Shown piece after piece: positions 1 to 40,294 of a DNA stretch of 40,294 nucleotides. A program made the translations under genes and the position numbers. Under the pieces are notes generated by a model. It was given only the letters and a program-made list of their open reading frames with translations, did not search any database and had not been told where the DNA came from. This DNA comes from Eggerthellaceae bacterium (GTDB taxonomy: Bacteria > Actinomycetota > Coriobacteriia > Coriobacteriales > Eggerthellaceae), in assembly GCA_017440565.1 (NCBI GenBank), contig JAFSHA010000167.1, forward strand, positions 1 to 40,294, written 5' to 3'. The first letter of the stretch is position 1. Every line of letters starts with the position of its first letter.

Positions 1-782
1 GTTATCGGCTCTTTTTTGATTTTAATTTGTGCCCCCAATAACCATATTGGAGCAAAATCAGAACTGTTGCTTGTCGTTCTTTGATTTCCGCAGCAGCTTT
101 GAAAAATCAAAGCCGCCGTTTCTTTTTATTTTCTGATGAAACAGTGGGGTATGCAAGCCCGCCTCCCGCGTCGGATTAGCGCTCGGCGGGCTTGAGAGCG
201 AATCATGAGGGAAGACCGGTGCACAGAAGAGCTCGGCGTTGAACGTGGCCGCGCATCCACTAGCGCCAGGACGGTCGATTACGACCCTCAGCTGAAGACG
301 CGGGCGCCACGATGCCCATGCGCTCACAACATGTCGATGAAATAGCGGACTATTGTCGCCATCAAACTGCCTATCAAGCCAGCAGCCGCGAACATGGTCG
401 CGGACGATCTTGCCATGCCCTTGCCGCCTAGCGTATCTGACGGTGAATCGCTAGGCCAAATCCTCGTCAGGCATTCGGGCCATCGTTCCTCGTAAGTCCA
501 GCCGCTCTCGGCTCTAGCCGGCGCTCAAAGCAGGTTCGCCATACAGCCAACCTGAACCCGTTGCTCAGACCTCCAATGCCGGGACGTCCTCCTTCGCCTT
601 CCTTGGCTCCTCCACGCTCGCTCAGAACCAGGCTCGTCAGGCAAGGCGCGAAAAACTTTTGCTGCGCAAAACTCGGGCCCTGCCGGGTTTTCGCTTTCCT
701 CCTTGCCTTCGGCCAGAACCTGCGCGGCTTCCGGATCACAAGGCAGGCCAAAGGGGCCGGCCACGAACAAACGGAGGTCATC
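1..782. other. No gene supported in this stretch
   Basis: This is 782 bases with no reading frame I trust. The first 150 bases are AT-rich and the rest is GC-rich. Open frames on both strands exist but lack ribosome binding sites or family resemblance. A minus-strand frame at 324-416 would give a 30-residue hydrophobic peptide, but its Shine-Dalgarno is poor. The last part (about 640-780) is the leader of the gene at 783. Confidence 0.4.
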
Positions 783-1148
783 ATGAGCAATTTCGAACTT
801 CAGGAGAAGGCAATCCAGGCAGCAACCCGCTTCATCGAGCGCAAGGGCTTCGAGCTTCTCGAGACCGGTTGGACTTCCCCCGAGGGAACCACAATCGACC
901 TGATCGCCAGCGACGAGGACTCCCTGGTCTTCATCGACGTCACCGCCACCGAGTACGGCGAGGGTGGCTTCGAGGGCGGCAAGGTCTCTCGCAGCGACCT
1001 TGAGATCGCGGCAGCTTCCTGGCTCGCGGGCAACTCGCCCGAAGGCGACATTCAGGTCCGCTTCGACATCATCGACATGCTTGTCGTGAGCGCCGACAGG
1101 GCCCTCCTGAGGCACCACATCAACGCCTTCAGCTGCGGGGTCGAGTAA
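783..1148 (+). CDS. YraN/UPF0102-like restriction-nuclease-fold protein
   Basis: The product is 121 residues. The start ATG at 783 follows GGAGG at about 773 with good spacing. Residues 15-55 follow the YraN pattern: a helix with ERKGFELLETGW, then a strand with TIDLIA and a strand with LVFIDVTA. In YraN proteins these strands carry the PD-(D/E)XK metal site (GEID followed by E-V-K). Here the glutamate before ID is threonine and the E-V-K triad reads D-V-T, so the canonical lysine is missing and nuclease activity is doubtful. YraN-type proteins are linked to DNA processing and some travel with conjugative elements. The gene stands alone, convergent with the one at 1220-1516, and ends at a strong hairpin. 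The fold assignment is moderate; the function is open. Confidence 0.6.
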   Translation: MSNFELQEKAIQAATRFIERKGFELLETGWTSPEGTTIDLIASDEDSLVFIDVTATEYGEGGFEGGKVSRSDLEIAAASWLAGNSPEGDIQVRFDIIDMLVVSADRALLRHHINAFSCGVE

Positions 1149-1182
1149 TCGACCTCCATCCCGGCCCCCGCTGGAGGGCCGG

Positions 1183-1210
1183 GAGCCCCTCGGGTTCGCC
1201 CGAGGGGCTC
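1183..1210. terminator. Bidirectional hairpin between convergent genes
   Basis: A perfect 12-bp stem (GAGCCCCTCGGG and its complement) closes on a TTCG tetraloop. It lies between the stops of the convergent genes at 1148 and 1220. There is no long T tract on either side, so it is a terminator by position and stability. Confidence 0.7.
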
Positions 1211-1219
1211 TTCCGTGCT

Positions 1220-1516
1220 TTATCGGCCTTCCCTCATGATTCGCTCTGCGGCCGCGATGACGCGGTCTAGCTGGTCGGAGAAGTTCTTCTTCGAGGATGC
1301 GTCCATCGATTCGTCGTTCTCGTCGCAATCGAGCAGCTCGGAGAAGGTGGCCCCGCCGAACTTCTCCACGGCGATCCTCTCTACTTCCGCGATGAAAGCC
1401 TCGGCATGCTCTGCGGGAATCGCGACGCCGGCTTGGACCTCGCAATCCTCGGGGTCGTCGTACATGTCGATCACGACGAACTGCTTGTTGAGCTTCGAGT
1501 AGTCCTTCATGGCCAT
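1220..1516 (-). CDS. Small acidic protein of unknown function
   Basis: The product is 98 residues and I do not recognise it. ATG at 1516 follows AAGGAAGG with 4 bases between; a second ATG two codons later (1510) is possible. Third codon positions are strongly G/C, as in the neighbouring genes, which is why this strand was chosen over the shorter overlapping plus-strand frame. The protein is rich in Asp and Glu, has no membrane segment, and looks like a mixed alpha/beta domain with a helical C-terminal half. It is divergent from parA: the 245 bases between them carry the operator at 1620-1639 and the parA promoter, so both genes could share control. Confidence 0.6.
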   Translation of the reverse strand: MAMKDYSKLNKQFVVIDMYDDPEDCEVQAGVAIPAEHAEAFIAEVERIAVEKFGGATFSELLDCDENDESMDASSKKNFSDQLDRVIAAAERIMREGR

Positions 1517-1619
1517 GCTACCTTCCTTAAAACGGGATACGCCGGTTTTCTCTAGGCATAGTCATACACGAATTGAACCTCATTTGCGACTGACAAACCT
1601 TAGCCATTGGCTAGGTATA

Positions 1620-1639
1620 CCGATACAAAAACGTATCGG
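1620..1639. promoter_or_regulatory. Operator palindrome CCGATAC-N6-GTATCGG at the parAB promoter
   Basis: The arms are CCGATAC and GTATCGG with a 6-base AAAAAC spacer. It overlaps the expected -35/spacer region of the parA promoter. The same palindrome recurs at 25310, 25350, 25953, 26021 and 26246. A degraded half site (GATACAATCGGTAATAC) follows at 1645-1661. The likely ligand is the XRE regulator encoded at 25419-25850 (inference). Confidence 0.75.
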
Positions 1640-1643
1640 TCTG

Positions 1644-1652
1644 TGATACAAT
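1644..1652 (+). promoter_or_regulatory. Extended -10 promoter element for parAB
   Basis: TGATACAAT fits an extended -10 (TGn then TACAAT, 5 of 6 to TATAAT). No good -35 is visible 17 bases upstream, where the operator lies. Transcription would start near 1659, leaving a leader of about 100 bases with the hairpin at 1711-1738. Confidence 0.5.
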
Positions 1653-1710
1653 CGGTAATACATGATGAAGATTCTGGTTACACGAACTCCATCCAGCCAA
1701 CCGAATACGC

Positions 1711-1754
1711 AGCCCCTCACTTCCACGACCTCGGGGCTGCAAGACGCAAAGGAG
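1711..1754 (+). promoter_or_regulatory. Leader hairpin (CTTCCAC loop) plus AGACGCAAAGGAG ribosome binding site of parA
   Basis: Stem AGCCCC (1711-1716) pairs with GGGGCT (1733-1738), and the loop contains CTTCCAC. It is followed by AGACGCAAAGGAG at 1742-1754, 7 bases before the parA ATG. The same arrangement precedes mobC, the SSB-like gene and the pilin gene. Confidence 0.6.
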
Positions 1755-1761
1755 CTTTCCC

Positions 1762-2529
1762 ATGCGAACCCTTGCAGTGAGCAACTACAAGGGCGGGGTG
1801 GGCAAGACGACCACGGCCGTAAACCTTGCCGCAATATACGCGGCACGCGGCCTCAGAGTCCTGCTCATCGACCTGGATCCCCAGGCATCCGCCACCGACT
1901 ACTTCGGCCTGTACGACCGGGCCGCCGAGGACGGCAGGACATCCATCCAGCTTCTCTACGAGAACGCTGCGGTAGAGGACGTCGCATACGATACTGGCAT
2001 CGAGGACCTGTCCGTGATCCCGTCCATCATTGAGTTGACCGACCAGAACGAGCTGATGCTCCGAGAGCAGAGGCTGAGGTTCGCCCTGGACGACTGCGCG
2101 GGGGACTACGACGTCGCCATCATCGACTGCAGCCCTACTATGAAGAGGCTTGCATTCAACGCTTATCTCGCAGCAGCAGACTCTGGCATGGTCGTCATCC
2201 CCGTGAAGCTGGACTCCACCGTCATGCGTGGCACGGCGCTCACCGTGAACGCGATCACCGCGATTGCCGACGCGCTCCGCATGGCTGTGCCTGAGTATAA
2301 AATCCTCAGGACCTGCGTCCCCGGCCGCATGACCAATGCGGAGAGGACCGGCGAGGCCGTGCTGGACAGGTTCTTCCCCGACAAGCAGCTCGCCAACGTC
2401 ATCCACGCGTCATCGAAGGTCTGCGAGGGCAGCTGGCAGTGGAAGCCCGTCTCGGTTTTCGAGCCGGGCAGCAGGCCTGCAAGGGATTACGAGGCGCTTG
2501 CCGACGAAATCTGGGAGGCGCTGTCATGA
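1762..2529 (+). CDS. parA: ParA/Soj-family partition ATPase
   Basis: The product is 255 residues, the usual length for a Soj-type ParA. The deviant Walker A (KGGVGKTTTAVNLA, about residues 10-23) is followed by the ParA switch DLDPQASAT at about 37-45 and a Walker B-like IIDCSP near 119. These ATPases bind nucleoid DNA as ATP dimers and move ParB-bound circles. Start ATG at 1762 follows AAGGAG. The gene overlaps parB by ATGA at 2526-2529, so the two are translationally coupled. On an ICE, parAB stabilises the excised or replicating circle or the early post-transfer state. The promoter carries an operator shared with the integration module. Confidence 0.93.
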   Translation: MRTLAVSNYKGGVGKTTTAVNLAAIYAARGLRVLLIDLDPQASATDYFGLYDRAAEDGRTSIQLLYENAAVEDVAYDTGIEDLSVIPSIIELTDQNELMLREQRLRFALDDCAGDYDVAIIDCSPTMKRLAFNAYLAAADSGMVVIPVKLDSTVMRGTALTVNAITAIADALRMAVPEYKILRTCVPGRMTNAERTGEAVLDRFFPDKQLANVIHASSKVCEGSWQWKPVSVFEPGSRPARDYEALADEIWEALS

Positions 2530-3455
2530 GCGCCATGGACGTAGCAAGCGGCTTCAGTATCAGCGGCCTTCTCGATGCCGGCGCCCAGACGGCAAGCAGG
2601 TTTCCAGTAAAGGAGATACCTCTCTCGGACATCCAGGAGCACCCCGCCAACATCGCGTACTCGATGGACGAGGAGGGAATTGCGAAGCTCGCCGACTCCA
2701 TCCAGCGCGACGGTCTCACCGACCTCCCTCTGGTCAGGAGGCTGCAGGGCGGGGGATTCCAGATGATCTCAGGTCATCGCAGGATGGCAGCCTACAGGCT
2801 CCTCTCCAAGCAGGGTCCCTCCTACTCGAAGATCCCCTGCAGGATCGCATCCGACATCTCCGACGAGCAGGCACTCACGCTTCTCCACACAGCAAACTTC
2901 TTCACCCGCTCGCTGACGGTGACCGAGCGCGCTGCGGCGACCAAGGCCCTCGGCATCCAGGTCGAGCAGATGCGCGCAGCAGACCCGTCCCTTGCCGGCG
3001 TGCGCACCGAGGACGTCAAGGCGCGCATCGTGGAGGTGATGACCGGCCGCAAGGTCAGCGGCAAGACCATCAAACGCGAGGAGGCCTTGGCCGACAAGGT
3101 CGCAAAGCTCATCCCGGAGTGGCGCGAGGTCGCAGACTCGGGCGAGCTGTCCGCCAAGGCTATCGATGCGCTGGAAAGGTCGGGAGAGGCGACGCAGAGA
3201 TCGGCGTTCGACAAATGGGCGGAGTCGCCGAGAACGAAGGCGGCGACAACCGAGCTGGTCGCCTCGATGACGGCCTCCGAGCCCGCCGCCGACAAGCGGC
3301 TTGTAAGCGCCGAGAAGGCGCTCAGCCGCTTCGTCGCGAACCTTCCCAAGAACTCTAGTGCGGCGGACTCCGAGACAATAGACCGCATCGCGGAGCTGGC
3401 CCGCCAGGCCGCGAATGCGGTCTCAGGGTTCACCGATGCCCATGGGGCTCGGTAG
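2526..3455 (+). CDS. parB: ParB-like centromere-binding protein
   Basis: The product is 309 residues. Start ATG at 2526 overlaps the parA stop. The N-terminal ParB/Srx-type domain shows IPLSDIQEHPANIAYSM and the nucleotide-binding GG.QMISGHRRMAAYRLL motif (CTPase box in this family, about residues 78-95). A middle helical KorB-like HTH region follows at about 120-200 (TVTERAAATKAL, GRKVSGKTIKREEAL). The C-terminal third is a helical dimerisation region. With ParA it forms a partition complex. No classical TGTTTCACGTGAAACA parS was seen in the window; the palindromes at 15375, 17815 and 21712 are candidates (inference). Confidence 0.88.
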   Translation: MSAMDVASGFSISGLLDAGAQTASRFPVKEIPLSDIQEHPANIAYSMDEEGIAKLADSIQRDGLTDLPLVRRLQGGGFQMISGHRRMAAYRLLSKQGPSYSKIPCRIASDISDEQALTLLHTANFFTRSLTVTERAAATKALGIQVEQMRAADPSLAGVRTEDVKARIVEVMTGRKVSGKTIKREEALADKVAKLIPEWREVADSGELSAKAIDALERSGEATQRSAFDKWAESPRTKAATTELVASMTASEPAADKRLVSAEKALSRFVANLPKNSSAADSETIDRIAELARQAANAVSGFTDAHGAR

Positions 3456-3477
3456 AACCCGTCATATTCGAATCGTA

Positions 3478-3655
3478 GCGAGTAACTCATTGCGTATTAC
3501 AACGCAATGACTCGTGTCGGAGGTGGGTCGGGGCGCTTCCACCCCGGATAAAAGCAGCATCCGGGAAACCCTCCCCGACCTCCGACAACCGGAAGCGGCA
3601 ATACGACTTCCACCGTCGCCGCTCCCTTCACGGGGGATCCCCCGTGGCCCCTAAA
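3478..3655. other. Candidate origin of transfer (oriT) with nested hairpins
   Basis: This is an intergenic region directly upstream of mobC-relaxase, dense in inverted repeats. CATTGCGT (3488-3495) pairs with ACGCAATG (3502-3509). GTCGGAGGT (3516-3524) pairs with ACCTCCGAC (3578-3586). Nested inside are GGTCGGGG (3526-3533) with CCCCGACC (3573-3580), and CCCGGAT (3543-3549) with ATCCGGG (3559-3565). A perfect 18-bp palindrome CACGGGGGATCCCCCGTG is at 3629-3646. CTTCCAC loops occur twice (stems CGGGG/CCCCG at 3529-3546 and CGAC/GTCG at 3604-3618). Position beside the relaxosome genes and the nested hairpins suit oriT. The nick site cannot be assigned by eye, and part of the structure may act in mobC mRNA. 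Confidence 0.6.
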
Positions 3656-3673
3656 AGACGCAAGGAGACAACG

Positions 3674-4099
3674 ATGGGCGAATACACGCGCACCGTGAGC
3701 TGCCGCATGACAGAGGAGGACAGGCAGCTCCTGGACAAGAGAGCGGAGGCCCTGGAGCTAGCGAACTCCGAGGCAATCCGCGCCCTCCTCAGGCTTCCCA
3801 TATCGGACCCCGACGAGCTTGCCGCAATAGACGCAGGCAGCCGCGTCGTCGTCATCGACGCGAAGACCATGGGCCGCATCAACCGTGAGCTCATCCGATG
3901 GGGACGCCACTACAACCAGGCGGTCAGGGCCCTGAACACCATCGCCATGTTCGTGAGGAACAAGGGCGGCATCGACCCGCAGGTCGCAAAGGAGCAGCTA
4001 ACCAAGGCAGCTACCGAGCTCGAGCTCGTCCAAGGCTCCGTCGAAGAGATCAAGGACATGGTCCAGGCGGTCCACGAGTCCGAGAGGTTCTGGCGGTAG
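3674..4099 (+). CDS. mobC: MobC-like relaxosome accessory protein
   Basis: The product is 141 residues. ATG at 3674 is chosen because AGACGCAAGGAG ends 6 bases upstream; an upstream in-frame GTG at 3644 lies inside the 18-bp palindrome. The N-terminus (YTRTVSCRMTEEDRQLLDKRAEALELANSEAIRALL) has the ribbon-helix-helix pattern of MobC proteins. The C-terminal part shows the MobC-like INRELIRWGRHYNQAVRALNTI segment, followed by a helix. MobC proteins bind oriT and help the relaxase melt the nick region. It is followed after 2 bases by the relaxase gene, so the two form one operon. Confidence 0.85.
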   Translation: MGEYTRTVSCRMTEEDRQLLDKRAEALELANSEAIRALLRLPISDPDELAAIDAGSRVVVIDAKTMGRINRELIRWGRHYNQAVRALNTIAMFVRNKGGIDPQVAKEQLTKAATELELVQGSVEEIKDMVQAVHESERFWR

Positions 4100-4101
4100 C
4101 C

Positions 4102-5403
4102 ATGGCGGTGCTCAAGGCGATCAACGGGCACACAGGATGCGGCCGCATAAAGGACTACCTGGAGAAGGGCGGAAGGGCGCTTCTCCGAGACTTCTTCAAC
4201 CTGTCCTGGGACGAGGTCGAGGACAGGGGCTTGGACGAAGCCCTCAAAGACGAAGTGGAGTGGGCTCTTGAGATGGACGCGCTTCGTCACGACTACGGAA
4301 ACGACGAGCCGTGGAAAGGGAAGCGCGCCATCACCTTCCGCCACTACGTGATCTCCCCCGACCCCGGCGACAACATCGACCTCGAAGGATTACGTGAGCT
4401 AACTCGTGCCTGGGTGAGGAAGCATTTCTCCGACTATCAGGTGGCCGTCATCTACCACGACGACAACAGGCAAAGGATTCCGCATGCCCACATCGTGGTG
4501 AACAACACGAACCTCGAGACGGGAAACCGGCTGCACATCCCGAATGCACTGGACATGAACCGCAGCCTCCAGGAGGTGGCGAAGGCCAGGGGGCTGACGG
4601 CCTTCGACAACGAGATGCCGAAGGGCAGGGTGGGGCAGAGCGACCCCAAAACCCCTCCCCGACCTCGAACACGGTGGGCCTCGTACATCAACAAAGCCGA
4701 GCGCGGAATCCTCGACGCCGGCGCGTACTCGTGGGTCAGCGACATCAGGAACAGGGTGTCCGTGGCGAAGGTGCTGTCCCGCAACGAGGGGGAGTTCATG
4801 CGGATCCTGGAGCTCATGGAGGTCGAGGTCGCCGAAAACTCGCCCCACGCCCCAAGGGAGGACTGGATCTTCTCCCTTGCCGACCAGCCGTCGAAGAAGG
4901 TCTCCGGGGAAAGGCTCGGTATGTCTTTCGGAAGGATCGCGTTGACGGAGCGCTTCGAGCGCATCGGCTCCTACCATCCGGACGCAGCATCATCCAGGGC
5001 GATCCTGTCGCAGGCAACCGATGCGGTTGAGATCAACGACTTGGCAGAGCTGGGAAACCTGGCGAAGACCGTCGAGACGAACGCAAGGTATTCCATCGGG
5101 TCAGGCGCCGACTACGGCAGGCGAATCGAGACCTTGCAAAGGCGTATGGAGCGCGAAACGGAGCCCAAGGCTGCAGCCAAGTGCGCCGAGCGCATCGAGG
5201 AGCTGAACGCCGCCAGGGATTACGCAGCCGAGCACGGCCTGGTTCCCAGTGAGACGGCCAGAAACGCCGCCAGGAGTGGTGACGCCGGACGATGGCAGTA
5301 CGAACCCAGAGGCAGGCAAAACGGCTCCCAGAGGGCCGCTCAGGGTTCCTCTGCCGCAAGGCAACGAGACAACGAGAGGCGACAGGAAGGACGCAGCCGA
5401 TGA
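4102..5403 (+). CDS. MOBP-type relaxase (conjugative nickase)
   Basis: The product is 433 residues, start ATG at 4102, 2 bases after the mobC stop. Relaxases nick oriT and stay covalently bound through a tyrosine. The three-histidine metal motif is visible as H119 (YHDDN) and H128/H130 (RIPHAHIVVNNTN). A tyrosine at residue 19 (RIKDYLEKGG) is the natural catalytic candidate for motif I. Residues about 60-135 hold the fold core (AITFRHYVISPDP). The C-terminal half is helical and basic (about residues 290-433), ending in a low-complexity Arg/Gln tail. The stop overlaps the next ATG (ATGA at 5400). Family assignment is firm; the catalytic tyrosine is inferred. Confidence 0.9.
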   Translation: MAVLKAINGHTGCGRIKDYLEKGGRALLRDFFNLSWDEVEDRGLDEALKDEVEWALEMDALRHDYGNDEPWKGKRAITFRHYVISPDPGDNIDLEGLRELTRAWVRKHFSDYQVAVIYHDDNRQRIPHAHIVVNNTNLETGNRLHIPNALDMNRSLQEVAKARGLTAFDNEMPKGRVGQSDPKTPPRPRTRWASYINKAERGILDAGAYSWVSDIRNRVSVAKVLSRNEGEFMRILELMEVEVAENSPHAPREDWIFSLADQPSKKVSGERLGMSFGRIALTERFERIGSYHPDAASSRAILSQATDAVEINDLAELGNLAKTVETNARYSIGSGADYGRRIETLQRRMERETEPKAAAKCAERIEELNAARDYAAEHGLVPSETARNAARSGDAGRWQYEPRGRQNGSQRAAQGSSAARQRDNERRQEGRSR

Positions 5404-5975
5404 AGGTTCAGATCAAGTACCGGGACGGGCGGCTGGACGTGTTCGACACGGACTCCTACACGCCCTCCCAGCCGTTCGGGGACGGCTGCATGCTGGCGAA
5501 CTACGAGGTCCGCTTCGACCAGCTGGAGAAGGGCCTGTGGCTGCAAGCGCATTTCTACGAGACGGACCCGCGCTTCAAGGAGGACCTTGAGGACGACGTT
5601 GTCCCAGTCGGCCGAAGGGCCATGGGCTGGCGCTTCCTCCTCGCTGAGGAAGGCGAGCTGAGAGACGTTGAGCAGGTGCTCGTTGACGGAGAGCGCATGC
5701 TTGTCCGCATGGGTGATGGCCTGGTGGACGTCATGCGGCTCGACTGCGCATCGGCGCTGCTCCTCTCGGATGGAGGCGGACCGTCCTTGGCAAGCCAGCT
5801 CCAAGGCGTAGTGGATGTGCTTAGAGCGTCGAATGACGCGATGGATGACGAGGCTGTAGCGAATCTCGCAGGAGCCTCGTGGGAGGCACTGGCATGGGCA
5901 AGGGAGCTGCAACCCTTGCAGCAGATTGAGGTTGAGAGCGAAGAGGAAGGTTGGATGGACTATGAAGGCGATTAG
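5400..5975 (+). CDS. Hypothetical protein in the mobilization operon
   Basis: The product is 191 residues and I do not recognise it. The start ATG at 5400 overlaps the relaxase stop, so translation is coupled. It is soluble and very acidic, with a beta-rich N-terminal half (MKVQIKYRDGRLDVFDT, then LANYEVRFDQLEKGLWLQAHFYE) and a helical C-terminal half. It ends in a run of Glu and Asp (EVESEEEGWMDYEGD). No catalytic motif is visible. Its place directly behind mobC-relaxase suggests a transfer-linked or establishment role, but that is inference only. Confidence 0.7.
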   Translation: MKVQIKYRDGRLDVFDTDSYTPSQPFGDGCMLANYEVRFDQLEKGLWLQAHFYETDPRFKEDLEDDVVPVGRRAMGWRFLLAEEGELRDVEQVLVDGERMLVRMGDGLVDVMRLDCASALLLSDGGGPSLASQLQGVVDVLRASNDAMDDEAVANLAGASWEALAWARELQPLQQIEVESEEEGWMDYEGD

Positions 5976-6043
5976 CGTGATCTTCGGAGCCGTCGGCAAG
6001 TTCTGCAGGTGGCTTATCAAGGCAGTGTTCAGGTTCATGTGAG
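5963..6043 (+). CDS. Candidate 26-residue amphipathic peptide
   Basis: ATG at 5963 overlaps the end of the previous gene (stop 5973-5975) in another frame. The frame runs 26 codons to TGA and encodes a basic, hydrophobic peptide (MKAISVIFGAVGKF then CRWLIKAVFRFM) that could form a membrane-seeking helix. Its Shine-Dalgarno is weak (AGGAAGG about 12 bases upstream), so translation would depend on coupling. It may be chance. Confidence 0.3.
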
Positions 6044-6412
6044 CCGTCTCCCGCGTCGCGGGGCCGTCGGCACCGCGATCGAACCGTGCCAAAAACACAA
6101 TGGTTATTACCGTATCAGTGATAGAGGCGATAACTATGACACGTTGCATACCGCAATGGCTCAGTCCCGTAGTGGAAGCCCCGAGCTCACCTGGCTCGGC
6201 TCCCGGGAATCGCCCTGGAACCGTCGGCGTCCGCCCGGTAGAACCACTCACAATCGGGATCCGCAAGGACCCCAAGACCCTGGGCGTTTGCGGCGGCCAT
6301 CCATACACTGTTTTCGTCATTGCATGCAATTGTAGAATACACAAATCCCCAAAACGGAATATAATTCAATTTTGGGGAATACACACAACGTACGTTGTTG
6401 AGGAGGATACCT
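6044..6412. other. Intergenic region with ATPase-gene promoter
   Basis: These 369 bases lie between the mobilization operon and the ATPase gene. The left part holds no gene I can support; an open plus-strand frame from 6100 or 6136 has no good ribosome binding site. The right 80 bases are AT-rich and carry the promoter and inverted repeat listed separately, a direct repeat GAATACACA (6335-6343 and 6377-6385) and a palindrome CAACGTACGTTG (6386-6397). Confidence 0.5.
6346..6378. promoter_or_regulatory. Inverted repeat TCCCCAAAA / TTTTGGGGA around a TATAAT box
   Basis: The 9-bp arms at 6346-6354 and 6370-6378 flank a 15-base loop that contains a perfect TATAAT at 6360-6365, the likely -10 of the ATPase gene. 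A repressor bound to the arms would cover the promoter. A second copy with the same arms and the same 15-base spacing sits over the stop codon of that gene (7609-7641). Confidence 0.6.
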
Positions 6413-7624
6413 GTGAAGCTTATTGAACGAACGGCGTACCTTTCGGAGATGTTGGAGCTTGCCGATACGCCGGACATCAAAGTCATCACCGGCGTCCGCA
6501 GGTCGGGCAAGTCGAAGCTTCTGGAGGCCCTGGCGCAGAAGATCTCCGAGCGACAGCCCGACGCGAACATCATCCGCATCAACTACAACCTCACGGACTT
6601 CGAGGACATCCTGGACTACCGCTCCATGGAGGCATACGTGGAGGAGCACTACGTGCCCGGCCGGCAGAACTACCTCTTCATCGACGAGGTGCAGATGTGC
6701 AGGTCCTTCGAGAAGGCGATAAACAGTCTGCACGCCAGGGAGAAGTACAGCATATTCGTCACCGGCTCGAACGCCTTCCTGCAGAGCAGCGATCTGGCGA
6801 CCCTGTTCGTGGGCAGGACGTACGAGATCCCTGTCTACCCGTTCTCCTTCCGGGAGTACCTCGCATACTACCCGTCCCAGAACATCTACGACAGCCTGAC
6901 CAGCTACATCTCGGATGGGGGCATGGCGGGGTCGTACCTGTACAGGACCGAGGAGCAGAAGCGGCGCTATATCGACTCCGAGGTCCTGAACGCCCTGGTG
7001 GTGCGGGATATCGTGAGCAAGTACAAGCTGAAGAACGAGCAGCTGCTCCATGCGCTCATCGACTACCTCATGGACAATGTCGGGAACCTCACGTCCATCC
7101 GGTCGATTGCCGACACGCTCGAGTCGAACAGGACGAAGGCCGACCACAAGACGATCGGCAAGTACGTCGACGCGCTATGCAAGGCGTTCGCCTTCTACCG
7201 AATCCGCCGATACGACATCCGCGGAAAGAGGTACCTGAGGTCGGAGGACAAGTACTACCTCGTCGACCAGTCGTTTAGGTTCGCCCGCCTCGGCACCAAG
7301 AACATGGACTACGGCCGAGTGCTGGAGAACATCGTCGCCATGGAGCTCCTTCGGCGCGGCTACGAGGTGTACGTCGGCGTGCTGTACAAGAAGGAGATAG
7401 ACTTCGTCGCCATCAAGCAGGGCGAGAAGCTCTACATCCAGGTTGCGAACAGCATATCCGAGGAGCGCACGTTCGAACGAGAGGTGGCCCCCCTGCTGGC
7501 GGTAAGGGACGCCTACCCGAAGATCCTGATAGCGCGCACATACCAGCCCGAATACCAGTACGAAGGCATACGAATTATCGACGCCGCCGATTGGCTGTGC
7601 GGTTCGAATCCCCAAAATCAATAG
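6413..7624 (+). CDS. AAA-family ATPase with C-terminal DUF4143 domain
   Basis: The product is 403 residues. GTG at 6413 is taken as start because GAGGAGG precedes it by about 6 bases. Walker A is VITGVRRSGKSKLLE (about residues 24-38) and Walker B is NYLFIDEVQ (about 85-93), followed by a sensor-like FVTGSNAFLQSS. The C-terminal domain has the DUF4143 signature: LENIVAMELLRRGYEVYVG, then a nuclease-like pattern KKEIDFVAIKQGEKLYIQVA, whose E-I-D-F-V and Q-V-A strands resemble a PD-(D/E)XK fold. Members are widespread in bacteria and archaea and their role is poorly known. The gene forms its own unit between the mobilization operon and the secretion operon, flanked by matching inverted repeats. 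Confidence 0.85.
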   Translation: MKLIERTAYLSEMLELADTPDIKVITGVRRSGKSKLLEALAQKISERQPDANIIRINYNLTDFEDILDYRSMEAYVEEHYVPGRQNYLFIDEVQMCRSFEKAINSLHAREKYSIFVTGSNAFLQSSDLATLFVGRTYEIPVYPFSFREYLAYYPSQNIYDSLTSYISDGGMAGSYLYRTEEQKRRYIDSEVLNALVVRDIVSKYKLKNEQLLHALIDYLMDNVGNLTSIRSIADTLESNRTKADHKTIGKYVDALCKAFAFYRIRRYDIRGKRYLRSEDKYYLVDQSFRFARLGTKNMDYGRVLENIVAMELLRRGYEVYVGVLYKKEIDFVAIKQGEKLYIQVANSISEERTFEREVAPLLAVRDAYPKILIARTYQPEYQYEGIRIIDAADWLCGSNPQNQ

Positions 7625-7641
7625 CACTTGCTTTTTGGGGA
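7609..7641. repeat. Downstream copy of the TCCCCAAAA / TTTTGGGGA inverted repeat
   Basis: Arms at 7609-7617 and 7633-7641 are separated by 15 bases, the same geometry as at 6346-6378. The left arm encodes the last residues of the ATPase (PQNQ), and the stop codon is in the loop. It may act as a second operator, a terminator hairpin or a cassette boundary. Confidence 0.6.
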
Positions 7642-7844
7642 ATGTGCCGTGTTCCGATGGTCGGACATACGACATTTTCCTTTGGGATGCCAAACGCAAG
7701 GATGCAGATCAAGAGTAGAAGTACATCATTCAGGAACCCTCAATAACGTAACAATGGCACGCTTGTAGCTGGTCCAGAAGCCGCAATGGCCGCCACGGGC
7801 GTCTATCCAGCGGCTCTCTGCACCTATTCCCAAACTCAGCCTTC

Positions 7845-8570
7845 TTATTCGACTGCATAGACGATGGTGCGCTCATGGCCGTTCCAGGGGCCGTAGCTGC
7901 ACGTGACGAATGCCTTGATACTCTCAAGATCGGTTAGCTCGCATGGCCTCGCGACGTCGGATTTCTCCCATGTTGCAGCCCACCAGCCATCCAGCTCTTC
8001 TTGGGTTTCGAATCCGAGTACCTTGTACTCGCGGTAAGAGTCGATGACGTCTGCGGCGACGACGGTCAGCACGTATTTCCTCTCAGGTGTCTGGATGAGG
8101 ATTTGTCGGTGTCCGTCGAAGAACCCTTCGTTCGAGTATTTGGCCATCTCCGCGAACATGCTGCCGTCGCTCATGTGGTGGCCGAACACCATGGCAAGGG
8201 GGCTGTCGAACCCCTTCTCGGCACAATCCGCATCTAGGTAGGGGCAGCCGTAGAAGTTCCATTTTCGGTAAACATCATGGCTCAGGTAGTAGGTCGGGTC
8301 AGACGCAGGCGCCTGGCAGATTGGCAGGTCTATGCCGGTTCCGGGGACGGTAATCCAGCCGATGACGTCGGGATTCTGGCTCTTCCAGTAGTCCCAGTCC
8401 ACGGCAGGGAAAGGATCGTCCTCCTCTTGCTCGATGCTGGCCACGGGCGAAGGGTCGACGCGGCCCGCGGTTTCAGAGAACTCCAGGAGCGAGAGCGCTA
8501 GCGCCAGGCCGGAGAGGGTCAAGACGAGACACGCCGTGAAGGCGGCTCTTGCTTTCGTCGCAGCTTTCAT
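7845..8570 (-). CDS. srtB: Class B sortase
   Basis: The product is 241 residues; ATG at 8570 follows AGGAG. One N-terminal membrane segment (about 10-30) anchors it outside-facing. The sortase core starts near residue 55 (DWDYWKSQNPDVIGWITVPGTGIDLPI, typical of class B). The catalytic triad is visible: His in VFGHHM (about 131), Cys in AFVTCSY (about 224) and Arg in GHERTIV (about 234). Sortases cut a sorting signal and join the protein to the cell wall. This is the last gene of the secretion operon and directly follows the VaFE adhesin, its obvious substrate. The adhesin signal is not LPXTG, so a dedicated specificity is likely. Confidence 0.92.
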   Translation of the reverse strand: MKAATKARAAFTACLVLTLSGLALALSLLEFSETAGRVDPSPVASIEQEEDDPFPAVDWDYWKSQNPDVIGWITVPGTGIDLPICQAPASDPTYYLSHDVYRKWNFYGCPYLDADCAEKGFDSPLAMVFGHHMSDGSMFAEMAKYSNEGFFDGHRQILIQTPERKYVLTVVAADVIDSYREYKVLGFETQEELDGWWAATWEKSDVARPCELTDLESIKAFVTCSYGPWNGHERTIVYAVE

Positions 8571-8635
8571 ATTTCTCCTATCAGATGAAAGGAGGCGACC
8601 AAAAGGCCGCCTCCAATTGGCTTCAGGACGAGCGA

Positions 8636-11600
8636 TTAGGACTCGTCGGTTTCGCTGTCAGCGTCCTCGTCCGATTCGATGGAGGGCTGCTTGCGTTTGC
8701 GAATCGCGTAGATGCCGCAGGCGGCGCCCGCTGCGATCAGGATGACCACGGCCGCGAAGAGCATGGTGGTGTCGAAGCCGGTCTTGTCGTAGCCCTTGCC
8801 GGGCTCGTCAGGGACCTTCGGGGTGTCAGGGTTGTCCACCACGACGGTCTGGCCGTCGTCCTCGATGTCCTGATGGACCGCGATCACGTTGCCGCTGACA
8901 TCGAGGCACTCCTCGAATGCCACCAGCTCAACGCCTTCCTCGATCTTGGAGGCATCGAACTCGAAGGTGACGTCGACGGTTCCGCTTGGCTTATCCGGGG
9001 TGAACTCGGCCGTTGCGGTCACCGGTTTGCCGTCGGCGTCCTCCAGCGCCAAGCTGGTGGACTTGACCATCAGCGTGCCGTGGGCGGTGTAGGTCTCACC
9101 AGGGACAAGGCCCTTGTACTCGATGGTGTCGGTCAGCTTCGCCTTGCCGGAGACGATGACGTGGTCGCCGTCACTGGCATCGACGAGGGTGGTGCCGATC
9201 TCGACGACGGTCACGGTCTGGCCCTCGTCGGAGGGATCCTCGTGGGAGGCGAGCTGGACATCCGCGGAGAAGAGCTTCTCGTAGACCACGAGGCTCTTGC
9301 CGCCAAGGCCGGTGCCGTCGAAGGCGATCTCCACGACATGGGTTCCGTCGGCTTCCTCGGGAACAAAGGTCGCCGTGCTGGTCACCTGCTTCTCGGCGAG
9401 GCCTTCGCCCATGGTCACGGGCTCGCCGGTCTCAGAATCGACCAAGGTTGCCTCAAGCGTGTACTCGCTACCAGGGGTAAGGCCCTCGTAGGAAACCTCG
9501 TCGGAGATGACGATCTCCGTGCCGGTGACGAGCTTGTCGCCGTCGGCCTGATCGGTGGCGGTGGTGTGGATGTCGACGAAGTGAACGGTCTGGTCCTCGT
9601 CGCTGATGTCGGCGTGCACTGCGACCTCGATGTCGTCGGAGACCATGGATTCGAAGGCGACGATGTCCTCGCCCGCGAGCAGGCTGCCGTCGAAGGTGAA
9701 CTCGAGCTCGACCTCGCCGGAAGCGGTCCTTGCCTTGAAGGTGGTTGTCGCGGTGACGGGGTTGCCGTCAGCGTCGAGCAGCGGCTCGCCGGTGGACTTG
9801 ACCATCAAGGTGCCGGTCAGGGTGTACTGGGTGCCGTCGGTCTTGAGGTTCTCGTACCAGACGGTGTCTACCAGGGTGACCTGCTCTGCCGCCTGAGCGA
9901 CGTGGTCGCCGTCCGCCTTGTCGGTCTCCTCGGTCTGGATCTTCGGACCCTCCTTGTCGTCGAGGCTCATCCACACGGGCTTGGCCGCGGTGGAGTCGCG
10001 CTCGATCACGAAGGTCTTGGTCACCAGGTCATAGCCCTCGTTGGTGTCGCTGCGGAGCTCCTCGAGGACGTACTTGCCGTAAGGGAGTGCGGAGAGGCCG
10101 TCATCGACTGCGGCGCTGGAGCCGTCCTCGCCAAGGGAGAACCAGATGCCCGCCTTAGGATCCATGTCAGACGCCTTGATGCTCTCCGAGGAGAGCAGGC
10201 CGTCGTCGCCGTTGGTGTTGCTGCTGTGCTTGTTCCAGGATGAGGCTGTGGAGACGTTGCCGTTCTTGTCGGTCACGAGGACGTGGGACTCGCCGGTGGA
10301 GACGTTGGTCACCTTGAAGGCCACCTGCAGGGACGCGTTGGTGTCCTCGGCCATCTTCACGATCTCCAGGTCGTTGCGGACCACCTGGTCGGAGAACTCC
10401 AGGGGCCTCTCGTACCTGTCGCCTGCGACCAGCACGCCCTCTGCCCTCACCTGGAAGGTGCGGGGCGTGCCGTCGGTGAGCAGGTAGGAGTCGTTGGTCT
10501 TGGTCTCCTGGATGGTGTAGGTGCCGTAGGGAAGCTCGTCGGCAGCGGTCTGGGCGGTGTATGCCCCCACCTCGTCGTTCCATGCGGTCGCGATGGTCTC
10601 GATGACGTCGCCGGGCTCGAACCACTTGTCGCCAACGAGGACCTTGTGCTCGGATGCGTTGGCGATGGTGAACTCGATGCCGGAGAGGGTGGAGCCGGTG
10701 GCGAGGGCGTCATGGGAGTTGCCGCCCAGGGCCTCGGAGGCTCCCAGCTCGACGTCGGACTTGGTCACCTGCACGCCGCCGCGGATCACGTCGTCGTCGC
10801 AGGGGCTGGATGTGAGGTCGACGACCTGTCCGTCAGAATTGATTTCGGCTTTAACGGACCAGTCGGACACGAGGTAGCCCTCGGGTGCCTCGGACTCGAC
10901 CACGGTGTACGTGCCGCAAGGCAGCGCGTTGGAGGCAGTCTTGGCGATATATGCGCCGGCGCCGCCGTCCCAATGCCCGGTGATGGTCTTCACCACCTCG
11001 CCGCTTGCGTAGTAACGGCCGTCGACGAGGGCGTACTTGCCGGAGGAGTTGACGATGTCGTACTTGGCGCCGCTAAGCGTGGCATCGCCCTGGGGCTCGG
11101 CCCCTGCCTGAGAGTCAACCTTGGCGACCTTCAGGCCTCCCTTGTCCCAGGTGAAGCTCATGAGCACCTGGGTGCCAGGGCCGGTGTGGATGCAGAACGC
11201 CTCGAAGCCGGTCGAAACCTTTCCCTTGCTTGCCTTTATGGACTTCCAGGTGGTGCCCAGAAGCTCGCCGCGGGCCCAGTCTTCGAAGTCGCCGCTGGTA
11301 CCGAACACGGCATCGGCCTTGGAGTCCTGGTAGGCATAGGACAGGAGCACGTGGCTTGCGACGATGTACTTCTCCGCGCTCCAGCCGCTGCCGTCGTACC
11401 AGGAGTCGGGGAACATGGATGCGTCGAATCCCGGGGCACCGTAGCTGAACCACATGGTGGCGATGAGGTCGGGGTCGCTCACGCTGCTTTTGCTGTACGT
11501 GCCCGGGGACGGAGTGGCGGCAGACGGGTCGGCGCAGTACGCGACCTCGCCGTCGGCATACATGTGCGTTGTGGAGTATCCCGCGTAAGGGATGTCGTCG

Positions 11601-11737
11601 CCGATTGTGACGTTGACGCTGCCCGCCGCGAATGCGTTGACGGGCGTCACCACGCAAACGCTCAACGCCAAAGCGAGGCTTATGGCCACGCGAATGATCT
11701 TGGAGGAGACGATCCTCTCCGCTGTCTTTGCTTTCAC
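8636..11737 (-). CDS. VaFE-repeat cell-wall-anchored surface adhesin
   Basis: The product is 1033 residues; GTG at 11737 follows AAGGAGGGG. The order is: signal peptide (cleavage near AFA-AG, residue 38); an N-terminal thioester-type domain with YCADPSAATPSPG (Cys about 68), though the TQXA glutamine motif is not evident; three SpaA/CnaB-like domains (about 190-290, 300-430, 440-570); and three VaFE repeats (about 590-960) marked by LVDTVWYENL, ISDEVSYEGL, LTDTIEYKGL and ending VAFES, VVYEK, VAFEE. Then comes the anchor: a YDKTG-type motif in place of LPXTG, a membrane helix and KRKQ, but with an acidic tail of about 17 residues after it. Such proteins are held rigid by isopeptide bonds. It probably mediates donor-recipient contact in conjugation. 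Confidence 0.9.
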   Translation of the reverse strand: MKAKTAERIVSSKIIRVAISLALALSVCVVTPVNAFAAGSVNVTIGDDIPYAGYSTTHMYADGEVAYCADPSAATPSPGTYSKSSVSDPDLIATMWFSYGAPGFDASMFPDSWYDGSGWSAEKYIVASHVLLSYAYQDSKADAVFGTSGDFEDWARGELLGTTWKSIKASKGKVSTGFEAFCIHTGPGTQVLMSFTWDKGGLKVAKVDSQAGAEPQGDATLSGAKYDIVNSSGKYALVDGRYYASGEVVKTITGHWDGGAGAYIAKTASNALPCGTYTVVESEAPEGYLVSDWSVKAEINSDGQVVDLTSSPCDDDVIRGGVQVTKSDVELGASEALGGNSHDALATGSTLSGIEFTIANASEHKVLVGDKWFEPGDVIETIATAWNDEVGAYTAQTAADELPYGTYTIQETKTNDSYLLTDGTPRTFQVRAEGVLVAGDRYERPLEFSDQVVRNDLEIVKMAEDTNASLQVAFKVTNVSTGESHVLVTDKNGNVSTASSWNKHSSNTNGDDGLLSSESIKASDMDPKAGIWFSLGEDGSSAAVDDGLSALPYGKYVLEELRSDTNEGYDLVTKTFVIERDSTAAKPVWMSLDDKEGPKIQTEETDKADGDHVAQAAEQVTLVDTVWYENLKTDGTQYTLTGTLMVKSTGEPLLDADGNPVTATTTFKARTASGEVELEFTFDGSLLAGEDIVAFESMVSDDIEVAVHADISDEDQTVHFVDIHTTATDQADGDKLVTGTEIVISDEVSYEGLTPGSEYTLEATLVDSETGEPVTMGEGLAEKQVTSTATFVPEEADGTHVVEIAFDGTGLGGKSLVVYEKLFSADVQLASHEDPSDEGQTVTVVEIGTTLVDASDGDHVIVSGKAKLTDTIEYKGLVPGETYTAHGTLMVKSTSLALEDADGKPVTATAEFTPDKPSGTVDVTFEFDASKIEEGVELVAFEECLDVSGNVIAVHQDIEDDGQTVVVDNPDTPKVPDEPGKGYDKTGFDTTMLFAAVVILIAAGAACGIYAIRKRKQPSIESDEDADSETDES

Positions 11738-11746
11738 GGCCCCTCC

Positions 11747-12238
11747 TTAGAACGGGATGTCTTCGCGGGCCATGCGGGTGTTGGCGCGGGCTGCGGCGTT
11801 GCGGCCGAGCCTCTCGCTGCCGTCGCGTGCCGAGCGTGCGCGGTCGGCGAGGCTCTCGAGGTACTCGGTCCGGTTCTGCTCGATCGCATCCCTGATCTGG
11901 GCGGGCATCACCTTGACCACGTCCTTGACCTCTACGCCCTCGTCGTTGACGACGGGCTTGCCGTCCTCGTCGAGGATGCTCCTGCGGAGCCAGACCTCGC
12001 GCTCGGTGAGGAGCGGGATGTCCCGGTAGTCCTCGCCGCGGTATCGCGACTCGTTGACGAACAGCGGGCTGAACTGGTAGTAGCTGACGTCGCGCCCGTC
12101 GATGACCGTGCCCTTGGGCAGGGTCACGGAGTTGAAGGTCCTTGTCTCACCGGTCCTTCGGTCGGTGTACTCGATGTCCGTGCGAACGAAGTTCTTGTGC
12201 AGCGTGACATAGGTGTTCTTTGGTGTTTCCTGGCTCAT
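11747..12238 (-). CDS. Single-stranded-DNA-binding-like protein with DIPF tail
   Basis: The product is 163 residues. ATG at 12238 follows AGACGTAAAGGAGG. The N-terminal half is beta-rich (NTYVTLHKNFVRTDIEY, then TFNSVTLPKGTVIDGRDVSYYQFSPLF). A helical segment with many Arg follows, and the protein ends REDIPF, close to the DDDIPF tip that bacterial SSB proteins use to recruit partners. An SSB role fits conjugation, where transferred strands need coating. I see no clear OB-fold signature, so the call rests on length, the tail and context. It is preceded by the CTTCCAC leader hairpin and followed after 9 bases by the adhesin gene. Confidence 0.55.
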   Translation of the reverse strand: MSQETPKNTYVTLHKNFVRTDIEYTDRRTGETRTFNSVTLPKGTVIDGRDVSYYQFSPLFVNESRYRGEDYRDIPLLTEREVWLRRSILDEDGKPVVNDEGVEVKDVVKVMPAQIRDAIEQNRTEYLESLADRARSARDGSERLGRNAAARANTRMAREDIPF

Positions 12239-12244
12239 GCGAGC

Positions 12245-12285
12245 CCTCCTTTACGTCTAGTGCCGGCATGTTGTGGAAGTGCCGG
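12245..12285 (-). promoter_or_regulatory. Leader hairpin (CTTCCAC loop) plus AGACGTAAAGGAGG before the SSB-like gene
   Basis: On the minus strand the stem CCGGCA / TGCCGG (12263-12285) closes on an 11-base loop CTTCCACAACA. AGACGTAAAGGAGG at 12258-12245 follows and leads into the ATG at 12238. It is the same layout as at parA, mobC and the pilin gene. Confidence 0.6.
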
Positions 12286-12303
12286 GTTCTTGGGTGCCAA
12301 GGG

Positions 12304-12699
12304 CTACCTGCCCATCCGATGCCCCTCCCTTCTCCTGATCTGCTCGACCGCGGGGACGTTCTTGGCGCGCTGCGCCCTGGACGAGAGGCCCTCGTCAAGG
12401 AGCAGCGCCCTCTCGAACTCTCCGTAGCCGATGCGCTCGATGTCGTCTGGTTCGTACCCGAGGTAGGCCTCGGCGGCGTCGACGAGCTCCTCGGCGTCGG
12501 AATAGCCCCAGTTGAAGCCGTTCATCACCTCGGTCCACCCGCCTTGTCGCCTGGCCCACAGGGAGAACGAGAAGCCCAGGGTGTCCGCTCCCGTCGGGTC
12601 TGGTGCCGCATGGGCCTCCAGGAGCAGGCGCGATCCGTCCTCTGGGTCGTTCATCATCCATGCCGCTTCCGGCGTGGCCCCGCTGTTCGGTTCGTACAA
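12304..12699 (-). CDS. Hypothetical protein in the conjugation operon
   Basis: The product is 131 residues and I do not recognise it. The start is TTG at 12699 (MYEPNSG), with AAAGGA 8 bases upstream. It is soluble, with aromatic-rich FSFSLWARRQGGWTEVMNGFNWGYSDAEELVDAAEAYLGY in the middle and a basic C-terminus (RRREGHRMGR). It may be a small cytoplasmic accessory protein. It sits between the VirB6-like channel and the SSB-like gene, in the same direction and with short gaps, so it is probably co-transcribed. Confidence 0.65.
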   Translation of the reverse strand: MYEPNSGATPEAAWMMNDPEDGSRLLLEAHAAPDPTGADTLGFSFSLWARRQGGWTEVMNGFNWGYSDAEELVDAAEAYLGYEPDDIERIGYGEFERALLLDEGLSSRAQRAKNVPAVEQIRRREGHRMGR

Positions 12700-12716
12700 G
12701 TCCTCTTTCCTTTCTC

Positions 12717-13727
12717 TTAGAATCCGCTAACTATGTCTCGAGCCCACGCTCCGCTCTTCACGAGCGAGAGGATGAGCAGGATGCACATCGCCAGGTACTG
12801 CAGCGCGTACGTGAGGCCGTTCGCGACGGTGTCCACGGGGGTGCCCGTGCCGGGGTTCGCGCCGGTTATCCCTCCGAGGATCACGGGGAAGGCGATCAGG
12901 AGGATGACGATGATCAGTCCCGCGATGCAGACGGCGGTGAAGTTCTTCAGATACCCGACTCCGATCTGCCTGGTGTCGTCCAGAGCCATGAAGGCAAGCG
13001 GGATGGGGCTGAACGCCGCCATGATGTAGAGCTGCAGCGCTCGAGCCCAGCACACGACCAGGGCGACGATGTAGGCGGCCAGCACGACGACCCAGCTGAT
13101 GAGCGAGACGATGAGCATGGCCAGCAGCGCCGGGATGTCGTCGTCGGTGGTGACGATGGACACCGCCGCAAGGTCCAATGCACCGCCGGTCCCGAACAGG
13201 GCCATGACCCTGTCGATGGCGATGCCCACCACCTCGTAGATCGACTGCATCAGCTCGAAGCTGTGCTGAATCAGGAACAGGAACACGGCGAAGAAGACGA
13301 GCAGGAACACGACCTCCTTGACCCCGGGCATCGACGCGTTGCCGTCGACCCTCTGCGAGATCTGGATGAGCTTCACGGTGAACACGAGGGAGAGCACGCC
13401 GCAGCCGATGGGAAGGATGGCGACCCTCCACACGCCGTGCGCGATGTCGTACATCGACACGCTTCCGGAGGTGGTCAGCATCGAGCTGAAGTCGGCGCCG
13501 AGGATGCCGTCGTATCCGATTCCCTTGAGGACGTCGACCTGCTTGGAGAACATCCAGTTGGCTGCATCCCTCAGGAGCTCCGCCAGCCAGTTGTTGATGT
13601 CCCCGGCGATGTCGGCGTAGGCGCTGTGCGCAGGAACCAGCAGCACCGTGAGGAGGGCGAGCGTCATCGCGAAGGCTATCCTGAAGCGGCGGTCGCCGAT
13701 GGTTCTGGTGATAGCGTCCATCTGCAT
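12717..13727 (-). CDS. VirB6/TrbL-like polytopic membrane protein of the conjugation channel
   Basis: The product is 336 residues from ATG 13727, which shares one base with the stop of the lipoprotein gene (TGATG). An N-terminal signal-like segment (about 15-38, ending AHSAYAD) is followed by an extracellular domain and at least six membrane segments. Clear hydrophobic stretches are near VAILPIGCGVLSLVFTV, VVFLLVFFAVFLFLI, LLAMLIVSLISWVVVLAAYIVAL, YIMAAFSPIPLAFMAL, AVCIAGLIIVILLIAFPVIL and LQYLAMCILLILSLV. The conserved FSPIPLAFMAL patch is typical of TrbL/VirB6-type proteins of Gram-positive ICEs. It should form the inner-membrane channel with VirB4, PrgI and the lipoprotein. Confidence 0.8.
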   Translation of the reverse strand: MQMDAITRTIGDRRFRIAFAMTLALLTVLLVPAHSAYADIAGDINNWLAELLRDAANWMFSKQVDVLKGIGYDGILGADFSSMLTTSGSVSMYDIAHGVWRVAILPIGCGVLSLVFTVKLIQISQRVDGNASMPGVKEVVFLLVFFAVFLFLIQHSFELMQSIYEVVGIAIDRVMALFGTGGALDLAAVSIVTTDDDIPALLAMLIVSLISWVVVLAAYIVALVVCWARALQLYIMAAFSPIPLAFMALDDTRQIGVGYLKNFTAVCIAGLIIVILLIAFPVILGGITGANPGTGTPVDTVANGLTYALQYLAMCILLILSLVKSGAWARDIVSGF

Positions 13728-14446
13728 CACATCGCGGAAATCTTGCCCGTCTTGCCGTCGATCGTGACGGTCACGATGGTCGCGTTCGGGTCATCGAGGG
13801 TGAAGGTCGAGCTGGTCCTGTCGTTGTTGGCGTCGATGTAGATCTCGCCGTCCCAGCTCGCGGTCTTAGCGTACGGGCACTTCGCTGTCACGTACCCCTG
13901 CAGGCACTCGGAGATCTTCGCCTGGTCCACGTTGGCCAGGCTGGCCAATCGCCCGACGCTCCCCGTGATGCCAAGCTCGACGCTCTCGGGCGCGTCGATG
14001 GTGTAGGACGCCGCAAGCTTGAAGGAGTCGCAGGCGATCACGAGGCTGCCGTCGCCTGCGATGTCGACCCTTATGGTTGACGGGGACTGCGTTGACGTGA
14101 GGCTGTCGCTGACCCAGATGGACTCGGAGAAGCCGCTCTCGTCGGAGGTTGACTTCTCCGGCGTCCAGTAGGTGATCTTCTCCTCGTCGCCGGACCTCTC
14201 GACGAAGGCGCCGTTCACTATGGCCATGGCCGACTTGCCGTCCTGGGAGGTCCACTTGGTCCCGAGCAGCTTCTCCAAGCTGTCCTTTGCCTCCTCGGCA
14301 TCGACGCTGGCGGTCTCTCCCTGCTCCTGGCCGGGTTGGTCTTGCTGGCCGCTATGGACCATGGTGCAGCGTGCGCATCCCGCCCCGATGAGCACGAGAA
14401 GGGCCACGCATGCGAGCGCGGCCATGGCCTTGCTCTTCCTTTCCAT
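13727..14446 (-). CDS. Putative lipoprotein of the conjugation system
   Basis: The product is 239 residues; ATG at 14446 follows AAAGGAG. The N-terminus has basic residues, a hydrophobic stretch and a lipobox-like LIGAGC with Cys24, although the usual Leu at -3 is replaced. The mature part is acidic and beta-rich, including EKLLGTKWTSQDGKSAMAIVNGAFVER and SIWVSDSLTSTQSP. No enzymatic motif is visible. Surface lipoproteins of this kind sit between the cell-wall hydrolase and the channel gene in Gram-positive ICEs. The family name is not known to me. Confidence 0.7.
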   Translation of the reverse strand: MERKSKAMAALACVALLVLIGAGCARCTMVHSGQQDQPGQEQGETASVDAEEAKDSLEKLLGTKWTSQDGKSAMAIVNGAFVERSGDEEKITYWTPEKSTSDESGFSESIWVSDSLTSTQSPSTIRVDIAGDGSLVIACDSFKLAASYTIDAPESVELGITGSVGRLASLANVDQAKISECLQGYVTAKCPYAKTASWDGEIYIDANNDRTSSTFTLDDPNATIVTVTIDGKTGKISAM

Positions 14447-14459
14447 TCCTTGCTCCTTT

Positions 14460-16049
14460 CTAGTGACGCGCCGTCAGGGCGCATGTGAAGTAGTTGACTC
14501 CCGTCGCGATCCTGCACACGTCGCCCGTGTGCGGCTCGTGTATGTACTTGTCGCCGCCGATGTAGATGGCGACGTGGCCGTACCTGTAGAGGATGTCGCC
14601 GGGTTTCGCCTGGGATATGGGTATCTGCCTGAGCTCCTCCTTCTGGTCCTCCGTGTAGTGGCTGATGCGAATGCCCGCCTGCCTGTAGCAGTACTGCGTG
14701 AGCCCGCTGCAGTCCAATCCCTTTCCCGGGGTTGATCCGCCCCAGACGTACGGCACGCCGAGCTGGCTGTATGCGGCGGCGACGATGGTGTTGCCCGCCT
14801 CCTCGCCGGCTTTGAAGTCCTCCAGGCTCAGCCCGTCGAAGCGCCTGAGGCCGTAGGTGTCCATGATCGACTTCAGCGTCTCCACGTAGCTCGAGTCCGT
14901 GGCCCAGCCCGCGTCCTTGAGGCCCTCGGCCATCTTGTCGGAGTCGTGGTTTGCCATGGCCTCCCTGATGAGCGGGTTGTTCGCGTACCTGCCTGCCTGG
15001 AGGAACACGCGGCTCCTGAAGCGGATGCATTCCGCATCCCCCTTGAAGACGATGAACTGGGCGGTGATCGTGTAGTGGCTGCCGTCTGCCGCCTCCTCGC
15101 CGGTCGCCCAGGACGACTTTCCCGCGACCTCGGGAGCGGATGCGTACGATGAGGCCCATTTCATGCCGAAGAGGTTGTGGTCCCTTGTGGCCAGCTGGCT
15201 CATATGGTCGCCTTGGCCGCTCTCGCAGATGATCTGGGCGATCGTGCAGCCTGCGGGGTGCCCGTACTTCTCCTGGGCGTCCAGGGCCGCCTCGACCATT
15301 TCGTAGGTGATGTACGGGGGGAGCCCCTCCATCGCCTGCTTGTTGGCCTCGTTCTCCCAGAAGCCGAAGAGCGCTGAGACAATTTGTCCCACTAGCAGGG
15401 CGCCCAGCACGAAGGCGACGATTCCGGCCACCACTCCTGCGACGGGTATTCCGGCGCTGGCGATGGCCCCTGCGACGCCCGCGGTTCCCTCGGCCGTTGC
15501 CGCCGCCGCGGCAGCCGACGCGTTCGCGCTGGCGACCTGGGTCCCGACGGCCTGGGCGGACATCTCCGCGGAGGCGCCGGCGGCTGCGTCTGCCGAAGCC
15601 TTCGTCGCGCCTGCGGCTCCGTTCGACTTGGCGCGCATCTCCGCGGCCTGCCTGTATGGGTCGGCTGCGGCCTCGGCTTTCCCCGTTGACTTGGGGACCG
15701 TTCCCTGCGAGCCGGCATTCTCCGCCGACTTTGCAGCCTTGCCCGCCTTGCGCGATGCTAACCTCCTCCTGATTGTCCTGCCGCCCTCTGCCGCATCGTA
15801 GACGTCGCGTGAGCCCTCCAGCTCGTCCGAGTCGTCCAGCTCGTCAATGAGCGAAGCGGCGGCCATGCGCCTGAGGCCGAGGCCCGCTGTCGTCTGCTCC
15901 GTGGCGTCCTTGGCCGGCACGCCAACGCCGCTTCCGACGACGCCCTCGCGGAACGCATCCCCGCCGGAGACGACACCGGAGTTGAGGAGGTTCTCCCGTT
16001 CTCCGGCTACCACGTTGTGCATGGGGTCCCTGTCGGGCGATCGCGTCAT
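14460..16049 (-). CDS. Bifunctional peptidoglycan hydrolase (GH73-like plus NlpC/P60), VirB1/CwlT-type
   Basis: The product is 529 residues. ATG at 16049 overlaps the VirB4 stop (ATGA), and GGAGGAAGG lies upstream. Domains are: a charged cytoplasmic N-terminus (1-100); an Ala-rich coiled region (about 110-200); a membrane helix (about 203-230); a glucosaminidase/lysozyme-like domain (about 250-400, with IAQIICESGQGDHMSQLATRDHNLFGMKW); and a C-terminal NlpC/P60 domain (about 420-529) with Cys447 in LDCSGL and His in GHVAIYIG and YIHEP. Proteins like CwlT of ICEBs1 and Tn916 Orf14 cut glycan strands and stem peptides so the secretion channel can cross the wall. Confidence 0.9.
   Translation of the reverse strand: MTRSPDRDPMHNVVAGERENLLNSGVVSGGDAFREGVVGSGVGVPAKDATEQTTAGLGLRRMAAASLIDELDDSDELEGSRDVYDAAEGGRTIRRRLASRKAGKAAKSAENAGSQGTVPKSTGKAEAAADPYRQAAEMRAKSNGAAGATKASADAAAGASAEMSAQAVGTQVASANASAAAAAATAEGTAGVAGAIASAGIPVAGVVAGIVAFVLGALLVGQIVSALFGFWENEANKQAMEGLPPYITYEMVEAALDAQEKYGHPAGCTIAQIICESGQGDHMSQLATRDHNLFGMKWASSYASAPEVAGKSSWATGEEAADGSHYTITAQFIVFKGDAECIRFRSRVFLQAGRYANNPLIREAMANHDSDKMAEGLKDAGWATDSSYVETLKSIMDTYGLRRFDGLSLEDFKAGEEAGNTIVAAAYSQLGVPYVWGGSTPGKGLDCSGLTQYCYRQAGIRISHYTEDQKEELRQIPISQAKPGDILYRYGHVAIYIGGDKYIHEPHTGDVCRIATGVNYFTCALTARH
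15375..15391. repeat. Palindrome of the GGGACAA-TTGTCCC family (site 1)
   Basis: TGAGACAA and TTGTCCCA arms surround a central T, with one mismatch. It lies within the hydrolase coding sequence. It is related to the sites at 17815, 21712 and 22328. Confidence 0.45.
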
Positions 16050-18442
16050 CGGGCGGACCTTCCTCCGCCTCCGAGGGCGTTGACCTCGGAAGGCTTGGTC
16101 GTCAGCAGGTCGTAGATCCTTCCCTTGGGCAGCTCGTTTGTGATCGGCATCCTGGCGCCGCCTGCGACCAGCAGGCCGTCGCCGGGCTTGATTCCGTCGT
16201 CGATGTAGCGGACCTCCTCGTCGGAGAGGTTGAGCGTCTCCGCCCAGAGGTCTCGGTCGACGGTGGACTGCTTGTGGAGCATCAGGTAGTCGGAGTTGAG
16301 GATCATCGTGGAGCCGATGTCGCTTCCCAGCATGAAGCTGGCGTTCTGGGAGAGTCCGGTGGCTACGAGGCCGAACTTGCGGCCCTCCGCCCAGAAGCTC
16401 TCGAAGTACGCGATGACGGCCGGATGCTTGAAGAGGCTCTGAACCTCGTCGATGAAGAGCCAGGTGGTCCTTTTCTCGGCGAAGTTCTGGTACATGCGGT
16501 TGCGCACCTGCTCCAGCGCGGTCAGCATGCCGAAGACCTTCATGTCGGAGTTCAGGTCGTGGAGGTCGATGTTCACCATCGGGGCGTCGAGGGCCACGTT
16601 GGACCTTCGGTTGAAGAACGAGAAGGAGCCCTTGACGTGCCGCTCGTATCGCAGGGCGATGTCTCTGGCAGCCGCCTCCGGCTGCTCCAGGAGGAGGTTG
16701 TAGAAGTCCTCGAGCACCGGGGTGCCCTCGTCGCCGGCCCTGCGGTAGGCCTCTTCCACGCACCTTGCGATGATGGATCGCTCCGCCTGGGTGAGGCCCT
16801 GGTTTCCCTCCGCCATCATCGATGCGGAGAGCGCCAGGAAGGCGTCCACCTTGAAGGCCTTCTGGAGCGGCTCGTTAAGGGATTCCACGTCCTTCGTGTC
16901 GAAGGGGTTCATGAACTGACCCGAGTCGGCTGCAAGCCTGATGCTCACGCCGCCTCCCGCCTCTGCGACCGGGCGTCCCTCACCGGTAGGGTCGATCCAG
17001 ATTCCCTGAGCCTTGTCGCCGTAGAGCATGCGGACCTGCAGCCAGACGCTCTTCTGGGCGTTCGACTTGCCCGTGCCCGGCGTTCCGAAGTCGAATCCCA
17101 TGGGCGAGGGCAGGGATAGCCTGTCCAGGATGGCCAGCGTGTTGGTGATCTTCGACTGTCCGAGGTAGATGCCGCCGGGCTGGTTGATCTCCAGCGATGC
17201 GAAGGGCATCTGCATGGCGATCTGGCCGCTGGTGAGGAGCCTGGTCACGTCACACTTGTTGGTGGCGAAGGGGAGCACGGAGCCCCAGCCCTCCTCTTGT
17301 CGGTAGTAGAGCTTCTCGACGGTGAGCGCAGAGCCCCTGGCAGTGGAGATGATTCTGTCGATTTGCTCGTCGAGCTCCTCCTCGCTCGCCGCGTAGGTGA
17401 ACACGTAGCCGGCGTACTCGAAGAGTCGCTCGTTCTTGTTGCGCAGGAAGTCCAGAAGCTCCTCGGCGTCCGCGCGCGAGTAGCGAAGGGCCGTGGAGGT
17501 CTGCGTGAGGATGATTCCCTTGTTGGCGGCTCGGCTCTTCTGGCCTCGCTCCTCCATGTCCATCCAGTCGATCTTTCCCTGCACCATGTCGATGGCCTTG
17601 TCCTGCGGGATGGGCCTCAGGTGCAGCGAGACGGAGAGCGGGATGGGGAGGTCGACGATGCTCGCGAGGCAGTCGTCCATGAGGATGGATCCGAACGACC
17701 TGATGGCCATGACGCAGCACCATGCGTCGTCGGCCCTGAAGGCGTCGTTGCGGCCGTTGGGCTTGAAGTCGACGGACATGGGCGCCACGAAGTCGAGGCT
17801 CCGCGCCGTCGGGCACTGGGACAAATTGTCCCAGTCGAAGTCGAAGGGGGAAAGCGGGCTCAGCAGGCCGCGGGCTATCCTGAGCCTCTCCGTGCCCTTC
17901 ACGGGCTCCGACTTGCTCTTGATCCTCGCCAGGGCCTGCGTGCAGTCGTTGCGCATGCGGGCGAGCTTCGGAATTGCCGAGTCGATGTCGTCCGCCTTGG
18001 TGGTGAAGGTCAGGTACCTCTGCCTCTTCAGGTTCGAGACGCCCTCGCGCATCTTGTCGTTGAGGATGCGGTTGTACTCCTCGACGTAGTCGTCCAGGCA
18101 GGGGTCGCTCTTTGGGAAGAACGTCCTGTTGCCGATCTCCTCGGCTGGCACGGGCTCGTTGGTGATCGTGACCTGGACGCTGGTGTCCGGGTTGAAGTAG
18201 TTGTAGAGCGCGCTCATGGTGCTGTAGATGTTCTCGCGGGTGTCCTTTCTGGCGCACTGGTAGGTGATGTCGCCGAACTGCACCATCTGGCTGAAGAGGC
18301 CTGGCGCTACCTGGGCGACCCCGTTCTCGAGCATGAGCTCGTATCCGCAGAGGTTGATGGTGCCCTTCTGCCTCTTCTGCTTCTCCTTCTTCTTCTCAGG
18401 GGCGCCTTCGACGCCCTTCCTACGCTTCTTCAGCAGGCTCAT
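16046..18442 (-). CDS. virB4: VirB4/TraE-type conjugation ATPase
   Basis: The product is 798 residues; ATG at 18442 follows GGAG and overlaps the prgI end by 23 bases. The N-terminal half carries the VirB4 domain; the C-terminal ATPase has Walker A DFGTPGTGKSNAQK (about 450-463) and Walker B TTWLFIDEVQ (about 655-664), followed by GLVATGLSQNASFML. It energises assembly and substrate passage at the membrane as a hexamer. The stop overlaps the hydrolase ATG. The conserved order prgI-virB4-hydrolase is typical of Gram-positive ICEs. Nothing is missing. Confidence 0.95.
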   Translation of the reverse strand: MSLLKKRRKGVEGAPEKKKEKQKRQKGTINLCGYELMLENGVAQVAPGLFSQMVQFGDITYQCARKDTRENIYSTMSALYNYFNPDTSVQVTITNEPVPAEEIGNRTFFPKSDPCLDDYVEEYNRILNDKMREGVSNLKRQRYLTFTTKADDIDSAIPKLARMRNDCTQALARIKSKSEPVKGTERLRIARGLLSPLSPFDFDWDNLSQCPTARSLDFVAPMSVDFKPNGRNDAFRADDAWCCVMAIRSFGSILMDDCLASIVDLPIPLSVSLHLRPIPQDKAIDMVQGKIDWMDMEERGQKSRAANKGIILTQTSTALRYSRADAEELLDFLRNKNERLFEYAGYVFTYAASEEELDEQIDRIISTARGSALTVEKLYYRQEEGWGSVLPFATNKCDVTRLLTSGQIAMQMPFASLEINQPGGIYLGQSKITNTLAILDRLSLPSPMGFDFGTPGTGKSNAQKSVWLQVRMLYGDKAQGIWIDPTGEGRPVAEAGGGVSIRLAADSGQFMNPFDTKDVESLNEPLQKAFKVDAFLALSASMMAEGNQGLTQAERSIIARCVEEAYRRAGDEGTPVLEDFYNLLLEQPEAAARDIALRYERHVKGSFSFFNRRSNVALDAPMVNIDLHDLNSDMKVFGMLTALEQVRNRMYQNFAEKRTTWLFIDEVQSLFKHPAVIAYFESFWAEGRKFGLVATGLSQNASFMLGSDIGSTMILNSDYLMLHKQSTVDRDLWAETLNLSDEEVRYIDDGIKPGDGLLVAGGARMPITNELPKGRIYDLLTTKPSEVNALGGGGRSAR
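17815..17835. repeat. Perfect 21-bp palindrome of the GGGACAA-TTGTCCC family (site 2)
   Basis: ACTGGGACAA and its exact reverse complement flank a central A. It lies inside virB4, about 3.9 kb from site 3 and 2.4 kb from site 1. Because it is inside a gene, an operator role is less natural than a spreading-nucleation or recognition site. Confidence 0.6.
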
Positions 18443-18848
18443 AGAGCTCCGCCCCCTTTCGGTAGGTTCTCTTTCTTTCCTTGCGGGACAGCTTCTTCGG
18501 TTCCAGGGCCAGCGGCATGTCCGTGCCGCAGCGGTGGCTGGGCGTGAATTCGTAGTGGCGCTTGGCCATGTGGTGCCTGGCGACCAGCGGCAAAAACCTC
18601 TCGAAGGGCATGCCGTGGGGCTTCCAGAAGCCGGCGAGCCAGAAGGGCAGCGTTGCGAGCATGATGGGGAACGTCATGTCAGAGGGGTCTATGGCGAGCC
18701 AGAGCCACGAGGCCAGGGCGACGAGGACAGCGGTCGCGAATCCTCCCGCAAGGCAGACGCAGGTCCTGATGGACATGTCCCCGAAGAGCTTCTGCTCATA
18801 CTCCCCGATGTCCTTCTGGATTGGGATGTGGAGCTTGTCGTCGATCAA
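18420..18848 (-). CDS. prgI: PrgI-family inner-membrane protein
   Basis: The product is 142 residues. I chose TTG at 18848 as start because AGGAGG lies exactly 6 bases upstream; no ATG is available before the PrgI domain. IPIQKDIGEYEQKLFGDMSIRTCVCLAGG (about residues 8-36) is the conserved PrgI N-terminus, with two membrane helices at about 31-50 and 57-77. The C-terminal tail is basic and cytosolic (EPKKLSRKERKRTYRK). PrgI proteins partner VirB4 in the channel base and functionally resemble VirB3. The gene overlaps virB4. Confidence 0.85.
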   Translation of the reverse strand: MIDDKLHIPIQKDIGEYEQKLFGDMSIRTCVCLAGGFATAVLVALASWLWLAIDPSDMTFPIMLATLPFWLAGFWKPHGMPFERFLPLVARHHMAKRHYEFTPSHRCGTDMPLALEPKKLSRKERKRTYRKGAELYEPAEEA

Positions 18849-18858
18849 CCGGGACCTC

Positions 18859-19077
18859 CTAAGCCGGCATCCATGAGGTGTCGAGCTGGCCGAAGTAGAC
18901 CGCGGCGGCGATGATGATCGCGCCGCCGGCGATCGTCGCGATGCCAGCCTCCATGCCCTCGCCACCGCCTCCGCGGTTTCCGATGGACCTGCCGAGCTGC
19001 ACCGCTCCCCAGACAACGAGGAATCCGCCCAGGAACGTCACGCAGCCTGTGACGAGGGTGATGATCTTTGCAAGCAT
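18859..19077 (-). CDS. Maff2/VirB2-like small membrane protein
   Basis: The product is 72 residues; ATG at 19077 follows AAAGGAGG. There are two membrane helices (IITLVTGCVTFLGGFLVVWGAV and GIATIAGGAIIIAAAVYFG) joined by a short Gly-rich loop (RGGGGEG). The spacing of the Trp-Gly and Gly-Gly motifs fits the Maff2 family of Gram-positive ICEs, which sits where VirB2/TrbC pilin subunits sit in other systems. A pilin-like channel role is inferred. It carries the CTTCCAC leader hairpin, so it may be separately controlled within the operon. Confidence 0.75.
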   Translation of the reverse strand: MLAKIITLVTGCVTFLGGFLVVWGAVQLGRSIGNRGGGGEGMEAGIATIAGGAIIIAAAVYFGQLDTSWMPA

Positions 19078-19084
19078 GTGAATG

Positions 19085-19124
19085 CCTCCTTTGCGTCTTT
19101 GGCGCCGAGGGTGGAAGGGGCGCC
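19085..19124 (-). promoter_or_regulatory. Leader hairpin (CTTCCAC loop) plus AGACGCAAAGGAGG before the pilin-like gene
   Basis: On the minus strand GGCGCC (19124-19119) pairs with GGCGCC (19106-19101) around a loop with CTTCCACCCTC. AGACGCAAAGGAGG at 19098-19085 follows, 7 bases before ATG 19077. This is the fourth copy of the shared leader. Confidence 0.65.
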
Positions 19125-19165
19125 TTGTGTTGCGTGATAAGATTGCAGTGCGGAGCGCGCGAGCG

Positions 19166-19212
19166 CTCCTTTGCGTCTAGGCGGCGGCAGCCGCGCCGAG
19201 GGTGGAAGCTCG
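19166..19212 (-). promoter_or_regulatory. Orphan copy of the leader, without a following gene
   Basis: On the minus strand stem CGAG/CTCG (19212-19197) presents CTTCCACC, and AGACGCAAAGGAG follows at 19178-19166. No start codon with an open frame comes after it; only the second leader 70 bases on has one. It may mark a gene lost between virD4 and the pilin gene. Confidence 0.5.
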
Positions 19213-19263
19213 ACCCGGCCTTGTTGCCAGAGGCATTGCCGCTGCCGTTTCCTTGCTCAGAGA

Positions 19264-21108
19264 TCACCCCCTCATCCTGTTTGCATACGCTCCGAAGTCG
19301 AAGGGCGTGCTGTGCCTGGCCCCCTTGTGCCCTGGCTCGACCTCATCCCACCGAGGATGCTGCGCCGCGTCGTACTTGTCGTCCTTGAACGGGTAGGTGC
19401 CCGCTATGAGCAGCAGGGCCTTCCGCCTTGACAGGCGGCCCACCTCGTCGGGTAGCATCAGCGGTCGCTCGAATATGGTCCTGTTCACGGTGGTCGACTT
19501 GTTGGCGCCCTCGGTGTCGTTGAGGGTGAAGGAGACGATGGTCTGGTTTCCCAGCATCTTGGAGATCTCCTCGTTGGTGCCGTAGAGCGTCGACCCCAGG
19601 AAGAGCGTCGTGTCGCAGCAGGCCCTGATGGACAGGGCCTTCTCCTCGCCGTAGGTGCCCTTCAGCTGCTCGAACGACTGCAGGATCATGGACATGGAGA
19701 CGTTCCTGCTTCGGATGACGGCGATGAAGCGGTCGATGTCGGGCAGCTTGCCGATGTTGGCGAACTCGTCGAACACCAGGTGGACCGGGGTGGGGAGCTT
19801 GCCGCCGTGGTCGATGATCGCCGCGTCGCAGAGCTCGTTCACGGCCTGCCACATGAGCATGGCGAACAGGAAGTTGAAGGTTCCGCGCGTGTCTGGCATC
19901 GATGCGAAGACGACGGTCCTCTGCCCTGCGTCGCCCATCTTGTCCAGGTGGAGCTCGTCGTCTGCCAGGAGGTTCTGCACGTTGTCGGCCATCATAGGCA
20001 GGCACCGGGTGTTGCAGCTGATGATGATCGACTTGAGGGTCTCCCCGGCGGCGGTCTTGAAGCGCTTGTATGCGTTGAGGGCGAAGTCCCTGGAAGGGTC
20101 AGCGGGCTCTCGGACCTGCTCCCAGCGCACGGTGGAGCTACCGTTGGTGAACGCCCGCGAGTTCTCGTCGAAGGGCCTCTCGTCGCCTGCGGCGACCAGG
20201 CGCTTGCCCGTCTCAAGCTCGTGGAACAGCAGGTCGAGGGGGCTCATGTAGGATTCGTTTCCCTCGCGGGCCTCAGCCAGCGACAGCAGGGTGAGCATAC
20301 CCGGGAGGTTCCTGTCCTCGGGCGGGCAGTGGTGGATCAGGTACGCGATGAGCGCCGTGTAGAGGAGACGCTCCGCGTTCTCCCAGAACGGGTCTCCCGT
20401 GTGCTCGGCGTCTCCAGTGGTGTTGGTGATGAGGCACTCCACGATGGCCAGCACGTCCACGTCGGTGCGCACGTATGCCAGGGGGTTGTAATGGCTCGAG
20501 GTCTCCATCCTGACGAGGTCGAAGTTGCGGATCCTGTAGCCTGCGGCCTCGAACATCCACCCTGTGGATTCTATGAGCGTTCCCTTCGGGTCGGTTACCA
20601 GGTAGCTGGCGTTCATCTGCATCAGCAGCGGAAGCACGTGGCTCCTGGTCTTGCCCGTTCCGGGTGTTCCGACGACGCAGATGTTGCGGTTGCGGTCCGT
20701 CTCCAGGTCGAAGTCGGACCTGGAGACGGGGATCCCGATGGAGCTTGTCAGCGGGATGTTCAGGTCCGGCTCGTCCTGGTTCATGAATGCTTTGCCCTCT
20801 TCGATGCTGCCCCAACGGGAGGAGCCGTGCTCCTCGCCGAGCCGGAAGGTCCCCCCTCGGAGAGCCTGGTGCACCCAGATGCCCCAGATGGCGCATGCTG
20901 CCAGCATTCCCGCCAGCGGTGCGAGAGCGTTCGCGTGCATGATCCCTCCGCCCGCTAGCCAAGCGGGCAGCTGCAGCAACGCCTCCATGGGATCAAGGGA
21001 GCCTCCCGGAAGGTCGAGGAGGCTCCCCACGAAGAGGAAGCCTGCGAGGGCTGCGCAGGCTGAGATGAGGGCGACTATCGCCACGGTATGTTTGTCGAAG
21101 GGCGTCAA
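19264..21108 (-). CDS. virD4: VirD4/TraG-type coupling protein
   Basis: The product is 614 residues. I place the start at TTG 21108, which overlaps the upstream stop (TTGA) and has GAGGGG 4 bases ahead. Two N-terminal membrane helices (about 8-30 and 60-80) are followed by the ATPase: Walker A VGTPGTGKTRSHV (about 145-157) and Walker B VHLVFDEFANIG (about 438-449), then the ILQSFEQLKGTYG helix and TLFLGSTLYGTNEEISKMLG typical of TraG/VirD4. It brings the relaxase-DNA complex to the channel. The order DUF3801-virD4-pilin is standard for this ICE type. Confidence 0.93.
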   Translation of the reverse strand: MTPFDKHTVAIVALISACAALAGFLFVGSLLDLPGGSLDPMEALLQLPAWLAGGGIMHANALAPLAGMLAACAIWGIWVHQALRGGTFRLGEEHGSSRWGSIEEGKAFMNQDEPDLNIPLTSSIGIPVSRSDFDLETDRNRNICVVGTPGTGKTRSHVLPLLMQMNASYLVTDPKGTLIESTGWMFEAAGYRIRNFDLVRMETSSHYNPLAYVRTDVDVLAIVECLITNTTGDAEHTGDPFWENAERLLYTALIAYLIHHCPPEDRNLPGMLTLLSLAEAREGNESYMSPLDLLFHELETGKRLVAAGDERPFDENSRAFTNGSSTVRWEQVREPADPSRDFALNAYKRFKTAAGETLKSIIISCNTRCLPMMADNVQNLLADDELHLDKMGDAGQRTVVFASMPDTRGTFNFLFAMLMWQAVNELCDAAIIDHGGKLPTPVHLVFDEFANIGKLPDIDRFIAVIRSRNVSMSMILQSFEQLKGTYGEEKALSIRACCDTTLFLGSTLYGTNEEISKMLGNQTIVSFTLNDTEGANKSTTVNRTIFERPLMLPDEVGRLSRRKALLLIAGTYPFKDDKYDAAQHPRWDEVEPGHKGARHSTPFDFGAYANRMRG

Positions 21109-21695
21109 CGTCCCCTCGCTTGGTCGATGACCTCGCGGCTGCGGCCATGGGCGCGTTCTGCGAGCTCTGCCGATTTCCTGAAGGCCTCGACTCGGTCCTG
21201 GAGCGGCTCCTTGTCGGGGTCTCCAAGCGTTTCGCCGTCCCTGGCCGCTGCTCGGCCCTTTTCCTTGGAGAGCTGCTGCTCGGCCTTCTTGCAGGCCCTC
21301 GTGGTCTCCGTTGCCAGCTCGTCGAAGCATCTGGCGACCTCGGGCGCGTCGTCCACCCTGAAGATGAGGTACGACTTCTCGCCCTCGTCGAAGAATTCGT
21401 GCTGGAGCGCCTCGCGTTCAAGCTTCGAGTCGATGATCTCCTTGATGGTGTCGAACTCGGGGAGGCCTTTGAACTCATGCAGGTTCAGCTTCGCCCACTC
21501 GGGCGCCTTGCTTGCCTGCTCGACGCCTGCGGTGATTGCCGATTGCTCGCTTCCGATCTCGCCGACGGCGTTCCTGAAGGCCATGGAGACCCTCGCTGCG
21601 CTATGGGTCATGGCGGCCTGCCCGGCCTCCTGGCCCAGGCGGAGCATCCAGTCGAACAGCTTCTCGCCGGATTCGTCTCCGAAGTCGCTTGGCAT
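21105..21695 (-). CDS. DUF3801/PcfB-like protein
   Basis: The product is 196 residues; ATG at 21695 follows GGGAGG. The core WMLRLGQEAGQAAMTHSAARVSMAFRNAV, then EWAKLNLHEFKGLPEFDTIKEIIDSKLE and YLIFRVDDAPEVARCFDELA, fits DUF3801 proteins, which include PcfB of pCF10. PcfB is thought to be an accessory factor between the relaxosome and the coupling protein. The C-terminus is charged and helical. It is translationally coupled to virD4. A GGGRCAA-TTGTCCC palindrome lies just upstream of its start. Confidence 0.8.
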   Translation of the reverse strand: MPSDFGDESGEKLFDWMLRLGQEAGQAAMTHSAARVSMAFRNAVGEIGSEQSAITAGVEQASKAPEWAKLNLHEFKGLPEFDTIKEIIDSKLEREALQHEFFDEGEKSYLIFRVDDAPEVARCFDELATETTRACKKAEQQLSKEKGRAAARDGETLGDPDKEPLQDRVEAFRKSAELAERAHGRSREVIDQARGR

Positions 21696-21711
21696 GATTC
21701 CTCCCTAGATG

Positions 21712-21734
21712 GACTGGGGCAATTTGTCCCAGTC
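21712..21734. repeat. Palindrome of the GGGRCAA-TTGTCCC family (site 3)
   Basis: GACTGGGGCAA and TTGTCCCAGTC arms surround a central T, with one mismatch in 11 pairs. It is intergenic between the DUF3801 gene (start 21695) and the stop of the small XRE gene (21736). It could be an operator for the downstream transfer genes or a partition or recognition site. Confidence 0.6.
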
Positions 21735-21735
21735 G

Positions 21736-22005
21736 TCAGCGTTTCTCTTTCCTTTGAGGTCGCGTGGATTCCGGTAGATCGCCAAGACCCACGAGGAAGT
21801 ACTCGGTGAACTCGATCTTGAACAGCCAGGTGATCTGCACCAGCTCGGTTGCCGACATGGCCACCTCTCCGCGCAGCTTCTTCCCGACGTTCGAGTCGCT
21901 CAGCCCAAGGCGCCTTGCGAGCTCGGTCGTCGACATGCCGCTTCGGTCCTTGTAGCTGTTGATCACCCCCAGGTACTGCCTGGTTATCGGGTCTAGGTGT
22001 TCCAT
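21736..22005 (-). CDS. Small XRE-family helix-turn-helix protein
   Basis: The product is 89 residues. ATG at 22005 is favoured because GGAGGA lies 5 bases upstream; ATGs a few codons further up lack this spacing. The HTH is MSTTELARRLGLSDSNVGKKLRG (about residues 24-46). A short helical tail and a basic end (STRPQRKEKR) follow. It heads the transfer operon and so may control it; its binding site may be the palindrome at 21712 (inference). Confidence 0.75.
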   Translation of the reverse strand: MEHLDPITRQYLGVINSYKDRSGMSTTELARRLGLSDSNVGKKLRGEVAMSATELVQITWLFKIEFTEYFLVGLGDLPESTRPQRKEKR

Positions 22006-22354
22006 CGCTTCCTCCATCACTCACGGCTGCGAGTTGCCGTAGCCGCGGCCCATACAGGCCCGGTGATGCTGGGAAGAGTAACGGTGCGCTTCATGTCTGT
22101 GGCGAAATCCGTCATGCGATGACGGAAACCCGTCACGAGGTTTCGGATCAGGCGGGCGCATCGCTTCGGGCAGCCTCTTGGCTGAACCCGCGCCTGTGCA
22201 CAGTAATACAAGCATGAACTCTATAGAAAACCGCATGTCCGGGTATCCACTCTATGGGACAGCGGTTCCAAGAAGCGCCAGATGGGACGGTGTTTTTTCA
22301 AAGAGCCGGATGCCTTGAGGGCTCCTTGCCGGGGAAAATTGCCCCGGCGCGCCC
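22006..22354. other. Non-coding gap with TGRCG palindromes and a GC hairpin
   Basis: These 349 bases lie between the small XRE gene and rep. At 22100-22114 is TGGCG-N5-CGTCA and at 22120-22135 TGACG-N6-CGTCA, matching sites inside the rep gene. A hairpin GCCGGGG / CCCCGGC with a 7-base loop (22328-22348) just after the rep stop resembles a terminator but lacks a T tract; its sequence also resembles the GGGRCAA-TTGTCCC family. I see no credible gene here. The gap may hold the transfer-operon promoter and part of a replication origin. Confidence 0.5.
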
Positions 22355-23509
22355 CTAGCCGGGCTTGAACTTCTCGTCACGGTAGGCCTGGTAGTTGTGC
22401 ATCGCGTCGCCCATGTGCCCGAACCCGCCTCTGAAGTCCCAGGCTCTTGCCCAGAGTTCCTGGGCCCTCGGGTCGGACTCGCGCCACGCGGCTTCTTGCT
22501 CGCGGATTGCAGCCTCCCTCTCCATGAGCTCGGTTTCGGCCTTTTGGGCCGCTCTCTGCCGCTCCAGGCGGGCCCTCGCATCTCTCCGCTCCGAGATCGC
22601 CGATTCCAGGCTCAGTCCTGCGATCGGTCTGTTGGGCTTCAGCCAGGTGGACAGGGTGGCGATGAATCGTTGCTCGGTACCGGCGTTCTCCTGCTGGATC
22701 ACGTAGCGTCGGTAGGTCTTGGCAAGGAAGCCCTCATCGACCTCCTCGCGAACGAGTGTGTCGCCCCACACCCTCCATGCCTTTTCCTTGGCGCACTGGG
22801 ATGCCTTGGAACGGGGGACCTTCTCCCAGGCCCTCTCGAACTCATCGCTTGTCTCTGCCAGCCCTCCATCCTCCTTGTCACAAGAAAGTCTTTCTGGCTG
22901 GTTGGTTGGATGGTCAGAAGATAATCTCTCTGTAGTCTTTGAGTAGTCTTTGTATATGTCTGGCGAATTTTCGCCATACCTATGACGAAATTCCGACATA
23001 GGGGTACCCGGATCAGGACCTTCTCCGTCATAGCTATGACGTTTTTTCGTCATAGGGTCAGGGGCTGGTGCTTGCTCGGGGAAGGTCAGCTCGTAGATGC
23101 GTTTGGGCATGATGGCGATGAACATGACGTTTCCCATCATGCCCGCGCCGCTCTCCACGTTTCGGAATATGCGTCTGATCGCCCCCAGTTCCTCGAGCCT
23201 TACCACGGCGTCCTTGGCCTGCCGCTTGCTGATGCCGAAATGCTCGGAGAGCTGCTCGTAGCTGCGCTGCAGGTAGTCGGCGGCGAAGCGCTTCTGGTAG
23301 GCGACAACGTCGCCCGTGTACTCGTCGCGAACCTCTCTGGGACGGTACCAGTAGAGAACGTCCGAGAGTATGTTTATTGCCACGAGGTCGGCCTTGCCCG
23401 ACGGCGTCGTTATGGTCTTGTACCAGGTCGCGGGTATGACGTTGCCCGCGACGGCCATGGCTGCCATGGCGTCCACGGCTTCGTTTCCGGTCAGCTTTCT
23501 TGGAATCAT
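22355..23509 (-). CDS. Rep-like replication protein with N-terminal winged helix
   Basis: The product is 384 residues, start ATG 23509 with a weak GAGAAG ahead. Residues about 75-130 form a winged-helix DNA-binding region (YEQLSEHFGISKRQAKDAVVRLEELGAIRRIFR) of the kind seen in plasmid and phage initiators. A polar linker (about 145-215) follows, then a helical domain around WRVWGDTLVREEVDEGFLAKTYRRYVIQQENAGTEQRFIATLSTWL, resembling phage replisome-organiser or DnaD-like proteins. The tail is a charged coiled region. The DNA for the linker carries three TGRCG-N6-CGNCA palindromes, so the gene may contain its own origin, as in lambda O. It lies in an operon behind the RHH gene. Confidence 0.7.
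   Translation of the reverse strand: MIPRKLTGNEAVDAMAAMAVAGNVIPATWYKTITTPSGKADLVAINILSDVLYWYRPREVRDEYTGDVVAYQKRFAADYLQRSYEQLSEHFGISKRQAKDAVVRLEELGAIRRIFRNVESGAGMMGNVMFIAIMPKRIYELTFPEQAPAPDPMTKKRHSYDGEGPDPGTPMSEFRHRYGENSPDIYKDYSKTTERLSSDHPTNQPERLSCDKEDGGLAETSDEFERAWEKVPRSKASQCAKEKAWRVWGDTLVREEVDEGFLAKTYRRYVIQQENAGTEQRFIATLSTWLKPNRPIAGLSLESAISERRDARARLERQRAAQKAETELMEREAAIREQEAAWRESDPRAQELWARAWDFRGGFGHMGDAMHNYQAYRDEKFKPG
22961..23055. repeat. Iteron-like palindromes inside the rep gene (candidate replication origin)
   Basis: There are three copies of TGRCG-N6-CGNCA: TGGCG-AATTTT-CGCCA at 22961-22976, TGACG-AAATTC-CGACA at 22983-22998, and TGACG-TTTTTT-CGTCA at 23037-23052. The last extends to a perfect CTATGACG / CGTCATAG pair at 23034-23055. 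CGTCATAG at 23026-23033 adds another half site. They make two similar peptide motifs in the Rep linker (KKRHSYDGE and EFRHRYGEN). Two more copies lie at 22100-22135. Confidence 0.6.
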
Positions 23510-23516
23510 GCGCTTC

Positions 23517-23996
23517 TCAGTTCTTGAAGAATCCCTTTGGCACCTTTCGACGCCTCCTTGCCGGCGTCACTAGCTCGGTGCTCACGGGTACCTGCCTCGC
23601 GCTTGGCGGAATCAGGGATCCCAGGTCGGAGACCTCGCTCATCTTGAGGTTCTCCTTGCCTTTGGCGGCTGCCATATCCTTGTCGTGCATCTCCGCGAGC
23701 AGCTCCTTGATGGCCTGCGACAGCTCGAGCAGCCTCAGGCCGACCTCGCTCGCGTCAGAGAGCCTGCCTAGCTCGTCTGCGATTCTGCACAGCTCGGCGG
23801 ACATTGTCTTTTGGACCCTGATGGTTGGCCGTACGTGGATGTCCCTGCAGAGCACCCTCGATATCAGATAGTCCTGCTTTGTCATGTCAGAGAAGGCTAC
23901 GAGCGACTCGATCTCACGGTTCTCGTCGTCGGACACCCTGAATGCGATGGTCTTGTTCCTGAAGCGTCCCTCTCTGTCGTTGTTGGGCAGGGACAT
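23517..23996 (-). CDS. RHH mobilization/relaxosome-like accessory protein
   Basis: The product is 159 residues; ATG at 23996 follows GAGAGGAG. NKTIAFRVSDDENREIESLVAFSDMTKQDYLISRVL is the ribbon-helix-helix pattern common to small Firmicutes and Actinomycetota mobilization proteins. A helical middle follows (IADELGRLSDASEVGLRLLELSQAIKELL), then a basic tail with PARRRRKVPKGFF. It lies between int and rep, and the start is 3 bases from the int stop. It may be a second relaxosome factor, or a copy-number or excision regulator. The RHH fold is fairly sure; the role is inferred. Confidence 0.65.
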   Translation of the reverse strand: MSLPNNDREGRFRNKTIAFRVSDDENREIESLVAFSDMTKQDYLISRVLCRDIHVRPTIRVQKTMSAELCRIADELGRLSDASEVGLRLLELSQAIKELLAEMHDKDMAAAKGKENLKMSEVSDLGSLIPPSARQVPVSTELVTPARRRRKVPKGFFKN

Positions 23997-23998
23997 GG

Positions 23999-25084
23999 CT
24001 ACTCCTCTCCCTGATCGCCCATGAGCGCGTCGAGGACGTCGACCACGTTCTGCTGCTGGCTGGGGAAGAGGTGCGCGTAGTTGTAGGTGATGTGGACGCT
24101 CTCGTGGCCAAGGCGGTCCGCGATGGCCAGCGCCGGGAAGCCGAGGTTGATGAGCAGGGAGACATGGCTGTGCCTGAGGTCATGCACCCTGATCTGTTTG
24201 ACCCCGGCCGCCCGAGATGCCGTCTTCATGGTGTTGGCCAGAGCGCACTTCGTGAACGGGAAGAGCCTGTCGTCCGGTTTCACCATCGTCTCGTAGGCCA
24301 TGAACTCGCGAAGCTCCTCGATGAGGAACTGCGGAAGCTTCACGTCGCGTACGGACTTGCTCGTCTTCGGAGGGCCGATGACGTCCTCGCCCTTGAGCCT
24401 TGCGTAGCTTTTGGTTATGTGGAGGATGCCGTTTTCCAGGTCGATGTCTGCCGGCGTGAGCGCGAGGAGCTCGCCCTCTCGTATTCCGCACCAGTAGAGG
24501 ATTTCGAACGCGTAGAAGTGCGTCGGCTTGTCGGCCAGCTCCTCGGAGAACCTGAGGTATTCGTCTGTGGTCCAGAAGAGCATCTCGTTGGCCTTCTTCT
24601 CGCCGAGCCTGCCGGCCTCGAGCACCGGGTTGGCTCTCAGGCCGTAATGCCTCACGGCATGGTTGAAGATGGCGGATAGCTGATTGTCGACGGTCCTGAG
24701 ATAGGTCCTGGAGTACGGCGTTCCGTCCTCCTTTGCTCTCTCTAGCAGGGAGTTCTGCCATGCGAGCACGTCCTTCGAGGTGATGGAGGCGAGCCTCTTC
24801 TTACCGAAGAAGGGGATCAGCTTGGTCTTGATGAGGTGTTCCTTTTGGTCCCAGGTCGTTACCCTCACTCTCGGCTTGACGTCTCTCGCATACACCTCGA
24901 AGAAGGCCTCGAACGTCATGTCGACCGTCTCCCTGACATCTGCCAGGAAGTTCCTTTCCCAGGCGAGCGCCTCGGACTTCGTCTTGAAACCGCGCTTGGT
25001 GGTGTTCACGAGCTTGCCGGAGGCGTCCTCGATGTGGAGGGCAACCCTCCAGGTGCCCCTCTCCTTGTCCCTGTGGACGCTCAT
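23999..25084 (-). CDS. int: Tyrosine recombinase integrase
   Basis: The product is 361 residues; ATG at 25084 overlaps the xis stop (ATGA) with GGAGGACC upstream. An AP2-like arm-binding N-terminus (about 1-50, ERGTWRVALHIEDASG) is followed by a SAM-like core-binding domain (about 55-150) and the catalytic domain. Catalytic residues are visible: R202 (CGIREGE), a lysine at 240-243 (PPKTSKS), H301 and R304 (HDLRHSH), H327 (LGHES) and Y336 (YAHLF). It is of the Tn916/phage type. It inserts and excises the element, here at the guaA 3' end. Arm-type repeats are present in the right end at 26004 and 26071. Confidence 0.95.
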   Translation of the reverse strand: MSVHRDKERGTWRVALHIEDASGKLVNTTKRGFKTKSEALAWERNFLADVRETVDMTFEAFFEVYARDVKPRVRVTTWDQKEHLIKTKLIPFFGKKRLASITSKDVLAWQNSLLERAKEDGTPYSRTYLRTVDNQLSAIFNHAVRHYGLRANPVLEAGRLGEKKANEMLFWTTDEYLRFSEELADKPTHFYAFEILYWCGIREGELLALTPADIDLENGILHITKSYARLKGEDVIGPPKTSKSVRDVKLPQFLIEELREFMAYETMVKPDDRLFPFTKCALANTMKTASRAAGVKQIRVHDLRHSHVSLLINLGFPALAIADRLGHESVHITYNYAHLFPSQQQNVVDVLDALMGDQGEE

Positions 25085-25290
25085 TTCAGGTCCTCCTCGA
25101 TCTCCACTTCGGAAAGGAAGCCGAAGAACCTTTGCTCGTAGTAGTGTCGGTTGGTCTTTCCCTTAATGACGAAGCAGCCGTCCTCGGCGAGCTCGCTGTT
25201 GAGCTGCCTGATGATGGAATAGGCGTACTGGACGCTCACCCCGAGGTCCTCCGCTATCTCCTTGGCGGTTATGAGTCGCGTGTTTTCCAC
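25081..25290 (-). CDS. xis: Excisionase-like winged-helix protein
   Basis: The product is 69 residues. GTG at 25290 is taken as start because AAAGGAG lies 5 bases upstream; longer in-frame starts would run through the operators. TRLITAKEIAEDLGVSVQYAYSIIRQLNSEL (about 4-34) is a MerR/Xis-like HTH, followed by a wing-like GCFVIKGKTNRHYYEQRFFG. It is co-translated with int (ATGA overlap at 25081-25084). Such proteins steer Int to excision, or act as small regulators. It is divergent from the XRE gene over two operators. Confidence 0.75.
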   Translation of the reverse strand: MENTRLITAKEIAEDLGVSVQYAYSIIRQLNSELAEDGCFVIKGKTNRHYYEQRFFGFLSEVEIEEDLK

Positions 25291-25309
25291 ATGTGCTCCT
25301 TTCTCATAA

Positions 25310-25329
25310 CCGATACGTATTTGTATCGG
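25310..25329. promoter_or_regulatory. Operator palindrome CCGATAC-N6-GTATCGG upstream of xis-int
   Basis: The arms and spacing are identical to the parAB operator at 1620-1639 (spacer GTATTT). It is 20 bases upstream of the xis GTG, so it should overlap the xis-int promoter on the minus strand. Confidence 0.75.
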
Positions 25330-25349
25330 TGTACAATTTATGAGAATAG

Positions 25350-25367
25350 CGATACAATTTTGTATCG
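25350..25367. promoter_or_regulatory. Operator palindrome CGATAC-N6-GTATCG overlapping the XRE promoter
   Basis: Arms CGATAC and GTATCG flank AATTTT. TACAAT at 25353-25358 may be the -10 for the XRE gene, with TGTACA at 25330-25335 as a modest -35. That would place the operator on the promoter and allow autorepression. It lies 21 bases from the operator at 25310. Confidence 0.7.
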
Positions 25368-25418
25368 GCAAGGAAATGTTTTGGAATCCATATTTGGTAT
25401 TACAGCTAGGAGTGGCTA

Positions 25419-25850
25419 ATGGGACTGGCCCAGAACCTCAAGAGAATGAGAGCCGCAAAGGGGCTCCAGCAGTCAGAGCTCGGCGATGCGATTGGCGTCT
25501 CTGAGATCACCATCAGGAAGTACGAGGCGGGAGAGCGCTGTCCAAAGCAGCCGGGGATCGAGGCGCTTGCCAACGCGTTGGGGGTTTCTGCGGAGGCTCT
25601 CTGCAAGGACGTCGGCTCTACTCCTACCGAGGCCGTACAGGCCCTGTTCGACATCGAGGAGAAGCTTGGTCTGAAACCCATTAAGGTCGACGGCATGGTT
25701 GTGCTTGCCATGCCCGCTGATCCGGAGACACCGGAGCAGGAGGCATTTGCCAGGGCCATGCATCACTGGTACAGGAATCGTCGTGATTTCGACGAGGGCG
25801 AGCTGACGCCAGACGAGTATTTTGCCTGGAAGGACTCCTTCAAGGCTTAG
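25419..25850 (+). CDS. XRE-family transcriptional regulator (candidate master repressor)
   Basis: The product is 143 residues; ATG at 25419 follows TAGGAG. The N-terminal cro/C1-type HTH is LKRMRAAKGLQQSELGDAIGVSEITIRKYEAGERCPKQPGIEALANALGVS (about 8-58). The C-terminal half is a short unrecognised domain (EAVQALFDIEEKLGLKPIKVDGMVVLAMP, then HHWYRNRRDFDEGELTPDEYFAWKDSF). It has no ImmA-type protease partner in the window. It is divergent from xis-int across two GATAC-N6-GTATC operators and is the obvious candidate for binding them, which would also give it control of parAB. A terminator follows. Confidence 0.85.
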   Translation: MGLAQNLKRMRAAKGLQQSELGDAIGVSEITIRKYEAGERCPKQPGIEALANALGVSAEALCKDVGSTPTEAVQALFDIEEKLGLKPIKVDGMVVLAMPADPETPEQEAFARAMHHWYRNRRDFDEGELTPDEYFAWKDSFKA

Positions 25851-25874
25851 TCCCAAAGGAACATATGAACCGTG

Positions 25875-25900
25875 AAAAGGCCTGTTTATCAGGCCTTTTT
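25875..25900 (+). terminator. Rho-independent terminator of the XRE gene
   Basis: AAAAGGCCTG and CAGGCCTTTT form a 10-bp stem around TTTAT, followed by a T run. It lies 24 bases after the stop at 25850. Confidence 0.85.
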
Positions 25901-25904
25901 CTTC

Positions 25905-26267
25905 GTGACAAAAATGTGACAAAAACTTAGATAGAAGTTCAAAAGCAATGACGATACGTTTCTGTATCCCTCGATAAGCAACATGTGGCTTTGATGTTCA
26001 ATCAGCAAAACCGCAGGTAAAGATACGAATTTGTATCTATGCTTCATTTTTTCAGTAATGCCTTTTCATTAGCATAACCGCAGGTAAAAAGGTGAAATAG
26101 CCTGTAAGCCATTCGTTGTGAAGTCATTTTATGTTGTCACGAATTCACTGATTTGTTTGTAATACCGATACTTTAAAAGAACGTAAAAGCATAAGAAAAC
26201 GCCCCTTGAACTGGTGTTTTCAAGGGGCGATAAATTGTCATAAACCGATACGATTTTGTATCGCTGA
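25905..26267. repeat. AT-rich element end with operator copies and arm-type repeats
   Basis: This is gene-free, AT-rich DNA. GATAC-N6-GTATC palindromes lie at 25953-25968, 26022-26037 (AGATAC/GTATCT arms from 26021 to 26038) and 26246-26263. An 18-bp direct repeat with one mismatch (AGCAWAACCGCAGGTAAA) is at 26004-26021 and 26071-26088. A 10-bp direct repeat GTGACAAAAA is at 25905-25914 and 25916-25925, one helical turn apart. The repeats have the look of integrase or Xis arm sites at an attachment end. Confidence 0.6.
26199..26230 (-). terminator. Terminator-like hairpin downstream of guaA
   Basis: The 11-bp arms CGCCCCTTGAA and TTCAAGGGGCG lie around an 8-base loop. In the guaA direction they are followed by GTTTTCTT, so this can end guaA transcription. 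If the boundary is at the guaA stop, the hairpin belongs to the element and replaces the native terminator. Confidence 0.7.
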
Positions 26268-26290
26268 TTACTCCCACTCAATCGTGCCAG
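26264..26290. other. Inferred attachment junction at the guaA 3' end
   Basis: Element-type repeats stop at 26263 and the guaA coding end starts at 26268. The integrase and excisionase lie beside this junction. The core sequence should be duplicated at the left end, outside the window; no second copy was noticed here, so limits are approximate. Confidence 0.45.
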
Positions 26291-27248
26291 TCGGCTTCGG
26301 GGTGAGGTCGTAGCACACGCGGCAAATGCCGGGGACTTCGGCCAAAATGCGGGCGGTAATCTTCTTCAGCAAAGCCCAGTCAATCTCAACGACATCAGCC
26401 GTCATGGCGTCCACCGTGTTGACCGCGCGAATGATGGCCGGCCACTCGTAGGCGCGCTTGTCGTCACGCACGCCCGTGGCACGGAAGTCGGGAACCGCCA
26501 CGAAGTACTGCCAAATGCTGCCCGCAAGGCCAGCCTCGGCAATTTCCTCACGCAGAATGGCGTCGGCCTCGCGCAGCGCCGCCAAACGATCGCGCGTAAT
26601 GGCACCCAGGCAACGCACGCCCAAACCCGGGCCGGGGAACGGCTGGCGGTCAACCATGGAAGCCGGCAAGCCCAGCTCGCGACCAACCACGCGCACCTCG
26701 TCCTTGAACAGCAGCTTCACCGGCTCAACCAGCTCGAACTGCATGTCGTCGGGCAGACCGCCCACGTTGTGGTGCGCCTTCACGCCGTCAGACTCCAGAA
26801 TGTCGGGGTAGATGGTGCCCTGCGCCAAGAAGCTCACGCCCTCAAGCTTGCGCGCCTCCTCCTCGAACACGCGAATGAACTCGGCGCCGATAATCTTGCG
26901 CTTCGTCTCGGGCTCTTCCACACCCGCCAGCAAATCAAGGAAGCGATCCGTAGCATCCACGTACACCAGGTTCGCATCCAACTCGTCGCCGAACACCTGG
27001 CACACCTGCTCGCTCTCGCCCTTGCGCATGAGGCCATGATTCACATGCACGCAGGTAAGCTGCTTGCCGATAGCCTTGATGAGAAGCGCAGCAACAACCG
27101 AGCTGTCAACGCCACCAGAAAGAGCCAGCAGAACCTTGCCGTCGCCGACCTGCGCGCGAACAGCTTCCACCTGCTCTTCGATGAACGCCTGAGCGAGCTC
27201 GGGCGTAGTAATGCGCACCATATCGTCAGGACGCTTATTGGGATCCAT
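26268..27248 (-). CDS. guaA: GMP synthase, ATP-pyrophosphatase subunit only
   Basis: The product is 326 residues; ATG at 27248 follows GGAGGAGG. The PP-loop [11 protein letters not shown] (about 41-51) activates XMP with ATP; the C-terminal dimerisation domain ends in the conserved KPTGTIEWE. Most bacterial GuaA proteins are about 510-520 residues, with an N-terminal class I glutaminase of about 190 residues. Here that domain is absent and no glutaminase gene is next to it, as in archaeal split enzymes. It must use a partner encoded elsewhere, or ammonia. The 3' end appears to be intact and is the insertion site of the element. Confidence 0.9.
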
Positions 27249-27420
27249 GAGGGCCTCCTCCACAGATTGAGTACAACGGAACAATTATAGCCACATCGCC
27301 GCTAGCGTACGCTTTTTTTCGTAAGCGCACCCACTCAATCGGCGAAAAATCCCCTGTTTTAACAGCAGCGAAACACGCGGCCAAGCGCGCGGGAAAACGC
27401 AGCCGGACACCCGTCAGACG

Positions 27421-28182
27421 CTACATCCCCAAAACAAGTTTTACCAGCAAAAGCACGAAAGCCAGCGCGATAAGCGGCTTCATGATGCGCGCGCCGTCCT
27501 TGATGACCAGCCCCGCTCCCAGCCATGCTCCAACCATGCCGCACAAGCCTCCCGCCAACCCAAGCGGAACGCACACCTGCCCGTTCACGAGGAACACCAC
27601 CGTCGCCGCCGTATTCGTCACCAGGTTAACCACCTTGGCATGCGAGCTGGCATACCGCGCGCCCAGCTGAGCCACCAAGCACAGTGCGATCACGTAAAAC
27701 GTCCCCGCACCCGGCCCGTAAAACCCATCATAGGCGGCAATCACGAAACTGCACGCACACGCCGTCACGTACGTGCGCCGCGTAAGAACCAGCTCCTTCT
27801 CCTCGCCGTCGACGAACGAATCCTTCTTGAACACCACGAACGCCACCACGGGAAGCACCAGCACGATGATGTAGTTGAGAATCTCCTCGGAAACCGACAG
27901 CGAAAAATGCGATCCCACAAGGGAGCCTGCCACCGCGCAAATCACGGTAGGTACAACCAGTCTCAACTTCAGCAACCCGCTTTTCGCATACCGAAGCGTC
28001 GCCACGGAAAGGCCGCAGATCGCCTGCAGCTTGTTGGTGCCAATGGCCATGTGCGGCGGCAAACCCACCAGCAACATGGCAGGCAACGAGACAAGCCCGC
28101 CGCCCCCCACCGACGCATTCATAATGCCGACGAGGAAGCAAATCGGGCACACGATCAAAAACGATGTCACCGAAAGTTCCAT
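27421..28182 (-). CDS. TauE/SafE-family (TSUP) membrane permease
   Basis: The product is 253 residues from ATG 28182; a TTG at 28200 is also possible and neither has a good Shine-Dalgarno. Some eight hydrophobic segments are visible. The family motifs are MNASVGGGGLVSLPAMLLVGLPPHMAIGTNKLQ near the N-terminus and a second half-repeat around YDGFYGPGAGTFYVIAL and AKVVNLVTNTAATVVFLVNG. TSUP proteins export or import sulfite, sulfonates or sulfoacetate; the substrate cannot be read from the sequence. It stands upstream of guaA on the same strand with a 170-base gap. Confidence 0.85.
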   Translation of the reverse strand: MELSVTSFLIVCPICFLVGIMNASVGGGGLVSLPAMLLVGLPPHMAIGTNKLQAICGLSVATLRYAKSGLLKLRLVVPTVICAVAGSLVGSHFSLSVSEEILNYIIVLVLPVVAFVVFKKDSFVDGEEKELVLTRRTYVTACACSFVIAAYDGFYGPGAGTFYVIALCLVAQLGARYASSHAKVVNLVTNTAATVVFLVNGQVCVPLGLAGGLCGMVGAWLGAGLVIKDGARIMKPLIALAFVLLLVKLVLGM

Positions 28183-28207
28183 GCGAAGATGGTAGCGCAA
28201 AATCAGC

Positions 28208-28231
28208 GCCGGCGGCTCGAGGGCCGCCGGC
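28208..28231 (-). terminator. Terminator-like hairpin after ettA
   Basis: GCCGGCGGC and GCCGCCGGC form a perfect 9-bp stem around a 6-base loop, 34 bases downstream of the ettA stop. The T tract is weak (GATTTT some bases on). Confidence 0.55.
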
Positions 28232-28264
28232 GGAATCGAATTAGTAACGTCTACTCATCGTCTG

Positions 28265-29941
28265 CTAGTCGCGCGTCAGCTTCCTGCGAATGCGGCGCGG
28301 AGCGCTTTCCTTGCCCAAGCGAGCCTCGCGGTCGGCCTGATAGGCCTCGAAGTTGCCCTCGAACCAATGCCAGTTGCCCGGATCCTCCTCGTTGCCTTCC
28401 CACGCAAGGATATGCGTGGCAATACGATCGAGGAACATACGGTCGTGGCTCACCACCACAACGCAGCCGCTGAACTCCTCAAGCGCCGCCTCAAGGCTCG
28501 AAAGCGTCTCAACATCCAAGTCGTTAGTCGGCTCGTCCAAAAGCAGAAGGTTGCCGCCCTGCTTAAGCGTAAGCGCCAGGTTCAAGCGGTTGCGCTCGCC
28601 GCCAGAAAGCACGCCCGCCGGTTTCTGCTGGTCAGAACCCTTGAAGCCGAAGGCGGCCACATAAGCGCGGCTGGGCACCTCGGTCTCGCCCACAATCATG
28701 TAGTCAGTTCCGCCGGAAACCACTTCCCACAGGCGCTTGTCAGGGTCAATGCCCTCACGATTCTGGTCAACGTAGGAAATCTTAACGGTCTCTCCCACCT
28801 CAAGCGTGCCGCTCGTCATGGGCTCAAGGCCCACGATCGACTTCAGAAGCGTGGTCTTGCCCACGCCGTTCGGGCCGATGATGCCCACGATACCGTTGCG
28901 CGGAAGCTCGAACGAAAGATCGGAAATCAGAACGCGGCCGTCATATTCCTTATGAAGGTGCTCGGCCACCAGGACCTTCGAGCCCAAACGCGGGCCAGCG
29001 GGAATCTGGATGTCGGCGAAGTCCAGCTTCTTGGCGCGGTTCGCCTCGGCCACCATGCGCTCGTAGTTCTCCAAACGCGCCTTGCTCTTGGCCTGGCGCG
29101 CCTTCGGCGAGCTGCGAACCCACTCAAGCTCCTTCTCCATGCGCTTGGCAAGCTTGGCCTGCTGCTGACCCTGCATGGCAATACGCGCAGCTTTCGTCTC
29201 CAAGTACGTGGAGTAGTTGCCCTTGTAGGGGAACAGCTGGCCGCGGTCCACCTCGCAAATCCACTCGGCCACGTTGTCCAGGAAGTAGCGGTCATGCGTG
29301 ACAGCCAGCACGGCACCCGGATACGTGTGCAGGAACTGCTCAAGCCACAAAACCGACTCGGCATCCAAATGGTTGGTCGGCTCGTCCAGAAGCAGCAGGT
29401 CAGGCGCCTCAAGCAGCAGGCGGCACAGCGCCACGCGGCGCCTCTCGCCACCGGAAAGCACGCTTACCGGCATGTCGGGGTCGGGGCACTGCAGTGCATC
29501 CATAGCCTGCGAAAGCTGGCTGTCCAAGTCCCAACCGTTCGCCGCATCGATCTCGTCCTGAAGACGGCCCATCTCGTCCATGAGCGCGTCGAAGTCAGCA
29601 TCAGGCTCGCCCATTTCCTCGCCGATCTTGTTGAAACGCTCAACCTTGGCAAGCACATCGGCAAACGCCAGGCGAATGTTCTCGATGACGGTCTTGTCCT
29701 CTTCGAGCGGCGGCTCCTGCTGCAGCATGCCCACCGTATAACCCGGGGTCAGGCGCGCCTCGCCGTTGGTGACCTCCTCAATGCCGGCCATAACCTTGAG
29801 CAGCGTCGACTTGCCCATGCCGTTCGGGCCCACCACGCCAATCTTGGCGCCTGGGTAGAAGCTCAAGGTCACGTCGTCGAGAATCACCTTGTCGCCATGC
29901 GCCTTGCGCGCCTTGTACATCTGGTATACGAATTCAGCCAT
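28265..29941 (-). CDS. ettA: Energy-dependent translational throttle protein (ABC-F)
   Basis: The product is 558 residues, the usual length of EttA; ATG at 29941 follows AAGGAG. There are two ABC domains: Walker A GPNGMGKST (38-46) with LSGGERRRVALCRLLLEAPDLLLLDEPTNHLD, and GPNGVGKTT with LSGGERNRLNLALTLKQGGNLLLLDEPTNDLD. They are linked by a charged helical arm (RIAMQGQQQAKLAKRMEKELEW) as in ABC-F proteins. There is no membrane domain. EttA binds the ribosomal E site and gates the first peptide bond according to ATP/ADP. It is a chromosomal housekeeping gene and lies alone. Confidence 0.95.
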   Translation of the reverse strand: MAEFVYQMYKARKAHGDKVILDDVTLSFYPGAKIGVVGPNGMGKSTLLKVMAGIEEVTNGEARLTPGYTVGMLQQEPPLEEDKTVIENIRLAFADVLAKVERFNKIGEEMGEPDADFDALMDEMGRLQDEIDAANGWDLDSQLSQAMDALQCPDPDMPVSVLSGGERRRVALCRLLLEAPDLLLLDEPTNHLDAESVLWLEQFLHTYPGAVLAVTHDRYFLDNVAEWICEVDRGQLFPYKGNYSTYLETKAARIAMQGQQQAKLAKRMEKELEWVRSSPKARQAKSKARLENYERMVAEANRAKKLDFADIQIPAGPRLGSKVLVAEHLHKEYDGRVLISDLSFELPRNGIVGIIGPNGVGKTTLLKSIVGLEPMTSGTLEVGETVKISYVDQNREGIDPDKRLWEVVSGGTDYMIVGETEVPSRAYVAAFGFKGSDQQKPAGVLSGGERNRLNLALTLKQGGNLLLLDEPTNDLDVETLSSLEAALEEFSGCVVVVSHDRMFLDRIATHILAWEGNEEDPGNWHWFEGNFEAYQADREARLGKESAPRRIRRKLTRD

Positions 29942-30035
29942 GAAAGACAACTCCTTCTCGGTATGATAAAATGCAAGTGCACTGGCAAAGCCCAGCAGTT
30001 GTGACGCAGGCGGGCGGAGCGGTGCTAGGGAATCG

Positions 30036-30064
30036 AGGGACTAGTTGCCGCTAGTCCCTTTTTT
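30036..30064 (+). terminator. Plus-strand terminator-like hairpin overlapping a small gene's end
   Basis: AGGGACTAG and CTAGTCCCT form a 9-bp stem around TTGCCG, followed by a run of Ts on the plus strand. The stop codon of the 37-residue minus-strand gene (30051-30053) lies in the stem. No plus-strand gene precedes it, so it may end an antisense or small RNA. Confidence 0.5.
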
Positions 30065-30164
30065 CTTCCGCTTCCATCCGTTGGTGCTTATGTTCCTGCC
30101 ATAGCATGAGCGCAAAGCTTGCTATGTTGGCAATGGCCGCCAAGGCAAACAAGATTTCGTTCAT
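30051..30164 (-). CDS. Small single-pass membrane protein (37 residues)
   Basis: ATG at 30164 has a near-perfect Shine-Dalgarno (AAAGGAGG, 7 bases ahead). The frame encodes one membrane helix (MNEILFALAAIANIASFALML, about residues 4-22) followed by a charged tail WQEHKHQRMEAEEKRD. It is too short for usual gene callers. It sits between galK and ettA on the same strand. I do not know a family; small helix-plus-charged-tail proteins often tune membrane partners. Confidence 0.65.
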   Translation of the reverse strand: MNEILFALAAIANIASFALMLWQEHKHQRMEAEEKRD

Positions 30165-30245
30165 AGGCGAACCTCCTTTCGAAAAAGAAGCCCCGCCCGC
30201 ACGCGGACTTTGCCAGCCCGCCTATTGTCTCATAGAACCGCACCC

Positions 30246-31469
30246 TTATTGCGCAAGACGCTCCCATTCGACGCCGCGCGCACCCAAAGACACGAAGCGG
30301 CAAGCCTCATACCCCAAGCAAGCGTTCATCGCCTGTTCGAACGAATCGGCCTCATCCCGAGGCACGAACGCAAGCACGCTCCCGCCGAATCCGCCGCCAT
30401 GAATGCGCCACGCCCCGCGCTTTCCCAAAAGCTGCGCGCACAGCGCCAGAATCACCATTGCCGGCTGATACCATCCGGTGCCGTCAGCCCGCGGGGAAAC
30501 GTTGGCCAAATACTGCGCCGACGAAGCACCCGAAAGGCGTGCCTGAGCCAAAAAGCCCTCGAAATCGCCCTTCTCCAAGCAGTCGCACTGCCAACCCACG
30601 CGCCTTGTCTCTGCGAAGAAGTGCAGCGCGCGCAGGGCCACCGCATCGCCCACCTCTGCACGCACCTCATCCAAACGCGCCAAAAGGTCCTCGAACCCAA
30701 CCTCACCCAAACGCTCGCAGCCAAACAGCCTCGCCACCGCGAACATATCGCCGGGCACGGCGTCGTATTCATCGTTGTAGAGCGAATGGTCGCACCGGCT
30801 GTCAATCAGGCAGGGCACGTAGTCGCAGGCGTCCACGTCAAAGGCAATCTGCCTCACATCGGGTACCGCGGGTGCAAAATCCATGGACACCACGCCGCCC
30901 ACCGCACTCGTAATCTGATCCTGAGCCCCGCTCATCTTTCCGAAATAGGACCGCTCCGCCTCCATACCCTCAAGGGCAAGGGCTACGCGATCCACTTCGC
31001 CTGCGGAGCACCCGAACAAGCCCTCCACGCATGCGCCCATAAGCATCTCAAAAGCTGCGGAAGAAGAAACCCCGAATCCGACGGGAATACTAGACGTCGT
31101 CACCACGTCGAAGCCCCGCACGTTTCCACCACGCCTCGCAAACAGCGCCGCCATTCCGCGCGCAATGGCAACGGAGCACCCGCGCTCCTCTGGCACGGGC
31201 CGCGTCCACGCCTCATCCGACAAGGAAATGCACGCATCGCCGAAGCCCTCCATGCACAGGCGAATCTCGTTCCGCCCGTTTTCCGCGCACAGAGCCCAAG
31301 CACGGTGCCCGATAGCCGTCGAAACGACGCGCCCTCCCTGATGGTCGGTGTGGTTTCCCGCCAGCTCCAAGCGCCCGGGCGCGCTGGCAAGCACAAACGG
31401 CCCCGCTGGCTCGCCGAACGCGCCCGAGAAGCGCTCCTTAAGCTCCGCGCACCTCATGTCCCTGATCAT
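30246..31469 (-). CDS. galK: Galactokinase (GHMP kinase family)
   Basis: The product is 407 residues. ATG at 31469 shares one base with the stop of the upstream GH2 gene (TGATG), and GGGGGAGGGG is ahead. APGRLELAGNHTDHQGG (about 30-46) is the galactokinase signature, with Asn-His in place of Glu-His. IPVGFGVSSSAAFE (about 130-143) is the GHMP ATP-binding loop. GGGFGGSVLAFV is the third motif near the C-terminus. It phosphorylates galactose at C1 for the Leloir route. With the GH2 enzyme it makes a two-gene operon for galactosides; galT and galE are not in the window. Confidence 0.88.
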   Translation of the reverse strand: MIRDMRCAELKERFSGAFGEPAGPFVLASAPGRLELAGNHTDHQGGRVVSTAIGHRAWALCAENGRNEIRLCMEGFGDACISLSDEAWTRPVPEERGCSVAIARGMAALFARRGGNVRGFDVVTTSSIPVGFGVSSSAAFEMLMGACVEGLFGCSAGEVDRVALALEGMEAERSYFGKMSGAQDQITSAVGGVVSMDFAPAVPDVRQIAFDVDACDYVPCLIDSRCDHSLYNDEYDAVPGDMFAVARLFGCERLGEVGFEDLLARLDEVRAEVGDAVALRALHFFAETRRVGWQCDCLEKGDFEGFLAQARLSGASSAQYLANVSPRADGTGWYQPAMVILALCAQLLGKRGAWRIHGGGFGGSVLAFVPRDEADSFEQAMNACLGYEACRFVSLGARGVEWERLAQ

Positions 31470-33412
31470 CAAAGCCCCTCCCCCGTCAGCTTGATCACGC
31501 GCCTATCGGCCGTCAGCAGGCCGTTCACTTCCTCTTCGACATCAGAAAGCTGCGTATACACAAGGCAGCTCAAACCCTCTTCCCAAAGCTCTTCGGCACG
31601 GGCCAAATTCGCACGCACACCCGCCTGCCACTGGCCTAAGTCATCAAAGCCCGCATAACCGTACGATCCCTCGTACATGCAATGCCCCAGCACCGCATAG
31701 GTAAGACCGCCGAATTCAGAGAGGGAAAACGCGCGCGTTCCCGATCGATTGACGGCATCGCGCACTTCTTCGACCTTCGCATGATCGGGCCAAACCACCA
31801 AGTCGCGGAAGTAGTTGTGAACGCTTAGGAAATCACCGCAGCTCTGATCGTACCAGCCGCTCACAGCGTCAATGGGCCTCGCGTCCACCGACCGCACAAG
31901 CGCCGTCATGCGGCGCGCCTCGAACTGGCCCCACGCCTCGTTGAACAGCGTCCAGCCCGCCACGCAGGGATGATTGCGCAGATGCTCCACCGTGCCCAGG
32001 CACGTCTGCTCCCACTCGCGGCGATACGCCGCATCCCCCGCCGCCAATTTGGCGTACTGCTTGGGCGTCGCGTCATCAAAATGACTCCAAGACCAGCGCA
32101 GCGCCGTTGGCTTGTAGCTCGTTTGCCAAGCCCCGTAAGCCCCGCCGCCGCTCACCATGTCCTGCCACACCAGCATGCCCAGCCTGTCGCAATGGTAGTA
32201 CCAACGCTCGGACTCCACCTTGATGTGCTTGCGCATCACGTTGAACCCCAACGCCTTCGTCGTTTCGATGTCGAAGACCAGCGCATCATCGGCCGGCGCC
32301 GTCATCAGCCCATCCGACCAATACCCCTGATCAAGAATGCCCTTGAGCAGCAGCGGCCGACCATTCAGGCAAAAGCGCTTGATACCGCGCTCGTCCTCGT
32401 CCATGCCAATGCTGCGAAAGCCGCAGTAGCTTTCCACTACGTCGCTGCCATACGTCAGCCTCAGCTTATACAGATACGGGTCGTCAACGTCCCACACGTG
32501 AACATCGGGAACGTAGAGGAAAGCGGTTCGCGTCGCCAGTTCCCCCTCATCGCCTCCTACGCGATCTACAGGCTCTATCAGCGCCGATCCGTACTCGAAA
32601 GCCACGTCACAGCCCGTTTCATCGACAAGATACACCCCGAAAGGTTGGGAACCGTCATCGGACACGTCCATGCTTCCCTGCAGGTTTCCATGCATGTCGG
32701 CATCAATGCGCACAGCGCGAATATGCGCCTCGGGCACCACCTCATACCAAACCGTTTGCCAAATGCCCGCCTGCGCCTCGTACCAAATGCCCGTACCGCC
32801 AAGCTTCTGCTTACCCCTTAGCTGCGTGCCGACATCACTTGGGTCGAACACGCACAGGGCTATTTCGAAATCAGAGGCAGCCGCGTCCTCGTCTCGAGCC
32901 AATGCTTTAGCGGGCAAGCCCTTCGCAAGCGCCTCGGTTATGTCGAAGGAAAACGGCAGGTACCCGCCCACGTGCTCGCCTACGCGAACGCCGTTCACAT
33001 AGCAGGCACACGCCCAGTCAACCGCCTGAAAATGCAGCACACAGCGCTCCCCCGCCTGAAGCTTCGGCGCCTCGAACACGCATCGGTACCACAGAAGGTC
33101 GTCGGGCATAACCTGCCTTTCCACGCCCGAAAGCAAGGTTTTGGGTGTGAACGGAACCAAGATGCGCCCCTCGAAATCATCCGGAGCCTCCGCCGCGCGC
33201 CATTCGGAGCGAGCATCGCCCGACCGAACGATGGCATATTCCCACAAGCCATTGAGAACCTTGTAGCGTTCGCGTGCAAACTGCGGACGCGGATGCTCCT
33301 GGAGCACCCAGCCAGGGCTGAGGCTTTCGCCCCACGGCGTCAGCAGCGCCTTCGCAGCACCCTTCTCATGTTCCTTCGGCGCACTCGAAAGCGCCCGTTT
33401 GACATCCAGCAC
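31469..33412 (-). CDS. GH2 family beta-galactosidase-like glycoside hydrolase
   Basis: The product is 647 residues from GTG 33412, with AGGTGG just upstream; further GTGs lie 6 and 9 bases earlier, and upstream ATGs fall inside the preceding terminator. It has an N-terminal jelly-roll sugar-binding domain (about 25-180, with HFQAVDWACACYVNGVRVGEHVGGYLPFSFDI), an Ig-like domain, and a TIM barrel. Acid/base Glu is in FNEAWG (about 490) and the nucleophile in SLSEFGG (about 565). There is no signal peptide, so it is cytoplasmic. Beta-galactosidase is favoured over beta-glucuronidase because of the galK partner. Confidence 0.85.
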   Translation of the reverse strand: MLDVKRALSSAPKEHEKGAAKALLTPWGESLSPGWVLQEHPRPQFARERYKVLNGLWEYAIVRSGDARSEWRAAEAPDDFEGRILVPFTPKTLLSGVERQVMPDDLLWYRCVFEAPKLQAGERCVLHFQAVDWACACYVNGVRVGEHVGGYLPFSFDITEALAKGLPAKALARDEDAAASDFEIALCVFDPSDVGTQLRGKQKLGGTGIWYEAQAGIWQTVWYEVVPEAHIRAVRIDADMHGNLQGSMDVSDDGSQPFGVYLVDETGCDVAFEYGSALIEPVDRVGGDEGELATRTAFLYVPDVHVWDVDDPYLYKLRLTYGSDVVESYCGFRSIGMDEDERGIKRFCLNGRPLLLKGILDQGYWSDGLMTAPADDALVFDIETTKALGFNVMRKHIKVESERWYYHCDRLGMLVWQDMVSGGGAYGAWQTSYKPTALRWSWSHFDDATPKQYAKLAAGDAAYRREWEQTCLGTVEHLRNHPCVAGWTLFNEAWGQFEARRMTALVRSVDARPIDAVSGWYDQSCGDFLSVHNYFRDLVVWPDHAKVEEVRDAVNRSGTRAFSLSEFGGLTYAVLGHCMYEGSYGYAGFDDLGQWQAGVRANLARAEELWEEGLSCLVYTQLSDVEEEVNGLLTADRRVIKLTGEGL

Positions 33413-33456
33413 GGCCACCACCTTTTTCAGATATCTTTGCCTGCCCCCATTGTACG

Positions 33457-33484
33457 AAAAAGCCCGCCGCATACGCGACGGGCT
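33457..33484 (-). terminator. Rho-independent terminator after the AhpF-like gene
   Basis: AGCCCGCCGC and GCGACGGGCT (one mismatch) form a 10-bp stem with an ATAC loop. On the minus strand it is followed by TTTTTCG. It lies between the AhpF-like stop (33540) and the GH2 start. Confidence 0.8.
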
Positions 33485-33539
33485 GTGCGAATTCGGTTCA
33501 GCGCCGTGCCAGGCGCTGGCATTCCGGGTCAACGACGCG

Positions 33540-35213
33540 CTAACCCAAAAGCGCCAGCACCTCCTGGATGCCCTTCTTTCCAAAGCTCACCTTCTCCCCA
33601 TCGTTGACGATAAGGCACGGAACGCTCATCACGTTATAACGATCCTTCAGCTCGGGGAAATGCGCTACGTCGTACACATGGGCGCTTACCTGCGAATTCA
33701 GCGCCGCAACGCGTTGAGCTGCCATCACAGTCTCAGGGCACATCGTGCACGAAAGGGAAACCAACACCTGCATCTTGACCGGCTTTTCAAGGCCACGCGC
33801 CTGCCCCTTGACGGCTTCATCCAAAGGCTGGCCAGGACCAGCTGCGTTGTAAAGACCCAGCACAAACGAGGTGAACTCATGGCCTCCGGGAACGCCGTGG
33901 AAGGCAAGGCCCGTGAAACTTCCGTCAGCTAGGCACACGTTCGCGCACGGCGCGTCTGCTCCTTCGCCCGCCAAGGCAAGTTCCTCGCCCGTCATGACCT
34001 CGACGCTTACCTTGTCGGTCAATTCGGCGATCCCCTCCATGTACGCACGAAGCTCGGCCGAAACGGGACGGTCGTCCAAAGCGAGCTTGATGACCACCGG
34101 GGCAGCCATACGCTCAAACACAACTTTAAGCTGCGCTACAACGTCGGCGTCGAAAAGGGCGGATTGGCCCGCAGCAGAAGAAACTGCCTTCGCCGAAGAA
34201 GCCTCCGAGACCCCCGCCGCATGATCGGCCGCCTGCTTTTTCCCAGGCCTTTCGGGAACGATTCCCGTCTTGGCCTGCATGGCCGCCAAATGCCGCTCCA
34301 TCTCGGTTGCAGCCGAAGCAGCCTCACCCGTAGCCGTCACCACTTGTCGCAGGTTCTTCACGCACACGTCGCCCGCCGCGTATATGCCTTCGCGCGACGT
34401 ACGCTGACGCTCGTCGGTCACCACGTTGCCGCCCTCGGTAAGGTCCACCAAGCCCCGCACCATGTCGGTTTTCGGAGCATACCCCGCCAGGACGAACACG
34501 CCGAACGTATCGCCCTCGGGCGCATGATGCTCGCTCACCTCACCCGTAATCTTGTTCCGATAGCGAATCACGCGAGGAACCGCATCTCCCGCAACCTCTT
34601 CGACCACCGTGTTCGTGTGAATGAAAATCCTCTCGTGGGCACGTGCCTCCTCGGTTGCCGCCGAGGCGCAGCTGAAGTCATCGCCGCGTATGAGGATATG
34701 CACTGAGCGCGCGTACTTGGTCAAAAACACGCTTTCCTCGGCTGCCGCATAACCGCCGCCAACCACAAACACGTCTTTGCCTTCGAAGAACTCGCCGTCG
34801 CATGTTGCGCAATAGGCAACGCCGTGACCGCGGAATTCCTCTTCGCCCGCAAACCCAGCCTGCCTGGGAGACGCCCCCAAGGCCAGCAATACGCCGAAGC
34901 AGCGCAAATCGCCGCGCGTCGTATGCACCACCTTGACGTCGCCCTCATCTTCAATGCCCAAAGCCTCGGCCATCAGGAACTCGGCACCAAAATTCTCCGC
35001 CTGCCTGCGCATGGTCTCGGAAAGGACCGCACCGCTCACGCGCTCGACGCCCGGATAGTTCACCACCTCGTGCGTAAGCGCAATTTGGCCTCCGAAGCGC
35101 TCCTTCTCAATCACGATAACGCGATACCGAGCGCGCGCCAAATACAAAGCCGCCGTCAAACCAGCGGGGCCACCGCCCACAATTACGGCATCGTACATGT
35201 TCGTCTTGTCCAT
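33540..35213 (-). CDS. AhpF-like flavoprotein: TrxB fused to a C-terminal dithiol domain
   Basis: The product is 557 residues; ATG at 35213 follows GAGGAG. Residues 1-310 are a thioredoxin reductase: FAD motif IVGGGPAGLTAAL (about 11-23), redox pair C135/C138 (AYCATC), NAD(P) motif VVGGGYAAAEE and C-terminal IYAAGDV. An Ala/Lys-rich linker (about 318-350) leads to two thioredoxin-fold units like the AhpF N-terminal domain, with C489/C492 (SLSCTMC). In AhpF these units are at the N-terminus, so the order is swapped. With AhpC just upstream it should pass electrons from NAD(P)H to the peroxiredoxin. Confidence 0.88.
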   Translation of the reverse strand: MDKTNMYDAVIVGGGPAGLTAALYLARARYRVIVIEKERFGGQIALTHEVVNYPGVERVSGAVLSETMRRQAENFGAEFLMAEALGIEDEGDVKVVHTTRGDLRCFGVLLALGASPRQAGFAGEEEFRGHGVAYCATCDGEFFEGKDVFVVGGGYAAAEESVFLTKYARSVHILIRGDDFSCASAATEEARAHERIFIHTNTVVEEVAGDAVPRVIRYRNKITGEVSEHHAPEGDTFGVFVLAGYAPKTDMVRGLVDLTEGGNVVTDERQRTSREGIYAAGDVCVKNLRQVVTATGEAASAATEMERHLAAMQAKTGIVPERPGKKQAADHAAGVSEASSAKAVSSAAGQSALFDADVVAQLKVVFERMAAPVVIKLALDDRPVSAELRAYMEGIAELTDKVSVEVMTGEELALAGEGADAPCANVCLADGSFTGLAFHGVPGGHEFTSFVLGLYNAAGPGQPLDEAVKGQARGLEKPVKMQVLVSLSCTMCPETVMAAQRVAALNSQVSAHVYDVAHFPELKDRYNVMSVPCLIVNDGEKVSFGKKGIQEVLALLG

Positions 35214-35237
35214 TCTTCCCACTCCTCATATGAAAAC

Positions 35238-35270
35238 GTGCCACTTCGCACTCGAGCGCAAAAGTGGCAC
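35238..35270 (-). terminator. Terminator or attenuator between ahpC and the AhpF-like gene
   Basis: GTGCCACTT and AAGTGGCAC form a perfect 9-bp stem around a 15-base loop. In the ahpC direction GTTTTC follows. As it lies between the two genes, it may lower expression of the reductase relative to AhpC. Confidence 0.65.
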
Positions 35271-35301
35271 ATTCGTGTCTACAGCTTATGTCGAGCGCGT
35301 C

Positions 35302-35865
35302 CTACAGCATGCCCACCAAGTCAAGGCTCGGCTTCAAGGTCTCGGCACCGGGCTGCCACTTTGCGGGGCAAACCTCGTCACCGTGCTCGGCTACGAACTG
35401 GCATGCGCGCACCAGACGGAGCAGCTCCTCGGCATTTCGGCCGATTCCGCCGCCGTTGACCTGATACGTCATGATCTTGCCCTCGGGGTTCACGATGAAC
35501 GTCCCACGCTCGGCCATGCCGTCCGCCTCGATAAGCACCTCGAAATCACGCGAAAGGGCATGCGTGGGGTCGGCCAGCATCGGGTACTCGATCTTCTTGA
35601 TCTTCTCGGAAGCGTCGTGCCATGCTTTGTGGACGAAGTGCGAGTCGGTGGAAACCGAGTACACCTCGCACCCTGCAGCCTTGAACTCGCCGTACAGGTT
35701 TGCCATGTCCTCGAGCTCGGTCGGGCACACGAAGGTGAAATCGGCGGGATAGAAGAAGAAAATGCTCCACTTACCCAGCGTGTCGGCCTTGGTCACCGTC
35801 TTGAACTCGCCATTCTGAAAAGACTGAACGGAAAAGTCGGCAATTTCCTTATTGATGAGAGACAT
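35302..35865 (-). CDS. ahpC: Alkyl hydroperoxide reductase subunit C (2-Cys peroxiredoxin)
   Basis: The product is 187 residues, the full AhpC length; ATG at 35865 follows AAGGAGG. Peroxidatic C47 is in DFTFVCPTE and resolving C166 in EVCPAKW, with the YFxP/GGxG-type region NGGGIGR (138-143). It reduces hydrogen peroxide and organic peroxides and is recharged by the AhpF-like enzyme downstream. A well-formed -10 (TATACT on the minus strand, 35912-35917) lies in an AT-rich region. Confidence 0.95.
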   Translation of the reverse strand: MSLINKEIADFSVQSFQNGEFKTVTKADTLGKWSIFFFYPADFTFVCPTELEDMANLYGEFKAAGCEVYSVSTDSHFVHKAWHDASEKIKKIEYPMLADPTHALSRDFEVLIEADGMAERGTFIVNPEGKIMTYQVNGGGIGRNAEELLRLVRACQFVAEHGDEVCPAKWQPGAETLKPSLDLVGML

Positions 35866-35911
35866 GAGGTCCTCCTTCGAGGTGATTCAAATTTCGTTTC
35901 CTGCTGAAGCC

Positions 35912-35940
35912 AGTATAGAGGACTTTCCCGATAATTGATA
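35912..35940 (-). promoter_or_regulatory. Promoter of ahpC
   Basis: TATACT at 35917-35912 (minus strand) is a near-consensus -10. TATCAA at 35940-35935 is a weak -35 at a 17-base spacing. The upstream 36 bases are AT-rich with repeated TAGTAAC and GTAACTA motifs that could bind a peroxide regulator; I cannot name it. Confidence 0.5.
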
Positions 35941-36036
35941 CTGCTTTAGTAACATTTTTTTAGAAAATTGCTACTATTTTTGTAACTATTAATGTAATGC
36001 CTGATGGGAGGCGGATTCTATATAAAGCGCGCCGCG

Positions 36037-36783
36037 CTAATCCCCGCCGTTCGCTCTCTTGTCGTTGCCGCTGGCGTCGCTTCTGAATTGTCGGGCATAG
36101 TCAACTTCGGCTCTCGTCTTCCAACCAAAGCGTACGCTGCCGTAGCGCAAAGCCAAGACCGTTGCCACGCACAACGTCCCCGCAATCACCACCGGGCAGC
36201 CAAACGCCGCAAGAAGCACGTACACAACCGCACCGCCCAAACCGGCTATGGCATAAAAGTTGCTTTGCTTGAAGATTGCCGGCGTTTCGCCCGTAAACAC
36301 ATCGCGCAACGCGCCGCCACCAACCGCCGTCACCGCACCGTACATGACAGACAAAATGATGCCCTCTCCGCAGGCAAAAGCCTTGCTTGCGCCAGCCAGC
36401 GCAAAGAGCGCCACCGAGAGCGTATCCAGCAGGAAAAATCCCTTGCCCGAGCTGCCAAACGGCCCCGTCCCCGCAAAAAACCCGCGAAAGTAAAACACGA
36501 ACGCGCAGATGCCCGTGCATATCAGCACGAGCTCTGGATGCTGGGTGAAGTAGATCCCCTCATCATGCATGAGAAGATCCCTGACGATGCCGCCGCCAAA
36601 CCCCGTGAGCAGACCCGCCACCACAGTGCCCACGATATCAAGCTTCCGCTCGCAGGCAACCAACGCGCCCGCCACCACGCCTACGATAATGGCGAAATAG
36701 TCAATCGCCATGGGGACGGCCAGCGTTTTCCCGTCCGAGAGAATCAAGCCAAGGACAGCCGTAAAATCCACATCGGTCTCCAT
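36037..36783 (-). CDS. TRIC/UPF0126-family membrane protein
   Basis: The product is 248 residues; start ATG 36783 with only a weak Shine-Dalgarno, so a later start is possible. There are about seven membrane helices in two repeats, each with the family motif: GGGIVRDLL (about 63-71) and GGGALRDVFTGETPAIF (about 153-169). These are YicG-like proteins related to trimeric intracellular cation channels; their physiological role in bacteria is unclear. The C-terminus is polar. It lies divergently placed from nothing, in a run of minus-strand genes, with a 42-base gap to the radical SAM stop. Confidence 0.85.
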   Translation of the reverse strand: METDVDFTAVLGLILSDGKTLAVPMAIDYFAIIVGVVAGALVACERKLDIVGTVVAGLLTGFGGGIVRDLLMHDEGIYFTQHPELVLICTGICAFVFYFRGFFAGTGPFGSSGKGFFLLDTLSVALFALAGASKAFACGEGIILSVMYGAVTAVGGGALRDVFTGETPAIFKQSNFYAIAGLGGAVVYVLLAAFGCPVVIAGTLCVATVLALRYGSVRFGWKTRAEVDYARQFRSDASGNDKRANGGD

Positions 36784-36825
36784 TCAGCGGCTTCGTTGTT
36801 ATCGCCAATGAAAGCCCGGCAACCC

Positions 36826-38109
36826 CTAGGGCAATGCGGGCACAATTCCAACCTCGCGCAGGTAAGAGCCCGATTCGTCCTTCTCCAAAACGCAAATGCT
36901 CTCCATTGGAACGACGTCAACGCCCTTAAGCTGGCTCGCAAAAGACAGAGGGAACGAAAGCGATCCCTCGTTGCCGTTCTCGAGGAAATTGCGGCATCCG
37001 CAAGCTTCCAAAACACGACGGGCAAGAGCCCTGTCCTCCCCGAACACCTTCGCCGTCTTCAAGAAGAAGTCGCCTTCATCAAAGCTGAAGCACGGATGTA
37101 TGCGCGCACCGCGTTCGTTCATCTGGCGCATCTCGCTTCGATGCTTGTTGTCAAGCGAGCAATAGTGCATGCCGTAATCCAGACCTTCGTCCATGCCCCA
37201 CAGCATGAGCTCCAGAATGAGCTCTTCGCTTCCGGCGATAGGCAGGCCGCCCGAATAGCCGTAGTCGTACATCACGTCAAACGGAGGGTTGCGCACCACA
37301 AGCCCACGCTTGTCGAATTCCTCCCAATTGCAGAACGGGAAGCAGAACTCCAGCATGTTGATACCGTCGATGCCGATCTCATTGAAACGGCGCATGAGCT
37401 CGCGCATGCGCTCGCCCGTGCCGGGGATGACAGGCATTTCCACCATCACATCAGGAATGTAGCGCTTCGCAAGCGCCATGGCTTCAAGCACGCGCTCCTG
37501 CAGATCCTCGGGGTCAAAGTCCTTGACGCTAAAGCGAATCTCCTGCAACCCTGCGTCGCGCAGGCGCGCCGCGCCTTCCTCAGTCAGCAAGTCTCCTGAC
37601 GTATACATGCGCATATGCGCGCCGGGAAACGCTTCCTGCGCACGCTCGAGAAACCTCACGGAGTCATCGAGGTTGAGCAGCGGTTCGCCTCCCGTCAGGC
37701 CGATACAAGCAAGCTTGCCCTGGTTTTCTCGCGCCGAACGCTCAAGCCCCTCTTCCCACGGACAGCCCTCGCGGAAGAACTTCTCATAATCGGCCTGGTT
37801 ATGATTGAAGCAGAAGTAGCAATCACGATGGCATTTGAACGTAGTCGAAAAAGTCTCGGAACCGCCGCTGCCCGTGCACTCGACGCAGGCCTTCGACTGC
37901 CAGCCCACCACGATGCTCGCACCGGCGTTCTTAAACTGCGCTCCGCGTTCGGCAAGCTGGGAGCGCAGGCCCGCAATACGATTATCGGCCTCGTGAGGCT
38001 CGGAAAACTTCAGGCCCTTTTCCTTGAGGGCTTTCACGTAGTCATTTTCAACAGCCGCATACTTTGCCAACGCGGCCTCAAGCTGTTCATTGCGCATAGC
38101 GAAGATCAC
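36826..38109 (-). CDS. Radical SAM protein of unknown substrate
   Basis: The product is 427 residues from GTG 38109 (AGGGG immediately ahead); ATG at 38097 is the alternative. A helical N-terminal part (1-65) leads to KACVECTGSGG with C75 and C78, then the cluster motif CHRDCYFC (C93, C97, C100: CX3CX2C). GLTGGEPLL (about 138-146) is the SAM-binding GGE. The C-terminal region has further cysteines (HYCSLDN, RIHPCFSF, CGCRNF), but no clear SPASM spacing. It acts in anaerobic metabolism or modification; no substrate gene is next to it. The reaction cannot be named. Confidence 0.85.
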   Translation of the reverse strand: MIFAMRNEQLEAALAKYAAVENDYVKALKEKGLKFSEPHEADNRIAGLRSQLAERGAQFKNAGASIVVGWQSKACVECTGSGGSETFSTTFKCHRDCYFCFNHNQADYEKFFREGCPWEEGLERSARENQGKLACIGLTGGEPLLNLDDSVRFLERAQEAFPGAHMRMYTSGDLLTEEGAARLRDAGLQEIRFSVKDFDPEDLQERVLEAMALAKRYIPDVMVEMPVIPGTGERMRELMRRFNEIGIDGINMLEFCFPFCNWEEFDKRGLVVRNPPFDVMYDYGYSGGLPIAGSEELILELMLWGMDEGLDYGMHYCSLDNKHRSEMRQMNERGARIHPCFSFDEGDFFLKTAKVFGEDRALARRVLEACGCRNFLENGNEGSLSFPLSFASQLKGVDVVPMESICVLEKDESGSYLREVGIVPALP

Positions 38110-38484
38110 ATTCCCCTAAACTCTCTCGCCAAACAGCTTTCCATTATACCGAAGGGCGCGGCGAAAGAAGTTGTGTTCAAAAACGCCGTCCTTGTAGGCG
38201 GCTAGGGTGCCTTATGTTCAAAATCGGCCTCCTTGTAGACGGGTACGGTGAACGTTATTACGCAAATAGCAACTAATTGTGGAATAACATAGCTTTCAAC
38301 CGGTCAAATTGGTCGCTATCTCGCGAGTGAGGGCCACGTTATGCCTACAAGGATGCGGTTTTTGAACACGAAGGCCCTCCTCATGTCTACAAGGAGGGCC
38401 TTTTTGAACGCAACAAAATCGAACTGTCCGCACGGACGGCTTTTTGAACTCAGCTCGCGAAGGAAGCGCACGAGCCGCACGAGG
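38110..38484. repeat. Cluster of 25-bp repeats in two orientations
   Basis: These 375 bases lie between an OhrR-type regulator and the radical SAM gene. Four full 25-bp units, read as GYCTACAAGGA, then about five variable GC-rich bases, then TTTTTGAAC, lie at 38175-38199 and 38216-38240 (minus orientation) and at 38343-38367 and 38385-38409 (plus). A partial unit is at 38434-38449. Unit four with upstream AAGGCCCTCCT forms an 11-bp stem with a T tract, a strong plus-strand terminator (38371-38405). No gene is seen in the stretch. The centre (38250-38330) has no repeat. Confidence 0.75.
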
Positions 38485-38931
38485 CTACTCTTCCGCCGCA
38501 TCCTTTAGCTGTGCGAGGAGCAGGTTAAGCTGCTCGTACAGCAATGCGCCATCAACTTCGCACTTAATGCACGCACCCACCTTCGCAGGAACTTCGATCG
38601 CACGATCACGCAGCGCCAGGCCTGCATCGGTCAGCGTCACCTGAAGCTTGCGCTCATCCTCCGCACAGCGCCTGCGCTCAACGTAGCCCTTCGCCTCGAG
38701 CTTTTTCAGCAAAGGCGTAAGCGTTCCGGAATCTAGGTACAAGCGCTCGCCCAGCTCGCGCACGCTCACCTGGCGCTCTTCCCACAGGACCATCATGGCA
38801 ATGTACTGCGTATAGGTCAAACCAAGCTCATCCAAATAGGGCGTGTACTTACGCACAACCTCCTTGGCGCATGCGTACAGGGGAAAGCACAGCTGGTTTT
38901 CCAGCTTGAGAACATCGTACTTAGAATCCAT
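38485..38931 (-). CDS. ohrR: OhrR-type MarR-family redox regulator
   Basis: The product is 148 residues; ATG at 38931 follows GGAG. LENQLCFPLYACAKEV places a cysteine at residue 15, the exact position of the peroxide-sensing Cys15 of OhrR. The winged helix covers about 50-105 (VRELGERLYLDSGTLTPLLKKLEAKGYVERRR). It should repress an organic-hydroperoxide resistance gene; no ohr gene is in the window. A second cysteine (21) is present. The gene may act on its own promoter. Confidence 0.85.
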   Translation of the reverse strand: MDSKYDVLKLENQLCFPLYACAKEVVRKYTPYLDELGLTYTQYIAMMVLWEERQVSVRELGERLYLDSGTLTPLLKKLEAKGYVERRRCAEDERKLQVTLTDAGLALRDRAIEVPAKVGACIKCEVDGALLYEQLNLLLAQLKDAAEE

Positions 38932-39244
38932 AACAGTAAGCTCCGCTTCATCATGTAAACAACCGAGTTGCATGCTTTCGTTAACGCGTCATACTACCAT
39001 AAAGGTTTATACCACAAACCATAATCATTTGTTTGATTTATGATGTTTGGGCAAGTTTAGACATACGGCACATACTTTATACAGACAAGGCGCAACGCCT
39101 AACGTCAGAAAACAAAAGCAGGTTCACCGCAATTCAGTATGCCTTGGCGACGCGCGCCTCAATGGCAGGGCGCACCATCCCATCGCATGATGCCCCTTGC
39201 GCTATAATACCGTGATGCGAGATAACCGCACATTAGGGGAACAT
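38932..39244. promoter_or_regulatory. Divergent intergenic region with promoters
   Basis: These are 313 bases between ohrR and the LURP-like gene. An imperfect palindrome (ATAATCA, 6 bases, TGATTTAT) at 39021-39041 could be a regulator site. TATAAT at 39203-39208 is the likely -10 of the plus-strand gene, giving a 30-base leader. I see no gene within. Confidence 0.5.
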
Positions 39245-39835
39245 ATGAAGAACAACGCTATGTACATTCCTGTCGATGCTTTGAAGAATCGACAGGATTT
39301 CGATATCTGGTATCGCGACGGAGACCTCGCCTTCAGCTTCAAGGGCAAGTGGGAAAAGGAATCCGACAAGGTCACCATCTGGAATCGCCACGGAGCCGAA
39401 TGCGGCAGCATCCGCCTTGAGCCCGCAGGAAAGTGCATGTACTACGTGAAGCTCGAACGCTGGGAATACGAACTTCACACCTACATCATCTTCGAGGACT
39501 ACTACTTCAAGGGCATGCTGTGGGACATCAAGGGTAGCCCCAGCAACCCGCCCTTCGACATCTACAGCGAGCGCAGCGAAAAGAACGAGGTGCACGTAAG
39601 CCGCACCAAGTTCAAGGGCCATGGAGAATGTCTCGAGGTGCGCGTGCGCGACGTCACGTTCCTGCGCATTGCCGCTGCCTGCGTGGTGGCCATGATGATG
39701 AAGGAAGAGTTCAAGGGCTTAAGCGAAGGCATCGAGACGCCCAATCTTTCCCGCGCTGACAAGATCAAGCGCTTCTTCAAGAAGTCTAAGCAGCTCACCT
39801 ACGAGCAGGTCCTTGCCGGCGAACGCTACGTGTAG
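39245..39835 (+). CDS. LURP-one-related/tubby-like beta-barrel protein
   Basis: The product is 196 residues; ATG at 39245 follows AGGGGA. Repeating strands such as DFDIWYRDGDLAFSFKGKW, DKVTIWNRHGAECGSI, YYVKLERWEYELHTYIIFED and KGMLWDIKGSPSNPPFDIYSE give the twelve-strand look of the LURP-one/tubby fold, followed by a helix (TFLRIAAACVVAMMMKEEF) like the central tubby helix. A basic C-terminal tail follows (DKIKRFFKKSKQ). Members may bind membranes or lipids; the bacterial role is unknown. A TATAAT box lies at 39203, and a strong terminator lies downstream at 39973. Confidence 0.7.
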   Translation: MKNNAMYIPVDALKNRQDFDIWYRDGDLAFSFKGKWEKESDKVTIWNRHGAECGSIRLEPAGKCMYYVKLERWEYELHTYIIFEDYYFKGMLWDIKGSPSNPPFDIYSERSEKNEVHVSRTKFKGHGECLEVRVRDVTFLRIAAACVVAMMMKEEFKGLSEGIETPNLSRADKIKRFFKKSKQLTYEQVLAGERYV

Positions 39836-39972
39836 CGCCTCGACGAACTAGCGAATGGATCGCCGAGTCTGAATGGGTTCGCAGAGCCCGGCTGGGTTGC
39901 CCAAATGGGTCATCGAGCCCAGCCGACTGGCCCCCATCGAACCCCATTAGGCAAACACCCGAATACACGCAG

Positions 39973-39999
39973 AAACCCCGCTTCGGCGGGGTTTTTCTT
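39973..39999 (+). terminator. Rho-independent terminator of the LURP-like gene
   Basis: AAACCCCGC and GCGGGGTTT form a 9-bp stem around TTCG, followed by TTCTTT. Confidence 0.85.
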
Positions 40000-40014
40000 T
40001 GCCTGGAAACGCGA

Positions 40015-40042
40015 AGAGGCCCCGGGGGGAGCCGGGGCCTCT
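40015..40042. terminator. GC-rich hairpin, probable terminator of the rightmost gene
   Basis: AGAGGCCCCGG and CCGGGGCCTCT form a perfect 11-bp stem around GGGGAG. It lies 118 bases beyond the stop of the minus-strand gene that runs off the right edge, so it may end that transcript, though no T tract is present. Confidence 0.5.
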
Positions 40043-40160
40043 AGGTGGGCAAACGATCAAACTTCGAATCGTTCAAGTTTCGATCGATTACGTCGATCAG
40101 GCGGGTGATTCAACTCACATCAAGCGAAGCACCGAGTCATTCTGCAATGCTTGCGCGTCG

Positions 40161-40294
40161 TTACTTCTTCTGAGCCAGGGCAACCGGAGCGCCGAAGACG
40201 AAGAAGTGGACGAACGGGAGCAGCAGGCCGGTGGCCATCATCGGCAGAGCGTAGGCGGTCTTGTTGAAGCCGTCGATGACGAGCGGGCAGACGA
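40161..40294 (-). CDS. C-terminal end of a membrane protein (truncated by window edge)
   Basis: The last 43 codons read on the minus strand to TAA at 40161-40163. The sequence has a polar stretch, VIDGFNKTAYALP, then a hydrophobic helix MMATGLLLPFVHFFVFGAPVAL and a short AQKK tail, so it is the last segment of an integral membrane protein. Too little is present to name the family. The hairpin at 40015 lies downstream. Confidence 0.6.
   Translation of the reverse strand, partial: VCPLVIDGFNKTAYALPMMATGLLLPFVHFFVFGAPVALAQKK

Follow-up and report, generated by a model that had tools for sequence, protein, structure and literature searches.

A predicted lambda-O-like replication origin inside the rep gene of an integrative and conjugative element from Eggerthellaceae

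We analysed a 40,294-nt stretch of DNA (the window) from a gut bacterium of the Eggerthellaceae (assembly GCA_017440565.1, contig JAFSHA010000167.1, positions 1-40,294, forward strand). On the plus strand, profile matches (E-values in brackets) identified a ParA-type ATPase at 1762-2529 (PF13614, 3.4e-36), a ParB-type protein at 2439-3455 (PF02195, ParB_N, 6.5e-8) and a MobA/VirD2-type relaxase at 3898-5403 (PF03432, 1.9e-14). On the minus strand lie genes for a TraG/VirD4-type coupling protein at 19264-21330 (PF02534, 3.8e-54), a 384-aa replication initiator, Rep, at 22355-23509, a NikA-like mobilisation protein at 23517-23996 (PF21983, 3.1e-9) and a tyrosine integrase at 23999-25084 (PF00589, 3.5e-20, plus arm and SAM-like domains). 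Integrase, relaxase, coupling protein and T4SS genes (PrgI) are thus all found in the window by profile matches, and a VirB4-type ATPase at 16046-18442 gave a weak match. The initial annotation had called this element an ICE with parAB, and the tyrosine integrase, relaxase, TraG-type coupling protein, ParA and ParB_N domains bear out both labels. Other cargo includes a large VaFE-repeat surface protein (8636-11737) beside a sortase gene (7845-8570), both within the ICE, and an AAA_14/DUF4143 ATPase gene (6395-7624) that adjoins the relaxase region.

The ICE is probably inserted at the 3′-end of guaA, where a probable attachment site lies at 26268-26284 with the core TCCCACTCAAT from 26272. In a related element of Eggerthellaceae genome G102, the core TCCCACTC[AG]AT is found at both ends, at 138551 and 173991. 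Because these copies are about 35.4 kb apart, the window, which contains the guaA 3′-end while the opposite end of the ICE lies beyond the contig, is without roughly the far 10 kb of the element. The distal portion of the G102 element carries the type I restriction-modification genes hsdM, hsdS and hsdR (locus L254, 1212-7672). Positions 508-23537 of the window align with a G102 contig (C5) with an overall identity of 95%. Identity reaches about 100% immediately downstream of rep but falls to about 78% within rep and to 69% near the integrase; the rep-mob-int module seems, from this alignment, to have been exchanged en bloc. Six GATAC-N6-GTATC dyads (1622, 25312, 25351, 25953, 26022 and 26247) lie upstream of parA, between the integrase/xis side and an XRE regulator gene (25419-25850), and on to the guaA end. 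They are placed alike in G102 and Gordonibacter and probably serve as repressor operators, as integrase arm sites or as both. A scan for RNA families in 19000-27500 found none, the RNA fold of the intergenic leader was ordinary (z -1.2), and a DNA search of a plasmid collection returned no match.

The rep product matched the phage family phrog_270 ('replication initiation protein', 3.8e-22), phrog_391 ('O-like', 8e-7) and phrog_678 (4e-4), and lambda O likewise matches phrog_391 and phrog_678. No Pfam family scored above its cut-off, and neither RepA_N (PF06970) nor, at E up to 1, Phage_rep_O (PF04492) matched Rep, whereas lambda O itself matched the latter at 5.7e-36. Direct profile comparison of Rep with lambda O gave no significant pairwise match, a PDB sequence search gave GntR/AsnC-type HTH hits alone, with weak E-values, and a fold search of solved structures gave nothing below 0.001. 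The AlphaFold model consists of a confident N-terminal winged helix-turn-helix, a low-confidence, disordered linker (residues 148-217) and a helical C-terminal part. The profile match, an iteron array in the linker-coding DNA and an adjoining AT-rich tract, three features of the lambda-O-like initiators (phrog_270/391/678), are all present, and Rep is a lambda-O-like initiator of phage type with a winged helix. The neighbours of rep are the NikA-like and integrase genes rather than a helicase or loader gene, an adjacency that is common in the phage relatives and not strictly defining; the scanned ORFs of the window and of the distal portion of the G102 element included no recognisable gene for a helicase or a helicase loader. 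Just past the rep stop codon, a near-perfect palindrome, GCCGGGGAAAATTGCCCCGGC, at 22328-22348 may be a terminator but has no clear U run.

The repeats reported in the initial annotation are present as placed, with exact TGNCG-N6-CGNCA matches at 22961, 22983 and 23037 inside rep and at 22120 downstream, and an N5 copy at 22100. Overlooked there were the TAT/ATA that extends each half-site, a further half-site at 23026-23032 and the AT-rich tract at 22913-22957. The array in the middle of rep (minus strand) forms three dyads; of its TATGNCG/CGNCATA half-sites, six are good and one is poorer. Dyad A, CTATGACG-N6-CGTCATAG, occupies 23033-23056 (core 23037-23052) and is adjoined by the extra half-site CGTCATA (23026-23032), which is kept in all four ICEs compared below. 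Dyad B1, CTATGACG-N6-CGACATAG, lies at 22979-23002 (core 22983-22998), and dyad B2 at 22958-22979 (core TGGCG-N6-CGCCA, 22961-22976), 22 bp from B1. On the rep 3′-end side the dyads are adjoined by the 45-bp tract of about 11-bp repeats, ATACAAAGACTACTCAAAGACTACAGAGAGATTAT (22913-22957, minus strand), which at 33% GC is one of four stretches as AT-rich in 1-23509. Both dyads and tract sit in the DNA that encodes the disordered linker of Rep.

A loose consensus with one mismatch occurred 33 times in the whole window against 31 expected, and the motif count alone proves nothing, since 40 kb of sequence will contain many chance matches to such a consensus. The exact N5-6 matches are clustered, with five of the ten in the window falling within 1 kb; at least three matches in any 1 kb arose in 2 of 200 second-order Markov simulations. 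Within rep, three dyads were observed against 0.27 expected, and none of 2000 protein-preserving codon shuffles reached three. Similarly, the seven TATGNCG/CGNCATA half-sites counted in rep, one of which falls outside the array near 23433, compare with 1.55 expected (0/2000 protein-preserving shuffles). Both dyads and half-sites exceeded protein-preserving shuffles in all four ICEs. Strict direct-repeat periodicity was not significant in the ICE copies of rep, because the array is interrupted and dyadic.

We compared four ICE copies of rep, namely that of the window, two from Gordonibacter pamelaeae 7-10-1-b and that of G102. At conserved residues, codons were identical in 92% of pairs over dyad A and its adjacent half-site, 91% over dyads B and 89% over the AT-rich tract; the figure was 42% for the spacer between iterons A and B, and 65% and 60% for the remainder of rep. 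Permutation of codon units gave p = 5e-5 for the whole region, 0.006 for the iterons alone and 0.007 for the tract alone. Some dyads vary symmetrically among the ICEs, as dyad A does, from TGACG/CGTCA to TGGCG/CGCCA. Judged from these codon comparisons, the iteron array and the AT-rich tract are constrained at the DNA level, independently of the protein. Next to the tract lies a right flank, TTCTGACCATCCAACCAACCAGCCAGAAAGACTTTCTTG (22850-22912, minus strand). The lambda ori shows its parts in the same order, with iterons, a similar AT-rich tract and then a right flank resembling the TCTGACCAGCCAGAAA...CTTTCT of the ICE. A local alignment of ICE and lambda from the AT-rich tract onwards scored 52, against 46 for the best of 1000 shuffles, while conservation of the right flank among the ICEs was not significant by itself (p = 0.19).

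The same arrangement recurs in the phage relatives. A 22-24-bp linker repeat was significant beyond protein-preserving shuffles in 26 of 34 non-redundant homologues, which are mostly phages, and nearly all the phage linkers carry the same TACTACAGAGA tract after the repeat array. Their repeat sequences vary, yet the adjacent tract ATACAGAGATTACTACAGAGA recurs; the ICE tract is more degenerate than that of the phages. In Geobacillus phage PT9.1, whose Rep is 44% identical, TGACG-N6-CGTCA dyads are found at the equivalent place. Glutamate codons in the tract of 30 phage genes were GAG 58 times and GAA once, as against 256 GAG and 444 GAA elsewhere, which indicates that the DNA is kept and not the peptide alone. 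The exact DNA pattern of two tract units occurred in at least 120 viral stretches, and among the 80 viral matches listed all were in one reading frame of an ORF. Those proteins with readable N-terminal parts resemble helix-turn-helix replication proteins, and the matches of the 46 proteins scanned were mainly to replication initiation, O-like or helicase-loader families. We also observed that the DNA pattern ACAGAGANTACTACAGAGANTAC marks replication-initiator genes across many phage families (viral loci L119-L198), its frame constant where seen, and it should be useful as an origin finder. Among 23 homologous loci from a phylum scan, the strict tract pattern used gave no match. A search of literature accessible without subscription found no paper mentioning the TACTACAGAGA tract in a replication-initiator context.

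The iteron sequence appears to follow the recognition helix of the initiator. The predicted recognition helix of Rep, SKRQAKDA (aa 94-101, by its position in the HTH; codons 23207-23230, minus strand), belongs to the class [KE]R[QS][AV][KR]D[AS] that is matched to TGACG repeats: TGACG/TGGCG arrays accompany six of six helix types of this class and 0 of 22 other types, and phages outside the class carry other repeats. The trait changes about six times on the tree, and independent pairs agreed in 5/5 cases (p = 0.06), for a rule that was formed post hoc, after inspection of the data. Among newly fetched phages, for which the prediction was fixed beforehand, there was no new member of the helix class; four of the five other helices were without TGACG, and a near-class helix, TKRQASDA, came with three half-sites. 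This helix-iteron pairing, together with the near-constant AT-rich tract, makes origin recognition and opening testable by swapping parts between relatives.

Given this arrangement, we consider it likely, on sequence evidence, that the rep gene of the guaA-inserted ICE contains its own origin of the lambda-O kind, bound by Rep and captured from a phage replicon. DNA-level conservation, the phage-wide arrangement and the helix-repeat matching lend good support to the proposal of the initial annotation that an origin lies inside rep as in lambda O; its inclusion of the downstream repeats in that origin does not stand equally well, since these may be an operator. After excision of the ICE, Rep dimers would use their N-terminal winged helix to contact the dyads at 22958-23056, and the resulting nucleoprotein complex would strain and open the tract at 22913-22957, the probable strand-opening element (DUE). 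Rep would then recruit the host replicative helicase, bidirectional theta-type copying would ensue, and ParA/ParB would help to retain the circle. Rep binding, strand opening, helicase recruitment, the theta mode and copy number are the parts of this scheme that we infer. The element has an integrase, an att core at guaA, parA and parB, so a plasmid-like phase of the excised ICE is plausible, and after leaving the chromosome it is probably able to replicate as a small plasmid would.

The downstream repeats bear on a different reading of the dyads. A pair of TGACG-type dyads at 22100-22135 (motif matches) lies downstream of rep and upstream of the next operon, and is retained, with some bases altered, in the four ICEs. 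The minus-strand gene of a 94-aa Cro/C1-type HTH regulator (21736-22020; PF13443, 3.2e-5) follows directly downstream and is present in all four ICEs; an ORF at 21608-22024, considered as the gene at this place, is in the wrong frame. This pair may be an operator, of Rep or of the regulator. In our judgement Rep binding there is slightly the likelier, with a little better than an even chance, and autoregulation by the 94-aa protein has roughly one chance in three. If the dyads as a whole were operators, by which Rep or the regulator controls transcription of rep and the transfer operon without origin function, the pair upstream of the regulator gene would be accounted for, as would the dyad symmetry, which is typical of operators. 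However, phage loci with the same in-gene array have their dyads in rep only and showed no significant match to the regulator among those examined, and operators would leave the AT-rich tract, its GAG codon bias and the family-wide linker array unexplained; we therefore regard this reading as improbable.

We rate it slightly less improbable, though still unlikely, that the origin is left over, as a relic, from a phage replicon once captured, in an ICE that replicates by relaxase-driven rolling circle from oriT. A relaxase is present, and rolling circle from oriT, known from several well-studied ICEs (PMC7433901), is the described mode for ICEBs1, ICESt3, Tn916, R391 and ICEclc (PMC7433901, PMC4489591). 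A relic is hard to reconcile with the intact Rep frame, with purifying selection on the origin at silent sites in four ICEs and with the keeping of ParA and ParB. Rolling circle from oriT may nevertheless operate alongside the Rep origin, so that both modes coexist. The linker of Rep is disordered, and that of many relatives repetitive, so the repeats could in principle follow simply from peptide repetition or codon usage in a linker of low complexity; this is very improbable and is already refuted at the sequence level by the codon comparisons and shuffles, as protein-preserving shuffles reproduce neither the dyads (0/2000), nor the periodicity (26/34 genes), nor the GAG bias. Going beyond the preferred reading of a Rep-bound origin in this ICE, we tentatively suggest, as a possibility somewhat short of probable, that the TACTACAGAGA tract is a strand-opening/helicase-loading element general to the lambda-O-like group, kept as DNA while the iterons follow the recognition helix, and that the ICE adopted a phage replicon of this sort in complete form, though not the phage loader, in order to be maintained as a plasmid is.

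The closest parallel is the lambda origin in gene O and in lambdoid O genes, where the linker-coding part contains dyad iterons and, after them, an AT-rich tract, and the iterons are bound by the N-terminal domain of the initiator (PMC7466680); binding by Rep is the predicted counterpart, and the tract and right flank of the ICE are locally similar in DNA sequence to those of lambda. Unlike lambda, the element is conjugative and integrative rather than a phage, its iterons are of the TATGNCG type, a P-type loader gene was not found, and Rep is without a match to Phage_rep_O. The initiators of Geobacillus phage PT9.1, Bacillus phage PM1 and Acinetobacter phage IME-AB2 (PHROG 270) belong to the same protein family as Rep and have 22-23-bp iterons at the equivalent place, in most cases with the TACTACAGAGA tract; unlike the ICE, PT9.1 and IME-AB2 have a helicase or loader gene beside rep. 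The RepA_N initiators (pSK41) also have Rep boxes central in the rep gene, in DNA encoding a dispensable linker between two domains (PMC5703833), and the N-terminal domain of Rep has a weak fold match to the solved Rep structures 5kbj and 4pt7, but there is no sequence match to PF06970 and the repeats differ. SGI1 and the pSAM2-type AICEs are likewise integrated elements with a dedicated initiator (PMC7433901, PMC3218068); unlike this ICE, they use RepA_C/PriCT or RepSA, RepAM and Prim-pol initiators, and the oriV of SGI1 lies downstream of rep, whereas the candidate origin here lies inside it. No element of this kind was reported from 275 actinobacterial genomes in a survey whose profiles included Phage_rep_O (PMC3218068). 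An intragenic lambda-type origin in an ICE is the best explanation of the array; if true, a conjugative Eggerthellaceae element with a phage-type theta origin would represent another route to plasmid-like persistence.
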